Shown here one piece after another: positions 1-64,000 of a stretch of DNA of 64,000 nucleotides. The notes beneath the pieces were generated by a model, which worked only from the letters and a program-made list of their open reading frames with translations, was not told where the DNA came from and ran no database searches. A program made the position numbers and the translations under genes. This DNA is from an uncultured Flavobacteriaceae bacterium. Its GTDB lineage: Bacteria; Bacteroidota; Bacteroidia; Flavobacteriales; Flavobacteriaceae. Position 1 is the first letter of the stretch. Every line of letters starts with the position of its first letter. Location: NCBI GenBank assembly GCA_947493175.1, contig CANLQD010000001.1:186001-250000 (forward strand), written 5' to 3'.

Positions 1-113
1 AAAAAACCGACCTTCCCGTCTACATTGCCGAGGATCCTTTAAGAGCGGTCGTTCGCGGTACGGGAATTGCATTGAAAAATCTAGAGCGTTACAAGAGTAT
101 CCTTATTAAATAG
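1..113 (+). CDS. mreB: MreB, rod-shape actin homologue (3' end only)
   Basis: Only the last 36 residues are present, read in the frame starting at base 3 and ending at TAG 111-113. They contain VYIAEDPLRAVVRGTG followed by ALKNLERYKSI, which matches the well-conserved end of MreB. MreB forms membrane-associated filaments that position the lateral-wall synthesis machinery. Placement directly before mreC, mreD, a class B penicillin-binding protein and rodA is the standard shape operon and confirms the call. The gene starts upstream of the window. Confidence 0.9.
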   Translation, partial: KTDLPVYIAEDPLRAVVRGTGIALKNLERYKSILIK

Positions 114-219
114 GGTAATAAAAAAGGAAATGGCCCATAGGCCAAGAGTTGAGCGTACATCCCCGTACCTTTTAAATCCCCTTACACATTCAACGGATGT
201 AGCCTAAACCAGCGAGTGA

Positions 220-1038
220 ATGCAGCAGATCATCAATTTTGTAATACGGTATAAGAACTTCTTGCTCTACCTATTCTTGATGCTCATCTCATTGGGATTC
301 ACCATTCAATCGCACTCCTACCATCAGTCTCGATTTTTTAATTCATCGAACTGGATTACCGGAGGCATTTATGGAGCCTTCAACGGAATTTCGGGTTACT
401 TTGGACTGTCTGAAGAAAACCAAAAATTAGTGGAGGAAAACAAACAACTGCGCAGTCTCCTGTTTAATCGTGAACAAGCTGATACCGTTCAATTGGATAC
501 CACCCAACTGATATATACCATAACCTCAGGCAAGGTCGTCAAGAACAGTTACGCAGACCCTCGCAACTATATAACCATCGATCGGGGCCGCAAGGATAGC
601 ATTCAACCCGATATGGGGGTCATTACACAGAAAGGGATTTTGGGTATCGTTGAAAACGTCTCGGGGAACTACGCCACGGTTCAAAGCATTCTGAACGAAA
701 AATCGAATATCAACGCCAAATTGAAGAACACGGATCATTTTGGATCATTGATATGGGATACAGAGCGATTTAACGTAGTACAATTAGTCGATATTCCCCG
801 TTTGGTGCCGCTCACTATAGGTGACACGATCGTAACGGGGGGCATGAGTAGTATTTTTCCGGAAAACATCCCCATCGGCACCATTCAAAAATTTGATTTG
901 GATACCGCCAACAGCTTTTATCGAATTGATGTACAACTTTTCAATGATATGACCAATATCAAAAATGTCTATATCGTTCAAAATGTAGATCGGGAAGAGA
1001 TATTGGAACTCGAAGCAGCTACCATCAATGAGCAATAG
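220..1038 (+). CDS. mreC: Rod shape-determining protein MreC
   Basis: 272 aa, the usual family length. One membrane segment lies near residues 13-30, followed by a charged, Glu/Gln/Leu-rich stretch (about 62-85) expected for the MreC coiled coil, then the beta-rich periplasmic domain containing YADPRNYITIDRG and GVITQKGILGIVENV. MreC dimers link cytoplasmic MreB to the periplasmic PBP2/RodA synthase. It starts 106 bases after mreB and overlaps mreD by 11 bases, so translation is probably coupled. No convincing separate promoter was seen in the mreB-mreC gap. Confidence 0.92.
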   Translation: MQQIINFVIRYKNFLLYLFLMLISLGFTIQSHSYHQSRFFNSSNWITGGIYGAFNGISGYFGLSEENQKLVEENKQLRSLLFNREQADTVQLDTTQLIYTITSGKVVKNSYADPRNYITIDRGRKDSIQPDMGVITQKGILGIVENVSGNYATVQSILNEKSNINAKLKNTDHFGSLIWDTERFNVVQLVDIPRLVPLTIGDTIVTGGMSSIFPENIPIGTIQKFDLDTANSFYRIDVQLFNDMTNIKNVYIVQNVDREEILELEAATINEQ

Positions 1039-1534
1039 TCTATTTGTAAATATCATCCGGTTTATGCTGCTTGTATTGGTACAGGTATTGGTATTCAATC
1101 GGTTGAATTTTTTCGGATTCATCAATCCGATGGTCTATATTCTTTTCTTGTATTGGTATCCTATAAAGGAAAATAGGGCGGCCTTTATCGGTCTAGGGTT
1201 TTTACTAGGATTGTTCATAGATCTTTTTTCGGATACCATGGCGCTGCATGCCGCTTCGACCGTCACCATCGCCTACATTCGACCTGCAATTATGCGATTT
1301 GTTTTTGGGGTGAATATCGAATTTCAAAGTTTTCGACTTTCCAACAGTACAAAGGCACAACAATTTACCTTTTTGACGTTATTAATAGTAGTACACCACG
1401 CTGTATTCTTTACTTTGGAGATATTCAGCTTTACCAACATACTACTGATCATCAAAAAAGTATTGGCCATTGGGGCGGCCACCTTGGTGCTCTGCCTCTT
1501 ATTCAGCTCACTTTTTAGCGTTAAGAAAGAATGA
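1028..1534 (+). CDS. mreD: Rod shape-determining protein MreD
   Basis: 168 aa, almost entirely hydrophobic with about five membrane segments, as in MreD. Sequence conservation in this family is low, so the call depends mainly on hydropathy, length and position between mreC and PBP2. GFLLGLFIDLFSDTMALHA fits the conserved MreD segment. The start overlaps the end of mreC, and the stop overlaps the next ATG as ATGA. It is an integral inner-membrane partner of MreC in the elongation complex. Confidence 0.88.
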   Translation: MSNSLFVNIIRFMLLVLVQVLVFNRLNFFGFINPMVYILFLYWYPIKENRAAFIGLGFLLGLFIDLFSDTMALHAASTVTIAYIRPAIMRFVFGVNIEFQSFRLSNSTKAQQFTFLTLLIVVHHAVFFTLEIFSFTNILLIIKKVLAIGAATLVLCLLFSSLFSVKKE

Positions 1535-3447
1535 AGAAACTGTTACTCTCCTCGATTATCGTCATCATCGGGATTACCTTCCTCGGCAGACTGAGCTATT
1601 TACAAATATTCAGTTTTTCACCGGATCAGTTATTGGAAGACCCGGCTATTAAAGCAATTTATGATTATCCGGAACGCGGCTATATCTACGACCGTAACGG
1701 AAAACTATTGGTGGGTAACGACCCTGCCTACGATGTCATGGTCATTCCCAGAGAGGTAAAAGCATTGGACACCTTGGAGTTTTGTAAGCTATTGGGGGTT
1801 GACAAAGAAAAATTTATCAAGGAATTGAAGAAGGCCAGGGTGTATTCCCCTCGATTACCTTCTGTTTTTGTACCGCAGCTTTCTAAACAAGACTACGCTC
1901 GTTTACAGGAGAAAATGAGGCGCTATAAAGGTTTTTACATCCAAAAGCGCTCCTTACGCTACTACGATACCCCCAGTGCCGCAAACGTTTTGGGCTACAT
2001 TAGTGAGGTCAATGAGAGAGACTTGGCCAAAAACCCCTATTATACACAAGGTGAACTTACGGGACGCACAGGTGTAGAAAAAGTGTATGAAGATACGCTC
2101 AGGGGAAGAAAGGGTGTACAATACATTCAAAAAGACAGGTTTAATAGGGATATCGGAAGGTACAAAGATGGGAGTTTGGACGTTGAACCCGAACAAGGCA
2201 AGGAAATCCATATTACAATCGACAAAGACCTTCAAGAATATGGAGAATTATTAATGCACGGGAAATGGGGCGGTGTTGTTGCCATTGAGCCTTCCTCCGG
2301 AGAAATTTTGTCCCTCATTTCGGGCCCCACCTACAACCCTTCCTTACTAGTAGGGCGAAAACGATCAGCGAATTACAGCAAACTACATTACGATACCATT
2401 TCAAAACCCACTTTTGATCGCGCCATATTGGCCGAAGGTTCACCAGGATCGCCTTTCAAAACCATAAATGCCTTAGTAGCGTTGCAAGAAGGTGCCATTA
2501 CGCCGAGTACCACTATTCAATGTTACAATGGATTCTATGTAGGCCGCACTAAGAGAGGCTGCCATTGCGGTGGAGGTGCCCGAAACATGAACGTGGGTAT
2601 TTATAAATCGTGTAATGCCTATTTTGCCGGGACTTTTCGCAAAATTTATGAAAAATTCGACACGACCGATGAAGGGCATGACATCTGGGAAAAGCACGTA
2701 AAGAGTTTTGGTTTGGGCAACTATCTAGGTTCCGATTTACATACCGGCAGAAAAGGCAGAATTCCTAGTAAAGAATACTATGATAAATGGTATGGGGACA
2801 ATCGCTGGTCATCTTCCTATATTATTTCCAATTCGATAGGGCAAGGCGAAATTGCGGTAACGCCCATACAACTGGCAAACATGACCGCAACTATTGCCAA
2901 TAGAGGTCATTATTACACCCCGCACCTCATAAAAAAAGTTGAAGGAAAGGATATTACGTTACCTGATTTTGTAAAACCAAAACATACAACCATAGACAAA
3001 AGACATTTTGAACCCGTTGTTCAAGGCATGGCAGAGGTATATCGAAAAGGTACTGCAAGAGGTGTTCAAATTCCGGACATCGAAATTGCCGGAAAAACAG
3101 GAACCGTAGAAAACTTTACCATCATCGATAGCGTTAAAACACAGCTTACCGATCATTCCGTTTTTGTTGCTTTCGCTCCAGTTGAGAATCCTCAAATAGC
3201 CATTGCGGTTTATATCGAAAATGGGTACTATGGCGCAAGATATGCCGGTCATATTGCCTCTTTGATGATCGAAAAGTATATCAAAGGAAAGATTACCCGA
3301 AAAGACCTGGAAAAACGTATGTTAGAAAGAACCCTACTTCATGAATACGCCAAACCCTATAGCGGAGAGGAGTTCAGGATAAACGAATACGACTGGAGTC
3401 AGCACGCCAAGAAACCTGAAACAGAACTGGAACTATTCCAAAGGTAA
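1531..3447 (+). CDS. mrdA: Penicillin-binding protein 2 (elongation transpeptidase)
   Basis: 638 aa class B penicillin-binding protein. It has an N-terminal membrane anchor (about 3-22), then the dimerisation domain (YPERGYIYDRNGKLL near residue 50), then the transpeptidase domain. Active-site motifs are visible: S307-P-F-K (SxxK, nucleophile Ser307), S360-C-N (SxN) and K522-T-G (KTG). Between them the Cys-rich stretch QCYNGFYVG...GCHCGG resembles the metal-binding insertion of PBP2 orthologues. It crosslinks lateral-wall peptidoglycan together with RodA. It is translationally coupled to mreD by an ATGA overlap. Confidence 0.93.
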   Translation: MKKLLLSSIIVIIGITFLGRLSYLQIFSFSPDQLLEDPAIKAIYDYPERGYIYDRNGKLLVGNDPAYDVMVIPREVKALDTLEFCKLLGVDKEKFIKELKKARVYSPRLPSVFVPQLSKQDYARLQEKMRRYKGFYIQKRSLRYYDTPSAANVLGYISEVNERDLAKNPYYTQGELTGRTGVEKVYEDTLRGRKGVQYIQKDRFNRDIGRYKDGSLDVEPEQGKEIHITIDKDLQEYGELLMHGKWGGVVAIEPSSGEILSLISGPTYNPSLLVGRKRSANYSKLHYDTISKPTFDRAILAEGSPGSPFKTINALVALQEGAITPSTTIQCYNGFYVGRTKRGCHCGGGARNMNVGIYKSCNAYFAGTFRKIYEKFDTTDEGHDIWEKHVKSFGLGNYLGSDLHTGRKGRIPSKEYYDKWYGDNRWSSSYIISNSIGQGEIAVTPIQLANMTATIANRGHYYTPHLIKKVEGKDITLPDFVKPKHTTIDKRHFEPVVQGMAEVYRKGTARGVQIPDIEIAGKTGTVENFTIIDSVKTQLTDHSVFVAFAPVENPQIAIAVYIENGYYGARYAGHIASLMIEKYIKGKITRKDLEKRMLERTLLHEYAKPYSGEEFRINEYDWSQHAKKPETELELFQR

Positions 3448-3453
3448 GCGAGT

Positions 3454-4737
3454 ATGTCTGGTAGAAGTGTCCTAAAGCGTATCGATTGGGTTAGCGTGCT
3501 ATTTTACATCCTGCTAGTAACCATTGGATGGCTCAACATTTACTCCAGTACCTTTAGCGATGCGGAACCTTCTATTTTTGATTTCTCGTTATTGCACGGA
3601 AAACAGCTCTTTTTCTTTGGGGCGAGTATTGCGACCATTGTAATCATTTTAGCCTTGGAAGCCAGTTTTTTTGAACGTTTTTCCAGTGTGCTCTACATCA
3701 TTTCAATCGTATTGTTATTGGGCCTGTTTGTATTCGGAAAAACCATCGCCGGGGCTACCTCTTGGTATAATCTCGGTTTTTTTAACCTTCAGCCTTCCGA
3801 ACTGGCCAAGGTTGGCACGGCACTCGCATTGGCGAAATACTTAAGTGATATACAAACGGACATTAAACGACGAAAAGATCAACTTTATGCCTTTCTGATT
3901 ATTTTGATCCCGGCGTTCTTGATCGTTCCACAACCAGACCCTGGCAGCGCCTTGGTTTTCTTTTCATTGGTTTTTGTTATTTTTCGAGAAGGTTTGCCGC
4001 TCTATTACCTAGGCATTGGTTTTTTGGCCATTTTGGTCTTTGTCACGACGCTCATGTTCGGTACCATCTGGGTAAGCATTACCATTATCTTACTGCTGGT
4101 TCTTTTCTTTCTATTGAAAAAGAAACGTTTTAAACTGCCCATTTTACCAATTATCATCTTCGCTATAGTAACCATCGTGTTTTCTTTATCGGTGAATTTC
4201 GTTTTTAACAATGTATTTGAGCAAAGGCATCGGGATCGGTTTAGTCTCTGGTTACGTCTCGAAAAAGATCCGGCTAAATTGGAACAGATACGAAAAACTA
4301 TTGGATACAACACATATCAGTCGGAAAAGGCCATAGAATCTGGCGGTTTTTTTGGAAAAGGTTTCCTGGAAGGCACCCGTACCAAAGGGGATTTCGTTCC
4401 TGAACAAGAAACCGATTATATTTTCAGCACCGTTGGAGAGGAGTGGGGTTTCGTTGGCACGGCCACGGTGGTCTTACTTTTCAGCTTATTGCTATTACGT
4501 TTGGTATACCTTGCCGAGCGACAAAAAAGCAGTTTCAGCCGTATGTACGGCTATGGGGTTATCTCTATCTTACTGATACATTATTTCATCAATATAGGGA
4601 TGGTCATTGGCTTGTTGCCTACCATAGGTATTCCCCTGCCCTTTTTTAGCTATGGTGGGTCGGGATTGTTGTTCTTCAGTATCTTGCTCTTTATCTTTCT
4701 AAAACTGGACACTAACAGATTGAAGGAGGGGATTTAG
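3454..4737 (+). CDS. rodA: RodA, SEDS peptidoglycan glycosyltransferase
   Basis: 427 aa polytopic membrane protein of the SEDS (RodA/FtsW) family, with about ten hydrophobic segments. Conserved features include FNLQPSELAKVGTALALA, the PDPGSALVF segment, and PLPFFSYGGSGLLFF near the C-terminus. A longer soluble loop around residues 255-315 matches the large extracytoplasmic loop. RodA polymerises lipid II for the lateral wall in complex with PBP2, whose gene ends 6 bases upstream. This is the last gene of the shape operon; no clear intrinsic terminator follows it. Confidence 0.93.
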   Translation: MSGRSVLKRIDWVSVLFYILLVTIGWLNIYSSTFSDAEPSIFDFSLLHGKQLFFFGASIATIVIILALEASFFERFSSVLYIISIVLLLGLFVFGKTIAGATSWYNLGFFNLQPSELAKVGTALALAKYLSDIQTDIKRRKDQLYAFLIILIPAFLIVPQPDPGSALVFFSLVFVIFREGLPLYYLGIGFLAILVFVTTLMFGTIWVSITIILLLVLFFLLKKKRFKLPILPIIIFAIVTIVFSLSVNFVFNNVFEQRHRDRFSLWLRLEKDPAKLEQIRKTIGYNTYQSEKAIESGGFFGKGFLEGTRTKGDFVPEQETDYIFSTVGEEWGFVGTATVVLLFSLLLLRLVYLAERQKSSFSRMYGYGVISILLIHYFINIGMVIGLLPTIGIPLPFFSYGGSGLLFFSILLFIFLKLDTNRLKEGI

Positions 4738-5260
4738 TCCGTCATGAAAAGCGGGTATCCAGGTTTAAGCGTGTCATTTTATCCCACAAATTAGCCAAGT
4801 AGCGGCGTTTTGGTTCAAGGTTGAAAAATTCAATGCTCAACTACACTACTATGAACTGTTTTTTAATCGACATCGAACCATCGCTTCGATTCTACTAGCT
4901 TGTCTATTTTGATTCCAGCAGTTGTGGAAATTAGGAAAAATACCTCCAAAAAATCCCTCCTTAGTAGCAAGGGAGCAAATTTCTCTTTTTTAAAAGTAAG
5001 TACTGAGTTTGGCCAAAAAAGGTAAAGATTAAAAGGTTTATAATTTTAAATTTATTACTTTCTTTTATTGACACAACTTGCCATTGTACTTTTTGTTTTA
5101 TTTTTCTAATGCGGGTATTGGCCTTTGGTCAATCCTAAAGCTGTCACCCTACACAAGAGATCCGTCATTCCACATCCGACAAATGGTTCCTGTTTGAATT
5201 TGATTTTTGAGTTTGCGTTTGGTTTTGAATTTGAACTTGACACTTGCGTTTGAACTTCTT
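4738..5260. other. Intergenic region with a TTTGA-rich tract
   Basis: This is a 523-base gap between convergent rodA and the nuclease gene. I see no gene-like frame with codon bias. The first 450 bases are AT-rich without recognisable structure apart from short imperfect inverted repeats. Bases about 5191-5258 form a degenerate tract of TTTGAA / TTTGA / TTTGCG units. Similar tracts occur near 10650-10685 (inverted), 10785-10808, 42990-43008 and 44640-44660. Confidence 0.6.
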
Positions 5261-6085
5261 TTACATCGGCCATCCTTCCAGATTGGCGGTACTTTCAAAA
5301 CGTGCCTCTATAGTATCCGGCAATTCGTGGAAAAAATCAATCCCTGTGCGCTTTTCCAATTCATCGATGGGTACCACAAAACGGTCCAAAGGCTGAGAGC
5401 TTTCTTTTCCCTCTATCAAAAACGCCACCGCTTTTATCGCTGTTTCATTACCCGTAGCAACGATTTTGTAGTAATATCTGGGTACATCAACATCTTCCTC
5501 ACCAATTTGTTCAAGTCCGTCTTCCAATACGCCCCCAGTAATGACAAACAAGGCACCTTTCTTTTTTGCCCATCGTCGTACTTGCATCTCTAAGCGATTC
5601 CAGATACCGGCGTTGAAATCCCTATTTTGTGGGCTAATATTACTGGTATAAAAGGTCTCGTTATAGGCCTGTTCAGAAAATCGGCGGTCGCCCGCAGGGC
5701 ATAAATGCCCTCGATCATAACCCGAACCTTTGTAATTACGCCAATCGGCAGATTTGGTTTTCACCTTCGGATCTTCTACAAAATAGGGGCGTTTACGGTC
5801 GTCGTAGGTCAAATGTTGTTTTTTTAGGACATAGGCAACCCACTCGGCCTGTTCGTATCGCTCGCTATACGATAAACTAAAATGTTCATGGGTTACTACC
5901 GAAGCCGTCGTAGAACTAGGAATCGCATAAGAGGGTAATTTTGTACCTCCGCTCGTTATATCATCTTTGGGCGAATAGGTAGCAGGCGTATAAAAATTAT
6001 TAATAGCCCAAAAAACAACGATACAGCCAATCATCAATAACGAATAAACGGCCTTATTTCTGTTTTTGAATTTCATCATTGCCAC
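5261..6085 (-). CDS. DNA/RNA non-specific endonuclease (NUC1 family)
   Basis: 274 aa. Residues about 13-30 form an N-terminal signal anchor, so the domain is probably periplasmic or secreted. The nuclease core carries the catalytic motif D124-R-G-H127 in YDRGHLCPAGDRR, and the downstream NISPQNRDFNAGIWNRLE segment holds the Asn that coordinates Mg2+ in this beta-beta-alpha-metal family. Such enzymes cut DNA and RNA without sequence preference and usually serve nutrient scavenging or defence. It is transcribed alone on the minus strand, divergent from msrB. Several Met codons sit together at the start; the first was used. Confidence 0.88.
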   Translation of the reverse strand: MAMMKFKNRNKAVYSLLMIGCIVVFWAINNFYTPATYSPKDDITSGGTKLPSYAIPSSTTASVVTHEHFSLSYSERYEQAEWVAYVLKKQHLTYDDRKRPYFVEDPKVKTKSADWRNYKGSGYDRGHLCPAGDRRFSEQAYNETFYTSNISPQNRDFNAGIWNRLEMQVRRWAKKKGALFVITGGVLEDGLEQIGEEDVDVPRYYYKIVATGNETAIKAVAFLIEGKESSQPLDRFVVPIDELEKRTGIDFFHELPDTIEARFESTANLEGWPM

Positions 6086-6203
6086 GTTCTAAAAGTACAC
6101 ATTTCACGCATATCACCGTGAGCTAATTATTGTATGTTTTCTGTTCTGACTCCGACAAATCAAAAAGGAATTCTAACTAACTTGCAACTAAAAATCAATA
6201 GCT

Positions 6204-6665
6204 ATGCTCACTTGGAAAGATATTATTCATTTCAGCACGAAAGGAAACCCAAAACCCGATAGAAGGGTTGAGAAAACGGAAAGCGAATGGCAAGAACTGC
6301 TCACCCCGGAGGAATTTCGTATTACCCGAAAAAAGGGTACCGAAGCACCCCATACCGGAGCACTTTGTAGTATTCACGAAGCCGGAAAATACAACTGTGT
6401 GTGTTGTGACACTCCATTGTTCGATTCGACCATCAAGTTCGAATCGGGAACGGGATGGCCGAGTTTTACCCAGCCTATCAAGGAAAATGCAATTCAGTAT
6501 GAAAGGGATGTCTCGTTTGGCATGGTGCGAGTAGAGGTGTTATGCAATACCTGTGACGGCCATTTGGGCCATGTTTTTCCTGACGGACCTGAACCTAGTG
6601 GTCTTCGATATTGCATCAATTCGGCTTCCATGAAATTACAGGCCGAAAAAGAAGCAAATGAATAG
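6204..6665 (+). CDS. msrB: Peptide methionine (R)-S-oxide reductase MsrB
   Basis: 153 aa, full length for MsrB. It shows the four zinc-binding cysteines (C65/C68 in NCVCCDTPLF and C114/C117 in LCNTCDGHLGHVFPDGP), the substrate-pocket segment SGTGWPSFTQP, and the catalytic Cys137 in GLRYCINSAS. It repairs the R-epimer of methionine sulfoxide in proteins. No signal peptide is present, so it is cytoplasmic. It overlaps msrA by 8 bases, so both epimers are repaired by a coupled pair of enzymes. Confidence 0.95.
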   Translation: MLTWKDIIHFSTKGNPKPDRRVEKTESEWQELLTPEEFRITRKKGTEAPHTGALCSIHEAGKYNCVCCDTPLFDSTIKFESGTGWPSFTQPIKENAIQYERDVSFGMVRVEVLCNTCDGHLGHVFPDGPEPSGLRYCINSASMKLQAEKEANE

Positions 6666-7212
6666 TAAGAATAGTGAAAAAGCCACCTTAGGCGGAGGCT
6701 GTTTTTGGTGTACGGAAGCCATTTTTCAAGCAATAAAAGGTGTGAAAAATGTGGTTTCGGGATATAGTGGCGGTATCGCTCCGGGACACCCCACCTATCG
6801 AGAAGTATGTTCGGGACTTACGGGACATGCCGAGGTGGTGCAGCTTACCTATGACACCCATGTCATTTCATACAAAGAGGTGTTAACTTTGTTCATGACC
6901 ACCCACGACCCTACTACCTTACATAAGCAAGGTGCAGATACCGGCTCTCAATATCGTTCGGCCATCTTCTATCACAATGAGGTGCAGAAAGAAATTGCCG
7001 AACAAGTCGTTTCAAATATGGAATCTTACTACGACGGTCCTATCGTTACGGAAGTAAGTCCGTTAAAAATCTTTTACGAAGCTGAGGAATACCATCAAGA
7101 TTATTATCGCAACAATAAGGAGGCGTTGTATTGCAAAGCGGTCATTAATCCCAAATTGAGTACGTTGAGGGAAGCGTATGGGGATAAGTTGAAAAAGGTT
7201 TCGGTTAAATAA
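6658..7212 (+). CDS. msrA: Peptide methionine (S)-S-oxide reductase MsrA
   Basis: 184 aa. The signature GGCFWC places the catalytic Cys at residue 15. Other family blocks are GYSGGIAPGHPTYREVCSG, HAEVVQLTYD and YRSAIFYHN. It reduces the S-epimer of methionine sulfoxide. No signal peptide is seen. The start lies inside the end of msrB (8-base overlap). A strong hairpin terminator follows at 7227-7256. Confidence 0.95.
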   Translation: MNSKNSEKATLGGGCFWCTEAIFQAIKGVKNVVSGYSGGIAPGHPTYREVCSGLTGHAEVVQLTYDTHVISYKEVLTLFMTTHDPTTLHKQGADTGSQYRSAIFYHNEVQKEIAEQVVSNMESYYDGPIVTEVSPLKIFYEAEEYHQDYYRNNKEALYCKAVINPKLSTLREAYGDKLKKVSVK

Positions 7213-7226
7213 AAGCAGATATTGAA

Positions 7227-7256
7227 AAAGCCCCCAGCTTAAAAACCGGGGGCTTT
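7227..7256. terminator. Bidirectional intrinsic terminator between msrA and the Prc-like protease
   Basis: AAAGCCCCC (7227-7235) pairs perfectly with GGGGGCTTT (7248-7256) across a 12-base loop. It is flanked by A-rich sequence on the left and T-rich sequence on the right, so it can end transcripts from both convergent genes. Confidence 0.85.
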
Positions 7257-7277
7257 GCTTTGTACGTTGTTAAGGGT

Positions 7278-9410
7278 TTATCCTTTCACACTCGCCAATT
7301 TTCCGTTTTTGATATTGTTGATTTTTAAATCCTCCAACACATTAATGGCTTCCTCAACATAGACATCTTTAGCCAAATTCTTATGCCAACGATCTCTTTT
7401 TTCACGTAACACAGAGTCTTTCGTAAACAACTCTTCTTCATATTTCAGCGAACTAAAAGAAAGCTTATTGTCATATTCCGAAAGAGTCTTGAAATAATCG
7501 AGTTTTTCTTTGTCTTTACCTTCTTCAGACTTGTAGTCTTGATAGTTCAAAGAAATAATAGTTTCATCCTGTTCGGATTTCAGCCATTGTGCATTTTCTT
7601 CGATCAATGCAATTTGCGGATTGTTTTTCATACGCCTATTACTGCTGGATACCGTTTGTTCATAATCGATATAGCCTTTCCAAGGCTCGTATTCGGCAGG
7701 TGTAATCTTGTCCCATTTCAACGGATTCGACTGATCTCGTTCGCCCAAATCAATGTAGGAATATCGGTCTGGCACCACAACATCACTCTTAACACCTTCG
7801 AGTTGGGTGGAACCACCGTTAATACGATAAAACTTCTGTGTGGTCAGTTTAATCGCTCCCAAATCACCATGTTCATTGCTTCGAACAATATTATCCAGGG
7901 GTATTACATTTTGAACGGTTCCTTTACCAAAGGTCTGCTTGCTTCCTATGACTACTGCCCTTTTGTAATCTTGCATGGCCGCTGCCAATATTTCGGAGGC
8001 AGAGGCAGAAAGTTCGTTGACCAAAATAACTAAAGGACCATCCCATTGAACTCTTTCATCCTTATCTTCATACACCTCTTTGTTCTTGCCTGAGGATTGT
8101 ACTTGCACGACAGGACCATCCTTAATAAAAAGTCCGGCCATTTCGACCACTGTTTTCAAAGATCCGCCTCCATTGTCGCGCAAGTCAAGGACAAGCCCTT
8201 CCATCCCTTCTTGTTTCAACCGTTCAACTTCCTTTGCTACATCAGTAGCAGCATTACGTTCGCTGTAATCATCAAAATCTACATAAAACTTGGGAAGATT
8301 GATCAATCCGAATTGGGTATCTCCCTTATTGATTTTAGTAGATTTTGCAAATGATTCCTCTAACTCTACTACATCCCGGGTGATTGAAATTGTTTCCAAG
8401 GAACCATCTACTTTTCGAACGGTAAGATCAACAATGGTTCCCTGTGGCCCCTTGATCAACTTAATGGCATCGTCTAAACGCATTCCGACGATATTGATGG
8501 CCTCTTCACCAGCCTGCCCGACTTTCAGAATCTGATCACCAACTTCTAGACGTTGGTCGCGCCATACTGGACCTCCCGAAATAATCTCAACAATCTTGGC
8601 ACCTTCAGGTTTCTTTTGCAATCGTGCTCCAATACCCTCGAATTTCCCAGACATGTTCATATCGAACTTTTCCTTGTCATCTGGAGCGAAGTAAAAAGTA
8701 TGTGGATCAAACTCATCTACAATGGTGTTGATATATTGTACAAACCAATCTTTACGCTGCAAGTCATTGACGAAATCAAAAAATTCATCCAAGGTTTTTT
8801 GGGTAGCTTCCCGCGATGATCTTTCAGCCAATTCCAACGTCATCGGCTCCTCATCCCCCTCATCTGGATTATCGATTCTTTTTACTTTGGAATCGTAGGT
8901 ACCCAAAGTGGCATATTTTAGTTGTTGTCTCCAACGCTCCCGTAGTTCCTTTTTAGAACCTGCAAACGGCAACTCCTCGTAGTTGATATCAATAGTTTCC
9001 CGCAATGAATAATCAAAAGGTTTTTCCAAAACGCCCTTATAAATGCCCTTCGCTTCTTCCATTCGCTGTATCAATCGGTCATAGACCGCATTGAAAAATG
9101 TGATCTCGGTGTTCTTTATCTGATCGTCTATTTGAAATTTGTATTGTTCAAAATCTTTGATATCCTCTTCCAAGAAGTAGCGCTTGGTAGGGTCGATCAC
9201 TTCAATAAAGTCTTCAAAAACACTAACCGAAAAATCGTCATCGATATCTTTGGGCTCATAATGCCCTTTTTCCAAAACATAGGTAATAAGGTCTAAAAGG
9301 AGTTTGTCCTTATCATCATTTTCAAAATTCTCGGTAGATTGGTTCGTAAAACTGCAAGAAGCTACTGCTATGAGCGTTACAAATAAAGCGTAGGCCAGAT
9401 TCCTTTTCAT
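7278..9410 (-). CDS. Tail-specific protease, Prc/Tsp type (S41 peptidase)
   Basis: 710 aa. Signal peptide with lipobox VASC (Cys19) suggests a periplasm-facing lipoprotein. Domain order follows the Prc family: N-terminal helical domain, PDZ domain (about 240-340, with GKFEGIGARLQ and GDQILKVGQ), S41 core, and a C-terminal DUF3340-like region. The catalytic Ser/Lys dyad can be placed at Ser470 (middle Ser of SASAS) and Lys496 (TFGKGTVQN). Asp481 corresponds to the conserved MQDY Asp. Prc-type proteases degrade or trim envelope proteins from the C-terminus. It is monocistronic, convergent with msrA. Confidence 0.93.
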   Translation of the reverse strand: MKRNLAYALFVTLIAVASCSFTNQSTENFENDDKDKLLLDLITYVLEKGHYEPKDIDDDFSVSVFEDFIEVIDPTKRYFLEEDIKDFEQYKFQIDDQIKNTEITFFNAVYDRLIQRMEEAKGIYKGVLEKPFDYSLRETIDINYEELPFAGSKKELRERWRQQLKYATLGTYDSKVKRIDNPDEGDEEPMTLELAERSSREATQKTLDEFFDFVNDLQRKDWFVQYINTIVDEFDPHTFYFAPDDKEKFDMNMSGKFEGIGARLQKKPEGAKIVEIISGGPVWRDQRLEVGDQILKVGQAGEEAINIVGMRLDDAIKLIKGPQGTIVDLTVRKVDGSLETISITRDVVELEESFAKSTKINKGDTQFGLINLPKFYVDFDDYSERNAATDVAKEVERLKQEGMEGLVLDLRDNGGGSLKTVVEMAGLFIKDGPVVQVQSSGKNKEVYEDKDERVQWDGPLVILVNELSASASEILAAAMQDYKRAVVIGSKQTFGKGTVQNVIPLDNIVRSNEHGDLGAIKLTTQKFYRINGGSTQLEGVKSDVVVPDRYSYIDLGERDQSNPLKWDKITPAEYEPWKGYIDYEQTVSSSNRRMKNNPQIALIEENAQWLKSEQDETIISLNYQDYKSEEGKDKEKLDYFKTLSEYDNKLSFSSLKYEEELFTKDSVLREKRDRWHKNLAKDVYVEEAINVLEDLKINNIKNGKLASVKG

Positions 9411-9565
9411 TGATCATTTTTTTAGCTTGCAATCCAATTCATTGGACTGCGGTATTCATTAAAAATCTTGTAATCCTCTAATTTACGGAAAAAACCGTGC
9501 CACGATGTGGGGCAAGGATTAATTTTTTGTTAAACGGCACATCGGTCTTATCCTTTTTAAAAACG

Positions 9566-9573
9566 TATTTTTG
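9566..9573 (+). promoter_or_regulatory. Flavobacterial -7 element upstream of surE
   Basis: TATTTTTG matches the Bacteroidota -7 consensus TAnnTTTG exactly. It sits 18 bases before the ATG of surE. No convincing -33 TTTG was found at the usual spacing, so only the -7 element is supported. Its position favours the ATG at 9592 over the in-frame TTG at 9571, which overlaps this element. Confidence 0.5.
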
Positions 9574-9591
9574 GCTCGTAAATTATGTGAC

Positions 9592-10374
9592 ATGGCAAAA
9601 CCTTTGATATTGGTCACCAATGACGACGGAATTACGGCACCTGGGCTTCGTTCGCTAGTTGGTTTTATGAGCGCATTGGGCGATGTAATCGTCGTTGCAC
9701 CCGATAGCCCCCAATCGGGCATGGGCCATGCCATTACCTTGGACAACACGCTTTATACGAAACGTATGACCAAGGACTTTAATGATGGTGCAAAAGAAGA
9801 ATACAGCTGTAGTGGCACCCCTGCAGACTGCGTAAAATTGGGGCTTCAAGAGCTATCGGAACGAAAACCGGATATCTGTGTCAGCGGCATCAACCATGGT
9901 TCCAACTCATCTATAAATGTCATTTATTCCGGCACCATGAGTGCTGCCATCGAAGCGGGTATCGAAGGTATTCCCGCTATCGGATTTTCGTTGTGCGACT
10001 ACACATGGAGAGCCGATTTTAGCGCTACAAAAATATTCGTACAAAAAATCGTTGCCGAGGCCTTAAAAAATGGAATTCCCCAAGGAGTCGTACTCAATGT
10101 GAATATTCCCAAGCTAGAAGAGAAAGCTATAAAAGGCATTAAAATTTGCCGACAGGCCAGGGCCAACTGGAAGGAGAAATTCGACAAGCGCACCAGTCCC
10201 ATGGGTAAAGACTACTACTGGCTTACAGGAGAGTTCGAACTTTTGGATAAAGGGGAAGATACCGATGAATGGGCCCTTGCCAATGGTTATATCTCCGTGG
10301 TACCTACCCAATTTGATCTAACCGCACACCATACCATACAACAAATCAATACCTGGAGTTTAAATGAATCATAA
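9592..10374 (+). CDS. surE: 5'/3'-nucleotidase SurE
   Basis: 260 aa from ATG 9592. It begins MAKPLILVTNDDGITAPG, whose Asp pair binds the metal ion. It continues with APDSPQSGMGHAIT, SGTPADCVKLG and SGINHGSN, all SurE family blocks. SurE removes phosphate from nucleoside monophosphates in the cytoplasm, often linked to stationary-phase survival. An upstream in-frame TTG (9571) would add seven residues but lies within the likely promoter. It overlaps the following small membrane-protein gene by 11 bases. Confidence 0.93.
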   Translation: MAKPLILVTNDDGITAPGLRSLVGFMSALGDVIVVAPDSPQSGMGHAITLDNTLYTKRMTKDFNDGAKEEYSCSGTPADCVKLGLQELSERKPDICVSGINHGSNSSINVIYSGTMSAAIEAGIEGIPAIGFSLCDYTWRADFSATKIFVQKIVAEALKNGIPQGVVLNVNIPKLEEKAIKGIKICRQARANWKEKFDKRTSPMGKDYYWLTGEFELLDKGEDTDEWALANGYISVVPTQFDLTAHHTIQQINTWSLNES

Positions 10375-10648
10375 AAAAGAAATTATTATTGGCATTCTTG
10401 TGGGACTTATTGCGAATACCGTCGGGACCCTATTGTATATTTTGTTATTTTCAGATTTCGGCATCAAGGAAACCTTTGAGGCCGCGATACAACAAGGTCA
10501 TGTAGGAAGCTTACTGGCACTGGGAGCTATCTTAAATCTGATCGCCTTTTTTGGTTTCCTCCGTATTAAAAGGGACCAAAGGGCCAAGGGAGTGCTTATC
10601 GCAACTTTGGTCACCGCGATGGTTATTTTGTATTATAAGGTTTTCTAA
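10364..10648 (+). CDS. Small three-helix membrane protein, function unknown
   Basis: 94 aa with three hydrophobic segments (about 8-28, 45-65 and 73-92) separated by short charged loops (FGIKETFE, RIKRDQRAKG). I do not recognise a named family. It overlaps the surE stop by 11 bases, implying translational coupling. The hydropathy is too regular for a chance frame. Confidence 0.75.
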   Translation: MNHKKEIIIGILVGLIANTVGTLLYILLFSDFGIKETFEAAIQQGHVGSLLALGAILNLIAFFGFLRIKRDQRAKGVLIATLVTAMVILYYKVF

Positions 10649-10808
10649 AATTCAAACGCAAAAGTCAAACCCAAATACAAAATGTGGACACTAATGAAAC
10701 TTTTGAAATGCAATTCTTGAAACCAATTCCTCATTAGACGACACGATAGCTTTTTTGATTGAACGGTAATTAAGGCGTTATGACTTGTTTTTGAGTTTGT
10801 ATTTGACA
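10649..10808. repeat. Inverted pair of degenerate TTTGNN tracts
   Basis: Bases about 10650-10684 read, on the minus strand, as a run of TTTGTATTTG / GGTTTGAC / TTTGCGTTTG units. Bases about 10785-10808 carry the same kind of run on the plus strand (TTTTTGAGTTTG, TATTTGAC). The two tracts flank about 100 bases without a gene, between the small membrane protein and lpxB. The units are imperfect, so this is a low-complexity family, not a clean repeat. Confidence 0.4.
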
Positions 10809-10822
10809 TCCGTATTTAGCAT

Positions 10823-11941
10823 ATGAAATACTACATTATCGCAGGGGAAGCATCGGGAGACTTGCATGGGTCGAACCTTATCAGGGCCTTAAAAGGGGAA
10901 GATACCGAAGCCAATGTTCGTTGTTGGGGCGGCGATTTAATGCAAGCCGCCGGCGGAACACTTGTAAAACATTACAAGGAAATGGCTTTTATGGGCTTTT
11001 TAGAAGTGCTGCTGAACCTCGGTAAAATTTTTAAGAACATTAAATTCTGTAAACAGGATATTGAGGCTTTTCAACCAGATGTGATTATTTTTATAGACTA
11101 TTCCGGGTTTAACCTTCGCATTGCGAAATGGGCCAAGACAGCCGGTTTTAAGACCAACTATTACATCTCCCCACAGATTTGGGCCTCTCGTGAAAAACGT
11201 ATCGAGAAAATTAAAAGGGATATTGATGCGATGTACGTAATTCTTCCTTTTGAAAAGGTCTTTTACGAAGAAAAACATGGGTATCCCGTTCATTTTGTAG
11301 GACATCCCTTAATAGATGCCCTCAACCAAAAACCACCCATTTCAGATACAGAATTCCGTGCGGCAAATCAGTTGGATCCCAAAAAACCATTAATAGCCTT
11401 GCTACCGGGTAGTCGCAAACAAGAAGTACAGAAAATGCTCCGACTGATGCTTTCGGTAGTTTCCGATTTCCCTGAATACGAATTTGTCATTGCAGGAGCA
11501 CCGAGTCTTGACAGGGATTTTTACACCCCCTATCTCGACAATCCGAATGTCAGCTTTGTTTTAAACAAGACCTATGACCTACTACGTATTTCCCATGCGG
11601 CCTTGGTAACCAGTGGTACGGCCACTTTAGAAACCGCGTTGTTCAAAGTACCACAAGTGGTGTGTTATCGAGCCAATTGGATCTCGTATCAAATTGCAAA
11701 ACGAATCATTACCCTGAAGTATATTTCATTGGTGAATCTGATCATGGATCGGGAGGTAGTAAAAGAACTGATCCAAAATTCCTTGACCACTCCCAACCTA
11801 TTATCGGAATTGAATAAAATATTGGAAGGGCCTGTGCGACAAGAACAACTAAAAGCGTATGAATCCCTGGCAAAAAAATTAGGCGGCCCGGGTGCCAGTG
11901 TTAAAACGGCCGAGTTAATTACCTCGAATGCCAAAATTTAA
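10823..11941 (+). CDS. lpxB: Lipid-A-disaccharide synthase LpxB
   Basis: 372 aa, full length. Family blocks: YYIIAGEASGDLHGSNL at the N-terminus, the conserved FIDYSGFNLRIAK and YYISPQIWASREKRI segments, LLPGSRKQEV, and VTSGTATLETAL near the C-terminus. It condenses UDP-2,3-diacylglucosamine with lipid X to give the lipid A disaccharide at the inner-membrane surface. The upstream 174-base gap holds the TTTGNN tracts. The DUF885 gene follows after about 27 bases and may be co-transcribed. Confidence 0.95.
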   Translation: MKYYIIAGEASGDLHGSNLIRALKGEDTEANVRCWGGDLMQAAGGTLVKHYKEMAFMGFLEVLLNLGKIFKNIKFCKQDIEAFQPDVIIFIDYSGFNLRIAKWAKTAGFKTNYYISPQIWASREKRIEKIKRDIDAMYVILPFEKVFYEEKHGYPVHFVGHPLIDALNQKPPISDTEFRAANQLDPKKPLIALLPGSRKQEVQKMLRLMLSVVSDFPEYEFVIAGAPSLDRDFYTPYLDNPNVSFVLNKTYDLLRISHAALVTSGTATLETALFKVPQVVCYRANWISYQIAKRIITLKYISLVNLIMDREVVKELIQNSLTTPNLLSELNKILEGPVRQEQLKAYESLAKKLGGPGASVKTAELITSNAKI

Positions 11942-11968
11942 TACCTTCAAATGTATAATTTCAAGTTG

Positions 11969-13831
11969 ATGATGATGAAAAAAACAATAAAGGCAACCCT
12001 GCTGATCGCCTTGATGGCAGGCACATTGAACTGTAAAAACGAAATGAAAGAGGTACCAACAGTTACCCCTGAAGAAATGGCCACCGCCTCAAAGGTGATG
12101 AACGATTGGTTTCAACAAGAATGGGAAGTAGAGTTGGCCCTATCGCCCATGCTGCAAACCTATTTAGGCGATAAGACCGATTACGGAAAGTGGGACGATC
12201 TGTCAAAAGAAGCGGAGGAAGCGGCCCTCGCAAGAACAAATGGGCGTTTGGCATATCTGAAAGACTCCGTGAATCCAAATGCTTTGGACGAACCGACAAA
12301 GCTAAGTTACCAACTTGCCCTACAACAGCAAGAGGATGAAATTTCGGATTATCAATACCGCTTGTACAATTACCCTATTAATCAAATGTTCGGCACACAT
12401 TCCGAAGTACCTTCCTTTTTGATCAACATGCACCAGGTTACCGATAAAAGTGACGCCGAGGCCTATGTTTCTCGATTAAACGGGGTAGATAAACTATTTG
12501 AACAAGCAATCGAAGGACTCAAAGAGCGGGAAGCAGCGGGAATTATGCCCCCTAAGTTTGTATTTCCCAGAGCCTTGGAATCGTGCAGAAATATTCTCAA
12601 GGGAGTGCCATTTGAAAACACTTCGGAATACAGCACATTATTGGAAGATTTTCAAAACAAGTTGACCAATATTGACCTGAATGAAGAAGATAGAAAATCA
12701 TTACTGGCAGCTGCAAAAAAAGCACTCTTAAATTCCGTACAACCCGCCTATGAAAAATTGATCGCTTTTTTGGAGGACCAGGGCACCAGGGCAACTAGCG
12801 ATCATGGTGCTTGGAAATTTCCCAACGGAGGTGATTATTACAACAACGCCTTGGCCCGTACCACGACTACGGATATGACGGCAGATGCCATTCATGAATT
12901 GGGACTTTCGGAGGTAGAACGAATCCATGCCGAAATGACGGCGATAAAAAATAAGGTTGGCTATGAAGGGTCTCTCCAAGATTTCTTCAAATTCATGAAA
13001 GATGATGAACAGTTCTATTATCCCGACACCAAGGAAGGGCGTGAGGAGTATATGAAAACTGCAACCATGTTGATAGATACTATGAAAAGTAGATTAGACG
13101 AGCTTTTTCTGAGGAAACCAAAAGCCGACATGATCGTAAAGGCAGTTGAACCTTTTAGGGAGAAGTCGGCCGGAAAGGCTTTTTATCAAGCTCCGGCAAT
13201 CGATGGCTCCCGACCCGGCACGTACTACGCGAATATGTATGATATCAAAGCAATGCCCAAATACCAAATGGAGGCCTTGGCCTATCATGAAGGAATTCCA
13301 GGTCATCACATGGAACGGGCCATGTCGCAAGAATTGGAAGACATTCCCATGTTCAGAAAAATTGGAGGTTATACCGCCTATGTCGAAGGTTGGGGACTCT
13401 ATACCGAATTCATTCCTAAGGAAATGGGCCTATACAGCGACCCCTATTCCGATTTTGGCCGATTGGCCATGGAATTATGGCGTGCCTGTCGTCTGGTCGT
13501 GGATACTGGAATACATGCAAAAAAATGGACACGGGAAGAGGGAATCAAATATTACACCGATAATACCCCTAACGCAAAAAGTGATGCCATTAAAATGGTA
13601 GAACGTCATATTGTAATGCCATCACAGGCAACTGCTTACAAGGTAGGAATGAACAAAATTTTAGAACTTCGCGAGACAGCGAAAACCGAATTGGGCGAAA
13701 AATTCGATATTCGTGAATTCCATGATGTCGTGCTCAAAAATGGGGCAGTTCCCCTAAATTTCTTGGAAAGAATGGTCAACGATTATATTGCGCGAACGCT
13801 GAACGACAAAGGTGAAATTTTGGATCAGTAG
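11969..13831 (+). CDS. DUF885-family lipoprotein, probable metallopeptidase-like enzyme
   Basis: About 620 aa. Three consecutive ATG codons (11969, 11972, 11975) precede a signal peptide with lipobox-like LMAGTLNC, so I started there; an ATG at 11951 would add six residues before the signal. The body is typical of DUF885: YHEGIPGHHME (a His/Glu motif resembling a zinc site), GYTAYVEGWGLYTE, and a C-terminal block with MVERHIVMPSQATAYKVG. Family members are often described as peptidase-like, but substrates are not established. It lies downstream of lpxB on the same strand. Confidence 0.85.
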   Translation: MMMKKTIKATLLIALMAGTLNCKNEMKEVPTVTPEEMATASKVMNDWFQQEWEVELALSPMLQTYLGDKTDYGKWDDLSKEAEEAALARTNGRLAYLKDSVNPNALDEPTKLSYQLALQQQEDEISDYQYRLYNYPINQMFGTHSEVPSFLINMHQVTDKSDAEAYVSRLNGVDKLFEQAIEGLKEREAAGIMPPKFVFPRALESCRNILKGVPFENTSEYSTLLEDFQNKLTNIDLNEEDRKSLLAAAKKALLNSVQPAYEKLIAFLEDQGTRATSDHGAWKFPNGGDYYNNALARTTTTDMTADAIHELGLSEVERIHAEMTAIKNKVGYEGSLQDFFKFMKDDEQFYYPDTKEGREEYMKTATMLIDTMKSRLDELFLRKPKADMIVKAVEPFREKSAGKAFYQAPAIDGSRPGTYYANMYDIKAMPKYQMEALAYHEGIPGHHMERAMSQELEDIPMFRKIGGYTAYVEGWGLYTEFIPKEMGLYSDPYSDFGRLAMELWRACRLVVDTGIHAKKWTREEGIKYYTDNTPNAKSDAIKMVERHIVMPSQATAYKVGMNKILELRETAKTELGEKFDIREFHDVVLKNGAVPLNFLERMVNDYIARTLNDKGEILDQ

Positions 13832-13886
13832 GGAAAGCTTTCCCCTTTCCCTATGGTCGGCTTTCATTCGTTTAAAATTATTTATC

Positions 13887-13894
13887 TAATTTTG
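13887..13894 (+). promoter_or_regulatory. -7 element upstream of the NlpC/P60 gene
   Basis: TAATTTTG is an exact match to TAnnTTTG, 32 bases before the ATG at 13927. No clean -33 TTTG is visible (TTCG occurs 16 bases upstream). It lies in the intergenic stretch after the DUF885 stop codon. Confidence 0.45.
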
Positions 13895-13926
13895 ACTATG
13901 AAGGAAACTACATTTCCTGTTGGACT

Positions 13927-14487
13927 ATGCGAAGAATTCCTGCCCTATTCCTTTTGATTATGCTTGCCAGTTGTGGCACGGTAAAAAAAAAGACCACCTA
14001 TAGCAAGACCCGTAAAGTTTCCGTTGAAGCGTCTCCCGAAAAAGAAGTGACAGCGGTTAGAAAAAAAACTTCTGAAAAAAAGACCTCGCGGCCTGTCGCC
14101 ATCTCCAAAGCCGACCATGTCATTAATACTGCCTTGCAATTTTCCGGTACCCGATATAAATTTGGTGGCACCACCAAAAGAGGTATGGACTGCTCCGGAC
14201 TTCTTTACGTAGCCTTTGGGGAAAACAATGTGAAATTGCCAAGAACTTCCTATCACATGGCCGAGGAAGGCAAAAGGGTGAAGCTTAAAAATGTCGTAAA
14301 AGGCGACCTTCTGTTTTTCAGGACCAGTCGGCGGGCCAAAAGAATTAATCACGTAGGTATGGTCGTTGCTATCGAGGATGATGAAATTAAATTCATTCAT
14401 GCCTCATCTTCCCGTGGAGTCATTGTCTCCTCTTTAAGGGAAGGCTTTTGGAACAAAGCATTTGTAAGGGCCAATCGCATCCTCTAA
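13927..14487 (+). CDS. NlpC/P60-family cell-wall hydrolase, lipoprotein
   Basis: 186 aa. Signal peptide with lipobox LASC (Cys16), then a Lys/Thr/Ser-rich linker, then an NlpC/P60 domain from about residue 63. The catalytic residues are visible: Cys89 in GMDCSGLLYVAF, His142 in INHVGMVV and His158 in FIHASSSRGV. These enzymes cleave D-Glu-meso-DAP bonds in peptidoglycan stem peptides. It is probably anchored to an envelope membrane. It appears to have its own promoter (13887-13894). Confidence 0.92.
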   Translation: MRRIPALFLLIMLASCGTVKKKTTYSKTRKVSVEASPEKEVTAVRKKTSEKKTSRPVAISKADHVINTALQFSGTRYKFGGTTKRGMDCSGLLYVAFGENNVKLPRTSYHMAEEGKRVKLKNVVKGDLLFFRTSRRAKRINHVGMVVAIEDDEIKFIHASSSRGVIVSSLREGFWNKAFVRANRIL

Positions 14488-14575
14488 ACCTAACTGGGAT
14501 GTATTTGAAATGCATGGTTTTTTAGAAAGGAGCAATGTTCTTTTAGAACGATGCACCTAAGTAGTAGTTGGTGGT

Positions 14576-14700
14576 AGGCAGTAATCGACCTGGTGTGCAT
14601 TAAAAAGTACCGACTGCCAAATGCGACTGCCGACCTCTGTTAAGCAAGCAGCCCGAACATTCGGGGTACATATGGTGCATACCTGTTTGCTGTAGGCAGT
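14576..14700. repeat. Scattered GGCAGTA-type units and nested inverted repeat before comEC
   Basis: Copies of the heptamer core GGCAGT occur on the plus strand at 14577 and 14695 and as ACTGCC at 14613 and 14626. ACTGCC 14626-14631 can pair with GGCAGT 14695-14700. Within this, 14643-14651 pairs with 14683-14691 over 9 bp (one G-T), enclosing a 5-bp CCCGA/TCGGG hairpin (14652-14665) and a 4-bp hairpin (14671-14681). The same heptamer forms a perfect array at 44525-44573. Confidence 0.5.
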
Positions 14701-14724
14701 GTTTCGAACTAATAATTGTGACCT

Positions 14725-16758
14725 ATGAAATTGCTCAAGTTTGTTCCAATACAGCTGACCTTTTTTCTTGTCATCGGAATTCTTTTGGGGCATTTCCTGA
14801 ATACAGGTATCGTTGCACCCTTAGTATCGACCAGTACGTGCTTTGGCATTCTCACATTTCTTTTCCTTTCAAAAAATAGTGCCTTTTCCTTTCTTTATAA
14901 GTGGGCGGTGGGCTTTACGGTCGTCGGTATCGGAATGCTGGCCATTGGTCTATCGAAACCGGAAAACTTCCCGTCCCATTACACGCATCAAAACCTTACA
15001 AAGCAACCTACATGGCAGCTAAAAATTACCTCTATCTTAAAACCGACGCCCTATTCACAACGTTTCCTTGCCGATATAAAAACCGTTGACGGCAACTCTA
15101 CCACAGGGAGTGTTCTTTTAAATCTTCCACAAGACTCGATGGGACCGACTCTTCAAGTAGATGATGAATTTTGGGCCATTTCAGCACTACACCGTATATC
15201 CGCTCCTAAAAATCCGCATCAGTTCGATTATAAATCGCACATGGCCTCGTTGGGTATTACCCATCAACTGCATTTGAAGACAGATGAATACTATAAGAGC
15301 AAACACGGCCCCGAAACAATTTTTGGGTACGCTGCCAGACTCAGAAATCACATCAAATCAAAACTGAACGCCGCGCCATTCGGAAGCAAAGAACGTGGCA
15401 TTATACAGGCACTCTTACTAGGTGAACGAAATGATATTTCGGCATCTGTATATAACGATTATAAAAATGCCGGGGCCGTGCACATCTTAGCGGTTTCCGG
15501 ATTACACATTGGTATTCTATTGCTATTATTCCAGTTTTTATTGCAACCCTTAAAGCGTTTGCCAAAGGGTAAAACGATGCATTTGATGGTTACCGTACTG
15601 TTACTCTGGGCATTTGCATTTCTGGCCGGCCTATCGGCTTCTGTCGTTAGGGCGGTGACCATGTTCAGTTTCGTAGCCTATGCACTATATCTCAATAGAC
15701 CGAGTAATACCTTTAATATTCTGGCGTTGAGTATGCTTTTTATCTTACTGGTCTTCGACCCAAAACTATTATTTCAGGTAGGGTTTCAAATGAGTTATGC
15801 CGCAGTCATCGCCATCGTTTGGCTGTACCCGGTATTGCAAAAAAAATGGTATCCCAAAAATAGGATCATTCGAAAAATATGGCAGTTGCTATCTGTCAGT
15901 ATCGCGGCACAACTGGGTGTGCTTCCTATCAGTCTTTTTTACTTTCATCAGTTTCCCGGTTTGTTCTTTGTTTCCAACCTATTGGTCGTACCCTTTCTCG
16001 GCGTCATTTTGGGTCTCGGAATCTTGGTTATTGTACTTTCGCTGTTGAACCTCTTACCCCCTGTTATCGCTACGGTCTATAATTCCCTAATCGGATGGAT
16101 GAACCAATTGATCGGTTGGGTAGCGGAGCAAGAGGCTTTTTTGTTCAAAAACATTCCGTTCGACCAAATGCAAGTCCTCCTAGCCTATTTTATCATCTTT
16201 GGTTTAATAGCTGTCTTATCCAAGGTCACTTTTAGACGCACCGCAATGCTGTTGGGGGCTGTTGTTCTTTTTCAAAGCTGGCTTTTTTATACCTTTTATG
16301 ATACGTCCCGTAAAGAAAGGCTTTGGTTGGCGCACCAAACAAGGAATACCATAGTGATACATCAAAAAGGGCTGCAACTCACTTTGATGGCCAAAGATGG
16401 GGCCGCTTCCGAGCGTATCGTTACCGATTATCGTGTAGCCAAACGAATTGATTCCATCCGCCGAAAATCGATTAAAAATAGCTTACGATGGAACGACCAA
16501 AACATTTTGATCGTAGACAGTTTAGGCGTTTACATTCCCTCAGCAACTAAGGTCGATTACCTTATTTTAACGGAATCTCCCCGATTGAACCTTGATCGAC
16601 TGATCGACTCCATTGCCCCGAAAGCCATTATTGCAGATGGGAGTAACTATCGTAATTTGATCGCACGCTGGAAACAGACTTGTCATAAAAGAAAACTCCC
16701 TTTTCACGATACGGGCGAAATGGGAGCGTATTTTTTTAGAAAAAAGATGTCTGATTAG
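14725..16758 (+). CDS. comEC: ComEC/Rec2-family membrane protein
   Basis: 677 aa. An N-terminal membrane pair precedes a DUF4131-like domain (about 30-200), followed by the polytopic Competence domain (about 225-500) with the diagnostic AVSGLHIGILLLL and GLSASVVRAVTMF segments. ComEC is the inner-membrane channel for DNA uptake. The last roughly 150 residues do not show the HxHxDH motif of a full metallo-beta-lactamase domain, so this is the shorter variant common in Bacteroidota. It is convergent with the POT transporter, with only 14 bases between stops. Confidence 0.88.
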   Translation: MKLLKFVPIQLTFFLVIGILLGHFLNTGIVAPLVSTSTCFGILTFLFLSKNSAFSFLYKWAVGFTVVGIGMLAIGLSKPENFPSHYTHQNLTKQPTWQLKITSILKPTPYSQRFLADIKTVDGNSTTGSVLLNLPQDSMGPTLQVDDEFWAISALHRISAPKNPHQFDYKSHMASLGITHQLHLKTDEYYKSKHGPETIFGYAARLRNHIKSKLNAAPFGSKERGIIQALLLGERNDISASVYNDYKNAGAVHILAVSGLHIGILLLLFQFLLQPLKRLPKGKTMHLMVTVLLLWAFAFLAGLSASVVRAVTMFSFVAYALYLNRPSNTFNILALSMLFILLVFDPKLLFQVGFQMSYAAVIAIVWLYPVLQKKWYPKNRIIRKIWQLLSVSIAAQLGVLPISLFYFHQFPGLFFVSNLLVVPFLGVILGLGILVIVLSLLNLLPPVIATVYNSLIGWMNQLIGWVAEQEAFLFKNIPFDQMQVLLAYFIIFGLIAVLSKVTFRRTAMLLGAVVLFQSWLFYTFYDTSRKERLWLAHQTRNTIVIHQKGLQLTLMAKDGAASERIVTDYRVAKRIDSIRRKSIKNSLRWNDQNILIVDSLGVYIPSATKVDYLILTESPRLNLDRLIDSIAPKAIIADGSNYRNLIARWKQTCHKRKLPFHDTGEMGAYFFRKKMSD

Positions 16759-16772
16759 TTATTGGCAGATGG

Positions 16773-18320
16773 CTAGCCTTCCAGCACTTCATCTTTTATA
16801 ACGGTCTCCTTATCTTCCGCACCATGGGTAAGGCGTTTAAGGGGCTTGATCAGTAAAATTACCAATAGTCCGAATAGCACTGCAAATACGAAAAGACCAC
16901 CGAACACTTTGAGTTCCCCTGCCTTTACGGATTCTTCACCAATAACACCTGCTACCTTATTTCCAAGGCCCGTGGCAGCCCAGTAAACTCCCATCATCAA
17001 AGCCATGTACCTTGCTGGGGCCAATTTGGTGAAAAATGATAGGGAAACGGGGGAAAGACACAACTCACCCAGGGTATGAAACAGATACGCCAGAATAAGC
17101 CAGTACATGGCCGAACTTCCGTTTGCTTCGTACTGCAATGAAGCGAAGACCATGAACATGAAACCGACACCCATGATAATGACTCCCACCGCCATTTTAA
17201 AAAGGGAAGAGGCAGATTTGCCCTTTAGCTTTCTCCTAGCCCAAAAATTGGCGACCAGTACAGCAAACAGGATAATAAATCCAGGGTTGGCAGATTGAAA
17301 CCACGCAGCCGGCACCTCCCAGCCCATTAGCATTCGATTTGTTTTTTCTTCGGCATACAAATTCATTAATCCGCCCATTTGCTCGAAACAGCCCCAAAAC
17401 ACCAAAACCATCAGCAACGACAACAAAAGAACTACGTACCTGTCTTTTTCAACTTGCCCGTTCAGGTTTTTGTAAATCATCATCATCATTCCCGTAATCA
17501 GTGAGATTACTATGAAAAGTAACCCATAACCCCAGTGATCGGGACCGTTGAATGTAATCCCGGCATAGACCGATAAAGCGAGTAGTACCACTACAATACC
17601 CAATTGCATCGGAGACTTTAGCAATTGTGAAAAAAGTGTCCCCAAGCTTATGTCCGTAGACTTTTCTTCAGTGGAAGGTTCATTTCCTACGTGTGTTAGA
17701 TAACGTTGCCCGTACAGATACACCACAAGGCCCAAAGCCATACCGATTCCGGCAAGTCCGAACCCGTAATGCCAACCATAATACTTGGCTACCAAACCTA
17801 CTGATAAAGATGCCAAAAATGACCCTAGATTGATTCCTACGTAAAAGATACTGAATCCTTTATCTCGACGGATATCGTTCTGTTTATAAAGCCCACCCAC
17901 CATTGTAGAAATATTGGGCTTCAACATACCTACGCCTAAAATTACCAGACCAAGACCTGAATAATACGCCCAAATCGCATCTATGGCCAAAACACCATGC
18001 CCGGCCGTAAGTAAGATGGCACCAATGGTAACCGCTTTCTTTTGACCCAACACCCTATCGGCCAAAAATCCGCCGGGAACGCTCATTAAATATACCAACA
18101 TGGTATACCACCCATACAATGCCAAAGCCTCGGTCGTGGTCCAACCTAAACCACTTTGCGGGTCATTTTCCAGGGTCTTGGCGGTCATATACAGGGTCAA
18201 TAATGCCCGCATTCCATAGTACGAGAAGCGTTCCCACATCTCTGTAAAAAAAAGTACATATAACCCGACCGGGTGTCCAAAAAGTTCTCTTTGATGTGGT
18301 GCTCTTTCTACGATTGCCAT
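16773..18320 (-). CDS. POT-family proton-coupled peptide transporter
   Basis: 515 aa, about 14 membrane segments. The family ExxER motif is present in FTEMWERFSYYGMRALL and the PTR2 signature in FSIFYVGINLGSFLASL. It imports di- and tripeptides with protons. It starts 15 bases after the dipeptidyl-peptidase gene on the same strand, so the pair probably forms one operon: the peptidase releases dipeptides outside the inner membrane and this carrier takes them up. N- and C-termini look complete. Confidence 0.93.
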   Translation of the reverse strand: MAIVERAPHQRELFGHPVGLYVLFFTEMWERFSYYGMRALLTLYMTAKTLENDPQSGLGWTTTEALALYGWYTMLVYLMSVPGGFLADRVLGQKKAVTIGAILLTAGHGVLAIDAIWAYYSGLGLVILGVGMLKPNISTMVGGLYKQNDIRRDKGFSIFYVGINLGSFLASLSVGLVAKYYGWHYGFGLAGIGMALGLVVYLYGQRYLTHVGNEPSTEEKSTDISLGTLFSQLLKSPMQLGIVVVLLALSVYAGITFNGPDHWGYGLLFIVISLITGMMMMIYKNLNGQVEKDRYVVLLLSLLMVLVFWGCFEQMGGLMNLYAEEKTNRMLMGWEVPAAWFQSANPGFIILFAVLVANFWARRKLKGKSASSLFKMAVGVIIMGVGFMFMVFASLQYEANGSSAMYWLILAYLFHTLGELCLSPVSLSFFTKLAPARYMALMMGVYWAATGLGNKVAGVIGEESVKAGELKVFGGLFVFAVLFGLLVILLIKPLKRLTHGAEDKETVIKDEVLEG

Positions 18321-18335
18321 AAAAGTTGGATTTGG

Positions 18336-20501
18336 TTATAGGTTTTTCTTGATAAAGTCGGTCATTTTGGTAAAGAGATGAACGCGGGTGTTTCCCCCGT
18401 AAATACCGTGATTCTTATCGGGATAAATGGCCCAGTCGAACTGTTTGTTCGCTTGGATCAACGCCTCGATCATTCGCATGCTATTCTGTACATGTACATT
18501 ATCATCACCTGATCCGTGTACCAATAGGTACTTCCCTTTTAACAGTTCTGGATAGTTGAAGGGAGAATTATCGTCGTATCCGCTTGGGTTCTCTTCGGGG
18601 GTACGCATAAAACGTTCCGTATAAATGGTATCGTAAAAGCGCCAACTGGTCACAGGTGCCACGGCAATGGCTATTTCAAAGGTATCATTGCCTTTTAGCA
18701 AAGAGTTGGTAGCCATATGCCCTCCAAAACTCCATCCCCAAATACCTGTTCGTTTTTCGTCGATATAGGGAAGCTCGCTCAATTTTTTTGCGCTGGCGAT
18801 CTGGTCTTCGGTTTCGTATTTGACCAGATTCAGATAGGTTACTTTTTTAAAGTCCCTGCCCTTGAAACCGGTTCCCCTGCCATCGACACAAGCGACGATA
18901 TACCCTTGTGAAGCCAATAGTTGGTGCCAATAATCATTGGCACCCAACCACCGATTCGAAACACTTTGAGAGCCTGGGCCACTGTATTGATACAACAACA
19001 AAGGGTACTTCTTGGAAGCATCGAAATCAGATGGTTTTATCATGTACATGTTCAAATCGTTCCCATTGATATTAAGGGTCGAAAACTCCTTAGGACTCAT
19101 TTGATATCCTTTTAGCTTTGTCAATAGCGCGGTATTGTCTTTGATTTCCTTTACCTTTTTACCGGTCAACGCCTTGTGTAAGGTGTAGCGATAAGGCGTG
19201 GTCGCGCTGGAGTAGGTATTGATGAAATAGGTGAAATCTGCACTGAAGTCGGCCGAATTTACGCCTTCCGTTACCGTTAACGGCCTTTGATTCTTGCCAT
19301 TGCTGCGTATGCTATAGACTCCGCGATTAATGGAACCATTCTCCGTAGATTGATAATACACCCGGTCTTCGTTTTGGTCGTAGCCATAATAATCAGTGAC
19401 CTCCCAAGGTCCTTTGGTAATTTGGTTCACTAGTTTCCCATCCTGATTATATAGGTAAATATGGTTATAACCGTCTTTCTCGCTCGTCCATATATAACTA
19501 TCATCTTCCAAAAAGGTAAGGTTGTCGGTAATATCTACATAGGCGGCATCTTGTTCTTCCATCAACAAGGACACCGTATGGTCTTTCGCATTCACGGCAT
19601 GAAGCTTTAAATGGTTTTGATGTCGATTGATCGTTTGTACGCTCAAACGGTCAGGGTGATTCATCCATTTGATGCGAGGAATGTAATAGGCATCTCCCAA
19701 ATCTATGGGTGTTACACTTCCCGATAGCACATCGAGAAGATGCAAGCTTACGGTAGCATTTTCTTCTCCCGCTTTGGGATACTTAAAAACGTAGGGCTTT
19801 TGATAGAGATCGGTACCATAGACATCCATAGAAAACTCGGGTACATTGGTCTCATCGAACCGTAAAAAAGCAATTTTGGTACCGTCGGAATTCCATGCGA
19901 AAGCACGCACGAACGCGAATTCTTCCTCATAAACCCAGTCGGTTACGCCATTGATGATTTTGTTCTTTACCCCATCTGTGGTCAACTGCTTTGTATCTTG
20001 GGATGCAACATCGAACAGATACATATTATTTTCGGCTACGTAAGCTACTTTGGATCCGTTGGGAGATAATTCAGGTTCCTGTATTTTGGCATCCGATATT
20101 TTGGTCAGTTTTTTGGAGGCTATATCATACACATAGAAAATACCAAGGGTGGATCGTCTAAAAATGGATTCCACATCGGTCGCCAATAATAGTTTCGATT
20201 CATCGTCGCTAAACCGGTAGCTTGTAAAGTTTTGGATTTCCGGCAAATCGGAGGAAGATACAATGGTCGCTACCTTTTGCTGGGTTTCATACTCATACTT
20301 TTCAATGGCACTGCTGCGGTCAGAACGGTCAAAAGTGAGGATGGTATACTGTTTTCCATTTTTTAGGGATCGAAGGGCATCGAGACCTTCGGTTCGAAAT
20401 TCTCCTTGATAGATCTCTTCAATTGTTATTTCTTTTTGTTGCGCTGTTGCGGTACTCAAAATACCTGCAATCAAAAATAATAAGGGTAGTATTCTTGCCA
20501 T
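18336..20501 (-). CDS. Dipeptidyl peptidase IV-like S9 peptidase
   Basis: About 721 aa from the ATG at 20501, which begins a good signal peptide (MARILPLLFLIAGILSTATA). The first part is the DPP IV N-terminal beta-propeller; the last about 240 residues are the S9 hydrolase domain with nucleophile Ser in GWSFGGHMA, Asp in HGSGDDNVH and His in DKNHGI. WVYEEEFAF in the propeller resembles the Glu-Glu motif that anchors the substrate amino terminus. It removes X-Pro or X-Ala dipeptides and is probably periplasmic. An upstream start at 20528 would add nine residues before the signal peptide and is less likely. Confidence 0.9.
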   Translation of the reverse strand: MARILPLLFLIAGILSTATAQQKEITIEEIYQGEFRTEGLDALRSLKNGKQYTILTFDRSDRSSAIEKYEYETQQKVATIVSSSDLPEIQNFTSYRFSDDESKLLLATDVESIFRRSTLGIFYVYDIASKKLTKISDAKIQEPELSPNGSKVAYVAENNMYLFDVASQDTKQLTTDGVKNKIINGVTDWVYEEEFAFVRAFAWNSDGTKIAFLRFDETNVPEFSMDVYGTDLYQKPYVFKYPKAGEENATVSLHLLDVLSGSVTPIDLGDAYYIPRIKWMNHPDRLSVQTINRHQNHLKLHAVNAKDHTVSLLMEEQDAAYVDITDNLTFLEDDSYIWTSEKDGYNHIYLYNQDGKLVNQITKGPWEVTDYYGYDQNEDRVYYQSTENGSINRGVYSIRSNGKNQRPLTVTEGVNSADFSADFTYFINTYSSATTPYRYTLHKALTGKKVKEIKDNTALLTKLKGYQMSPKEFSTLNINGNDLNMYMIKPSDFDASKKYPLLLYQYSGPGSQSVSNRWLGANDYWHQLLASQGYIVACVDGRGTGFKGRDFKKVTYLNLVKYETEDQIASAKKLSELPYIDEKRTGIWGWSFGGHMATNSLLKGNDTFEIAIAVAPVTSWRFYDTIYTERFMRTPEENPSGYDDNSPFNYPELLKGKYLLVHGSGDDNVHVQNSMRMIEALIQANKQFDWAIYPDKNHGIYGGNTRVHLFTKMTDFIKKNL

Positions 20502-20650
20502 TGACATCGAATTAATTAAATCTGTCAAGTTTAGTGATAATTTTACGAATAATTAAACTTTCCCTTCAAAAACAAGGCCATTTTAGCATATTAAAGAAGT
20601 CCCTTATTATGATAGCGAATGCGTATCTTTACCCATAAAACCAGCTCCCC

Positions 20651-21970
20651 ATGAACCGACCGATCCAAGGTTTTTCCAAACTGACCAAAAGGGAAAAAAT
20701 CGAATGGATCGCTACCCAGTACACAGCAGACCCTGAAGCGACAAAAACGGTGCTTGAGCGTTATTGGAACAGCGATACCAAATTGCAACAACTGCATGAT
20801 GAATTTATAGAAAATACCCTCACCAATTTCTACCTACCCCTTGGAATCGCCCCTAATTTTTTAATCAACGGCCGGCTGTACGCATTGCCGATGGCAATAG
20901 AAGAAAGTTCCGTTGTTGCAGCTGCAAGCAAGGCAGCAAAATTTTGGCTGCACAAAGGTGGGTTCAAGGCCGAAGTCCTAGGTACCGAGAAAATCGGACA
21001 GGTTCATTTTATGTTTGATGGGGATACCGATACGTTACAAGTTTTTTTTGACCGTATTAAAGACACCCTAAAATCGGATGCCGCATCGATTACAAAAAAT
21101 ATGAAAAAAAGGGGCGGTGGCATTACGGCTATCGAACTGAGGGACAAAACAGCGGATCTGCCCCATTATTATCAGTTGCATTGCACCTTCGAAACCTTGG
21201 ATGCCATGGGCGCCAACTTTATTAACTCGTGTTTGGAACAATTCGCCCAGACCTTACAGCGGGAAGCGGAAAATTACGAAGGCTTTACAGGGACCGAAAG
21301 AAACATAGAAGTTGTGATGAGTATTTTGTCGAACTATGTACCCCAATGCGTGGTAAAGGCCGAAGTGCAATGTGCCGTGGAGGATTTGAACATACAACCC
21401 ACCGTTTCTCCTGATGAATTTGCTGAAAAAATGGTCCGTGCCGTACAAATCGCCAAAGTGGAACCCCATCGTGCAGTGACGCATAACAAAGGGATTATGA
21501 ACGGTATCGATGCCGTTGTACTGGCTACTGGAAATGATTTTCGAGCCGTCGAGGCTGGGGTACATGCGTATGCCTCGAAGGATGGCACATACGGCAGTTT
21601 AACCCACGCAAACGTAAAGGATGGCATCTTCCATTTTTGGATCGAGATTCCCTTGGCCCTCGGAACCGTTGGCGGACTCACCTCTTTACACCCCTTAGTG
21701 AAGCTGGCATTGGAAATTTTGGGGAAACCAACAGCTAAGGAACTGATGCAAATTGTAGCGGTCGCAGGTCTGGCCCAGAATTTCGCAGCGGTGAGTTCCT
21801 TGGTAACAACAGGGATTCAGGAAGGCCATATGAAAATGCATTTATTGAACATCTTGAACCAGTTAGGGGCCACCGAATCGGAAAAAAAGATGTTGACCGA
21901 ATATTTCAAAAAGCATACAGTGACCCATAGTGCTGTGGTGGAAGCCTTTGATAAACTAAAAAGCAATTGA
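20651..21970 (+). CDS. mvaA: Hydroxymethylglutaryl-CoA reductase, class II
   Basis: 439 aa. The four catalytic residues of the class II enzyme can be placed: Glu in AIEESSVVAAASKA, Lys in AVTHNKGIMNGID, Asp in ATGNDFRAVE and His in QEGHMKMH. DAMGANFIN and GTVGGLTSLHPL are further family blocks. It interconverts HMG-CoA and mevalonate. In Bacteroidota with the mevalonate route it is taken to work in the biosynthetic direction. The stop codon overlaps the next gene's TTG start as TTGA. A near-consensus -7 element (TATCTTTA) lies at 20624-20631. Confidence 0.93.
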   Translation: MNRPIQGFSKLTKREKIEWIATQYTADPEATKTVLERYWNSDTKLQQLHDEFIENTLTNFYLPLGIAPNFLINGRLYALPMAIEESSVVAAASKAAKFWLHKGGFKAEVLGTEKIGQVHFMFDGDTDTLQVFFDRIKDTLKSDAASITKNMKKRGGGITAIELRDKTADLPHYYQLHCTFETLDAMGANFINSCLEQFAQTLQREAENYEGFTGTERNIEVVMSILSNYVPQCVVKAEVQCAVEDLNIQPTVSPDEFAEKMVRAVQIAKVEPHRAVTHNKGIMNGIDAVVLATGNDFRAVEAGVHAYASKDGTYGSLTHANVKDGIFHFWIEIPLALGTVGGLTSLHPLVKLALEILGKPTAKELMQIVAVAGLAQNFAAVSSLVTTGIQEGHMKMHLLNILNQLGATESEKKMLTEYFKKHTVTHSAVVEAFDKLKSN

Positions 21971-22875
21971 CGACCAAAAAGTTTTATAGCAACGGAAAAC
22001 TTTTACTCTCGGGGGAATATGTGGTTCTCGATGGAGGTTTAGGCTGGGCGATTCCCACCAAATATGGACAACATCTAACAGTTACCGAAAACAAATCAGG
22101 GCTACTTTCATGGCAAAGTATCGATGATCAAGGTGGTATATGGTTCGAAGGGGTTTACGAATTGAATACCCTAACGGAAGAATCATCATCGGTCAAGGAA
22201 GTATCCGATTCAGTCGTAAAGTTATTGAAAGAGGCGCAACGATTGAATCCGTTATTCTTAAAAGAAGGGAAGGGTTACGCCATCAAAACGGTATTGACGT
22301 TCCCTAAAGATTGGGGGCTCGGCTCGTCTTCCACCCTCATCAACAATTTAGCCAGTTGGGCCGGGGTAAATGCCTATGAATTGCTAAAAGCTACTTTTGG
22401 CGGCAGCGGTTACGATATTGCATGTGCTAATCATGACCGCCCTATACTATACCATCTTGATAATGGCACTCCAAAAATTGAGGTATTGGAGTTCAAAACG
22501 CCCTTTATTGATTCGCTGTACTTTGTTTACCTCAATCAAAAGAAGAATAGCCGAGAAGCCATTGTTGCTTACCGAAAATTAGACGTGGATTCACAGCTTA
22601 TCGCCAATATAAGCCAGATTACTAGAGACCTTGTAACGGCAACCGAAATAGCCAATTTTGAAGCTTTGTTAGGTGAACATGAACGACTGTTATCGGCAGC
22701 AATGGGGATTACCACTATTCAAAAACAGTTGTTCGAAGACTACCCCCATGTCATCAAAAGCCTTGGAGCTTGGGGTGGCGATTTTGTTTTGGCCACGGGA
22801 GACCAAAACACCTCACGGTACTTCAAAGAAAAAGGGTATGACGTGGTCATACCCTTTTCTGAAATGATTTTATAA
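21967..22875 (+). CDS. GYDIA-family GHMP kinase (mevalonate-kinase-like)
   Basis: 302 aa from a TTG start that overlaps the HMG-CoA reductase stop (TTGA at 21967-21970); no ATG is available near the N-terminus. GHMP features: NGKLLLSGEYVVLDGG at the start, the phosphate-binding GLGSSSTLINNLASW, and GGSGYDIACA, the signature that names this family. It phosphorylates a small-molecule alcohol, very probably in the mevalonate pathway given its coupled partner, though the exact step is inferred from context. The final about 45 bases of the gene form a perfect 13-bp hairpin (see terminator at 22830-22858). Confidence 0.88.
   Translation: MTTKKFYSNGKLLLSGEYVVLDGGLGWAIPTKYGQHLTVTENKSGLLSWQSIDDQGGIWFEGVYELNTLTEESSSVKEVSDSVVKLLKEAQRLNPLFLKEGKGYAIKTVLTFPKDWGLGSSSTLINNLASWAGVNAYELLKATFGGSGYDIACANHDRPILYHLDNGTPKIEVLEFKTPFIDSLYFVYLNQKKNSREAIVAYRKLDVDSQLIANISQITRDLVTATEIANFEALLGEHERLLSAAMGITTIQKQLFEDYPHVIKSLGAWGGDFVLATGDQNTSRYFKEKGYDVVIPFSEMIL
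22830..22858. terminator. Bidirectional terminator embedded in the end of the GHMP kinase gene
   Basis: AAAAGGGTATGAC (22830-22842) pairs perfectly with GTCATACCCTTTT (22846-22858) with a GTG loop. Read on the minus strand it is followed by T-rich sequence, giving a good terminator for the PpiD-like gene, whose stop lies 26 bases upstream in its reading direction. The hairpin is entirely inside the coding sequence of the convergent kinase gene. Confidence 0.75.
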
Positions 22876-22883
22876 CTTATCGT

Positions 22884-25001
22884 TTAGTAGAAAGTACTTC
22901 GCTTATCGTCAATTTCAGCTTTCTCCTTTAATGCATCGACTACTGCGGTATTTACTTTACCGGCACTGGCATTTTTTAAGGTATTGGCGTAGGTACTGTA
23001 GTTATCGAGCTTAATAGGTTCTTCCCGTTTGGATACGGTTACCATAAAAACACCTGTACTGCCTTCCAAAAGACCTGAAGTCTCTCCTTCCTTCAGGGCA
23101 AAAGCAGTCCCTACCACGGCAGGTTCCGAACCAGCACCCGGAATAGTGGGGGATTTCACAGTCACCGAAGAAGCGTTGGAAACGGTAAGGTTGTTATCCT
23201 TGGCGAAATCTTCCATCGACTTCCCTTTGTTGGCACTGATGATCTGGGCGGCCTTACGTTCCTTTCTGAGTTTGGGAAGTACCGTCGCAGAAGCATCCTC
23301 TACGCTCATCAACCCATCCTCGTATGCATTGGTCAGCTGCACCACCGCATAACCACTGTTGATATTAAAACGTTTGATTTCTCCAAGTTTTGTTTCCGGA
23401 TTGAATGCCCATTGCACAATACTGCGCTGTGCATCGAGTCCGGGAAGGTTCTCGTCCATTGCTTTGATCTTATTCACCGGACGTACAATGTATTCTTTCT
23501 CCTTGGCAAAATCGGAAAACGGTGTATCGCTCGCAATCGCGTCCAACTCAAAGTTAGTGGCATCCGTAAAAAGGGTATTGATGGTTTCTTCTGACGGTTC
23601 TACTTCCCTAGCGAGTGTGGCTATCTGGACCAAATCGCGTTTGTCATCTACCTTGACGATATGAAAACCAAAATCTGTTTCGACCAACCCAATGGTGCCT
23701 ACGGCATTATCGAATGCAAAATCATTGAACTCGGGTGTCATGATACCTTCCCTGAAATATCCCAGATCCCCACCATTTGGAGCGGAAGGCCCATCAGAAT
23801 TATCCCTTGCCAATTCCACGAATACAGCGTCCGATTTTTTAGCTTCTTTCAACAGTTCTTGTGCCTTTTCCTCAGCTTCTTCCTTGGTACGTGTAATTTT
23901 TGGGTCCGCTCTTTCTGCACCTTCATAGGTAATCAGGATATGGCTTGCCTTTACAGTTCCGTTTGGTCTTCTTCCCATCATTTTAGAGACCTTGTAAAAG
24001 TCCCCATCCCTATATGGGCCATATATAGCACCGACCTGCAGTGTCATCAGGGTATCGGCAAATAAAGGGGGCAATTCCTTTTTCTCTTTATAAATCGTAT
24101 CGAATTTGATATCGGACTTGCGATCCAAAAAGTCGGTCATATCCGCGGTATTGCGAAAACCGGCTATCGTATCATTCTGGTCTGTGAGTTTGTTGTACTC
24201 CACCGCATCATCCATCAATGTGGCAATCTCATCTTCAATCGCTTTAATGTCTGCATCGGATGGCTTTTCATCAAAATATACAAACTGAATATCCCTTGCC
24301 TCTTCTTGTTTAAAATCGTCGTTGTGCGCGTTGATATAGGTCTGTATTTCACTTTTGGTAATCGTAAGTGTACTATCGGGAATAGAAGAATACGGTACAC
24401 GTACGTATTTCAAATCCATTTTTTCATTGGCTAAACGGTATTCCAACTCCCCTTCCTTCAGCGTAGCGCCTACTCCGGCCTTGATCAGATTAAAATAAGT
24501 TTGTTCCTTAGCTTGTTGAATAATTTGCTTTTCGGTTTGTAACCACAAATCATATCGCAAGGGTTCGTTGTCCCTCCAGCTAGCTACCGCATTTCGGAAT
24601 ACGTTTTCGTCGAATACCCCATCGGCATTCTGAAATTCCGGACTCTGGGCATAGCCGGATGTTTTGAGAAAATTGATGATTTGATCCTGTTCGATAGAAA
24701 CCCCGAGGTCCTCGAATTGCTCTTCGAGAATGCTCTTGCGCACTTGCTGGTCCCATACCCTATTTACGATTTGCATGGAAGAGGTACCTGGAGGCGAACT
24801 GCGCTGGGCCGTCTCTACTTGTTGGCGAAATTCATCGATAGAAACCTCCTGCCCATTGATTTCTGCGATGGTAGATCCCACTTTGCCCCCACCGAAACCA
24901 CTGCTGGTGAAAACACCGGATATTACAAATGCAAAAAGCGCCAAACCGATGATTAAAATCAAAATGGTGGTCCGCTTTCTAATATTCTCTAAAATCGCCA
25001 T
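22884..25001 (-). CDS. PpiD-like periplasmic peptidyl-prolyl isomerase/foldase
   Basis: 705 aa. One N-terminal membrane anchor (about 11-32) follows a short basic cytoplasmic tail (MAILENIRKRTT), as in PpiD. A SurA-N-like helical domain follows (GQEVSIDEFRQQVE onward), then a parvulin PPIC domain at about 345-450 with KASHILITYEGAE, GGDLGYFREG and ETDFGFHIVKV. PpiD-type foldases help outer-membrane and periplasmic proteins leave the Sec translocon. It is transcribed alone; a 419-base gap separates it from the CorC gene upstream. Confidence 0.92.
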   Translation of the reverse strand: MAILENIRKRTTILILIIGLALFAFVISGVFTSSGFGGGKVGSTIAEINGQEVSIDEFRQQVETAQRSSPPGTSSMQIVNRVWDQQVRKSILEEQFEDLGVSIEQDQIINFLKTSGYAQSPEFQNADGVFDENVFRNAVASWRDNEPLRYDLWLQTEKQIIQQAKEQTYFNLIKAGVGATLKEGELEYRLANEKMDLKYVRVPYSSIPDSTLTITKSEIQTYINAHNDDFKQEEARDIQFVYFDEKPSDADIKAIEDEIATLMDDAVEYNKLTDQNDTIAGFRNTADMTDFLDRKSDIKFDTIYKEKKELPPLFADTLMTLQVGAIYGPYRDGDFYKVSKMMGRRPNGTVKASHILITYEGAERADPKITRTKEEAEEKAQELLKEAKKSDAVFVELARDNSDGPSAPNGGDLGYFREGIMTPEFNDFAFDNAVGTIGLVETDFGFHIVKVDDKRDLVQIATLAREVEPSEETINTLFTDATNFELDAIASDTPFSDFAKEKEYIVRPVNKIKAMDENLPGLDAQRSIVQWAFNPETKLGEIKRFNINSGYAVVQLTNAYEDGLMSVEDASATVLPKLRKERKAAQIISANKGKSMEDFAKDNNLTVSNASSVTVKSPTIPGAGSEPAVVGTAFALKEGETSGLLEGSTGVFMVTVSKREEPIKLDNYSTYANTLKNASAGKVNTAVVDALKEKAEIDDKRSTFY

Positions 25002-25420
25002 GATCAGGTATGTTTAAAATCAGTCTGCGAAATTACTACTTTCTTTTCAATTATTAAAGTGGAATTTGGTAAGTTTTGAGCGGGTTCGAGCTTGAAAATC
25101 AGGAGGTAAATAACATCAATTTGATATGGACAAAAACTTGTGGTTTATTCAGACCCTCCATTATGAACAGTGTACGTACCGATTGAGAATGACCCTCTTT
25201 TCATTTCTTCTGTTTGACCAAAGGAAGTGAAATAAACCTAAGAACAGCGGGTAGTGAAAAGGATATTTCTTCAAAGGGATTTTTCGGTCTTCACCAGAAA
25301 ACTCGGTGGCCAGCCGGTCTGGGTTTCGAAACTTTACCATGACTATCCCACCAAAAAAGCAGTAAGTCTCACTTGACCCTTGTTTTAAGGCCAAACTCCT
25401 TAAAACTAAAAGAGAATACC
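25002..25420. other. Intergenic region, no convincing gene
   Basis: 419 bases between the CorC-family gene (end 25421) and the PpiD-like gene (start 25001), both on the minus strand. A 77-codon minus-strand frame (25161-25394) has no signal peptide, recognisable family or supporting context and is probably chance. On the minus strand TAATTTCG, one mismatch from TAnnTTTG, lies shortly before the PpiD-like start and may be its promoter. Confidence 0.5.
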
Positions 25421-26707
25421 CTAATCTTTTTCGATAATCTCCATCCCCACCAAATCGATTTTGGTGCTGGAAACCTCTAAGATCGTAAACTTGAACAGCC
25501 CCACTTTGATCTCGGAATCCCTTTCAGGGATTTCACCCGTTTCGTTAACGATGAGTCCGCCCAAGGTTTCGTACTCGTCTCCTTCGGGAAGCTCCCATTT
25601 ATAGGTTTCGTTGAGATAGTCGACTTCTAGACGGGCCGATAGTTTATAAGTGGTTTCATTTACCTGCTCCTCGATCAAGTCGGTACTGTCGTGCTCATCT
25701 TCTATTTCTCCAAAGAGTTCTTCGATGATATCTTCGACCGTCATAATTCCCGCCGTACCACCATATTCGTCGAGTACCACGGCCATACTTTTTCTCTTTT
25801 TAGCCAATAGATTCAAAATATCCTGAATCAGCATCGTTTCAGGTACGAATTCAACGGGCAGCAAAATACTTTTAATGGTTTTGGGCTTTTTAAAAAGCTC
25901 ATATGAATGCACATACCCGATAATATCATCGATGGTATCTTTGTAAATCAAAATCTTGGAATAACCCGTATCGGTAAAAAGTTTCGTAAGGCTCTTTGGG
26001 GTTTCATGAAGCTCTACCGCGGTAATTTCGGTCCTCGGCACCATTACTTCCCGAGCTTTTACCTCTGCGAATTCCAAGGCGTTTTGAAATATCTGTATTT
26101 CCGAATCTACCTCATCTTCTTCCTCTACCGTCTCCATTTGTTCGGTGATATAATCTCCTAACTCTATTTTGCTAAAGGCTAGTTGCACCTCGTCTCCTTC
26201 TGTCTTAAAGAACACTTTTAGGATAATGTCGGATACTTTAATGACAAAGTCGGACACTAAGGAAAACAGCACATAAAAGATATAAGCCGGTACTGCAAGC
26301 ACTTTGAGCAAGGTATTGGAATAAATCTGAAATAAGACCTTTGGCAAGAACTCGGCCGTTAACAGAATAATAATAGTGGAGATAATGGTCTGCGTCAATA
26401 AACTAAAATCGGTGAGCAGTAAATTTACGAAGGTGTAGTTCGAAGACATTCCCTGAAACCAACCCATCAACAATTCGCCCATATAAAAACCATAGATGAC
26501 CAAAGCGATATTATTGCCGATTAACATTGTGGCGATAAATTTCGACGGTTTCTTAGTAAGAAGGGTCAGGATCTTGGCAAGAAAACCTTCTTGCTTTTTC
26601 TCGATTTCGATATGTATTTTGTTGGCAGAAACAAAGGCGATTTCCATTCCCGAAAAGAAAGCCGAAAAAACCAACGAAAGCACTATGATAATGATGGTTG
26701 CCTCCAA
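25421..26707 (-). CDS. CorC/HlyC (CNNM)-family membrane protein with CBS domains
   Basis: 428 aa. An N-terminal DUF21/CNNM domain of about four membrane segments (1-185) is followed by two CBS repeats (VMVPRTEITAVEL; VLDEYGGTAGIMTVEDIIEELFGEIEDEH is the classic CorC signature region) and a C-terminal CorC_HlyC domain (about 345-428). Family members are implicated in Mg2+/Co2+ efflux; 'hemolysin' in older names is misleading. It is the last gene of the coaX-lptC run and begins 2 bases after the small membrane-protein gene. Confidence 0.92.
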   Translation of the reverse strand: MEATIIIIVLSLVFSAFFSGMEIAFVSANKIHIEIEKKQEGFLAKILTLLTKKPSKFIATMLIGNNIALVIYGFYMGELLMGWFQGMSSNYTFVNLLLTDFSLLTQTIISTIIILLTAEFLPKVLFQIYSNTLLKVLAVPAYIFYVLFSLVSDFVIKVSDIILKVFFKTEGDEVQLAFSKIELGDYITEQMETVEEEDEVDSEIQIFQNALEFAEVKAREVMVPRTEITAVELHETPKSLTKLFTDTGYSKILIYKDTIDDIIGYVHSYELFKKPKTIKSILLPVEFVPETMLIQDILNLLAKKRKSMAVVLDEYGGTAGIMTVEDIIEELFGEIEDEHDSTDLIEEQVNETTYKLSARLEVDYLNETYKWELPEGDEYETLGGLIVNETGEIPERDSEIKVGLFKFTILEVSSTKIDLVGMEIIEKD

Positions 26708-26709
26708 GA

Positions 26710-26913
26710 CTATTGCTCGTTATCGCGTTTTCGTTGCTCAAATTTTCGCCTATAGTTTCTTCGAAAGAGAAACATTGCTATAGAAATCACCGCAAAGAAC
26801 AGGAAGAGATACGCCCTGTTCCTATCAATATTCCAGTCGGTAAAAATCCGGTAGGTAGCGAAGAAAGCCACCACCAAGTATATGTATTCGGTATATCGTA
26901 AAATCTTAATCAT
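26710..26913 (-). CDS. Small two-helix membrane protein, function unknown
   Basis: 67 aa with two hydrophobic segments (about 8-25 and 34-49) and a strongly basic tail (RRNYRRKFEQRKRDNEQ). No named family recognised. It overlaps lptC by 8 bases and ends 2 bases before the CorC-family gene, so its expression is coupled to both. The tight packing and clean hydropathy support a real gene. Confidence 0.78.
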   Translation of the reverse strand: MIKILRYTEYIYLVVAFFATYRIFTDWNIDRNRAYLFLFFAVISIAMFLFRRNYRRKFEQRKRDNEQ

Positions 26914-27511
26914 TCTTCTCTTCTTTTATCGTCATCAATCCGTAGGTTCTATGCGCGTTGAAATAGCTAAGATCTTTGTTAAAATCCATTCCCTCGCCGT
27001 CCATAATGGTGCCGTCTTCGGGATTGGTGAAAGTGAACTTTTCCTGAGTAAAAATCCATTCGTTTCCTTGATCATAATAGATTTGGGGGGCTTCCAACTT
27101 TTTCCCATCGTGCGTGACCACCACCACATTGCCCTGAAAATCTATCAAATCTGTGGCAGAATAAATGATTCCGTAATCGGCAACGATGGTATTACGATTT
27201 CCCTGTTCATCGAACAGATCCACTTCAAGGCCTTCGGGAAAAGTACGATAGGGAAACTCTAAATTATCAAAATTATTGCTAATAGGACTGGTAAGCACGG
27301 CAATGACCTTGGAAGAATCGATATCTTCTATCTCCAGACTTTCAACAGCCTCGGTATAGGTCAATTCAAAATTTTCCCCAATACCTTGCGGAAAGACCTT
27401 GGGTATGGCCTCTTCTCCTACCCGTTCATAACGGTCTTTGCATGAAAAAAAAAGCATCGCCACAAAAAATAGGGCAATGCTTTTAAAAAAATATGTTCTC
27501 GAATGCGTCAT
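26906..27511 (-). CDS. lptC: LptC, LPS export ABC transporter periplasmic component
   Basis: 201 aa. The N-terminus is a lipoprotein-like signal (AMLFFSCKDRYERV, Cys24) in place of the single anchor helix of enterobacterial LptC. The rest is a beta-jellyroll LptC domain: GVEVDLFDEQGNRNTIVADYG corresponds to the conserved LptC core, followed by VVVVTHDGKKLEAPQIYYDQ. LptC accepts LPS from LptBFG and passes it to LptA. It lies one base after the TPR gene, in the coaX operon. Confidence 0.87.
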   Translation of the reverse strand: MTHSRTYFFKSIALFFVAMLFFSCKDRYERVGEEAIPKVFPQGIGENFELTYTEAVESLEIEDIDSSKVIAVLTSPISNNFDNLEFPYRTFPEGLEVDLFDEQGNRNTIVADYGIIYSATDLIDFQGNVVVVTHDGKKLEAPQIYYDQGNEWIFTQEKFTFTNPEDGTIMDGEGMDFNKDLSYFNAHRTYGLMTIKEEKND

Positions 27512-27512
27512 T

Positions 27513-28886
27513 TTACAAGTTCGGCACTTTCACGCTACCGCCTACCCAACAACTAAAGGTAACCGTTTTTCCGGCCATGCCTTCTGTAAAGATCATTTCT
27601 TTCGTAGGGGCTCTTTCAGAGTAGCTGGCAGCAGATTTGTTGGCCCTACCACTTAAAGAGGGATCTACACGAGCGGCCTTACGGGCCATATCGGCAGCCT
27701 TCCAGTAAATTGCCCGCTTTTCAAACGATGTTTTACCACAGGCATTTGCGCTACTGGCATATAGGTTGGCAATTAATAAATATGCTTTCCCATTGGCAGG
27801 GTTGGCATCTATCGCCTTTTGCGCATACTTGCGAGCTGTAGATTTACTACCTACCCTTCTATATAAAGTTGCCACCTTATAAGCTATATTAGATTTTTTG
27901 TAAGAGTCTGTTTCTAACTGCAGTGCCTTATCAAAATCTGCCACAGCACCTCTGGTATCCCCTGATTTTTGTTTCAAGGTACCGCCATATACATAAGCAT
28001 CAGCAGATGGATCCAAGGCCAATTGGGCCTCAAACAATTTTTGGAACATCGGGTCGTCGGTACATTCTTTGTTGAACATTCTACCAACCGCTCTTTTAAC
28101 CCATTTTACGTCTCCTTTCTTTTGTTCAAAGTTTTTCTGATACAGTGGAATCAAATTATCACACTCTGCCAACTGACCCAATTTGGTATCGATACTACCA
28201 CTGATCTTCCCATAATTCTCAGAGTAGCTATTATATGATTTCAAACGTTTTTTCTCTTTGGAAGTAAGGGTATTCGCCTCCTCTTTTTCTAGCAAGGGCG
28301 CAATTTTGTCAGTCAACTTTTTATTTTCTTCTTCAATTTTTTCGGTAACATCATCATACACATCGAACACCTCTTGCAAATCTTTCTTACCGGCAGTGTT
28401 TAAATCGACCAGGCTCGAAAAGTAAAGGTATAATGCCTTAGGATTGGTAAAGTTCTCCCTGTCCTTCTGGAATGCGTTATCCAAAGCATCATAAATTTCA
28501 CTATCGGAAATCATCTTATTATCGTACTTCATGAGCACCTTGTCGATTTCGACATCGGCCATCTTGCTCTTCTTGGGGAAGTATTTCATACTGTTATCGT
28601 ACAGCCCCAACAAGTCACTGATAAAACCGTCTTTTTCGGCTCCGCTGGATTTTTTAATTTTATCCTTCAATATGCGCTCTCCATAAACAAAGGTAGCCCT
28701 GTTCAAATCGGGGCATTCGTCATAGACCATTTTCCAGGGGGTGTAGGCCGCCTCATAATTTTTCACTTTTGCATGCTCCACGAAAATGGATAGGTTCGTG
28801 GTACATTCCGGATTTTGGGCCAAGGCACTACTTACTCCCATAACCCCTAATAGCATCATCGCCGTGAAGTAAATTTTCGTTTTCAT
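27513..28886 (-). CDS. Secreted TPR protein, function unknown
   Basis: 457 aa. Signal peptide of about 23 residues (MKTKIYFTAMMLLGVMGVSS...ALAQ). TPR-like repeats occur about residues 285-400: DPSADAYVYGGTLKQKSGD, AVADFDKALQLETDSYK, ARKYAQKAIDANPANGKAY. A Lys/Glu-rich helical region lies around 165-230. TPR proteins are scaffolds; this one is probably periplasmic. It sits between an outer-membrane protein and lptC in one tight run, suggesting an envelope-assembly role, but this is inference from position only. Confidence 0.85.
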   Translation of the reverse strand: MKTKIYFTAMMLLGVMGVSSALAQNPECTTNLSIFVEHAKVKNYEAAYTPWKMVYDECPDLNRATFVYGERILKDKIKKSSGAEKDGFISDLLGLYDNSMKYFPKKSKMADVEIDKVLMKYDNKMISDSEIYDALDNAFQKDRENFTNPKALYLYFSSLVDLNTAGKKDLQEVFDVYDDVTEKIEEENKKLTDKIAPLLEKEEANTLTSKEKKRLKSYNSYSENYGKISGSIDTKLGQLAECDNLIPLYQKNFEQKKGDVKWVKRAVGRMFNKECTDDPMFQKLFEAQLALDPSADAYVYGGTLKQKSGDTRGAVADFDKALQLETDSYKKSNIAYKVATLYRRVGSKSTARKYAQKAIDANPANGKAYLLIANLYASSANACGKTSFEKRAIYWKAADMARKAARVDPSLSGRANKSAASYSERAPTKEMIFTEGMAGKTVTFSCWVGGSVKVPNL

Positions 28887-28923
28887 CTATTTGGTTTTAA
28901 AGTGGTTAATGTACTAATTTTAT

Positions 28924-30213
28924 TTAATTTATCTTTCTCTTTCGGAACCAAAGATCGTTAAAGGAGAATCCTAAGTTGATTTTTAGATAGCTTTCCTCTA
29001 TCAAATCTGCCGAAGTGGTACCTCTTCTTCCCAGTTCAAAACCGAGATTTAAATTAGAGAGTTCCCTGCCGAGCGGTAGACCAAGTCCAAAAGTTATGCC
29101 AAAATTATTGACCTCTGTGTTATTGACCACCATACCGGTTCTGTCGTACCGTAATCCAGCCCTATAGGTAACCCTTTTAAAGTAGCCGTTAAAGGCGTTA
29201 TACTGAGGTATAAAAAAGCCCCCGAAAGATAGTGTACTGGCATCTTCATACACTAAATTATCAACATCTAAAAATTCGTTCGAAAACGAACTTAAACCCT
29301 GAATACTGTATTCTGCCCCCAAAAACCACTTTCTATCCTCACCAAAACCAACGCCCAAAGTGGTGGTGGTGGGTATTTTTAAATCGGTATTGCGCTGGCC
29401 AATGGCATCAAGATTTACATCAATTGCTTCTATTTCTTGTTCTACCGACGTAAAGAAAGATCCTAAACGTCTGGTATTCCTTGCCGTGAGATTTGCCTGG
29501 GTATTTACTCGCCCCGAAACGTATAGCGTATGCTTATCGGTAATCTTCGGGGTATAGTACAATGCATAATTAAAGTCCAATCCGTTTACCCGGGATGTCC
29601 TAAAATCCCTGGTACCGAACTGCACATCCTCTACACTTTGAATGCGCTCATTTTCCAGTGTTCCAAAGTTAAAGTTGGCCGTTACCCCGATACTTAAATC
29701 CTTTAATAACTGATATCCTGCGGAAAAATACACTCTGTTCAAACCACCCTCGCCTCTAAAGACATTAATTACATTAGCACCATTGGTGTTTTGACTTTCA
29801 GAGACCAGGTTATAACCAACAGAGGAAAAGGGGGCGATTCCAAATCCAATGCCAAGGCCTTTGCCCAGACTAAAGCCTAGGGCAAGGTAATCTAAATTCG
29901 TTGTAGAGCTGCTCTGTTCTTCTGTAAAACTCTTTAACCGCACTTGCCTGTTCGAAACCCCTGCAGCGTAGTTGGTGAGACCGGCCCCGTTGTTCAATTT
30001 TACGCCTAATTTGCTATAAGCCGCCGGATTCTGAAGATTGATATGGATGCTATCTCCATATACCCCTAGCGACCCCATCATTTGGTTCTCTACAGTTCCG
30101 AAGGACCTCGAATCTCCGATACCAAAATATGAATAGGGGGAAACAGTGCCATTTTGGGCATAAAGACCTGCAGCTGTTAGACAGGCTACAGCGATCACGA
30201 ATTTTTTTACCAT
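28924..30213 (-). CDS. Outer-membrane beta-barrel protein (FadL/OmpP1-like), function unknown
   Basis: 429 aa. Cleavable signal peptide (MVKKFVIAVACLTAAGLYAQ), then an alternating beta-strand pattern with many aromatic ends, terminating in LGFSFNDLWFRKRKIN. The early segment SPYSYFGIGDSRSFG and NPAAYSKL resemble flavobacterial proteins loosely annotated as OmpP1/FadL-like. Its ATG follows the coaX stop codon directly (TAA-ATG). The substrate, if any, is unknown. Confidence 0.83.
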   Translation of the reverse strand: MVKKFVIAVACLTAAGLYAQNGTVSPYSYFGIGDSRSFGTVENQMMGSLGVYGDSIHINLQNPAAYSKLGVKLNNGAGLTNYAAGVSNRQVRLKSFTEEQSSSTTNLDYLALGFSLGKGLGIGFGIAPFSSVGYNLVSESQNTNGANVINVFRGEGGLNRVYFSAGYQLLKDLSIGVTANFNFGTLENERIQSVEDVQFGTRDFRTSRVNGLDFNYALYYTPKITDKHTLYVSGRVNTQANLTARNTRRLGSFFTSVEQEIEAIDVNLDAIGQRNTDLKIPTTTTLGVGFGEDRKWFLGAEYSIQGLSSFSNEFLDVDNLVYEDASTLSFGGFFIPQYNAFNGYFKRVTYRAGLRYDRTGMVVNNTEVNNFGITFGLGLPLGRELSNLNLGFELGRRGTTSADLIEESYLKINLGFSFNDLWFRKRKIN

Positions 30214-30942
30214 TTAATGCTTGTTGTATTCCAGTAAATGATTCAACCCTGATAGGAGAAAATTGGAATCCGCAAATATGGTATTTTTTAATCGTTTTGA
30301 CAAAAATTGAGCATTGCCGCCTGTTAAAATAACTGTTAAATCTGAGAAACGGGATTTATATTGCGAAATAAACCCGTCTATTTCATGGCATAATCCATTG
30401 ATTACACCACTATGAATGCTGTTTTCGGTAGCGTTCCCGATGAAATCGGGAATCTCGCTTGGCGCTAACAAAGGAAGTCGAGCCGTTTGCCGATGCAACG
30501 CTTTATAGCGCATGTTGAGCCCCGGGGAAATGCCACCTCCCAGATATTCGCCATAGTCATTGACCATATCATAGGTTATACAGGTGCCCGCATCGACTAC
30601 CAAGGTATTGCCATGCGGATTTTTGTAAAAAGCCGCAGTTGCCAACGCGATGCGATCGGCACCCAATGTATGTGGGGTGGCATACGAGTTTTTGAAAGGT
30701 GTTCTAGTTTGTGGACTCAACTGGTGCAACCTGCAATAGACCGACAAAAGAGCTGTAATCTTTGCATCCAAGGTATTGACGGTGGCGAGTATGGCCCATT
30801 CTATTTTGGGAAATAGATCGCAGATCTCCTTTGCCGTTCGCACAACAGTTTCGAGCTCCCCTTCCTTTCGAAAAATGAGGTCTTCACCATCAAAAACGGC
30901 ATACTTCACCAGGGTGTTTCCTGCATCGACAATTAAGTTCAT
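30214..30942 (-). CDS. coaX: Type III pantothenate kinase CoaX
   Basis: 242 aa from ATG 30942. It begins MNLIVDAGNTLVKYAVFDG, with the phosphate-binding DxGNT. Further family motifs are LGADRIALATAAF and VVDAGTCITYDMV. It phosphorylates pantothenate, the first step of coenzyme A synthesis. A longer in-frame extension to 31173 would run through the tRNA gene and is rejected. It is the first gene of a six-gene minus-strand run. TAATCTTTG (one mismatch) immediately precedes the start. Confidence 0.93.
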   Translation of the reverse strand: MNLIVDAGNTLVKYAVFDGEDLIFRKEGELETVVRTAKEICDLFPKIEWAILATVNTLDAKITALLSVYCRLHQLSPQTRTPFKNSYATPHTLGADRIALATAAFYKNPHGNTLVVDAGTCITYDMVNDYGEYLGGGISPGLNMRYKALHRQTARLPLLAPSEIPDFIGNATENSIHSGVINGLCHEIDGFISQYKSRFSDLTVILTGGNAQFLSKRLKNTIFADSNFLLSGLNHLLEYNKH

Positions 30943-30996
30943 AGTACAAAGATTACAAAATGAAGTATACCCTCGTCTGCTTTTTTTACTTTTTTG

Positions 30997-31027
30997 TTTG
31001 TATATCGCAAATTTGAAATTATATTTG
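30997..31027 (+). promoter_or_regulatory. Full flavobacterial promoter for tRNA-Phe
   Basis: TTTG (30997-31000) is followed after exactly 19 bases by TATATTTG (31020-31027), a perfect match to the Bacteroidota -33/-7 promoter TTTG-N19-TAnnTTTG. Transcription would start near 31033, giving a leader of about 65 bases before the mature tRNA. Confidence 0.72.
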
Positions 31028-31097
31028 CAGCCCTTTAAAGCATCTATCGAAGATTTATTTCGATGGCAATTATGTTTTAAGGACGTAATGAAATACT

Positions 31098-31170
<73 letters not shown>

Positions 31171-31175
31171 CATTC

Positions 31176-31203
31176 AACCCTGACGATGCCGTCGGGGTTT
31201 TTT
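31176..31203 (+). terminator. Intrinsic terminator after tRNA-Phe
   Basis: CCCTGACG (31178-31185) pairs with CGTCGGGG (31190-31197) over 8 bp with a 4-base loop and one T-G pair, followed by six T (31198-31203). Two further A-T pairs extend the base of the stem. Confidence 0.85.
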
Positions 31204-31215
31204 GTTGATCGGGAC

Positions 31216-31476
31216 ATACACTTTCTATATATCATCCAAAGCAAGAAAATCGACCGATACTATGTCGGTATGACACCCGAACCGATTTACTGCCGGTAAT
31301 AACTCAATTCCCACTATTTCAAAAAAGGATGTATCAAAAGTACCGATTATTTGGGCCATCGTACTGCCAAAAAATGTTGCACCATGCGAGGGGTCGGGTA
31401 TTTAGAATGATTTATCAAACCTATGCGAAACCGGAAATTCATCGAGAAGTCCATCGATGATCTCGTTACCCTCTAA
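31216..31476 (+). pseudogene. Relic of a GIY-YIG endonuclease-domain gene
   Basis: One continuous reading frame of 87 codons reads like a small GIY-YIG protein: HFLYIIQSKKIDRYYVGMTP (the GIY..YVG core), then NSHYFKKG, then FIKPMRNRKFIEKSIDDL, the usual C-terminal helix. It is interrupted by in-frame stops TAA-TAA at 31297-31302 and TGA at 31408, and no start codon precedes it. No frameshift is needed to follow it. Small GIY-YIG proteins are common single-gene insertions next to tRNA genes in this group. It lies 12 bases after the tRNA-Phe terminator. Confidence 0.72.
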
Positions 31477-31594
31477 GACCCATCACCCAAAAGATAAACA
31501 ATGTCTAAGGTTCCCCTTATGCGTGGGGTTGTAAGTACTACAAAACAACCGTCTTGAATCTACAAAGCGATTTTTTGCACTTTCTTCACCTTAT

Positions 31595-32299
31595 TTACCT
31601 CAACATCAGCCATTCGCCTTCTTCAATTTTTTCAGTTAGAAGTGCTTTATGAGCTTTATCGATTACAAATAGTTTGGTTTCAATTACATTCTGTTGTTCG
31701 GCTTCATCCTGCTCCGAACCAAAAAAGTCGACGATAATAGCATTTGAAGTTGTCACCACCACCCTGTCGTCTAGCGACCACGAATACATGGTCTGCTTAT
31801 TGTAGAAGGCATCTTTTTCAATCATCGGCTTCCCATACTTACCCGTTAGATATTGTAAAAGATCTTTATACTCCGAAACTGCCACTTGACCATCTTCTTC
31901 ACCAATCACAAAGGCAGAAGCGAGCAGGGCCATCAAATTGCCTTCGGAGCTTTTTAGCATTTCTACCTTGTCAAAATACTTGTTCCCATAATACCCGAGG
32001 CTATCACCTTCAGCCGAAGACGGCATTTTGTATTCAATGGCCAGTAGTTTTTGTTCGTTGTTGTCATCATCATAAATGGTATCCAATACCACCTCATGGA
32101 AACCACCCCACTTTTGCAAAAGCGCTGCCTGGTTTTCCTGTTCCTTTTTAAAGGTAACCGCTTTATATATTTCATCAGCATAGAAACCATCGACATTGAA
32201 ATCGAGACTTATATTTTCCAAATCCAATTGATCCATCCCTACCTTTGGCGTTTTACAAGAAACCATTGAGATCAACAAAAGAATTATTACTTTTTTCAT
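31595..32299 (-). CDS. Lipoprotein of unknown function
   Basis: 234 aa with a lipoprotein signal peptide (LLLISMVSCKTPK, Cys16). The mature part is acidic, mixed alpha/beta in appearance, without repeats or recognisable catalytic motifs. No family recognised. Flanking regions carry no linked gene: the GIY-YIG relic lies on one side and a 627-base gap on the other. Codon use looks like that of its neighbours. Confidence 0.8.
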   Translation of the reverse strand: MKKVIILLLISMVSCKTPKVGMDQLDLENISLDFNVDGFYADEIYKAVTFKKEQENQAALLQKWGGFHEVVLDTIYDDDNNEQKLLAIEYKMPSSAEGDSLGYYGNKYFDKVEMLKSSEGNLMALLASAFVIGEEDGQVAVSEYKDLLQYLTGKYGKPMIEKDAFYNKQTMYSWSLDDRVVVTTSNAIIVDFFGSEQDEAEQQNVIETKLFVIDKAHKALLTEKIEEGEWLMLR

Positions 32300-32926
32300 A
32301 GTGAAGTTTTATCATTTTTATTTTGGTGTACCCTTTTTTCGACTTTAAAAATTCCAGCTAATAAAATTTTCAAAACCTTGAACAAAACCTACTACATGAA
32401 GGTTTTGTAGGGTCGAAGTCAATTGTTCAACATTAGCCCGTTTTCTATACACCTAACGCTATTAAAGAAAAGGTATTGTAATATTTACTCCTAGCAGCTT
32501 TACTGGATTGGGCCGCAGATGAAGTTAACCTACCAAAAGACCAATTCCCGTCAACACTAGAAACCAACGGATACTAAAACTTTAAAAAGCAACAAATCCA
32601 GTTCAAATACCGCTTTTTTGGGATAACCATACTAGGTTATCCCGTTAAGCCTTCATCTTTTACGATTTAACGATACTTTTTTATGCGTAACACCCAAATT
32701 TTCAATTTTGTACCAAAGAACACCCTATGAAAATGTTATTACTACATTTAAAAAAGGAACTAACTGGAGAAAACAAATTGGCATTGGTTACCTGTTTGGT
32801 CATTTCAATCACCATATTTTTCATTCTAAAAGTACTTACTCGACAGGTACCCTTATAAAGACCATCCTTCGCGAAGCATATGTGCGGCAAGTTGATTAAC
32901 TTTAAAATCGACAAAATTGCCTTTTT
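32300..32926. other. Intergenic region with two perfect hairpins
   Basis: 627 bases between divergent genes. Two perfect inverted repeats are seen: ACAAAACCT (32382-32390) with AGGTTTTGT (32400-32408), loop 9; and GGGATAACC (32620-32628) with GGTTATCCC (32635-32643), loop 6. Neither is followed by a T-run on its outward side, so they are not typical terminators. Short open frames here (for example 32708-32899) lack family or codon support. Confidence 0.55.
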
Positions 32927-33373
32927 ATGCTATTGACCGTTCTCCAGAGCCTCTTTAAACGGGACCTCGACAAATTGGCCTCAGAAATCGACGCCTATGC
33001 CTCCGAACAACAGTTGTGGGTAGTTGACGGCCAGATTCCCAACTCGGGCGGCACACTTTGCCTGCACCTTATAGGAAACTTGAACGCCTTCATTGGCGCA
33101 GAATTGGGCAACACAGGTTATATTCGACAAAGGGAGCTCGAATTCTCTTTAAAAAATGTCCCAAAGGCCGACCTTCTAAAACAAATAAAAGCGACGCAGC
33201 AGATGGTAGCGCACACCCTTGGAAAAATACCGGAAGATACCTTGGATAAAGAATACCCCATAGTCGTTTTCAAAGAACCTATGACCACAGGATATTTTTT
33301 GACGCACCTCGCCACCCATCTTTCTTACCACCTTGGCCAGGTCAATTACCATCGGAGAATCTTGGGTTGTTAG
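32927..33373 (+). CDS. DinB-like four-helix protein
   Basis: 148 aa, all-helical in appearance, no signal peptide. The C-terminal TGYFLTHLATHLSYHLGQVNYHRR contains His residues spaced like the metal-binding HxxxH of DinB/YfiT proteins, and LHLIGNLNAFIG near residue 45 supplies the third His. The family includes bacillithiol S-transferases and many proteins without known activity, so the reaction is undetermined. It is followed after 114 bases by the phosphotransferase gene, which has its own -7-like element. Confidence 0.78.
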   Translation: MLLTVLQSLFKRDLDKLASEIDAYASEQQLWVVDGQIPNSGGTLCLHLIGNLNAFIGAELGNTGYIRQRELEFSLKNVPKADLLKQIKATQQMVAHTLGKIPEDTLDKEYPIVVFKEPMTTGYFLTHLATHLSYHLGQVNYHRRILGC

Positions 33374-33487
33374 TTGAAAGCTGTGAAAAAAACCACTCTG
33401 GATCGCCAGTAGAAAATCATGGAAGATTAGGATTATCGGAATCTCAGAGATCGTTATCTTCGTACCTCAATCCTATAAATACATTCC

Positions 33488-34459
33488 GTGGTTTTTTTTG
33501 ATATTCATAGTCAGATCAATGAGCTTCAAGATTACTTGACCAACAAAAGTTGGCTGCTTCCGGAGGAACAGATCGACACCATTACAAAACCGGGTGATGG
33601 CAATATGAACGTGGTTTTGCGCGTGCAAACCAACCAACGCTCTTTTATTCTAAAACAATCACGACCGTTCGTTCAAAAATACCAAGAAATCGAAGCCCCT
33701 TTAGATCGTATCGCCGTGGAACATCAGTTTTACACCACTATTCAAAACGATGCAATCGCGCAACACCTCCCCGCTATTTTGAATTATTCCTCCGAAGATT
33801 ATCTGATGATGCTGCAAGACCTGGGACACTGCGAAGACATGACCTACACCTATGATCAACGGTCTATTTCTAACACGGCGATCGAAATCTTGGTCAAGGT
33901 ATTGGCGGCCATACACCAAACCAAGGCACCAATAGGTTTTCCTACAAATCTAGCATTGCGCAAGCTCAACCATCAGCATATCTTCGTGCTTCCTTTTCTA
34001 GAGGACAATGGTTTTCAATTAGATGATATCCAAAAAGGATTGCAACAACTTTCCCTACCCTATAAAAAAGACTCAGTTCTTGCAGGGAAAGTTACCGAAG
34101 TAGGCAACAACTATTTATCTAACGGCTCCGTACTGCTACATGGGGACTACTATCCCGGTAGTTGGATGACCGAACGAGACCAGCTTTATGTCATTGACCC
34201 CGAGTTCAGTTTTATGGGATTTGCCGAATTCGATTTGGGTGTCATGATAGCGCATGCCGTAATGGCCTCAATGAATAAAAGCCCTATTGACCTTGTTTTT
34301 GAAAAGTATCCCCTTACCATTGATCAAACACTCACAAAACAGGTTGCCGGCATTGAAATAATGCGACGTCTTATTGGTCTTGCCCAACTACCACTAAAGC
34401 GAACCCTCGAAGAAAAACACTATCTTTTGAGGCTGGCCCATAAAATGATCCTACCATGA
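33488..34459 (+). CDS. APH-family phosphotransferase, methylthioribose-kinase-like
   Basis: 323 aa from a GTG start. The protein-kinase-like fold is indicated by DGNMNVVLRV (nucleotide-binding strand), SFILKQSRP (Lys), the catalytic HGDYYPGSW (HGD with Ser in place of the usual Asn) and the metal-binding VIDPEFSFMGFAEFDLG. The HGDxxxGS and DPEFxFxGxxxFDxG forms are those seen in methylthioribose kinases, so a small sugar or nucleoside-derived substrate is likely; the exact one cannot be read from sequence. TATCTTCG at 33455-33462 is a one-mismatch -7 element. Its stop overlaps the next ATG (ATGA). Confidence 0.8.
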   Translation: MVFFDIHSQINELQDYLTNKSWLLPEEQIDTITKPGDGNMNVVLRVQTNQRSFILKQSRPFVQKYQEIEAPLDRIAVEHQFYTTIQNDAIAQHLPAILNYSSEDYLMMLQDLGHCEDMTYTYDQRSISNTAIEILVKVLAAIHQTKAPIGFPTNLALRKLNHQHIFVLPFLEDNGFQLDDIQKGLQQLSLPYKKDSVLAGKVTEVGNNYLSNGSVLLHGDYYPGSWMTERDQLYVIDPEFSFMGFAEFDLGVMIAHAVMASMNKSPIDLVFEKYPLTIDQTLTKQVAGIEIMRRLIGLAQLPLKRTLEEKHYLLRLAHKMILP

Positions 34460-35763
34460 GAATCCTTTCCTTTGTTGGAGTTCTTATTGTCTTCTTCGGT
34501 ACCGCGTGCAAAAGACCGAAATCGAAAGTAGACCTTCCGTCTCCTAAAAAAATAGCATATGCCAGTGACTCCCTACAACTTTCCAAAGCAGCTTATTATG
34601 ACAAAGTGCTAGGGGCATTGGTCGGGTCTGCTATTGGCGATGCCATGGGTGCTTCGACAGAAATGTGGCACCGAAAACAGATTCAGCTAAAATATGGATA
34701 TATCACTGGGCTCACCCCCGCGGTACGACCTCAATCGCCCGAAGGTACTTGGGACCACAACCTTATAGCCGGCGCTACCACCGATGACACGCGTTGGAAG
34801 TATCTAATGGTCAAATATTTCAGCGAAAACCAAGAGGCCCTGAACGCACAAAATTTTGCCCAATTTATCAGCGACCATTATCAGACAGTCATAAAATCCT
34901 TGGCCGAACCAGTTGTACTGAATGACACGGGAGAACTGGATACTCGAATCGAAAAAATAGAATGGATCAAAGAATGGGCGCGGGTTACCCTTGCCTATCA
35001 AAAGAGTCATACAGCCTATCAACAAGCCTTGAATCGATTTTATGGCGGTGAAATGTCCTGTGCCGGGCAGTTGTACACTCCTATGTTCGGCCTGTTGGCC
35101 CCTACCCCGGACGCTGCCTATGCGATGGGCTATGAACACGCCTTGTTCGATTTGGGGTACGCAAAGGATATTTCGGGCCTCGTTGCCGCTATGACACAGA
35201 TGGCCATGCGGACCACTAATATAGACTCTATTTTAAACACTGCTACATTTGTAGACCCCAATGGCTATCAAGATAGCCGTTTGGTAGGTCGCATCCCCTT
35301 TTCTATTGCGGATGCTTCCATAAAAAGCGTTCTTTCGGTTAGGGACATGGTGTTGGTCGACTCCCTTTTGGCAAAAGACTCCCTTGTCTTTAAAATGCCC
35401 GAAAAATATCCTGAAAGGTATCAAGAATGGGTACGGCAAGAAATGGTGAACCAATTTTTGGAAAAAGACAAAAGGGCCATCGCTTTTCATGCGGGGGAAA
35501 TTTGGCAGATTTTGATTACCGCGCTACAGTTTGGCGAGGGCGATTTTCAGAAAACCATGCAATTCATAGTAAATTATGGGCGTGACAACGACACTGTTGC
35601 CGCCATTGCGGGAATGATCTTAGGAGCCAAAGAAGGGTATGCAAAACTTCCGACAGAAATAAAGCAAGAAATCCTCAAAGTTAATAAAGAACTATTGGGC
35701 ATCGATTTAGAGGGGTTGGCGACCGAAATGGTCGCCAACCGATATCAAGGAGTAATTCAATAA
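34456..35763 (+). CDS. ADP-ribosylglycohydrolase-family lipoprotein
   Basis: 435 aa. Signal peptide with lipobox-like FFGTACKRPK (Cys17) predicts an envelope-anchored protein, unlike the cytoplasmic ARH enzymes. The family metal-binding motifs are visible: GALVGSAIGDAMGASTE, GATTDDTRWKYLM and YGRDNDTVAAIAGMILGA. The family removes ADP-ribose or cleaves related N-glycosidic bonds. The start overlaps the stop of the kinase-like gene as ATGA, so the two are translationally coupled. A GC-rich 11-bp hairpin lies in the last 50 bases of the gene (35714-35740). Confidence 0.87.
   Translation: MRILSFVGVLIVFFGTACKRPKSKVDLPSPKKIAYASDSLQLSKAAYYDKVLGALVGSAIGDAMGASTEMWHRKQIQLKYGYITGLTPAVRPQSPEGTWDHNLIAGATTDDTRWKYLMVKYFSENQEALNAQNFAQFISDHYQTVIKSLAEPVVLNDTGELDTRIEKIEWIKEWARVTLAYQKSHTAYQQALNRFYGGEMSCAGQLYTPMFGLLAPTPDAAYAMGYEHALFDLGYAKDISGLVAAMTQMAMRTTNIDSILNTATFVDPNGYQDSRLVGRIPFSIADASIKSVLSVRDMVLVDSLLAKDSLVFKMPEKYPERYQEWVRQEMVNQFLEKDKRAIAFHAGEIWQILITALQFGEGDFQKTMQFIVNYGRDNDTVAAIAGMILGAKEGYAKLPTEIKQEILKVNKELLGIDLEGLATEMVANRYQGVIQ
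35714..35740. repeat. Perfect 11-bp hairpin inside the end of the ADP-ribosylglycohydrolase gene
   Basis: GGTTGGCGACC (35714-35724) pairs with GGTCGCCAACC (35730-35740) around GAAAT. It sits 23 bases before the stop, next to a convergent gene only 15 bases away. No T-run follows on either strand, so terminator activity is uncertain. Confidence 0.5.
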
Positions 35764-35778
35764 AAGCTCCAAATACTT

Positions 35779-37179
35779 TTACTCTACAGTCATAAGCCAC
35801 GGATCTTTAAAATTTCGATCTAGCTTATGGGCCCGCAGCCTCTTGATCGCTTCTTGCTTATCGGTATCGGTATCCACAATCAAGTAGTACCGACTGTTCG
35901 TTCCTTTTTTACCAATAATGGTATAATATTCCTGTTCTTTGAACTTGGTTTGTGCTTTTTCTGCCTCTGCAAGAGAAGCAAAACTTCCAATAACTACGTA
36001 GTAACCTGTTTTCAGCAATTTGCTCTTGGCATCTACGGTACGATCAATGGTTCTAACGCGTGGTTTTTCAGGCGCTTTCTGTGAGGCCACCTGCAAGGTT
36101 GGCTTTTTGGGCTGTTCCTTTTCCGTTTTGGGAGCAGGTTTTTCAACCGGTTCCTTTATGACTTCGCTCGTTTTGGTATCGGCGACAACCGCTGGTTCTT
36201 TTTTCTTCTCGGCACGCTTCTTCGTTTTCTTCTTTTTAGTCGGCGTTAGATCGGCTATTTTCTTAGAGGTTTCCTCTGCGTTCTTTTGCCACTCCGGACC
36301 ATCCTCACCGGCTCGTTTTTTAAATCGATACGAAAGACTTAAAGCATGTACATCGTCAAATAAATCATCTATCGAAGTTTCATAGGAATACCCAATGTTC
36401 AATGCATCGAGGAGATACACTTGTATGGCCGGATTGATGCTATATTCATTTTTATAAGAAACACTGGCAGACAACCAATTTTTAACATCTAGGCGCAACA
36501 CTCCCTCATAAATCGGGTCGTCCAAATAACTGAGATACCTGAAAATCGGTGTTAATCGAAAGTTTTGTGCTACCTGAATCTTATATTGCACATAGCCTGT
36601 GTAACCTTCCGCTACGTCATAAAACAGTGCTTCCGGGTCGCTTGTTCGAACGATCTCCTGTATGGGCATTCTATTGTAGAAACCGCCGAGTGTAAAGTTG
36701 TTACGATTATAATGGAGGCCCCCACGAAAGGTAAAAGAACGATTGGCCATATTAATATTCGGTACGAAATCTACATCTGTGGGCAATTGTCCTACGGGAA
36801 TACGTTCCTGTTGCCGTGTTTCTACCCCTCCTGAAAAACCCAGTTTCACATATTGCTGACGGGACCCCAGATCAAATCGAATCGAAGCGCCCAGCATGGC
36901 GGAAGAGTATGAAAAAAAATCAAAACGATCCCTAAAATAATCAACTCCAAAAGCGATATTATCATAAATCGGCATCTGTGCTAAGATGTATTGAGACGTT
37001 TGCTTGCGTTCGGCATCCGAAACCTGAAGCATTCCGGTTAATTCAACTCGATCATTTAGACCTAAGGCCGAAGGGTCGTTGAAATAGGGATACAATTGTT
37101 CTTGTCCGGGAAATACAATACGTTGTGATAACAAAGAACCACAGCAAAACAGCGCAATCAATACTAAAGTAGGTTTCAT
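35779..37179 (-). CDS. PorP/SprF-like membrane protein with C-terminal SPOR domain
   Basis: 466 aa from ATG 37179, which begins a signal peptide (MKPTLVLIALFCCGSLLSQ). Residues about 25-300 resemble the PorP/SprF barrel linked to type IX secretion (YPYFNDPSALGLNDRVELTG, GVDYFRDRFDF, ALSLSYRFKKR). A Lys/Glu/Pro-rich linker of about 85 residues follows. The last 75 residues are a SPOR domain (TGYYVVIGSFASLAEAEKAQ ... YYLIVDTDTDKQEAIKRL). SPOR domains bind glycan strands lacking stem peptides. It follows the DUF1501 gene closely (gap about 33 bases). Confidence 0.83.
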   Translation of the reverse strand: MKPTLVLIALFCCGSLLSQRIVFPGQEQLYPYFNDPSALGLNDRVELTGMLQVSDAERKQTSQYILAQMPIYDNIAFGVDYFRDRFDFFSYSSAMLGASIRFDLGSRQQYVKLGFSGGVETRQQERIPVGQLPTDVDFVPNINMANRSFTFRGGLHYNRNNFTLGGFYNRMPIQEIVRTSDPEALFYDVAEGYTGYVQYKIQVAQNFRLTPIFRYLSYLDDPIYEGVLRLDVKNWLSASVSYKNEYSINPAIQVYLLDALNIGYSYETSIDDLFDDVHALSLSYRFKKRAGEDGPEWQKNAEETSKKIADLTPTKKKKTKKRAEKKKEPAVVADTKTSEVIKEPVEKPAPKTEKEQPKKPTLQVASQKAPEKPRVRTIDRTVDAKSKLLKTGYYVVIGSFASLAEAEKAQTKFKEQEYYTIIGKKGTNSRYYLIVDTDTDKQEAIKRLRAHKLDRNFKDPWLMTVE

Positions 37180-37212
37180 GGTGTGTAGGGTTAAGGTCGG
37201 TAGGGGCAAAAG

Positions 37213-38892
37213 CTATTCGATCAAAATCATCTTGCTCGAAGCGCCTTCATAATTTGTAAACCTATAAAGATATTGTCCACTTGAGAGCGACTCCATATTC
37301 ATGACGTCGGAAAAGTGAAGTACGTATTCCCCTTCGGCGATATAACCGCTCTGAAGTGTTGCCATCTTTTGGCCCAGCAAGTTGTAAAGCGTGATTTCGA
37401 GATGCATTGATTCGAATGCGTTGTACGCAATGGAAATACCTTTGTCCGCATCGTAAAAAGGTCTGTGGGAAAATGTTTCGGGATCGAGCAGCTCTTCCGC
37501 CACGACCCCGGTATCTGGATTTTCCTCGGAATCGACCGGATCTTCGGAATCGCCGGTACCTTCCTCATTTGTTCCACATGAAAACCCTAAATCGAGATTT
37601 TCAAAATCTCCGCTTAAAGAGTTTTGCACCTCATTGGTATCCAAGCACAACCACTGAGAAAGCACGGTCGCATACAATTGTCTAAAGTCGGTATTGTACT
37701 TTAAATTCTTGTTGTTATCCAAATCGGATAAATCGGGGTGGTCCCCAATAAATCCGTTTCCTTCAAGACCAGGTCCGAATAATAGAGTATTGGACGAAGC
37801 GCCATGGTCCGTTCCATCGGATCCATTTTCAAAAACCCTTCTACCAAACTCCGAAATGGTCATTCCCAACACGTTCTGATCGTGTCCGCTTTGTTTCAAA
37901 TCCTTATAGAATTCAGATACCGCAGACGATAGTTCACTCATTAATAAAGAATGCCGTTCTATTTGGTCGGCATGGGTATCAAAGCCTCCCAAGGTTACCA
38001 TATACACTTTGGTCCCAAGATTCCCTTTGATCAGTCTGGCAATGATAGATAGCTGTCTGGCAATGTCACTATCTTCGTATGTAGCATTTGTGGTAGAACT
38101 TTTATAAGCCTCATTGATTACGCCCGAATAAAGATAGGTCGTATTACTGGTTGCCCTTAAAAATTCTTGTTGTACTCCCAGTTTACAACTTGTATCCAAG
38201 TCTTCCAAACCAAATTGAACGCCAGATTTGGCGATGTTCTCCAACTGATTCGGATTTGACACCTGAAACGCATACTGTTCGTCCTCTTTCGTAAAAATGA
38301 GGTTCCCAATACTGCCAATCTGCACTGCAAGCGGTTTTTCGGGAGGATTAAAGAGGTAATCGGGATTGGTAGTGCTAAAATGACGCCCGAAAAAGCCTTG
38401 GTTGTAAATCGTGTTGATACCACTCGCCGCCCATATATCGGAAGAGGTAAAGTGCGAAAGGCTTTGATCTTCATACCCTACGCCATTTACCACTTTCATC
38501 ATACCTTCTCCCCATAAGGTTTCCAAAGGTTGCATATAATTAGGTATTGCGAAATCGTCGCTAAGTTTGATCAAAGAGTTCTGCCTGTGGTAAATAGAAG
38601 GTCGATAATTGGCATAGGTATCGAAATCGTATAAGGGAACAATCGTATTTAAACCATCATTACCCCCAGCCAAACGAATTAATACCAGGATATGATCTCC
38701 TTCGGATTCATTCAGGGCCATTCCTATGGGAGATATGGAAGAAGCACTCAAGGCACTTCCGCCTAGGAGCATTGTACCGGCACTACCCATTCCGAGTGCC
38801 TTCATAAAGGATCGTCGGGTCCATTGTTCGTGCTCTTCGTCATGTGCAGGGCTATCCGCGCTATGATATCGGTTTAATATATTGGAGTACAT
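37213..38892 (-). CDS. DUF1501 protein with Tat signal and T9SS sorting domain
   Basis: 559 aa. A twin-arginine motif (TRRSFMKALGMGSAG, about residue 26) precedes the DUF1501 body (VLIRLAGGNDGLNTIVPLYD, MTISEFGRRVFENGSDGTDH). The last about 80 residues look like a type A type IX sorting domain (ITLYNLLGQKMATLQSG ... SGQYLYRF). Thus the protein would cross the inner membrane by Tat and the outer membrane by T9SS. DUF1501 proteins are sulfatase-fold-like and of unknown function. It lies 7 bases after the DUF1800 gene, its usual partner. Confidence 0.9.
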   Translation of the reverse strand: MYSNILNRYHSADSPAHDEEHEQWTRRSFMKALGMGSAGTMLLGGSALSASSISPIGMALNESEGDHILVLIRLAGGNDGLNTIVPLYDFDTYANYRPSIYHRQNSLIKLSDDFAIPNYMQPLETLWGEGMMKVVNGVGYEDQSLSHFTSSDIWAASGINTIYNQGFFGRHFSTTNPDYLFNPPEKPLAVQIGSIGNLIFTKEDEQYAFQVSNPNQLENIAKSGVQFGLEDLDTSCKLGVQQEFLRATSNTTYLYSGVINEAYKSSTTNATYEDSDIARQLSIIARLIKGNLGTKVYMVTLGGFDTHADQIERHSLLMSELSSAVSEFYKDLKQSGHDQNVLGMTISEFGRRVFENGSDGTDHGASSNTLLFGPGLEGNGFIGDHPDLSDLDNNKNLKYNTDFRQLYATVLSQWLCLDTNEVQNSLSGDFENLDLGFSCGTNEEGTGDSEDPVDSEENPDTGVVAEELLDPETFSHRPFYDADKGISIAYNAFESMHLEITLYNLLGQKMATLQSGYIAEGEYVLHFSDVMNMESLSSGQYLYRFTNYEGASSKMILIE

Positions 38893-38899
38893 AGGTTGT

Positions 38900-40345
38900 T
38901 TATTTAAGTTGAAATTCGGGAAGTTTTACAATATGTCGGAGCAATAAATAGACTTGCTGGGGTACGCTATCCAAATACAAGTTCCAGGTACCATCTTCGT
39001 AGTAGTTTTCAGGAACGGCATCCGATTTGAAAACCACCAGCGCAATGTCATAATCGTCTTGAGTCAGCCCTGCTTCGGGCAAAAGCCAATCCATGATTGC
39101 TTTGGTGACATAAACGACGTCATCGCTTTCGTCGGCACAGGCCCGCGCAAAATCACGAAAATCCTCTTCATTTGCTTGGAAGGCGTCTCTAACGAGTCGA
39201 TCCATGTATTGCCACCTAAAAACCATGGTAGCTGAACTGATCCATTCCTTATCGCGTTGCCAGCCCGCCACATTCGGGGGCGAGAATACCCATTGGCCCA
39301 TTTGCTTGGACCAAAGGCGTATTCTTGATATACTGTCTTCACTCTGGTCGAGGTTGATGCCAGTATCTTTATAAAAAGCCAGTAAAAGGTCCGTAGGGCT
39401 TTTGATAATAACATCCATTGCCTGGGCGTCGAAGAAATGTTGACTCTTGAACAGTTGCCGCAGCACGGGGGCTATTTCAAAATCATTGGTTTCAAACGTA
39501 TTGGCAAGTTGATTGATGATGGTATCGTTCGGTAAATCGGGATGTACAAAATAAGTATAGATCTTACCAACGATAAACTTTGCAATCAAACTTCTTTTTT
39601 CTTCGAACAAAATCTGGATGACATCATCGTACCCCCAATTTCCGGTCCTTCCAAAAATCGTTTTCTCGCCATCATCGTAAAATTGCTCTGTAAATTCGAA
39701 AGGGGCGCAGGAATCGGGCCTTCTATTGTAGCCCGTTAAAGCCCGCGCGGTTTCTTCAATATCTTGTTGGGTGTATCCGTTCCCTTCACCTAGGGTGAAC
39801 AGCTCGTATAGCTCACGGGCGTAATTTTCATTGGGTTCCCTATTGGTATTTTGATGCCCGTTCAAATACCGTAGCATCGCAGGGGTAAGCCCCACCTCAT
39901 CGACCAACTCCTTGAAATTCCCCAATGCATGACGCTGTAAAAGATTGGTATACGCATACAGATAAGCGGGACACTGGTTAAAGGAAGGAACATCGACCAC
40001 TACGTGATTGCTCCAAAAGAAGGCCATTCGCTCACGCAAACCATCATTATAGAGTCCGCGCACAAAAACATGCTGCCAACGACGAAGCAGCGTACTATCC
40101 AGGTCTTTAGGGCCAGAACTGTTAAGTTGTTCAGGAAGCGGATCGGTAAGAGCAAGATTTACCGCAGCATCAACCAAAGTATCTACCAAAGCAGACGGAC
40201 TCTGTGATAAAGCTTGATCAATATCGGAAGGTTTAATACCATATCCCAATCTTCTGTACAGATGACGCACTTTCTTATCATCCCAAGTATTGGTTCCGGA
40301 AGGAACATACGCGTTCAATGACGCGTTAATACAATTTACGCTCAT
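38900..40345 (-). CDS. DUF1800 protein
   Basis: 481 aa. Typical DUF1800 blocks are KVRHLYRRLGYGIKPSDID, RMAFFWSNHVVVD, YARELYELFTLGEGNGYTQQDIEE and PPNVAGWQRDKEW. No N-terminal signal peptide is evident, in contrast to its partner. DUF1800 and DUF1501 genes occur together across Bacteroidota and Planctomycetota; neither has an established activity. It is the first gene of a DUF1800-DUF1501-PorP/SprF-SPOR run. Confidence 0.88.
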   Translation of the reverse strand: MSVNCINASLNAYVPSGTNTWDDKKVRHLYRRLGYGIKPSDIDQALSQSPSALVDTLVDAAVNLALTDPLPEQLNSSGPKDLDSTLLRRWQHVFVRGLYNDGLRERMAFFWSNHVVVDVPSFNQCPAYLYAYTNLLQRHALGNFKELVDEVGLTPAMLRYLNGHQNTNREPNENYARELYELFTLGEGNGYTQQDIEETARALTGYNRRPDSCAPFEFTEQFYDDGEKTIFGRTGNWGYDDVIQILFEEKRSLIAKFIVGKIYTYFVHPDLPNDTIINQLANTFETNDFEIAPVLRQLFKSQHFFDAQAMDVIIKSPTDLLLAFYKDTGINLDQSEDSISRIRLWSKQMGQWVFSPPNVAGWQRDKEWISSATMVFRWQYMDRLVRDAFQANEEDFRDFARACADESDDVVYVTKAIMDWLLPEAGLTQDDYDIALVVFKSDAVPENYYEDGTWNLYLDSVPQQVYLLLRHIVKLPEFQLK

Positions 40346-40712
40346 AAGTAGGTTAGTGTTTAGAAACTTTTTAAACGGGTAATTTGTAAGTCTACATCGA
40401 AAACTAAATATTTGGGGTAATATTTTATTTTTTCGATGAACTACGGGTTATCGGCCTTATGAAACCAATATTGCAGTTTAAAATAAGTTTTTTCTTACAT
40501 TTTTGTTCCAACAACTCTTGAAATACAAAAACGACTCACTATCCTGACAATAATTGGTAGAAATTAAAACTTTACAAATACCTCTCTTACCTACGTGAAA
40601 AAACTAAAAAAAGATTACTTCAGCTCCAATTTCACACAAATTGAATAATGAATCCGTTAAAAAACCAAGGAATCAGTAGTTTTTACAAGAAAAAACTGTG
40701 TACCCTTATCGA
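40346..40712. other. Intergenic region, promoter side of the DUF1800 run
   Basis: 367 AT-rich bases between the start of DUF1800 and the end of the GH32 gene, both on the minus strand. On the minus strand TAGTTTTC, one mismatch from TAnnTTTG, lies about 70 bases before the DUF1800 start. No gene, terminator hairpin or repeat is apparent. Confidence 0.45.
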
Positions 40713-42314
40713 CTACCATATTCGTTTCAACGGGTTGATATTCAGGTTTTCGATAGTTATAGGTATTGCAGAAGCATTTTCGAACTCTAAAGAAGTATAT
40801 GGTTTTGTTGGAAACAATTGGGCGGTCATAACGTACTGCCCCTTGTTGATAAAGACTTCTATAGAAGATCGGTCTATCAGGATTCGAACCTCATACGCAT
40901 CTTCTGGCAAATTCGTTATGGGCATCTGTTGTATTTTGTTGGCAAAACTTTCATCGAAATCGGTGACTCCAGAAACTATACGATCGAGAAGGAAGAGTCT
41001 TTGGTCACTGTTCATGGTCAATACCGTTTCCTCCCCTTTGTCGTTCATAAACGTTAATGCGAAATCCTTGGAAGCGGTCGTAAACCTTATTTCGGCCTGA
41101 TTCAAGTTTTCCGAGGCAATCCGTTCGGATCCGTTTCCAACGATTTGAAACTCCTTTGCCGTCGTTTCGACACGAAGGCTGTCGAAACTTGCGACCGGAT
41201 AGCTATAGAGAATATAGGTATCGTCTTCTTTATATAAAGACAGTTTCCGAGGAATGGTCATCGCACTTCGCCACATTTTGGTGGGAGTTTCTTGGGCATA
41301 GGCCCAGTTGCTCATCCAACCGATAAAAATACGATCCTGTCCAGGGTTGTTGTCATAGGTATCACCATAATAGTTTTGAGGAAGCGTGTGATACGTGACC
41401 CCGGCGTAGTTATCAGTGCCCCAATCAATCCATTTCACCGCTGTCTGATCAGTTGTAAAACGTTCCCCATCAAAATCCCCGACAAAATATTGCGTACCAC
41501 TACCCCCATTCGGTGCCCCTGGGTTGATACTGATCAAGAGCACCCATTTTTCTTCATCGGTACCTTCAACCTTTAATTTAAACAGGTCGGGACATTCCCA
41601 TACGCCACCATGAGCGCCCCGCTTTTTTCCAAACTCACTCAGCTTTGTCCATGATTTGAGATTGTTTGAACCCCATAACTGCAGATGATCTCCTGCGACG
41701 AGACTCATCACCCAAGCCTGGTTATGATCGTCCCAGAACACCTTTGGGTCTCTAAAATCCTTGACGCCAACATTTTCAATGACCGGGTTTTCTTTATAAG
41801 GTGTCCAAGTATCGCCATTGTCCAAACTATAGGCGATGCCTTGTGTCTGAAAGTCTTTTTCACCCGACTTCTCTCCCTCGGGATCGTGATAGGTAAAAAT
41901 GGCGACCAAAGGCGGGTCTTCGATACTACCCAAACCGGAGGTATTGCCTATATCCAAAACAACACTTCCTGAAAATATATAACCATTTTTATCAGGGTAC
42001 AAAGCAATCGGTTTGTGCTCCCAGTGCATAAGGTCTTTGCTAATGGCATGGCCCCAATGCATGGGCCCCCACTTAATATCTTCGGGGTAAAACTGGTAGA
42101 ACAAATGGTAAATCCCCTTGTGATAGACCATTCCGTTAGGATCGTTCATCCAATACCGCGGAGGAGAAAAATGAAATTGGGGCCTGTAAGTTTCGGTATA
42201 GGTTGCCGACTCTATCTCCTGTGTAATCGACTTGGACGAATCTTTCTTTTCTTTACAGGAATTTAAAGAAATGAGGATGCATGCCGTAAAAAGCATTTTT
42301 TTTAGTCTGGGCAT
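40713..42314 (-). CDS. Glycoside hydrolase family 32 lipoprotein (fructan/sucrose hydrolase type)
   Basis: 533 aa. Lipobox SLNSC (Cys20). The GH32 five-bladed propeller shows all three acidic motifs: nucleophile Asp58 in WMNDPNG, transition-state stabiliser in DFRDPKVFW, and acid/base Glu in GVWECPDLF. A C-terminal beta-sandwich (about 390-533) includes IDRSSIEVFIN. It hydrolyses beta-fructosidic bonds in levan, inulin or sucrose; specificity cannot be told. No SusC/SusD pair or fructokinase is adjacent, so it is not part of a visible utilisation locus. Confidence 0.93.
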   Translation of the reverse strand: MPRLKKMLFTACILISLNSCKEKKDSSKSITQEIESATYTETYRPQFHFSPPRYWMNDPNGMVYHKGIYHLFYQFYPEDIKWGPMHWGHAISKDLMHWEHKPIALYPDKNGYIFSGSVVLDIGNTSGLGSIEDPPLVAIFTYHDPEGEKSGEKDFQTQGIAYSLDNGDTWTPYKENPVIENVGVKDFRDPKVFWDDHNQAWVMSLVAGDHLQLWGSNNLKSWTKLSEFGKKRGAHGGVWECPDLFKLKVEGTDEEKWVLLISINPGAPNGGSGTQYFVGDFDGERFTTDQTAVKWIDWGTDNYAGVTYHTLPQNYYGDTYDNNPGQDRIFIGWMSNWAYAQETPTKMWRSAMTIPRKLSLYKEDDTYILYSYPVASFDSLRVETTAKEFQIVGNGSERIASENLNQAEIRFTTASKDFALTFMNDKGEETVLTMNSDQRLFLLDRIVSGVTDFDESFANKIQQMPITNLPEDAYEVRILIDRSSIEVFINKGQYVMTAQLFPTKPYTSLEFENASAIPITIENLNINPLKRIW

Positions 42315-42401
42315 ATGATAAATTTTATCGCCTACACTTGTTTCCGGTAAGCTCCAGGACCCCTAAAATAGTATCTTTACTCCAGTTTTAAATTAATTTG
42401 A

Positions 42402-42899
42402 ATGCAATTTGCACATTTTTTGTTTATTCTTTTCATAGGCGTCGGCTCCCTTATGGGACAGGAACCCATTGATAAGGCCCTTGAAAAATGGAACGTTGGA
42501 AGCGTGCCATATATTTATGTGGATGAAATCGGCGAATTGACAAATTTTATTTTGCTCGATACAAGAGCAAAAGAAGAATATGATGTAAGTCGTTTAAAAG
42601 ATGCCATTTGGGTGGGTTATGATACTTTTCAGGCAGATTCGGTAACGACACTTATTCCCGATAAAGAGACCCCTATCTTAGTATACTGTAGCATTGGGGT
42701 ACGTTCTGAAGATATTGGGGAAAGATTACTAAAGCTAGGCTATATCGATGTTAAAAACCTATATGGCGGCATATTCGAATGGAAGAATCAGGGAAAAACC
42801 GTGGTAGACGAACAAGGTAATGCGACCAAAAAGGTACATGCATTCGATAAAGAATGGGGTAAACTGCTTAAAAAAGGAAAAAAGGTGTACAAACGGTAA
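42402..42899 (+). CDS. Secreted rhodanese-like sulfurtransferase
   Basis: 165 aa. Signal peptide (about 1-19). Single rhodanese domain with LLDTRAKEEYDVSRLKDA and the active loop Cys96 in YCSIGVRSEDIG. It would act in the periplasm, transferring sulfur from a persulfide. It sits 5' of the arsenosugar-type genes on the same strand with a 122-base gap that holds another promoter. Rhodaneses occur in such clusters, but a role there is not proven. TATCTTTA, near-consensus, lies at 42372-42379. Confidence 0.87.
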   Translation: MQFAHFLFILFIGVGSLMGQEPIDKALEKWNVGSVPYIYVDEIGELTNFILLDTRAKEEYDVSRLKDAIWVGYDTFQADSVTTLIPDKETPILVYCSIGVRSEDIGERLLKLGYIDVKNLYGGIFEWKNQGKTVVDEQGNATKKVHAFDKEWGKLLKKGKKVYKR

Positions 42900-42967
42900 C
42901 GGCAAGGAATAATACGTTAATTGAGTAAGATTGCCCGATATTTTATGAGAAACCGTGGTATTTTATT

Positions 42968-42995
42968 TTTGAATCTGCTCTAGTATTTATATTTG
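42968..42995 (+). promoter_or_regulatory. Candidate promoter of the arsenosugar-type gene run
   Basis: TATATTTG (42988-42995) is an exact TAnnTTTG element. TTTG (42968-42971) lies 16 bases upstream, slightly shorter than the usual 19. Transcription would begin about 20 bases before the TTG start of the TIGR04282-type gene. Confidence 0.5.
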
Positions 42996-43021
42996 ACTTT
43001 TGAATTTATTAAACAAATGGT

Positions 43022-43693
43022 TTGGGCATTATAAATCCCTTTAAAAAGGAAACGGACAAGAAAACGGTACATTTTCAATTGGCAAGTACAAGGAACCTCT
43101 TATTGATCTTTACCCGTAACCCGGAATTGGGAAAGGGAAAAAGAAGACTTGCCGCCACGATTGGAGATGAAGCTGCTTTGAACATCTACCGTTTTCTGCT
43201 ACAACATACGGTGTCGGTCACAGAAAATCTTGCTTTTGATAAACGGGTTTACTATTCTGAAAAAATAGGGAATAGCGATATCTGGAAAGAAGATTTTTAT
43301 ACGAAAAAGCTACAACAGGGCCAAGATTTAGGCATTCGCATGGCCAATGCTTTCTTGGAAGGTTTTGCAGACGGATTTGAAAAAATATGCATCATCGGAA
43401 GCGATTTGTACGACTTGGAACAAACCGATATCGAAAATGCTTTTCTTGCTTTGAACGACCATGACTTTGTAGTGGGGCCTGCGGCAGATGGCGGCTACTA
43501 CTTATTGGGAATGAAAATATGGAAACCATCCCTTTTCGAGAAAAAAACATGGGGAACCGATACTGTTTTAGCTGCTACCCTTACTGATTTAAAAAAGGAA
43601 AAAGTACATTTGCTACCCACAAAAAATGATGTGGATACCTATGAAGATATTAAGGATGTAGCGGCATTCCATCCTTTTATAAAACACCTTTAG
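43022..43693 (+). CDS. TIGR04282-type transferase (arsenosugar biosynthesis)
   Basis: 223 aa from a TTG start; the ATG at 43017 is out of frame and stops after five codons. Sugar-nucleotidyltransferase/glycosyltransferase-like fold: LLIFTRNPELGKGKRRLA at the N-terminus, IIGSDLYDLEQTDIENAF with the metal-binding Asp, and VGPAADGGYYLLGM. This is the DUF2064/TIGR04282 family, named for its occurrence in arsenosugar gene clusters. PNP starts 1 base after its stop, so the two are coupled. No signal peptide. Confidence 0.87.
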   Translation: MGIINPFKKETDKKTVHFQLASTRNLLLIFTRNPELGKGKRRLAATIGDEAALNIYRFLLQHTVSVTENLAFDKRVYYSEKIGNSDIWKEDFYTKKLQQGQDLGIRMANAFLEGFADGFEKICIIGSDLYDLEQTDIENAFLALNDHDFVVGPAADGGYYLLGMKIWKPSLFEKKTWGTDTVLAATLTDLKKEKVHLLPTKNDVDTYEDIKDVAAFHPFIKHL

Positions 43694-43694
43694 T

Positions 43695-44510
43695 ATGACA
43701 AAAAAACAATTGGAAGAATCAGTCGCCTACTTAAAGAACAAGGGATTTGACCAACCCGAAATCGGAATCGTTTTAGGAACCGGGTTGGGGCAATTGGTAC
43801 ATGAGATTGAAAATCCGATCGAGGCACATTACAACCATATTCCGTTCTTTCCGCTAGCGACCGTAGAATTTCATACTGGAAAACTGATCTATGGCACCAT
43901 TGAGGGTAAGAAAGTAGTCGTAATGCAAGGACGGTTTCATCTTTACGAAGGGTACGATTTTTTGGATGTGACCTATCCCATTCGAGTAATGCACCAACTG
44001 GGTATTCAAAAATTGTTTATTTCGAATGCGGCAGGAGCTATCAACCTTCAATTTAAAAAAGGAGACATTATGCTGATCGAAGACCATATCAACCTGCAAG
44101 GAGGTTCACCACTTGCGTTTAGGAATGTCGCTGAGTTTGGTGACCGTTTTGCCGATATGAGCGCACCCTATGATCAAGAGATGTGTGATAAACTAGTCGC
44201 CATAGCGAAGCGAGAACGTATTTCAATGAAACAAGGTGTATATGTTTCAGTTGTTGGTCCTCAGCTAGAAACCAAGGCCGAATATCGTATGCTCAACATA
44301 TTAGGGGCCGATGCGGTGGGTATGAGTACGGTGCCCGAAGTAATTGTTGCCAATCATTTACGACTACCTATTGTAGCCGTCTCGGTCTTGACCGATGAAT
44401 GCGACCCCGATCATCTGGAACCGGTGAACATACAGGAGATTATCGAAATAGCGGGCAAAACAGAACCTAAAATGATACGGCTTTTTAAGGAACTGATCAA
44501 GGAAATTTGA
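43695..44510 (+). CDS. Purine nucleoside phosphorylase (trimeric type)
   Basis: 271 aa. Full set of family motifs: GIVLGTGLGQLVHEI (phosphate loop), VVMQGRFHLYEGY, NAAGAINLQFKKGDIMLI, VGPQLETKAEYRML and VGMSTVPEVIVANHL. It cleaves purine nucleosides with phosphate to base and ribose-1-phosphate. In an arsenosugar cluster it could release adenine from an adenosyl-derived arsenical intermediate; that role is inferred from neighbours. It may also serve general purine salvage. The heptamer array follows its stop after 14 bases. Confidence 0.92.
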   Translation: MTKKQLEESVAYLKNKGFDQPEIGIVLGTGLGQLVHEIENPIEAHYNHIPFFPLATVEFHTGKLIYGTIEGKKVVVMQGRFHLYEGYDFLDVTYPIRVMHQLGIQKLFISNAAGAINLQFKKGDIMLIEDHINLQGGSPLAFRNVAEFGDRFADMSAPYDQEMCDKLVAIAKRERISMKQGVYVSVVGPQLETKAEYRMLNILGADAVGMSTVPEVIVANHLRLPIVAVSVLTDECDPDHLEPVNIQEIIEIAGKTEPKMIRLFKELIKEI

Positions 44511-44523
44511 AAAGCGGGAAGCA

Positions 44524-44573
<50 letters not shown>

Positions 44574-44670
44574 AAAAAACAAAATATTACACGAGCACCA
44601 TGAAAATTAAAAAGTGTTCATTTTAGTATAACACATTGAACTTGACATTTGAACTTGAATTTATTATCCT

Positions 44671-45636
44671 ATGAGCTATTTAGAAGCAACCAACGATTTA
44701 TATAAAGATGCGGCTTTGACACCTGATGTCGGACTTTGCTGTACAACCAACCCCATTTGGCAATTTCCAGGTCTTTCGATTCCGAAAATAATGCAAGAGA
44801 TGAATTATGGTTGTGGAAGTACTGTTTCCGCACAAGATTTGATCAATGACCCCAAAATCTTATACGTTGGAGTGGGCGGAGGTATGGAATTACTGCAATT
44901 CGCTTATTTCTCTCGTCAGAAAGGAGGTGTGACCGGTGTAGATGTCGTAGACGAAATGCTAACCGCTTCCCAAGAAAACTTTAAAATAGCAGAGCAGGAA
45001 AATGACTGGTTCAAAAGCGAATTTGTGAATTTGGTCAAAGGGGACGCCCTGAACCTTCCCGTAGAAGATGAAAGTATCGATATTGCAGCACAGAATTGCC
45101 TGTTCAACATTTTTAAGTTAGAGGATCTGAAAAAGGCGGTTGCAGAAATGTATCGGGTGTTAAAGCCGCACGGTCGTTTGGTCATGAGCGACCCAACCTG
45201 TGAACAACCCATGAACGATACCCTTCGGAACGATGATCGTCTAAGGGCGCTATGTCTCAGCGGAAGCATCCCGATCGAGGATTACGTAAAAGTATTGACC
45301 GATGCCGGTTTTGGAACTATCGAGATCCGCGCCAGAAAATCATATCGGGTATTATCGCCCAACCACTACCCGACCGATGAGCTGATCTTCATCGAGTCGA
45401 TCGAAATAGCGGCTATCAAAGACCCGATGCCGAAAGACGGTCCTTGTATCTTTACCGGAAAGACCGCTATTTATTATGGGAACGAAGACTATTTCGACGA
45501 CCAAAAAGGGCATGTGCTCCTACAAAATCAGCCTTTGGCCGTCTGCGATAAGACCGCAGCTGCTCTGGCAAAGGCCAGCAATGAAATACACATCAGCGAA
45601 AGTACTTGGCATTATAATGGCGGGGGGTGTTGTTAA
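44671..45636 (+). CDS. arsM: ArsM-like SAM-dependent methyltransferase (arsenosugar type)
   Basis: 321 aa. The Rossmann SAM-binding site is ILYVGVGGGMELLQFAY, and AAQNCLFNIFKLEDLKKA and EMYRVLKPHGRLVMSDPTC follow the class I pattern. Cys residues typical of arsenic-binding ArsM occur at GLCCTTNP (about 22-23), NYGCGS (about 48), DPTCEQ and the end GGGCC. It would methylate arsenite toward dimethylarsenic. In Bacteroidota clusters this form works with a radical-SAM enzyme (ArsS), which is not seen in this window. Confidence 0.9.
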   Translation: MSYLEATNDLYKDAALTPDVGLCCTTNPIWQFPGLSIPKIMQEMNYGCGSTVSAQDLINDPKILYVGVGGGMELLQFAYFSRQKGGVTGVDVVDEMLTASQENFKIAEQENDWFKSEFVNLVKGDALNLPVEDESIDIAAQNCLFNIFKLEDLKKAVAEMYRVLKPHGRLVMSDPTCEQPMNDTLRNDDRLRALCLSGSIPIEDYVKVLTDAGFGTIEIRARKSYRVLSPNHYPTDELIFIESIEIAAIKDPMPKDGPCIFTGKTAIYYGNEDYFDDQKGHVLLQNQPLAVCDKTAAALAKASNEIHISESTWHYNGGGCC

Positions 45637-45648
45637 ATATGCCTTGTA

Positions 45649-45668
45649 AGGTTTCGGTACCAAAACCT
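45649..45668. promoter_or_regulatory. 20-base imperfect palindrome between the arsM-like and DUF547 genes
   Basis: AGGTTTCGGTACCAAAACCT is self-complementary except for one symmetric mismatch pair (C at position 7, A at position 14). It lies 12 bases after the arsM-like stop and 33 before the DUF547 start. It could be a regulator site or a weak hairpin; no ArsR-type gene is in the window. Confidence 0.4.
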
Positions 45669-45700
45669 ACTAAGAGGATGAAGTACGCAACGCGTCAAAA

Positions 45701-46426
45701 ATGCCATATATACTTTTGTTCTCCCTATTTATAGGCTGTTCGGGTCCTATAGTTATCGAAAGCGACCAAACCGTCACTACGGTCGACCATGCCGCATGGG
45801 ACACGCTGCTACAAAAACACGTAGATGCAGAAGGGAATGTCGACTACAAGGGTTTCACAAAAGACAGGACCGCATTGGCAGATTACCTTAAGGTCTTGGG
45901 GCAATTCCCGATTGCCGATGATGCGGATAAAAATGAACGATTGGCCTATTACATTAATCTGTACAACGCCGGCACCATTCAATTGATTTTGGAGAATTAT
46001 CCGCTCACAAGCATCAAGGACATTTCAAGACCTTGGGGAAAGAATATCATCCCTATTGGCGACAACATGTACTCCCTGGGAGCGATTGAACATAAGATCT
46101 TACGAAAAATGAACGAGCCTCGAATTCATTTTGCCATCAATTGCGCTTCCTATTCCTGCCCGAAATTATTGAATGAGGCCTATACCGCTAACAAGATAGA
46201 TGCACAGCTAGAACAGACAACCAAGAATTTCATCAATGATCCCAAACGAAATACCATTGAAACGGATAAGGTAACCCTGTCGAAAATCTTCAATTGGTTC
46301 AAAAAAGACTTTACTAAAAACGGTTCGCTACTGGAATATGTAGACCGTTATGCGAAAACAACAATCGATAAGAACGCAAAAATCAACTATCGAAACTATG
46401 ATTGGAGCCTAAATGAAATCAAGTAG
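45701..46426 (+). CDS. DUF547 lipoprotein in the arsenosugar-type cluster
   Basis: 241 aa. Short signal with lipobox FIGCSGP (Cys13). The DUF547 core shows AYYINLYNAGTIQLILENYP, HFAINCASYSCPKLLNEAY and the C-terminal INYRNYDWSLNEI. The fold is related to transglutaminase/papain-like proteins, but no activity is known. It overlaps the following glycosyltransferase by 14 bases. A paralogue lies at 62161-62880. Confidence 0.87.
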   Translation: MPYILLFSLFIGCSGPIVIESDQTVTTVDHAAWDTLLQKHVDAEGNVDYKGFTKDRTALADYLKVLGQFPIADDADKNERLAYYINLYNAGTIQLILENYPLTSIKDISRPWGKNIIPIGDNMYSLGAIEHKILRKMNEPRIHFAINCASYSCPKLLNEAYTANKIDAQLEQTTKNFINDPKRNTIETDKVTLSKIFNWFKKDFTKNGSLLEYVDRYAKTTIDKNAKINYRNYDWSLNEIK

Positions 46427-47117
46427 TCCAAAAATAAGTATCATCATTCCTGTCTTGAACGAGGAAACCTGTATCGGAAATACGCTCAAATACCTTTGGA
46501 AAAACAGCAATGGAGATTACCTGCACGAAATATTGGTAGTAGATGGTGGTAGCAGCGACCGAACGGTCGAAATTGCCAAAAAAGAAGGAGCCAAGGTGAT
46601 TACCACATCTAAGGGAAGGGCCAAACAGTTGAATGCCGGGGCCAGAAATGCGCAGGGGGATATTCTCTATTTTTTACACGTCGACACCTTACCTCCCAAA
46701 AATTTTGACCAAAGCGTTGTTCGTGCAGTTGCAAAGGGGGACCAAGCAGGCTGTTTTCAAATGAAATTTGATAGTGATAGTCGCTTTCTTGGTTTTTTTG
46801 CCTGGTTTACCAGAGTCAACATTAAACTATGTCGTGGTGGGGACCAATCGCTTTTTATTACCAAGGAACTTTTTAAACGCTCGAGAGGATTTAACGAACA
46901 ATATGTTGTATATGAAGACAACGAGTTTATAGGGAGGCTATATGAATTAGCCCCCTTCAGGATTTTGCCTCGACATGTAAAGACGTCTGCCAGAAGGTAT
47001 GAAGAACGTGGAGAGGTCGCCCTTCAATACCATTTTGGCATGATTCATCTCAAAAACTATTTAGGGGCCGGACCAGAACAACTCCTTGACTACTACAGGC
47101 GAAAGATTATTTCTTGA
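46413..47117 (+). CDS. TIGR04283-type glycosyltransferase (arsenosugar biosynthesis)
   Basis: 234 aa GT-A family 2 enzyme. It begins with SIIIPVLNEETCIGNTLKYL; VVDGGSSDRTVEIAKKEGAK and GRAKQLNAGARNAQGDIL follow, with the metal-binding HVDT. GGDQSLFITKELFKRSRGF is the acceptor-site region. TIGR04283 proteins are defined by their presence in arsenosugar clusters, where they probably add a glycosyl or glyceryl group. It overlaps DUF547 by 14 bases and closes the visible cluster. Confidence 0.88.
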   Translation: MKSSSPKISIIIPVLNEETCIGNTLKYLWKNSNGDYLHEILVVDGGSSDRTVEIAKKEGAKVITTSKGRAKQLNAGARNAQGDILYFLHVDTLPPKNFDQSVVRAVAKGDQAGCFQMKFDSDSRFLGFFAWFTRVNIKLCRGGDQSLFITKELFKRSRGFNEQYVVYEDNEFIGRLYELAPFRILPRHVKTSARRYEERGEVALQYHFGMIHLKNYLGAGPEQLLDYYRRKIIS

Positions 47118-47239
47118 ACACTATGTCAATTTCATCTATTGGATAGGCCTCTTACCAAAGAAATATCAGCCGTTCTGTACATACTCGATGGAGTTCTTCC
47201 AAATTACGGAACACCTTTCCTGTGATGCATTTTTAGAAT

Positions 47240-47626
47240 TCATTCATTTACCGAGCATTCTGAAAAAGAATTGAAATGCTTCATGGTAACCGTTGAAAAA
47301 TCGATGACCTTAAAGTGTTTCATAATTTCAGCGTTTTGTTGCAAATCAGCGGCCGCCTGTTTGGCTTGTTCCAAACTTTCCCAATAAACAATATCCAGAA
47401 ATTCCCCTTCCTCATTGACGGAGATGGTTCTTTTGATAAAGCCATCGAACTCTTTAATATGACTGTTCGTCTGAGTCATAACTTCCTGCACCTGTTCGAT
47501 AGTGAACTCAGGATTTCCTCTAAAACTGACCATTTCAATACATACTGTAGGTGTCATAGTTTGCTGTTTTTGTGCACTTCCCACTCCAAATGAGCATAGA
47601 AAAGTAGCGATTATCAATTGTTTCAT
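47240..47626 (-). CDS. Secreted ABM-like (dimeric alpha/beta barrel) protein
   Basis: 128 aa. Signal peptide (about 1-18). The remainder fits a ferredoxin-like antibiotic-biosynthesis-monooxygenase fold: TVCIEMVSFRGNPEFT, FDGFIKRTISVNEEGEFLDIVYWESLEQAKQAAADL (seen in parts). No catalytic residue can be named. It lies 58 bases downstream of the WYL regulator gene on the same strand, so the two may share a transcript. Confidence 0.75.
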   Translation of the reverse strand: MKQLIIATFLCSFGVGSAQKQQTMTPTVCIEMVSFRGNPEFTIEQVQEVMTQTNSHIKEFDGFIKRTISVNEEGEFLDIVYWESLEQAKQAAADLQQNAEIMKHFKVIDFSTVTMKHFNSFSECSVNE

Positions 47627-47684
47627 TTGTAATATTTGCAGGCAAAACTAAACAGGGCCTATGACAACCCTACGTCACAGTTTT

Positions 47685-48371
47685 TTAAAAGCCGGCATTT
47701 TTTTCAAAATAATCGGAAAGGGTAAACTGATTGGGTGGAAATGAATCGGAAGTTTCGATAACAGATTGGATACGATCGGTGCGAAATTCCCTTAGTGCCT
47801 TGCGCATACGACAATAGCCGATCATTATCCAATGATCTTGAGTGAAATAGACTGCCATCGGTTCTACATCGCGTTCGGTCAATTCCCCTTTGGAGCCAGA
47901 AAGGTACTGCAAGCGCAAAACCGTTCTTTTCGCAATGGCCTTTTGGACCAAGGAGACCGAGTTACTACTCTTTTCGACAGTTTTTATAGTCGACGGCCTG
48001 ATCCGTTTTTCGAGTAATTGCAGTTCTTCCTTTTGGGACGTGCGCAAAACCGAGGTCACCTTTTCCATTGCCTTGCTGTAAGACCCGATAAAAGAACTAT
48101 CGTTATTTTGGGCAACAATCTTTTTTGCAGTCAACAGGGCATGGGCTTCTTCCTCAGTGAACATAATTGGCGGTAATTGATACCCATCGACCAAAAAATA
48201 TCCTTCTTGATTTTCATAACCGATGGGTACACCGGCTTCGGACAATGCCTCCAAGTCGCGATATATGGTACGAACGCTTACTTCAAAATTGGCAGCCATC
48301 TCGGTGGCCCTTAAGGAAGTCTTTGATTGTAATTTGGTAAGTATGGCGGTCAAACGATGGAGTCGTTTCAT
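47685..48371 (-). CDS. YafY-type HTH/WYL transcriptional regulator
   Basis: 228 aa from ATG 48371. N-terminal winged helix (MKRLHRLTAIL, SVRTIYRDLEALSEAGVPIG), then a WYL domain (about 130-215; YFTQDHWIMIGYCRMRKALREFRTDRI). WYL domains sense small ligands or nucleic acids. A GTG start at 48395 would add eight residues but coincides with the -7 promoter element, so 48371 is preferred. The target is probably the downstream ABM-like gene or the divergent 48445 gene. Confidence 0.88.
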   Translation of the reverse strand: MKRLHRLTAILTKLQSKTSLRATEMAANFEVSVRTIYRDLEALSEAGVPIGYENQEGYFLVDGYQLPPIMFTEEEAHALLTAKKIVAQNNDSSFIGSYSKAMEKVTSVLRTSQKEELQLLEKRIRPSTIKTVEKSSNSVSLVQKAIAKRTVLRLQYLSGSKGELTERDVEPMAVYFTQDHWIMIGYCRMRKALREFRTDRIQSVIETSDSFPPNQFTLSDYFEKNAGF

Positions 48372-48394
48372 GATGGTGAGGTTGAACGATACCA

Positions 48395-48402
48395 CAAAGA
48401 TA
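48395..48402 (-). promoter_or_regulatory. -7 element of the YafY/WYL regulator gene
   Basis: On the minus strand 48402-48395 reads TATCTTTG, an exact TAnnTTTG. It is 24 bases before the ATG at 48371 and overlaps the alternative GTG start. No clear -33 TTTG was found. Confidence 0.5.
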
Positions 48403-48444
48403 GCAGTAAGATAAAAGAATTTGTATCTTGAAAACTAAAAGGCC

Positions 48445-48801
48445 GTGCCTTACGAATTCTTTTTGGAGCTTTTGTACCCCTTACCACTACGGCATAACCG
48501 AATGTTCGGTGTCGATGCGTACTACATTCATGAGAAAATCGTTTTTGCCCTCCGTGAACGGGAACACAACCAAGAAGATAATGGTATATGGATTGCTTCG
48601 AAACTGGAACATCACAATGCCTTAAAAAAGGAAATTAAGGGGTTGCAGACGATTAAAACCTATGGTATCAAGACCTGGTTGGTACTTCCCGAGCAATTCG
48701 AACACTTTGAGGAGGAAGCAAATCAGCTGGCCGATTTGATTAAGAAAAATAGCCCCTTGGTCGGAAACATTCCCAAACCAAAACGCAAAAAGTCTAATTG
48801 A
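48445..48801 (+). CDS. Conserved-looking small protein, function unknown
   Basis: 118 aa from GTG 48445; the first ATG in frame would remove the N-terminal PYEFFLELLYPLPLRHNRMFG. No signal peptide. YHIHEKIVFALRE-type and NGIWIASKLEHH segments suggest a compact alpha/beta protein of a TfoX/YjbR-like kind, but I cannot assign it firmly. The C-terminus is basic (PKPKRKKSN). It is divergent from the WYL regulator; its stop codon lies within the 11-mer shared with the azoR upstream region. Confidence 0.7.
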   Translation: MPYEFFLELLYPLPLRHNRMFGVDAYYIHEKIVFALREREHNQEDNGIWIASKLEHHNALKKEIKGLQTIKTYGIKTWLVLPEQFEHFEEEANQLADLIKKNSPLVGNIPKPKRKKSN

Positions 48802-48868
48802 CCGAAAATCACTACTTTTAATAAAAAGCGGTATTTGTTCCTATCAAAACCCACCATCTTTGTCCGAT

Positions 48869-49735
48869 ATGAAAGTAGTTCCACAAGCCTTTTATCAACA
48901 TCCTCAAATCGAAAAGATACTGGTAGACGGTCTTTCCTGTGTCATCCTAAAAAGTGTAGCCCAGACCGATCTGCAGAACCAGCGATATCTCTCGGCCCAC
49001 GCATTCACCCTAGTAACCAACGGTTCACTACGAATAGAGAGTTTTGAAGGCGACCTACGGGTCGTGCATAAAAACCAGCTGATTTTTTTGCCCAAAGGGC
49101 TTTACATGGTTTCAGATATTATTCCCAAAAATGAAACCTTCGATGCAATTGTTTTCTTTTTTGATGAGGAGGTTACCAATACTTTCTTGAATGGCCTTCC
49201 CTCCTATGAGAATAGGGAAGAATCCGATTCTGCAATCATTGACTATAACGAAGATCTACGCCTTTTTGTTGACACCTTGTTGACCTTGTACCAAGGCAAA
49301 AAACGACATCAGTTTACCAAGGCCAAGTTGGTCGAATTTCTTCATTTAATCGCCTTATCAGAGCAGGGCAAGGACTTTGTAGCCCAACTTCGGTCATTGA
49401 AAAAAAAAGAACGAAAAAGCATCCGCACCTTTATGGAAGAACACTTCGACAAACCTTTGGGTATCGAAGATTATGCCTATCTAACCGGTAGAAGCATCTC
49501 TACCTTTCAGCGCGACTTTAAACGTCGGTTTCAGATGTCCCCTAAAAAATGGCTCATTCATAAAAGAATGGAAAGGGCGGCCCAGTTGCTTCAAGAGCAG
49601 CAAATGTCGGTAAGTGAAATTACCCATGAGGCCGGTTATGAAAACACCTCACATTTTATCAAGGCCTTCCGTAAAAAGTTTGGGATATCCCCTAAACAGT
49701 TCCAACTACAACATCGAAAAAATATGCTCATATGA
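48869..49735 (+). CDS. AraC-family transcriptional regulator
   Basis: 288 aa from ATG 48869 (an in-frame TTG at 48860 is less likely). An N-terminal cupin-like sensing domain is followed by a C-terminal double helix-turn-helix (about 190-285): YLTGRSISTFQRDFKRRF and SEITHEAGYENTSHFIKAFR, then KFGISPKQF. It precedes the azoR-type gene by 92 bases and shares with it the upstream 11-mer TTGACCGAAAA, suggesting that it controls itself and that gene. Confidence 0.9.
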   Translation: MKVVPQAFYQHPQIEKILVDGLSCVILKSVAQTDLQNQRYLSAHAFTLVTNGSLRIESFEGDLRVVHKNQLIFLPKGLYMVSDIIPKNETFDAIVFFFDEEVTNTFLNGLPSYENREESDSAIIDYNEDLRLFVDTLLTLYQGKKRHQFTKAKLVEFLHLIALSEQGKDFVAQLRSLKKKERKSIRTFMEEHFDKPLGIEDYAYLTGRSISTFQRDFKRRFQMSPKKWLIHKRMERAAQLLQEQQMSVSEITHEAGYENTSHFIKAFRKKFGISPKQFQLQHRKNMLI

Positions 49736-49827
49736 GCTTTTGACCGAAAAAAGCGATTTTTCATTATTAGTCACATTTTAAGATGAAAGTGAATGGGACA
49801 TTTGCATCAATCTTAAAACATAAAAAA

Positions 49828-50433
49828 ATGAAATGCTTAAAAATTGATGCAAGCGCCAGGACCGAAGGCTCCTCTAGTCGGGACATGGCAAACCAACTGA
49901 TCGCACAACTGTCTAAAAACCATTCGGGCCTTCAATTGATAGAACGCGATGTGGTGCAAAATCCAATTCCACATATCTCCCAGGCCACTATTACAGGGTT
50001 TTACACGGTGGCCGATCAACTGACACCTTCACTCAAAGAAGCGACCCGGCTATCCGACACATTGATTAAAGAACTTGAACAAGCCGATATCCTAGTCATT
50101 AGCTGTCCTATGTACAATTTTAGTATACCTTCTGCCTTAAAGGCATGGGTAGATCAAATCGTACGTATCAACAGAACATTTGGGGTTGCGGAGGATAATT
50201 CCTTTTATGGAATGATTCCTGACAAACCTACCTATCTCGTCACCAGTGCCGGGGCGGTGTACGGGAACGAGACCATGCAGGCTTTTGATTTTGTGTCCCC
50301 TTATCTCAAGACGGTATTGGGGTTGATTGGAATCAGTAATATTACCATACTACCCTTAGAAGGTAGCAGCCTTGACCCGATTGCTTTTGAACAGAGCAAA
50401 ACCAAAGCACTTCGAACAATTTCAACACTATAA
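49828..50433 (+). CDS. FMN-dependent NADH:quinone/azo reductase, AzoR type
   Basis: 201 aa from ATG 49828. It begins MKCLKIDASARTEGSSSRD, the AzoR flavodoxin-like phosphate loop. SCPMYNFSIPSALKAWVDQI is the FMN-contact block and TSAGAVYG follows. It reduces quinones and azo compounds with NADH. An upstream ATG (49783) would add 15 residues outside the fold. It is followed by the dehydrogenase-like gene after 9 bases, forming a two-gene operon next to an AraC regulator. Confidence 0.9.
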   Translation: MKCLKIDASARTEGSSSRDMANQLIAQLSKNHSGLQLIERDVVQNPIPHISQATITGFYTVADQLTPSLKEATRLSDTLIKELEQADILVISCPMYNFSIPSALKAWVDQIVRINRTFGVAEDNSFYGMIPDKPTYLVTSAGAVYGNETMQAFDFVSPYLKTVLGLIGISNITILPLEGSSLDPIAFEQSKTKALRTISTL

Positions 50434-50442
50434 AAACATTTT

Positions 50443-51309
50443 ATGAAAGATATAGGATTCATCGGGTTGGGCATTATGGGAAGTCGTATGGCCCTTAACC
50501 TTCAGAAAGCCGGACATGCCCTCACCGTGTACAACCGTACTCTGGAAAAGGCTGCAGTATTAAAAAAACAAGGAGCAAAAGTTGTAGACAAGCCTTCTGC
50601 AGTACCTTTTGAAAATGAAATCATCATCAGCATGCTTTCCACTCCTGAAACGATTCGGGAAACCGCTCTGGGCCCTGATGGATTTCTAGAAAAGATGTCC
50701 CCGGGCACTATTTGGCTTAACTGTAGTACCGTAAACCCTTCCTTTGCCAAGGAAATGGAAAAAACATCAGAAACAAGGGGCATCCGCTATATTGATGCCC
50801 CCGTGGCCGGCACCAAAGGTCCTGCAGAAAAGGGGGAATTGGTATTCCTGGTCGGGGGCAACACAACTGATATTGTAGAGGTACAACCCCTATTGGATCG
50901 TATGGGAAAAAAGACGCTTCATCTTGGAAAAGTGGGCCATGGATCCAACATGAAAATGCTGATCAATTTATTGTTGGCACAATCAATGCTGGCCTTTAGC
51001 GAGGCCATGGTCTTAGGTGAGCAAATGGGCCTGGCCCAAGAAACCCTTTTAAACGTGTTATTGAACGTCCCGGTCACCGCTCCCTTTCTTGGGTTGGTGC
51101 GCACCAAACTGGAAAATAGCGATTATGAAGCAAATTTCCCATTACAATGGATTCAGAAAGACTTACATCTAGCTACGACCACCGCTTATGAGCAAGGCGT
51201 GGCCATGCCCTCGCTAAATGTTGCCAAAGAATTATATGCCATGGCAAAACAAAATGGGTATGCCAAGCAAGATTTCTCGGCCATTTACGACTATTTGAAA
51301 AAGGGATAA
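50443..51309 (+). CDS. NAD(P)-dependent beta-hydroxyacid dehydrogenase-like (HIBADH/GLYR1)
   Basis: 288 aa. Rossmann motif IGFIGLGIMGSRMALNLQ, the substrate segment DAPVAGTKGPAEKG, and the catalytic Lys in GHGSNMKMLINLLLAQSM. The family reduces or oxidises beta-hydroxyacids and small aldehydes. With AzoR and the AraC regulator it suggests a response to reactive carbonyls or quinones, which is inference. It is convergent with the amidase, 4 bases between stops. Confidence 0.9.
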   Translation: MKDIGFIGLGIMGSRMALNLQKAGHALTVYNRTLEKAAVLKKQGAKVVDKPSAVPFENEIIISMLSTPETIRETALGPDGFLEKMSPGTIWLNCSTVNPSFAKEMEKTSETRGIRYIDAPVAGTKGPAEKGELVFLVGGNTTDIVEVQPLLDRMGKKTLHLGKVGHGSNMKMLINLLLAQSMLAFSEAMVLGEQMGLAQETLLNVLLNVPVTAPFLGLVRTKLENSDYEANFPLQWIQKDLHLATTTAYEQGVAMPSLNVAKELYAMAKQNGYAKQDFSAIYDYLKKG

Positions 51310-51313
51310 TTAT

Positions 51314-52381
51314 TTAACGTATCGGCCCTATTTCCCCGCTCTCGAAATCAAGAATGACCCCTTCAGAGATCCATTTCGCCAAGGCCTGTCGGTTATCCGG
51401 GTGAAGGATTCTTTTTTGATCTTTCTTGTTCCTAATGTTACCGATTTCAATAAAGGTCATGGCTGGGTGGGTCTTTTTGACCAAATAAAGCGAGGTACGG
51501 TCCTGAAAAGTACCTGTGTAGGTACGATTGGGTTGGTATTTCTTATACTTTTCTTGAAAGGTCTTGTGTATGCTCTCAGCCAGTTTTTTACCGTTCTTAC
51601 TCTTTTCATGATGGTAAAAGAACACATCAATGTTCTGGCCCTTACTACGACTGTCTACATGGGTTACGATCAAGCGCTGAAATTTACCCCGATTCTTACG
51701 ATGCAATTCATTGACAATGTCGACCCTTTGTTTTAAGCGCGCCGTCTGGTTTAAAGGAATGGTCTTGTCACCATAGGCCACCTCATCATGGTCAATTTTT
51801 AAAATACGATCATCCCGTATGCCATCGTTCCCATCGCGAATAATAATGTAGACCGTAGCTCCATGGGATAACAACTCTTTCGCCAATCGCAAGGTAATAT
51901 CATAAGCATACTCATCTTCGGCAAGTTGGGTGCCCGCGTAGTTTGCCATAGCACCGGGGTCGGGACCACCATGGCCAGATACTAAATAGTAGACCGCATC
52001 TTTCAACTTTTCACTTTTAGAAAGAACGGTAGCATGCGCTTTCCCGAAAATGGCAAATTCGGTTCCGACTACTTTCTTGATTTCCTTGGATTTTTGGGCG
52101 ATCGAATCGACCACCGCTACGGAATCAACCTTTAAGCGCGGAATTTTATAGGTGCGCCCTTCGTACAAATGCACGCTATCGCGAAGGTTCTCCATATTCA
52201 TAGCGATAAAATCATCGTACATTTCATACGGATTTGCCCCCTGCTTCCTTAAAAGCGACAGAATTCCGTCGCCCTTTTCGGCTGTGACCGTCATCAACGA
52301 ATCTTGAGAGTTTCCCTGATGGCAACACATGAAAATGAACAGTGCCGACCCTACCAAAGACTGAAGTGTTCTAAAAATCAT
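51314..52381 (-). CDS. N-acetylmuramoyl-L-alanine amidase (Amidase_3)
   Basis: 355 aa. Signal peptide (about 1-25). Residues about 30-85 (GDGILSLLRKQGANPYEMY ... VHLYEGRTYKIP) resemble a LysM-like wall-binding segment. The amidase core has the zinc His and Glu residues in YYLVSGHGGPDPGAMANYAG and EDEYAYDITLRLAKELL, the VTHVDSRSKGQNIDVFFYH segment, and catalytic Glu in MTFIEIGNIRN. It cuts the bond between MurNAc and L-Ala in peptidoglycan. Confidence 0.87.
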   Translation of the reverse strand: MIFRTLQSLVGSALFIFMCCHQGNSQDSLMTVTAEKGDGILSLLRKQGANPYEMYDDFIAMNMENLRDSVHLYEGRTYKIPRLKVDSVAVVDSIAQKSKEIKKVVGTEFAIFGKAHATVLSKSEKLKDAVYYLVSGHGGPDPGAMANYAGTQLAEDEYAYDITLRLAKELLSHGATVYIIIRDGNDGIRDDRILKIDHDEVAYGDKTIPLNQTARLKQRVDIVNELHRKNRGKFQRLIVTHVDSRSKGQNIDVFFYHHEKSKNGKKLAESIHKTFQEKYKKYQPNRTYTGTFQDRTSLYLVKKTHPAMTFIEIGNIRNKKDQKRILHPDNRQALAKWISEGVILDFESGEIGPIR

Positions 52382-52681
52382 ACGAGCGGTATTTCCTTTT
52401 GCAAACCAAAAATAGTGCCTAAACCAGCATTCTTAACACAAAATTACAGAACCAAACGTGAATGAAGAACGTATGCCCAAAAAATAGTTAACGATTTCTT
52501 CAACGATCTTTCAAGGCTTTTTAACTCGATAATCCAGATTTATCTGCTAAAACAGTTGCATCGAAATCGAGTGTTGAATCTCTTATACAAATCTGGTTTC
52601 CTATCGTAACACCTACCCTTGGGTTACATACTTGTTAAGTTATCTAAAAAATCTTAACTTAGCGAGTGATCACTCACTTTC
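52382..52681. other. Divergent intergenic region between amidase and TetR genes
   Basis: 300 bases with no gene-like frame. Its right end holds an inverted repeat GTTAAG/CTTAAC (about 52634-52658) and, touching the TetR start, the 18-base palindrome at 52661-52678. No exact TAnnTTTG was found. Confidence 0.5.
52661..52678. promoter_or_regulatory. Candidate TetR operator overlapping the start region
   Basis: AGCGAGTGATCACTCACT is an 18-base palindrome with a perfect 12-base core GAGTGATCACTC and one symmetric mismatch pair. It ends 3 bases before the TetR ATG (52682). A site here would block transcription or translation initiation, consistent with autoregulation by the adjacent TetR protein. 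Confidence 0.72.
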
Positions 52682-53200
52682 ATGACCGATAAAAAGAAAA
52701 ACATACTGGCCGTTGCCCTTGAACTTTTTGCAAATGACGGTTTCAACGGCACCTCCACCAGTAAAATCGCTAAAGAAGCGGGAGTCTCCGAGGGATTAAT
52801 ATTTAGGCATTTTGAGAACAAAAATGGCCTCTTACATGCCATTGTACAACAAGCAGTGGAACGCATACATATCTTAATCGAACCCATACTAATAGAGAAT
52901 GAACCAAAAGAAGTGGTGCGAAAAAGTATTGAGCTACCCTTTGTTGTTCCCCAGCACGAATACCCCTTTTGGAAGCTTCAATTTAAGCTCAAATGGGAAA
53001 ATGACTATGCCGGGGATAAAATGCAACCTTTTATTGAAAAGCTAACATGGGCATTTGCAAAATTAGGTTATGAGCAAGCCCAAGAAGAAGCAGAAGTACT
53101 GAACCATATCATCGATAGTATTTCTGCGGGAATTTTACGCGAAGGACGACAGAGTCAAGAAAATCTGAAAGAGTTCTTGTTCTACAAATATGACAAATAG
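52682..53200 (+). CDS. TetR-family transcriptional regulator
   Basis: 172 aa, short for the family. The N-terminal helix-turn-helix is clear: ILAVALELFANDGFNGTSTS, KIAKEAGVSEGLIFRHFENK. The ligand domain is helical with no recognisable ligand motif. It heads a run with the cytochrome and IorA/IorB genes. The palindrome at 52661-52678 probably allows it to repress its own operon. Confidence 0.92.
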   Translation: MTDKKKNILAVALELFANDGFNGTSTSKIAKEAGVSEGLIFRHFENKNGLLHAIVQQAVERIHILIEPILIENEPKEVVRKSIELPFVVPQHEYPFWKLQFKLKWENDYAGDKMQPFIEKLTWAFAKLGYEQAQEEAEVLNHIIDSISAGILREGRQSQENLKEFLFYKYDK

Positions 53201-53207
53201 CCTGCCT

Positions 53208-53822
53208 ATGAAAACTACACTTAAAATCATTCTAATGACACTACTAGTTGCTGGTGGAACTCTTATGACCATCAGTGCTTCCCGTAGCAAGGTTTCAGAC
53301 TATTCATCGATTGCTTCTGCTAGCAAGGCGATTTCCGAGGATACCCCTTTCAACAAGATGATGCAGGTATTGACCCACGAACGTTGTGTCAATTGTCATC
53401 CGACCGATAATATTCCCAAACAAGGAAATGATAGCCATCCACACTATTTCGGAATGATGCGGGGAGAAGAAAATCTAGGGTTCGCCGCTACCAAGTGTAC
53501 CACCTGCCACCAAACCGAAAACAACGCCTATTCGGGAGTCCCCGGTGCTCCTCATTGGTCGTTGGCCCCAAAATCAATGGGTTGGCAAGGACTCAACAAG
53601 TATGAAATTGCCGAGGCAATGCTTGATAAGACCAAAAACGGGAATCGTTCCCATTCAGAGTTGATACATCATTTGACCCAAGATTCATTGGTGTTATGGG
53701 CCTTTGAACCAGGAGTGGATCAGGAGGGCATTCCTAGGGAAAAACCACCGATTTCGGAGGCGGCATACAAAGCGGCCGTATTGGCATGGTTTGAAAACGG
53801 GGCGGTCGTTCCTGAAGAGTAA
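53208..53822 (+). CDS. Periplasmic diheme c-type cytochrome-like protein
   Basis: 204 aa from ATG 53208 (an upstream ATG at 53190 overlaps the TetR stop). Signal peptide (about 1-24). Two heme-binding CxxCH motifs are visible: RCVNCH (about residue 60) and CTTCH (about residue 97). No family name beyond cytochrome c-like. It begins 7 bases after the TetR gene and precedes the molybdenum hydroxylase, so it is a plausible electron acceptor for IorA/IorB. Confidence 0.85.
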   Translation: MKTTLKIILMTLLVAGGTLMTISASRSKVSDYSSIASASKAISEDTPFNKMMQVLTHERCVNCHPTDNIPKQGNDSHPHYFGMMRGEENLGFAATKCTTCHQTENNAYSGVPGAPHWSLAPKSMGWQGLNKYEIAEAMLDKTKNGNRSHSELIHHLTQDSLVLWAFEPGVDQEGIPREKPPISEAAYKAAVLAWFENGAVVPEE

Positions 53823-53922
53823 AGTACCTCTGGGCCTTCGTACGCCATAATAGCTACATGAAAGCGGGCAAGCGTCAGAGCATTTAAATCTCGATTATTG
53901 AGCAAATAAAAAACAACACCTT

Positions 53923-54420
53923 ATGAAAATAACATTCTCGGTAAATGAAATGCCACAGTCTATAGAGATTGATGACGAAAACACACCCCTTCTCTGGGTT
54001 ATTCGCGACATGCTCGACCTCAAAGGAACCAAATTCGGTTGTGGGAAGGCAGCCTGCGGAGCCTGTACGCTTCATGTAGATGGAGAGGCGGTACGATCTT
54101 GTTCCTATCCCGCTAAACTTGTGGAAGGAAAAAAAGTCACGACTATTGAAGGTTTAGGTAGCGAGGAACATCCACATCCTGTACAGCAGGCTTGGGTAGA
54201 AGAGGTCGTACCCCAATGTGGCTACTGCCAACCCGGCTTTATGATGGCTACCGCCGCGCTATTGGACAAGATTCCCGAACCGACGGATAATGATATTGAT
54301 CAAAACATCATCAATGTATGTCGTTGTGCCACCTACTACCGCATGCGAAAGGCCATTCACCGAGCGGCAGTGATCAAAAAAAATACCACGCAACCTGTTA
54401 ACTCCGAAAGTGATGGCTAA
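53923..54420 (+). CDS. (2Fe-2S) subunit of a molybdenum hydroxylase (IorA type)
   Basis: 165 aa. Plant-type ferredoxin domain with KFGCGKAACGACTLHVDG and RSC for the first cluster, then the helical second-cluster domain with CGYCQPGFMM and NVCRCATYYRMRKAI. It carries electrons from the molybdopterin subunit to an acceptor. No signal peptide; it probably rides with the Tat-exported large subunit. It overlaps iorB by 8 bases. Substrate is not determinable; isoquinoline oxidoreductase is the named prototype. Confidence 0.92.
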   Translation: MKITFSVNEMPQSIEIDDENTPLLWVIRDMLDLKGTKFGCGKAACGACTLHVDGEAVRSCSYPAKLVEGKKVTTIEGLGSEEHPHPVQQAWVEEVVPQCGYCQPGFMMATAALLDKIPEPTDNDIDQNIINVCRCATYYRMRKAIHRAAVIKKNTTQPVNSESDG

Positions 54421-56578
54421 GAACAAGAAGAAATTATCAAGACGTAAATTTTTGGTCAGAGGCGGACTGGGCACTCTAGGTGTTTTGGCCGTTGGAACCT
54501 ATGTATTCCGTAATCCTATTCGAAGGCAAATCGCAGGAATGATAGACACTGGTGAAACTCCCTATTTAGGAAACACCAAGAGCCCTATTCTGTGGTTTGA
54601 AATTACCAAAGACAATAAAATTATCTTGTACAGTCCCAAAGTCGAGATGGGTCAGGGCACCTTCACCGGCTTGGCTCAAATTGCGGCGGACGAATTGGAA
54701 GTGTCCATGGAACAAATAGCGGTAGCCCATGCCCCATCTTCCTCTGGGAACATGGACGATTTCGCTACGGGAGGCAGCACTTCCATCTCGAGCCTATGGG
54801 TTCCCTTGAGGGAATTGGCCGCTACCTTACGGGAAATGATCAAAATGGAAGCTGCTAAAAAAATGGGCACGGTAGCCACCTCGCTATCGGTCAAGGATGG
54901 TGTCATCTCAGAGGGAGATAGGACAATCACCTATGCCGAAGCGGCGAAAGATGTTACGGAATGGGACATTCCGGATACACCCCCTCTAAAGGATATGAAA
55001 GACTATCAATTCATAGGAAAACCTATTTCGCGGGTCGACCTAAAAGACAAGGTATTTGGCACGCCCATTTTCGGAATGGACGCCACCATGCCCAATATGC
55101 TTTACGGCGCCGTAGTTCGGCCTACAGTAATAGGGGCCACCTATGCCGAGGCCGATACCTCCAAGGCAGAAAATATGCCTGGGGTCGTCAAGGTTGTAAA
55201 GGAGCAAGATTTCGTAGGTGTTGTTGCCAACTCGCGAATGGAGGCAGAAAATGCAAAAAACGCCATCGATGTCAAATGGGACATTCCCAAAGTATGGCAA
55301 ACTGCCGATATTGAGGCGATGATCGAAGTAGGTAAAGGGGAACCGTACGTGATTCAAAAGGAAGGCAGCCCAAAAAAAACGCTACAGGAAGATGAAACCC
55401 TCATCATTTCCGAGTTCAAAAGCCCTATTGGCGCACATGCGCAATTGGAACCCAATGGTGCCTTGGCCTATGTGGAAGGAGATAAGGCAACCGTTATGAT
55501 GTCGACTCAAGTAGTAAAGATTACCCGGAACGAAATCGCCGAACGATTGGGCTTGGAAAAAGAACAAGTGAATATTGTTCCGACCTTTTTGGGCGGTGGG
55601 TTTGGTCGCCGTTTGCATACCCCGAACGGCATTCAGGCAGCAGTACTGTCCAAAGCCGTTGGTACGCCTGTAAAATGTTTTTTGGATCGGAAAGAAGAAT
55701 TCCAGAATGATACATTTCGCCCACCGACCCACCATGTACTAAAGGCAAAACTAAACGAAAAAGGCTTGATCGAAGCTATTGAACATAATGTTTCCAGTGG
55801 CGATGTGGCTTGGGGTTCACCCATGCTTCCCAGTGTGGTCGAGACCATTTTAGGTGCCGATTTGGGTGCTTGGCGTGGAGGAATGATCCAGTACGGGGCC
55901 ATTCCCAATTACCAAGCAATCTCGTGGCGGGTGAAGTTGCCCTTTGCCACCAGTTGGTGGCGTAGTTTGGGACTACTGGCCAATACATTTGCCATCGAAA
56001 GTTTTATGGATGAATTGGCGGCCAAAGCGGGCAAGGATCCTGTTCAGTTCCGTTTGGATCAAATACAGGATGATGATAGGGGCTATCGACTCAAGGAAGT
56101 CATCAAAGCCGCGGCTGACAAAGCCGGATGGACCGACAAAGTCGTGAATGGCCGCGCGATGGGTTTTGCAGCTTCTACTGATGTAAACACCCCTTGCGCG
56201 CAAATAGTGGAAGTGTCGGTCGAAAATAACGAGATAAAAGTTCATAAGGTAACCTGTGCGATGGATCCCGGCCTCGTAGTGAACCCCGACCAGGTAAAAG
56301 CCCAGTGCGAAGGCGCTATCATCATGGGAATGAGCGCCTCGCTATTCGAACGCATGTATGTGGAAGAAGGACAACTACAACCCACTATTTATGGCCCCTA
56401 CGAAATGGCTCTGATGAAACATGCCCCCAAGGAAATTGATGTGGTGCTCTTGCAAAACGCCGATGTGCCCGGTGGCGTCGGAGAACCTCCCCTAGGACCT
56501 ATTGGAGCCGCTATCGCCAATGCCGTTTTTCGGTTAACGGGAGAACGACTGCGAGAAATGCCCTTGAAAATTTCCTAG
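54413..56578 (+). CDS. Molybdopterin-binding hydroxylase large subunit (IorB type)
   Basis: 721 aa from ATG 54413 (a GTG at 54410 is the alternative). The N-terminus is a Tat signal (KLSRRKFLVRGGLGTLG). Molybdopterin-site blocks: EMGQGTFTGLAQIAADEL, LGGGFGRRLHT and the base catalyst Glu in PGGVGEPPLGPIGAAIANA. The segment TSWWRSLGLLANTFA replaces the PWRSVG-type sequence seen in many relatives. It hydroxylates an aromatic heterocycle or aldehyde with water as oxygen source. Convergent with the hydrolase gene. Confidence 0.92.
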   Translation: MAKNKKKLSRRKFLVRGGLGTLGVLAVGTYVFRNPIRRQIAGMIDTGETPYLGNTKSPILWFEITKDNKIILYSPKVEMGQGTFTGLAQIAADELEVSMEQIAVAHAPSSSGNMDDFATGGSTSISSLWVPLRELAATLREMIKMEAAKKMGTVATSLSVKDGVISEGDRTITYAEAAKDVTEWDIPDTPPLKDMKDYQFIGKPISRVDLKDKVFGTPIFGMDATMPNMLYGAVVRPTVIGATYAEADTSKAENMPGVVKVVKEQDFVGVVANSRMEAENAKNAIDVKWDIPKVWQTADIEAMIEVGKGEPYVIQKEGSPKKTLQEDETLIISEFKSPIGAHAQLEPNGALAYVEGDKATVMMSTQVVKITRNEIAERLGLEKEQVNIVPTFLGGGFGRRLHTPNGIQAAVLSKAVGTPVKCFLDRKEEFQNDTFRPPTHHVLKAKLNEKGLIEAIEHNVSSGDVAWGSPMLPSVVETILGADLGAWRGGMIQYGAIPNYQAISWRVKLPFATSWWRSLGLLANTFAIESFMDELAAKAGKDPVQFRLDQIQDDDRGYRLKEVIKAAADKAGWTDKVVNGRAMGFAASTDVNTPCAQIVEVSVENNEIKVHKVTCAMDPGLVVNPDQVKAQCEGAIIMGMSASLFERMYVEEGQLQPTIYGPYEMALMKHAPKEIDVVLLQNADVPGGVGEPPLGPIGAAIANAVFRLTGERLREMPLKIS

Positions 56579-56595
56579 GACCTAGTTATGAAGAA

Positions 56596-57549
56596 TCATT
56601 GATTCCCTTTCACTTTTATTTCGAGTTCGTTGGTCATTGGCTGGTTCAAGGTGCCTATTTCAGCTTTTCGATCTAACCCTCGAACGAAGGTATCGAACAA
56701 TGCGAGTGAATTGGCCTCGTTATAGAACTTTACGGCTTCATTGAGCCCTGCAATGGCCTCATGATCAGTATTGTCTCCTTTTACCAAGACCTGATAACGA
56801 AGCCCAGATTCGTTCATTTGGTCGTACCCTTGCAATCGCCAGTTTTCTGCGTTGATAGTACCAGAGCCATTGGTATCTTTCTCCTGTTCCCCGATGATCA
56901 TAAAAACGGCTGTTTCCCCAATGGCAGTATATCCATTGGGCGATTGGGCAATGCCATATTGGTCCGGGGTATATCCAGGAGGTGACATGGCGTAGACCGC
57001 CTTAACTGCAGAGGCACGATAGTTACCATGATCTGTATTCATCCCAGAGGCCAATAATCCTTCCATTGCCCCTGCAGAATGTCCCATATAACCCTGTTTG
57101 GAACCGGTTATTTCTCCTTGAAAACCACCATAGTCCAATGTGCCTTCTTCAATTGCCTTAGAAAGCTCGTTGATCTCAGCTCCCCGTAGCTTGGCGATAT
57201 TCTCGATATCATTGCCGGCATTCCGATGATCGACCTGTACGACCACATATCCCTGTTCAACAAAATGATTGATATAAGAAACCAACTGCCCACGGTCGTC
57301 CCCTGCCCCATTACCTCCTCTCGAGACAATAAGAACAAATGTTTCACCTTGCTTTTCCGCCGGATAGGAAACCCGATAGGGCAAGTCACCAAACGTTGCG
57401 GTAAACGTCGCATCATGAGCAATCACAGAAAATGTCCCTGGTTCTCGCCTTTCCTCCTCCTCTTCTGTTTCCGGCACAGCGGTTACCTCATCTTCGGAAC
57501 ATGAAAAAAATAGGGTGAACAGGGCTATACTAAAAAAAATACGTTTCAT
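56596..57549 (-). CDS. Alpha/beta hydrolase lipoprotein
   Basis: 317 aa. Lipobox-like LFFSCSED (Cys17). The nucleophile elbow is GHSAGAMEGLL; QVDHRNAGNDIENIA and VKGDNTDHEAIAGL supply candidate acid and His. The fold resembles the secreted chlorophyllase/dienelactone-hydrolase-like group. Substrate unknown. Its gene end lies 17 bases from the convergent iorB stop. Confidence 0.85.
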   Translation of the reverse strand: MKRIFFSIALFTLFFSCSEDEVTAVPETEEEEERREPGTFSVIAHDATFTATFGDLPYRVSYPAEKQGETFVLIVSRGGNGAGDDRGQLVSYINHFVEQGYVVVQVDHRNAGNDIENIAKLRGAEINELSKAIEEGTLDYGGFQGEITGSKQGYMGHSAGAMEGLLASGMNTDHGNYRASAVKAVYAMSPPGYTPDQYGIAQSPNGYTAIGETAVFMIIGEQEKDTNGSGTINAENWRLQGYDQMNESGLRYQVLVKGDNTDHEAIAGLNEAVKFYNEANSLALFDTFVRGLDRKAEIGTLNQPMTNELEIKVKGNQ

Positions 57550-57865
57550 GGTTTTCTCTTTTAGATTGCAAACAGACCTTTTGGTTTAATTCGGTTGAAT
57601 CATAACGCAATGATTATCATAATATTTGAAAATTTATTTTTGTCTTATCGACCTGTTTGTACCTTCCTTCTAAGCACATGACAAAAAACAGGATGTAAAC
57701 GGCAATAAATTAAAAATCGGTCAACGAAATCGTAGCGGTATTAAAGACCCCAAAGGTTTTAGAAACCTTTGGGGTCTTGGAAACAAATCCGTTGGCAGAT
57801 TTTAGACTTGGTGACGTTAGTTTTTGTTATGCGGGCATCGGAGCATCTAAATCTCGATGACCGAG
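57550..57865. other. Intergenic region with a 16-bp terminator hairpin
   Basis: 316 bases between the hydrolase start and the end of the BamA/TamA-like gene, both on the minus strand. The only clear structure is the perfect hairpin at 57744-57778. The remaining sequence is AT-rich without a gene-like frame; no exact TAnnTTTG was noted for the hydrolase. Confidence 0.5.
57744..57778 (-). terminator. Perfect 16-bp hairpin downstream of the BamA/TamA-like gene
   Basis: AAGACCCCAAAGGTTT (57744-57759) pairs with AAACCTTTGGGGTCTT (57763-57778) around a 3-base loop. On the minus strand it lies about 90 bases after the BamA/TamA-like stop and is followed by a short T-containing tail, so it probably ends that transcript. 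Confidence 0.65.
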
Positions 57866-59128
57866 TTAAAAATACTGGCCGATCCCAAACACCAAACCCC
57901 GGTCGGCGTCTTTCGAAATGCCATACCCGTAATCGATCCGGAAGATGGCATTAAAGATACGTTTGTGCATCAACCGAAGACCGAACCCAGGATAAATTCG
58001 AATGTTTTGGTTATCCCCAAAGTCACTGAAATCCCCACCAGGGTTACGCCAAGAACCTCCGTCTATAAAAACATTGCTCTGCAACACGAACCAATCCTTA
58101 TCAATGATGGTATGGCGGTATTCCGTATTGAAGACGATGGCTCCCGTACCACGATCTATCGTATTTCCCACTCCACGAATGTTCAGGTTATTATCAACTG
58201 TAAAGGGTGCAAAGGGGGTATCGACGTTGCTTGCAAGACCCAATCGCAAACGACTGGCCCAATTACCCCTTTCTCCGACCCGATGAAAATAGGCGAAATC
58301 ATTAAACCCGATCAAAAAAGGAGGCAATACCTCATCAGTAGTGCCCACATATTGAAAGTTCAAGGAACTTCGAAAACCAGATAGGTATTGGTAATCGTAC
58401 GAAATCGCATCAAAATTGTAAATAAGCTTTATCAAGTGTTTGTCTACCTTCAACGCCTGCGGAACACTGGGGTCGGTAGCTCCAGATAGGTATTCGTAAT
58501 CCTCGGTAAAAAAGCTTCCCCCAAGTTCGATCCGGTTCTTAAAATTCAGTTCGTAGAGCCCTAGAAGCTCAAATCCTTCATTGTTATAGCGATAGTCGGC
58601 AGTCGCATTGGCAAAAAAGACAGGCTCCTGGGTCGTAAAATTGTTGTAGTTGAAAGCCAATCCCAATCGATTACTAAATAGGTAAGGTGCGCGTATACTG
58701 AATCCAAAGGAGTTGAACACATCCAACTGATAAAACCCGCCCAAGGTAATATTGTTGCCGAATGTATTGAATTCTTGTAGCCCGACCCGAAATGCAAAAT
58801 CGTCATTGGCAGAACTGAACAGATTGGCAAAGGGTATTAATGTAAAATTTTCTTCAAGGTTATAAAACACGTTATGACGCCCATCATTGGAAGAGAATAC
58901 TTGATAGTACGCATGGGAAACCGAGGGCAATCGTTTCAACCGTGTCATATCCTGCTCCATTAGTGCCGAATCCAGCACCATTCCTGGTCGAAGGTCGATG
59001 ATTTTTTTTATGAAAGAAGCTTTTGTTCTATTGGCTCCCTGTATTTTGACATCAGCGATAACAGACTCTTGTGCAAAGACGACACCAGGAGATAAAAACA
59101 GTAAAAGCAACCGATAGATTCTGATCAT
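57866..59128 (-). CDS. BamA/TamA-like outer-membrane protein with a POTRA domain
   Basis: 420 aa from ATG 59128, which begins a signal peptide (MIRIYRLLLLFLSPGVVFAQ). A single POTRA-like segment (IADVKIQGANRTKASFIKKI ... VLDSALMEQDMTRLKRLPSV) precedes a C-terminal barrel of the surface-antigen (D15) type ending in GLVFGIGQYF. With one POTRA it is shorter than BamA (five). It could be an Omp85-like secretion or lipid-handling protein. The 59173 start would add 15 residues upstream of the promoter element and is rejected. Confidence 0.85.
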   Translation of the reverse strand: MIRIYRLLLLFLSPGVVFAQESVIADVKIQGANRTKASFIKKIIDLRPGMVLDSALMEQDMTRLKRLPSVSHAYYQVFSSNDGRHNVFYNLEENFTLIPFANLFSSANDDFAFRVGLQEFNTFGNNITLGGFYQLDVFNSFGFSIRAPYLFSNRLGLAFNYNNFTTQEPVFFANATADYRYNNEGFELLGLYELNFKNRIELGGSFFTEDYEYLSGATDPSVPQALKVDKHLIKLIYNFDAISYDYQYLSGFRSSLNFQYVGTTDEVLPPFLIGFNDFAYFHRVGERGNWASRLRLGLASNVDTPFAPFTVDNNLNIRGVGNTIDRGTGAIVFNTEYRHTIIDKDWFVLQSNVFIDGGSWRNPGGDFSDFGDNQNIRIYPGFGLRLMHKRIFNAIFRIDYGYGISKDADRGLVFGIGQYF

Positions 59129-59154
59129 AAGAAAGGGTGGCCGGTAGGGCGTTT

Positions 59155-59162
59155 CAAAGATA
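59155..59162 (-). promoter_or_regulatory. -7 element of the BamA/TamA-like gene
   Basis: On the minus strand 59162-59155 reads TATCTTTG, an exact TAnnTTTG, 27 bases before the ATG at 59128. The longer start at 59173 lies upstream of this element. No clear -33 TTTG is present. Confidence 0.5.
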
Positions 59163-59207
59163 CTGGATACCAATCATAAAAGTATCACATCATTCTTACT
59201 TGAAATA

Positions 59208-60020
59208 TCAATCGAGCGAAAAAGTAATTTCCGAAAATTGATTCACCCAATTGTCTGCACTTACCGCAAGTAAACTAAACCTGTAAGACACATTATTTTG
59301 CAAGGTGGGCGGTGTGCCTTTTGTCACGTTCAAAACTACATTGTTAAGCACATAATACTGAAAGCTCCGGTCGAAAGTATAGGTTCCCGAAAGCAAGTTG
59401 TTCTGCGCATCCGAGACTACCTGAAAGTATATGGCCGTACCATCATAGGCACCATCGACCCATGAAAAAATGGGCATTGCCGATCCCGATTCTATTGATA
59501 TATTATCTGGCAGGTATTCGGTGGGCTTCGTGTTTTGCTTCAATCGAATAGGATTCGAAACATGGGTCTTCCCGGCTTCCTCGAAGGTGACGACAACCCA
59601 CCTTTCGTTCGAAACGACTACTTCAAAACGCTTCATAAAACCATTGAAGACATCCAATAACGGTGGGGTGATCTCTGTATAATTTTCAAAATCATTCTCG
59701 TTGACATCAACACGCTCCGTTTCAAAGTAACGGATGTTGCTGGCACCTTCCCTAGGATATAGAAAGACATTCACTAGCTCATTTTTTTCATCACTGGCGG
59801 CACAGGCGATTACATTGCCTAGAACCAGCTCCGAATCGTCGGCCAAAGCTTCTAAGGTGCCGGCATCGTCTAATTGGTCGGTGGAGCAACCCACCATCAC
59901 TAAAAACGCGATCAAAAAGATACAAAATCGCGAGAAATTAACGCCATATCGCACCGAGCATAAAAGTGGTTGTTTTAGCCTTCTTGCCTGTCTAGCAAGA
60001 CGGTATCTCGATTTCTTCAT
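59208..60020 (-). CDS. Lipoprotein of unknown function
   Basis: About 270 aa from ATG 60020. The signal sequence FCIFLIAFLVMVGCSTDQ has a clear lipobox, but the ATG leaves an unusually long basic leader (KKSRYRLARQARRLKQPL). A GTG at 59954 would give a normal lipoprotein signal and may be the true start; a still longer ATG at 60098 is unlikely. The mature part is beta-rich (YRFSLLAVSADNWVNQFSEI at the end) and may contain fibronectin-like modules. No family recognised. Confidence 0.7.
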   Translation of the reverse strand: MKKSRYRLARQARRLKQPLLCSVRYGVNFSRFCIFLIAFLVMVGCSTDQLDDAGTLEALADDSELVLGNVIACAASDEKNELVNVFLYPREGASNIRYFETERVDVNENDFENYTEITPPLLDVFNGFMKRFEVVVSNERWVVVTFEEAGKTHVSNPIRLKQNTKPTEYLPDNISIESGSAMPIFSWVDGAYDGTAIYFQVVSDAQNNLLSGTYTFDRSFQYYVLNNVVLNVTKGTPPTLQNNVSYRFSLLAVSADNWVNQFSEITFSLD

Positions 60021-60123
60021 TCCTTTTTGAACAGGTAGTGCGCTGCCATAATGACCAAAAAAAGCCTTCAAACCCGAAAAAACCATCAAAAAATCCATGC
60101 TTTCCGTATTGTGTTGCCAGCCC

Positions 60124-61125
60124 TTAATACATTTTATAAAATTCCTTTATAATCTCCTGAGCCGGTTTGTTCTGTGGGGTAAACCGGTTATCCTCGGCCC
60201 CACCGGATTGATCGTGCTGAATAAACCATTTCCAAACATATCCTCCCGCGAACCAGTCTTCCCCCCAAAACTCGGAGAACAATGCTCTTTTTGCATTTAC
60301 CTGGGCTTTCAGGTTTACCTTTTCCTCGTAGCGATCCACCAACCAAGGCTTCTTGGCAGTATAATCCATACTACGATAACCAAACTCGGTAAAAAGTACT
60401 GGCTTCTTTTTTGTTTTTGAAAGCTTGGCGATTTTTTCCTTCCATGGTTGCCAACCCTTCTGCAATTGCTCTACCGTGGGGGTCTTCGCTTCCGATAGCG
60501 GAAAATAGGCATCGATTCCTATAAAGTCGAGATCTTCCCAAAAACTTGTTCGAGGATACTCGTCCCAATTGGCCGCATAGGTCAATTTTCCCGAATAAAT
60601 TTCCCTTATTTTTTTGATCAGCCGTTTCCAATAGTCGGGTCTATTTTTTACGAACCGTTCCAATTCGGTGCCGATACATAGTAATTCTGCATTGGTTTCT
60701 TCGGCGAGTTCGGCATAATTGAGCATAAACTTATCATAAGAGGCCTCCAAAGCCTTCCAATCTTCATCAGATTTCATTTCCAAGGTTCCTGTGAACTCCC
60801 CATTCCAAATCCATATCTGTGGTTTGATCATCACGCTTATACCATTCTCCTGCAACAACTGTATATATTGCTTCGCGCCTTTACGTGTTTCCCCATACCA
60901 TTGACGTTCCGTATCGAAAATGATTTCGGGAGAGTTGATATCCCGAATAAAACCAAAAGGCATTACCGCAGCGTGGTTCGCATGTATCTTGAGCACCTCG
61001 TCTACATGTGTTTGCAAAGCCTCTTCCCTGGCCGCTACAAAACTTACCCCATTGATCTTATCGTGCCCTTGTCCGGTACAAGAGAGTTGTAAAAAGCATA
61101 ACAACAGTAATCCTAAAGCCCTCAT
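60124..61125 (-). CDS. GH113-like glycosidase lipoprotein
   Basis: 333 aa. Lipobox LQLSCTGQ (Cys16). A TIM-barrel glycosidase pattern is visible: INGVSFVAAREEALQTHVDEV, MIKPQIWIWNGEFTG, LLCIGTELERFVKNRPDYW with a candidate acid/base Glu, DFIGIDAYFPLSE, and VLFTEFGYRS with a candidate nucleophile Glu. This is the arrangement of family GH113 (beta-mannanase-like). Substrate specificity is uncertain. It is followed by the 59208 lipoprotein gene on the same strand. Confidence 0.83.
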   Translation of the reverse strand: MRALGLLLLCFLQLSCTGQGHDKINGVSFVAAREEALQTHVDEVLKIHANHAAVMPFGFIRDINSPEIIFDTERQWYGETRKGAKQYIQLLQENGISVMIKPQIWIWNGEFTGTLEMKSDEDWKALEASYDKFMLNYAELAEETNAELLCIGTELERFVKNRPDYWKRLIKKIREIYSGKLTYAANWDEYPRTSFWEDLDFIGIDAYFPLSEAKTPTVEQLQKGWQPWKEKIAKLSKTKKKPVLFTEFGYRSMDYTAKKPWLVDRYEEKVNLKAQVNAKRALFSEFWGEDWFAGGYVWKWFIQHDQSGGAEDNRFTPQNKPAQEIIKEFYKMY

Positions 61126-61171
61126 TTATGAATGATTAAGGCTTTAAAATTACGTTATTTTAGAATACGCC

Positions 61172-62062
61172 TTAAAAAATTGCCCGTAGGCCAAGGTTAA
61201 AGGTCTGACCGAGACCCGTATTGCTCCCTCTTACGAAGTTGGTATATAACAACTCTAGGTTCAACGCATCGGTCAATTGGTATTTGGCACCTCCGCCCAA
61301 GGCCGTAAAGTCTTGTGCAAAGTCATTTCCCAAATCAATACGTTGCGAATGCTGAGCCAATGCCAAAACCGTAAATTTGGAACTGGGGAAATAACTTAGA
61401 AAGACACCGGGGGTCAGATTTAAGCTGTTGTTGGCAAAACTCTCGTCTTGTTCACCAAAACTCCATTCGGCATTGATTTCCGAAAATAGTTGCCATTTAT
61501 CACCAGGAAAGGTGTAATCATAGAAAAAACGATTTTGCCATATATAGCCTTTCTGATCTAGGAATACACCGTTCTCCACTTCATTATCGACCAACGGGAT
61601 AAAAAATGAACTTTGGATACTGAAATTGCTCACAGAAGCAATAGGTACAAACTTCACCGATGGGGCAATCGAAGTGAATCCGGACCTGGCATTACCTTCT
61701 TCCCCATCAAATTGAAAAACTTCCAGTGCCCCACGGTCATTAATGACATTCGATCGGAATTCAAAAATGGCCCCTACGTTCCATCGTTTATTCTCGCCCA
61801 CTCCGGTGTAGACCTCTAAGGTCGAGGTAAAGAAGGTTTGCCTCGGTTCCTCCCCATCGGAAAAAGTACTTTCGGTCTGGGTGTATAGGTTGTTAAACCA
61901 TTTGAGGTCTATCTGGCCCTTGCCGATCAGTTTCGACGGAGTGTATTGTTGAATGTTACTTCTTTGCGGGGGCGGATCATCTTGTACTGTATCTTGAGAA
62001 AAAGCCCCAATTGTTACAAAAAGGATTCCTACAGTTACGATGTAATTACGAATTGATTTCAT
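61172..62062 (-). CDS. Outer-membrane beta-barrel protein (transporter-like)
   Basis: 296 aa. Signal peptide (about 1-22), a short Pro/Gln-rich segment, then a beta-barrel pattern ending in GLRAIF, with alternating aromatic strands (GQIDLKWFNNLYTQTES, LALAQHSQRIDLGND). Resembles flavobacterial proteins annotated simply as 'transporter'. Function unknown. It begins 98 bases after the DUF547 gene and precedes the GH113-like gene by 46 bases. Confidence 0.78.
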   Translation of the reverse strand: MKSIRNYIVTVGILFVTIGAFSQDTVQDDPPPQRSNIQQYTPSKLIGKGQIDLKWFNNLYTQTESTFSDGEEPRQTFFTSTLEVYTGVGENKRWNVGAIFEFRSNVINDRGALEVFQFDGEEGNARSGFTSIAPSVKFVPIASVSNFSIQSSFFIPLVDNEVENGVFLDQKGYIWQNRFFYDYTFPGDKWQLFSEINAEWSFGEQDESFANNSLNLTPGVFLSYFPSSKFTVLALAQHSQRIDLGNDFAQDFTALGGGAKYQLTDALNLELLYTNFVRGSNTGLGQTFNLGLRAIF

Positions 62063-62160
62063 TGTTTAATGTTTTGTTGGATACTTGTTAGACAACAGCG
62101 GTACATCTCCCCGACAAATACCAGGGAAAGATTGCGCAGTATATATTGTTTTAATTTATG

Positions 62161-62880
62161 TTATTGGATTTCGTTCAAGGTCCAGTCGTATGGGTAATAC
62201 GATACCTTTGCCTTTTCAGGGAGTTTTTCGGTCTTATATTTGTTGATAAAGTCGGTCACGGTTCCATCCTGTTCAAAATCTCCTTGATACCACTCGAATA
62301 TCTGCGAAATCTTTACTTTGTTTTTATTTACTTGTATAAAAGCAGGATTATTTAGGGCAGCAATTGTTTGCCGCTCCAATTGCGCTTCCAGTTGAGCAGG
62401 CGTATATGCCTCATTGATGATGGGCGGACAACCCAATCCCGCACAGACCAGTACAAAATGAAACCTGGCTTCCTTGGGAAAATTGGCCCGAAGTAGTTTA
62501 TTCTCAATATCGTTTAGGGTACTATTTGTTCCTCCGATATTGTGCTTGGTCTTGTCAAAAAAACCATGAAGGTCGGCAGGGCGTTTTACGGGGTAGTTTT
62601 CAACGATTCCTTTAATGACCAAAAGATTGTACCCATTGATCCAGAAAGCTTGATACTCGGCCGTATTTTCTTTCTTTACTGAAATCTGTTTGGCATTTTC
62701 CAACAACGCATTCAATTCGCTGGGATCATTTTTTATGCTTTTATACGCTACTCTACCATTCTTCACGTGGGTTTTGAAGAAGTTGTCGGCAGCTGTGAAA
62801 AACTCCGAAGTGGTTTGTCCATAGCCAGAAAATAAAGTGCTTACGAAAAGTAAGGTAACCAAGTAGTAATTCGTTTTCAT
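62161..62880 (-). CDS. DUF547 protein (second copy)
   Basis: 239 aa. Cleavable signal peptide (MKTNYYLVTLLFVSTLFSGYG). DUF547 features: AFWINGYNLLVIKGIVENYP, FHFVLVCAGLGCPPIINEAY and C-terminal VSYYPYDWTLNEI, matching the arrangement in the 45701 protein. Here the N-terminus is a normal signal and not a lipobox. Activity is unknown. The neighbours are unrelated to the arsenosugar-type cluster. Confidence 0.87.
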   Translation of the reverse strand: MKTNYYLVTLLFVSTLFSGYGQTTSEFFTAADNFFKTHVKNGRVAYKSIKNDPSELNALLENAKQISVKKENTAEYQAFWINGYNLLVIKGIVENYPVKRPADLHGFFDKTKHNIGGTNSTLNDIENKLLRANFPKEARFHFVLVCAGLGCPPIINEAYTPAQLEAQLERQTIAALNNPAFIQVNKNKVKISQIFEWYQGDFEQDGTVTDFINKYKTEKLPEKAKVSYYPYDWTLNEIQ

Positions 62881-63121
62881 GTTTAAAGGTTTTGTTAGCG
62901 TTGCATTGCCGAATGGGTCGAGGCTTTTTTTACATCCCTACAAAAAAAAATAATTTTGTGATTTCTTTAAGATTTTAAAAATCAATCGCTTACAAGTACG
63001 AAAAGTGAGTCATTCCCTTACAAAATAGGTTCCTATTCAATTTCTTTCTAAATTATGCCATTGGATTAAGTTTCTCTTTGCGAGAACGACCCATCTCGAA
63101 ACAATCACCAATCAAGTATAC

Positions 63122-64000
63122 ATGGAACATATTGTGATTATAGGAAATGGTATTGCCGGCGTCACGGCGGCAAGACATATTCGAAAGAATTCCGATAAGA
63201 AAATTACGATTATCTCTACAGAGACCGATTATTTCTTCTCCCGTACCGCTTTAATGTATGTCTACATGGGGCATATGAAATTTGAACATACCCAACCCTA
63301 TGAGAATTGGTTTTGGAAAAAGAACCGAATAAATCTGGTAAAAGGCTATGTCTCCAAGGTCGACCATGCCAATAATACGTTGGTATTGAGCGAGGGCACG
63401 AATGTCGCCTATGACAAGTTGATCATCGCTGTAGGGTCCAAGCCAAATAAATTCGGTTGGCCGGGGCAAGACCTGAACGGTGTGCAAGGCCTCTATCATA
63501 GACAAGATTTAGAACAGCTTGAGCAAAATGCGCCCAACAATAAGGTCTGCAAAAGAGCGGTCATTGTCGGAGGAGGGCTTATCGGTATCGAGTTGGCCGA
63601 GATGTTGGTCACCCGGAATATTCCAGTTACCTTTTTGGTTCGGGAAACGAGTTTTTGGAATGGTGTACTCCCCAAAGGGGAATCACAAATGATCAATGAA
63701 CATATCTTGGAGCATCATATCGACCTTCGATTGGCAACCAACTTGGTTGAAATAATTGCCGATGAAAATGGAAGGGCAAAGGCAGTAACGACCGATAAGG
63801 GAGATACCATAGAATGTAACGTGGTGGGTCTTACAGCTGGGGTTTCGCCAAATGTTGATTTTCTAAAGGACTCTGGCATCGAATTGGGTCGTGGTGTAAA
63901 AGTAAACCGTTTCCTTGAGACCAATATTCCCGGTGTCTATGCGATCGGGGATTGTGCCGAACAGCATGAGGCCATTGGCAATCGCAGGCCCATCGAGGCA
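63122..64000 (+). CDS. FAD/NAD(P)-dependent oxidoreductase (5' part)
   Basis: First 293 residues; the gene runs past the window end. It begins MEHIVIIGNGIAGVTAARHI with the FAD-binding GxGxxG, then LIIAVGSKPNKFGWPG, a second Rossmann motif RAVIVGGGLIGIELAEML for NAD(P)H, and GVYAIGDCAEQ. The arrangement is that of pyridine nucleotide-disulfide oxidoreductases of the nitrite-reductase or rubredoxin-reductase type. No redox CxxxxC pair is seen in the N-terminal part. The partner or acceptor is unknown. Confidence 0.9.
   Translation, partial: MEHIVIIGNGIAGVTAARHIRKNSDKKITIISTETDYFFSRTALMYVYMGHMKFEHTQPYENWFWKKNRINLVKGYVSKVDHANNTLVLSEGTNVAYDKLIIAVGSKPNKFGWPGQDLNGVQGLYHRQDLEQLEQNAPNNKVCKRAVIVGGGLIGIELAEMLVTRNIPVTFLVRETSFWNGVLPKGESQMINEHILEHHIDLRLATNLVEIIADENGRAKAVTTDKGDTIECNVVGLTAGVSPNVDFLKDSGIELGRGVKVNRFLETNIPGVYAIGDCAEQHEAIGNRRPIEA

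Follow-up and report, generated by a model that had tools for sequence, protein, structure and literature searches.

What substrate might join a methylthioribose (MTR) kinase-like enzyme to an ADP-ribosylglycohydrolase (ARH)-superfamily protein when the gene of the second begins before that of the first has ended? The two genes belong to a marine, uncultured Flavobacteriaceae bacterium (GCA_947493175.1, contig CANLQD010000001.1, positions 186,001-250,000, forward strand), and the whole 64,000-nt stretch that was analysed is called the window here. The features of the pair are as follows.

33488..34459, + strand, MtnK-like kinase of the APH superfamily (GTG start, 323 aa)
34456..35763, + strand, ARH-superfamily protein, predicted lipoprotein (ATG start, 435 aa)
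34456..34459, + strand, ATGA overlap of the ARH start and kinase stop codons (from ORF coordinates)

Both open reading frames were found at these positions with ATGA common to the two, in agreement with the overlap described in the earlier note, and the loss of the pair in relatives, which that note had named as grounds for abandoning a shared role, was not seen. Among 249 Flavobacteriaceae genomes sampled for presence/absence counts, the kinase was present in 33 according to a one-protein search, which may miss diverged kinases in genomes scored as negative, and the ARH search gave matches in 26. Twenty-three of these were strong (best E 2.2e-111 or lower) and all fell within the 33 kinase genomes; the three weak matches (G047, G095, and G248; best E 8e-7 to 5e-4), all in genomes without the kinase, are taken as other ARH branches. 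Since all 23 strong-ARH genomes carry the kinase, adjacent to the ARH gene in 22, the pairing is not due to chance. The sole exception is G129, in which the two genes lie on separate contigs, and in G037 they are adjacent in a locus cut by a contig end. Both genes are whole in 21 neighbourhoods (window included), and in all 21 they are adjacent on the same strand, with a gap of -4 bp in 16, although neighbourhood labels came from BLAST against our own labelled set and from mechanical ORF calling and start choice, making starts and gaps approximate. Around the pair, a sigma-70 promoter scan, whose models do not include Bacteroidota promoters, found 5 against 5.2 expected, and a terminator scan found 1 against 3.7 expected. 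An Rfam scan of window positions 31000-48000 returned tRNA only, and six loci with uptake or kinase genes gave no Rfam element at the gathering threshold.

The kinase matches the Pfam APH family (1.8e-12) and carries, as HGDYYPGS, the HGDxxxGS form of MTR kinases that had been read from the sequence before. Its best solved relatives are MtnK 2olc (3.8e-15) and the Arabidopsis MTR kinase 2pyw (2.7e-13). Residues D220 (in HGD), D237 and E239 (in DPE), and R293-R294 are invariant in 29 aligned sequences; D220 aligns with MtnK 233 and R293-R294 with MtnK 340-341 (2olc), the Arg-pair stretch alone scoring 5.5 bits, and we take these MtnK residues to bind MTR. For the predicted structure, the top matches are MTR kinases (Z 31.2-33.8 over 294-316 residues), followed by 4-hydroxytryptamine kinase (Z 28.5 and 21.8), with choline and aminoglycoside kinases at about 16-18. 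Membership in the APH family and the second-ranked 4-hydroxytryptamine kinase could suggest an antibiotic, choline, or another alcohol as the substrate, but this is extremely unlikely given the leading position of the MTR kinases and partner genes that encode ribosyl hydrolases.

The classical MTR-kinase pathway is nevertheless unlikely, because the match of the kinase to the MtnK model TIGR01767 (123.9 bits) falls short of the cut-off of 275, and because the MtnA isomerase (TIGR00512) was found in 0 of the 249 family genomes, the window's genome and all 33 kinase genomes included. A role in methionine salvage or the DHAP shunt was set aside on the MtnA result. Clearance of 5-methylthioribose or 5-deoxyribose, which arise as side products of SAM chemistry, along such routes would suit an enzyme nearest to MtnK in sequence and fold, and the available part of PMC6079011 describes MtnK-family kinases acting on 5-deoxyribose; with no isomerase found in these genomes and with hydrolase export signals pointing to an external substrate, it is nonetheless improbable.

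The ARH protein matches PF03747 over the full profile at 128.2 bits (cut-off 26.2), its motifs TDDT (109-112) and GRDNDT (375-380) are invariant in 21 of 21 aligned sequences, and its metal motifs and predicted fold match the ADP-ribosylglycohydrolase superfamily. At the N-terminus, a hydrophobic stretch precedes Cys18, invariant in 21/21 homologues, an arrangement that fits a predicted lipoprotein. Matches to the models of DraG (TIGR02662, 46.4 bits, cut-off 337) and Tri1 (NF041672, 40.8 bits, cut-off 490) are weak. Together with the fold and the metal motifs, they could indicate an enzyme that removes ADP-ribose from proteins like DraG or counters an ADP-ribosylating toxin like Tri1, the kinase being an unrelated neighbour. 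Such a function is very unlikely, as both scores lie below their cut-offs, all 23 genomes that have this ARH branch also have the kinase, and the branch is exchanged with nucleoside hydrolases.

The exchange appears in the ten family genomes that have the kinase without the ARH protein, all of which except G189 encode a nucleoside hydrolase beside the kinase. Because a nucleoside hydrolase usually adjoins the kinase where ARH is absent, the ARH of the pair is, on this comparative ground, probably a ribosidase. Among the named kinase loci (the best 80 of 502 relatives, which lean to close relatives and include several of the same genomes as our G-numbered set), an ARH gene lies within four genes of the kinase in 57 and a nucleoside hydrolase gene in 26; both occur in 4, and neither in 1, where ARH is five genes off. 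The alternative partner belongs to the IU_nuc_hydro family (three proteins scanned, the others assigned by BLAST). No hydrolase or phosphorylase gene lies beside the kinase in 5 of 16 distant loci. The route outlined in the earlier note, with release of a ribose-like part by the ARH domain and its capture by the kinase, is thus partly supported, with the nucleoside hydrolase as an alternative partner of the kinase.

That note also reported no transporter beside the pair, which holds for the window and not for relatives, in which SusCD/TonB receptors and sometimes an ABC importer accompany hydrolase and kinase. The hydrolase has no hydrophobic N-terminus in 6/6 ABC importer loci with a nucleoside hydrolase, and in the other loci with an intact hydrolase N-terminus such a stretch is present in 43/43; the importer is seen only with hydrolases predicted to lack an export signal, as judged by hydropathy and not by a signal-peptide program. 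Diverged kinases (26-28% identity) lie beside homologous importer genes and MTAP-like phosphorylases, which hints at 5'-modified nucleosides.

The likely substrate of the pair changes with the presence, in the same window, of an arsenosugar block at 42402-47117, 6.6 kb downstream of the pair.

42402..42899, + strand, rhodanese-domain protein of the arsenosugar block (NF045521, 198.9 bits, cut-off 145)
43022..43693, + strand, TIGR04282 CofC-like transferase (210.5 bits, cut-off 134)
43695..44510, + strand, purine-nucleoside phosphorylase, PNP (NF006054, 342 bits, cut-off 218)
44671..45636, + strand, arsenosugar-type arsenite methyltransferase ArsM (NF038099, 568.8 bits, cut-off 400)
45701..46426, + strand, DUF547-like protein (BLAST to block homologues; no NCBIfam match)
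46413..47117, + strand, TIGR04283 glycosyltransferase (231.9 bits, cut-off 182)

The earlier note drew no link between the pair and this block. The phosphorylase is of the inosine/guanosine type, and ArsS is encoded elsewhere in the window's genome. Among kinase-less genomes, the block also lies beside PanK in L252 and L262 and near PanK in L250 (30 kinase-less, ArsS-positive comparison genomes were hand-picked; ArsM exceeded its cut-off in 25, of which 20 were inspected). The pair's position beside the block may therefore be inherited, and adjacency as proof of function is weakened on the same ground.

Across the 249 genomes, ArsS was scored as positive at E below 1e-100, which gave 184 positive and 65 negative genomes; three of the negatives were inferred as G208, G234, and G238 and included in the TIGR04282 search, and the cross-tables of kinase, ArsS, TIGR04282, and TIGR04283 were made by hand. 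A simple association between the kinase and arsenosugar synthesis was looked for and not found; kinase genomes are poorer in ArsS (19/33 vs 165/216 of the kinase-less genomes, p 0.03). Among ArsS-negative genomes, TIGR04282 is kept in 14/14 with the kinase vs 2/51 without it (p 2e-12) and TIGR04283 in 12/14 vs 1/51 (p 3e-10), which gives good support to a genetic link between the kinase and the late arsenosugar genes, with all genome counts and p values treating genomes as independent despite common ancestry. Kinase and TIGR04282 lie on different contigs in 6 of the 14 (the contig break of G037 left out), and TIGR04282 is present in 6/6 of these. Arsenosugar-type ArsM exceeded its cut-off in 0 of the 14. 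The importer binding protein was found in 6 of the 249 genomes, five of them ArsS-negative and TIGR04282-positive, and both kinase-less, ArsS-negative genomes that keep TIGR04282 are among its carriers; a search of the window's own genome did not find it. The TIGR04282-like genes in uptake operons are divergent and score below the cut-off.

Ordinary scavenging of nucleosides or ribose, in which plain ribose is freed and ribose-1-phosphate serves central metabolism or base salvage, would suit the IU_nuc_hydro partner and the inosine/guanosine-type phosphorylase of the block, and SusCD, hydrolase, and kinase together recall the ribokinase locus of B. thetaiotaomicron in the available part of PMC10434189. 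On that reading, the association with TIGR04282 and TIGR04283 would imply that both enzymes work on plain ribose-1-phosphate. By itself, however, this leaves their survival after ArsS loss, mainly with the kinase, unexplained, and the MtnK fold of the kinase and the MTAP-like phosphorylases adjoining its diverged relatives also speak against it, so that we consider it rather unlikely.

We tentatively favour a hydrolase-kinase salvage unit that feeds TIGR04282 and TIGR04283, most likely with an arsenic-bearing ribose. The ARH, predicted to be lipid-anchored, or a nucleoside hydrolase in relatives, would cut a ribosidic bond to release a free ribofuranose, which the MtnK-like kinase would phosphorylate at the anomeric oxygen to a ribose-1-phosphate; the nucleoside phosphorylase of the block would arrive at a product of this type through phosphorolysis. 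Both sources would feed TIGR04282, which is CofC-like and possibly activates the sugar, and TIGR04283, which would transfer the glycosyl group. The sugar would most likely be 5-deoxy-5-dimethylarsinoyl-ribose, derived from arsenosugars or arseno-nucleosides, and the kinase product 5-dimethylarsinoyl-ribose-1-phosphate. As this product would enter the TIGR04282/TIGR04283 steps, the cell could scavenge the arsenosugar precursor beside, or in place of, making it via ArsM and ArsS. Genome comparison bears out the conserved pairing, the exchange of ARH for nucleoside hydrolase, the match of hydrolase export to the importer, and the persistence of TIGR04282 and TIGR04283 in kinase-bearing genomes that lack ArsS. 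What the enzymes catalyse, phosphorylation at the anomeric position, the parts played by TIGR04282 and TIGR04283, arsenic in the substrate, and the way the sugar passes the inner membrane in this bacterium are inferred.

Framed as arsenosugar salvage by marine Bacteroidota, with uptake by SusCD/TonB (in some by ABC) systems, cleavage, C1 phosphorylation, and re-use by TIGR04282 and TIGR04283, the proposal is possible but doubtful. ARH or nucleoside hydrolase would cleave arseno-ribosides, the kinase would phosphorylate 5-dimethylarsinoyl-ribose at C1, and lineages that have lost ArsM and ArsS would live on scavenged arsenosugar. To our knowledge, it is not settled which enzymes act after ArsS or whether bacteria re-use arsenosugars, and among the matches listed (titles and abstract starts, with most subscription journals outside coverage) no paper dealt with arsenosugar salvage genes. 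A gene set that tracks the late arsenosugar genes in genomes that have lost the early ones points to candidate genes for uptake, cleavage, and activation, and makes the usefulness of the arsenic sugar to the cell testable. If the proposal is true, that sugar is wanted by the cell beyond being an end product of detoxification, and one branch of the ARH superfamily would have a ribosidase role.

Among known systems, MtnK (TIGR01767; 2olc, 2pyw) shares with the window kinase the fold, the HGD and DPE motifs, and the Arg pair at 340-341, but its model spans 401 positions against 323 aa, and the window kinase, below the MtnK cut-off, is partnered by a ribosyl hydrolase with a predicted export signal in a family where MtnA was found in 0/249 genomes. 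The ARH protein resembles its superfamily (PF03747; MJ1187, DraG, ARH3, Tri1) in the full-length Pfam match, metal motifs, and fold, and differs in its lipoprotein signal, its scores below the two matched equivalog cut-offs, and its fixed partner kinase. In the available part of PMC6079011, the 5-deoxyribose salvage cluster likewise has an MtnK-family kinase, there acting on a 5-deoxy sugar, whereas its isomerase family, TIGR00512, was found in 0/249 family genomes here. The Bacteroides thetaiotaomicron locus BT2804, as described in the accessible text of PMC10434189, unites ribokinase, TonB receptor, SusD, nucleoside hydrolase, and permease; relatives of the pair similarly combine a sugar kinase with TonB receptor, SusD, and nucleoside hydrolase, but the kinase is MtnK-like instead of a ribokinase. 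Of bacterial arsenosugar biosynthesis (ArsM, ArsS, TIGR04282, TIGR04283), the window block has all genes except ArsS; the first steps described in the available portions of PMC8552651 and PMC12159101 are those of ArsM and ArsS alone, to which the hydrolase and kinase would add a second entry.

The earlier note had described an overlap by ATGA between a methylthioribose kinase (MtnK)-like gene and an ADP-ribosylglycohydrolase (ARH) gene, and this overlap is present as claimed. The features concerned are as follows:

33488-34459, forward strand: kinase, an APH-superfamily protein
34456-35763, forward strand: ARH, a full-length PF03747 protein
42402-47117: arsenosugar block, with genes for rhodanese, TIGR04282, PNP, ArsM (NF038099), a DUF547-like protein and TIGR04283

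Conservation of the pair in relatives, a check that the note had asked for, is borne out. A single draw of 249 Flavobacteriaceae genomes showed the kinase in 33 and a strong match to the window's ARH in 23, all of which (23/23) also bear the kinase; three more have weak ARH matches only. The two genes are adjacent on one strand in 21/21 neighbourhoods with both genes whole (the window counted), with a gap of -4 bp in 16 of them. In genome G037 the pair is adjacent at a contig end, and in G129 it is split: the ARH occupies the usual PanK site without the kinase, which is part of another operon. The metal motifs and Cys18 of ARH are invariant in 21/21 homologues, and its model (pLDDT 80.5) matches MJ1187, ARH3, DraG and Tri1 at Z about 26-28. 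Two further ARH-superfamily genes (L272 and L273) lie elsewhere in the window's genome, and no kinase of this family is labelled in the 19 kb surrounding either. A DUF1572/DinB-like gene (32927-33373) immediately precedes the kinase, a position that it also occupies in several relatives (e.g. loci L064, L065 and L077), and a 234 aa lipoprotein-like ORF (31595-32299) has no Pfam match at 1e-3. After the pair, a PorP/SprF-SPOR gene, a DUF1501 gene and a 481 aa gene on the minus strand (35779-40345) precede a GH32 gene and the arsenosugar block; judging by gene sizes, loci L102, L103 and L111 resemble this arrangement.

The hydrolase beside the kinase varies among relatives. Ten family genomes carry the kinase without such an ARH; a nucleoside hydrolase (NH) adjoins it in nine, the three of these NHs scanned (L085, L093 and L095) being IU_nuc_hydro proteins, and G189 has neither. 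Of 80 named kinase loci (the best 80 of 502 relatives), 57 have an ARH no more than four genes away, 26 an NH and 4 both, while the 1 locus with neither has its ARH five genes off. On a tree of 118 kinases (ARH 65, NH 38, both 6, none 9), partner labels are clustered, with 5 changes for NH and 13 for ARH, as low in 0/500 shuffles each. In a phylum draw, the kinase was detected in 21/395 genomes at E 1e-10; among 16 distant neighbourhoods read, NH or ARH lies next to the kinase in nine and an MTAP-like phosphorylase in two, and the remaining five lack any of these partners. Ribosyl hydrolases from two families that swap beside one kinase most likely share one job. Since ARH and NH replace each other there, the window's ARH branch is probably a ribosidase.

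The pair probably feeds TIGR04282 and TIGR04283: ARH would cleave a riboside, the kinase would phosphorylate the free ribofuranose at C1, and the two proteins would use the resulting sugar phosphate. The block starts 6.6 kb from the pair's end, and all its genes except the DUF547-like one score over an NCBIfam cut-off. Of the named ARH loci (from the best 80 of 502 relatives) that have six or more downstream genes, 44/48 have a TIGR04282 gene no more than nine genes away. Adjacency alone is nevertheless weak evidence for a functional tie, because PanK adjoins the block in a few kinase-less genomes too. The arsenosugar synthesis enzyme ArsS shares a stretch with ArsM in 19/20 kinase-less loci read around ArsM; where kinase, ARH and ArsS occur together (14 family genomes), ArsS is either on a different contig or >300 kb away from the kinase in the 12 for which a place is given.

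ArsS is over cut-off in 184/249 family genomes, leaving 65 without it. Among these 65, TIGR04282 is over cut-off in 14/14 genomes with the kinase versus 2/51 without (p 2e-12), and TIGR04283 in 12/14 versus 1/51 (p 3e-10), genomes being treated as independent of ancestry in both tests, as in all such cross-counts here. When the ArsS-negative genomes are restricted to completeness of 90% or more and contamination of 5% or less, the TIGR04282 counts are 12/12 versus 2/35. Six of the 14 have kinase and TIGR04282 on different contigs (G037, whose locus a contig break probably cuts, is not counted). TIGR04282 is kept in 6/6 and TIGR04283 in 4/6, so the association is not accounted for by close linkage. 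None of the 14 has an arsenosugar-type ArsM above cut-off, G104 giving a weak match (89.8 bits); ArsM is absent from an otherwise retained block in six (L064, L065, L071, L072, L073 and L080), three of which also lack the DUF547 gene. The kinase-less exceptions, G199 and G242, have TIGR04282 with PNP and, elsewhere, an importer behind a TonB receptor; there, phosphorolysis would yield sugar phosphate without a kinase. Both exceptions (L274 and L276) further encode, downstream of their ABC importer, a protein that is radical-SAM-like by its cysteine motif. In ArsS-positive genomes, TIGR04283 occurs in 18/19 with the kinase versus 139/165 without. ArsS is not commoner with the kinase (19/33 versus 165/216 others), which speaks against a simple reading.

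The compartment of the hydrolase agrees with the type of transport. ABC importer, NH, kinase, SusC and SusD genes lie in a row at L204, L205 and L207 (four proteins of L205 were named). The NH lacks a hydrophobic N-terminus in all 6 distinct loci having importer and NH (L094 and L282 counted as one), whereas in each of the other 43 rows whose N-terminus is intact (three genomes are included twice) the hydrolase bears one. With an importer and unexported hydrolase, the riboside would enter the cell whole; with an exported hydrolase, the freed sugar would have to cross the inner membrane through some permease. The window's ARH, with its hydrophobic N-terminus, is of the exported kind, and the importer binding protein, found in 6/249 family genomes, was not found in the window's genome in that search. 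In distant Bacteroidota (L218 and L219), ABC importer genes, an MTAP-like phosphorylase and a diverged kinase (26% and 28% identity) lie in a row. These importers are homologous to the L204/L205/L207 type (52% for the binding protein of L219; 42% and 34% for the permeases of L219 and L218, respectively), and MTAP is the best match of the phosphorylases, with 97 and 107 bits, under the cut-off of 275. Such a gene set may serve for the uptake of 5'-modified nucleosides.

G001 and G236, of the same genus, group TIGR04282-like, SusC, SusD, importer and unexported hydrolase genes without a kinase, which sits with ARH instead; G129 shows the reverse, with the kinase in the operon and ARH apart. A second kinase locus in G225 accompanies DUF547, TIGR04283, a TIGR04282-like gene, SusCD and a hydrolase. 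The TIGR04282-like proteins scanned from uptake operons score under the cut-off, and their matches do not cover the profile's N-terminal part. Divergent proteins of this kind, mostly encoded just before SusC/TonB genes (L278, L281, L282, L280, L274, L276, L279, L095, L144 and L208), lack the N-terminal GKxKTRL-type motif, and nearly all, L279 excepted, carry an RGPP-, RAPP- or KGSP-like motif at their end. No Rfam elements were detected in six uptake/kinase loci scanned.

Two papers (PMC8552651, PMC12159101) describe ArsS and ArsM as working together at the start of arsenosugar synthesis. As both are encoded in the window's genome, its organism could perform synthesis as well as salvage. The literature matches listed included no paper on genes for arsenosugar salvage, and in the library searched none combined 'arsenosugar' and 'Flavobacteriaceae'.

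The nearest solved relatives of the kinase by sequence are methylthioribose (MTR) kinases. Its model, built from 29 aligned sequences (pLDDT 91.2), aligns best with MTR kinases from Arabidopsis and Bacillus (Z 31.2-33.8), compared with two 4-hydroxytryptamine kinase entries (28.5 and 21.8), LxmKY (about 23) and choline and aminoglycoside kinases (about 16-18). In the profile alignment, D220 falls on MtnK 233 and R293-R294 on MtnK 340-341, which we take to be MTR-binding residues; the stretch holding the Arg pair, taken alone, scores only 5.5 bits. Both 5-dimethylarsinoyl-ribose and 5-methylthioribose are riboses substituted at position 5, so an MtnK-like kinase would be a natural fit for the former. 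The curated model rejects MtnK identity (123.9 bits versus a cut-off of 275): the window's kinase shares the fold of the known MTR kinases but scores under their cut-off.
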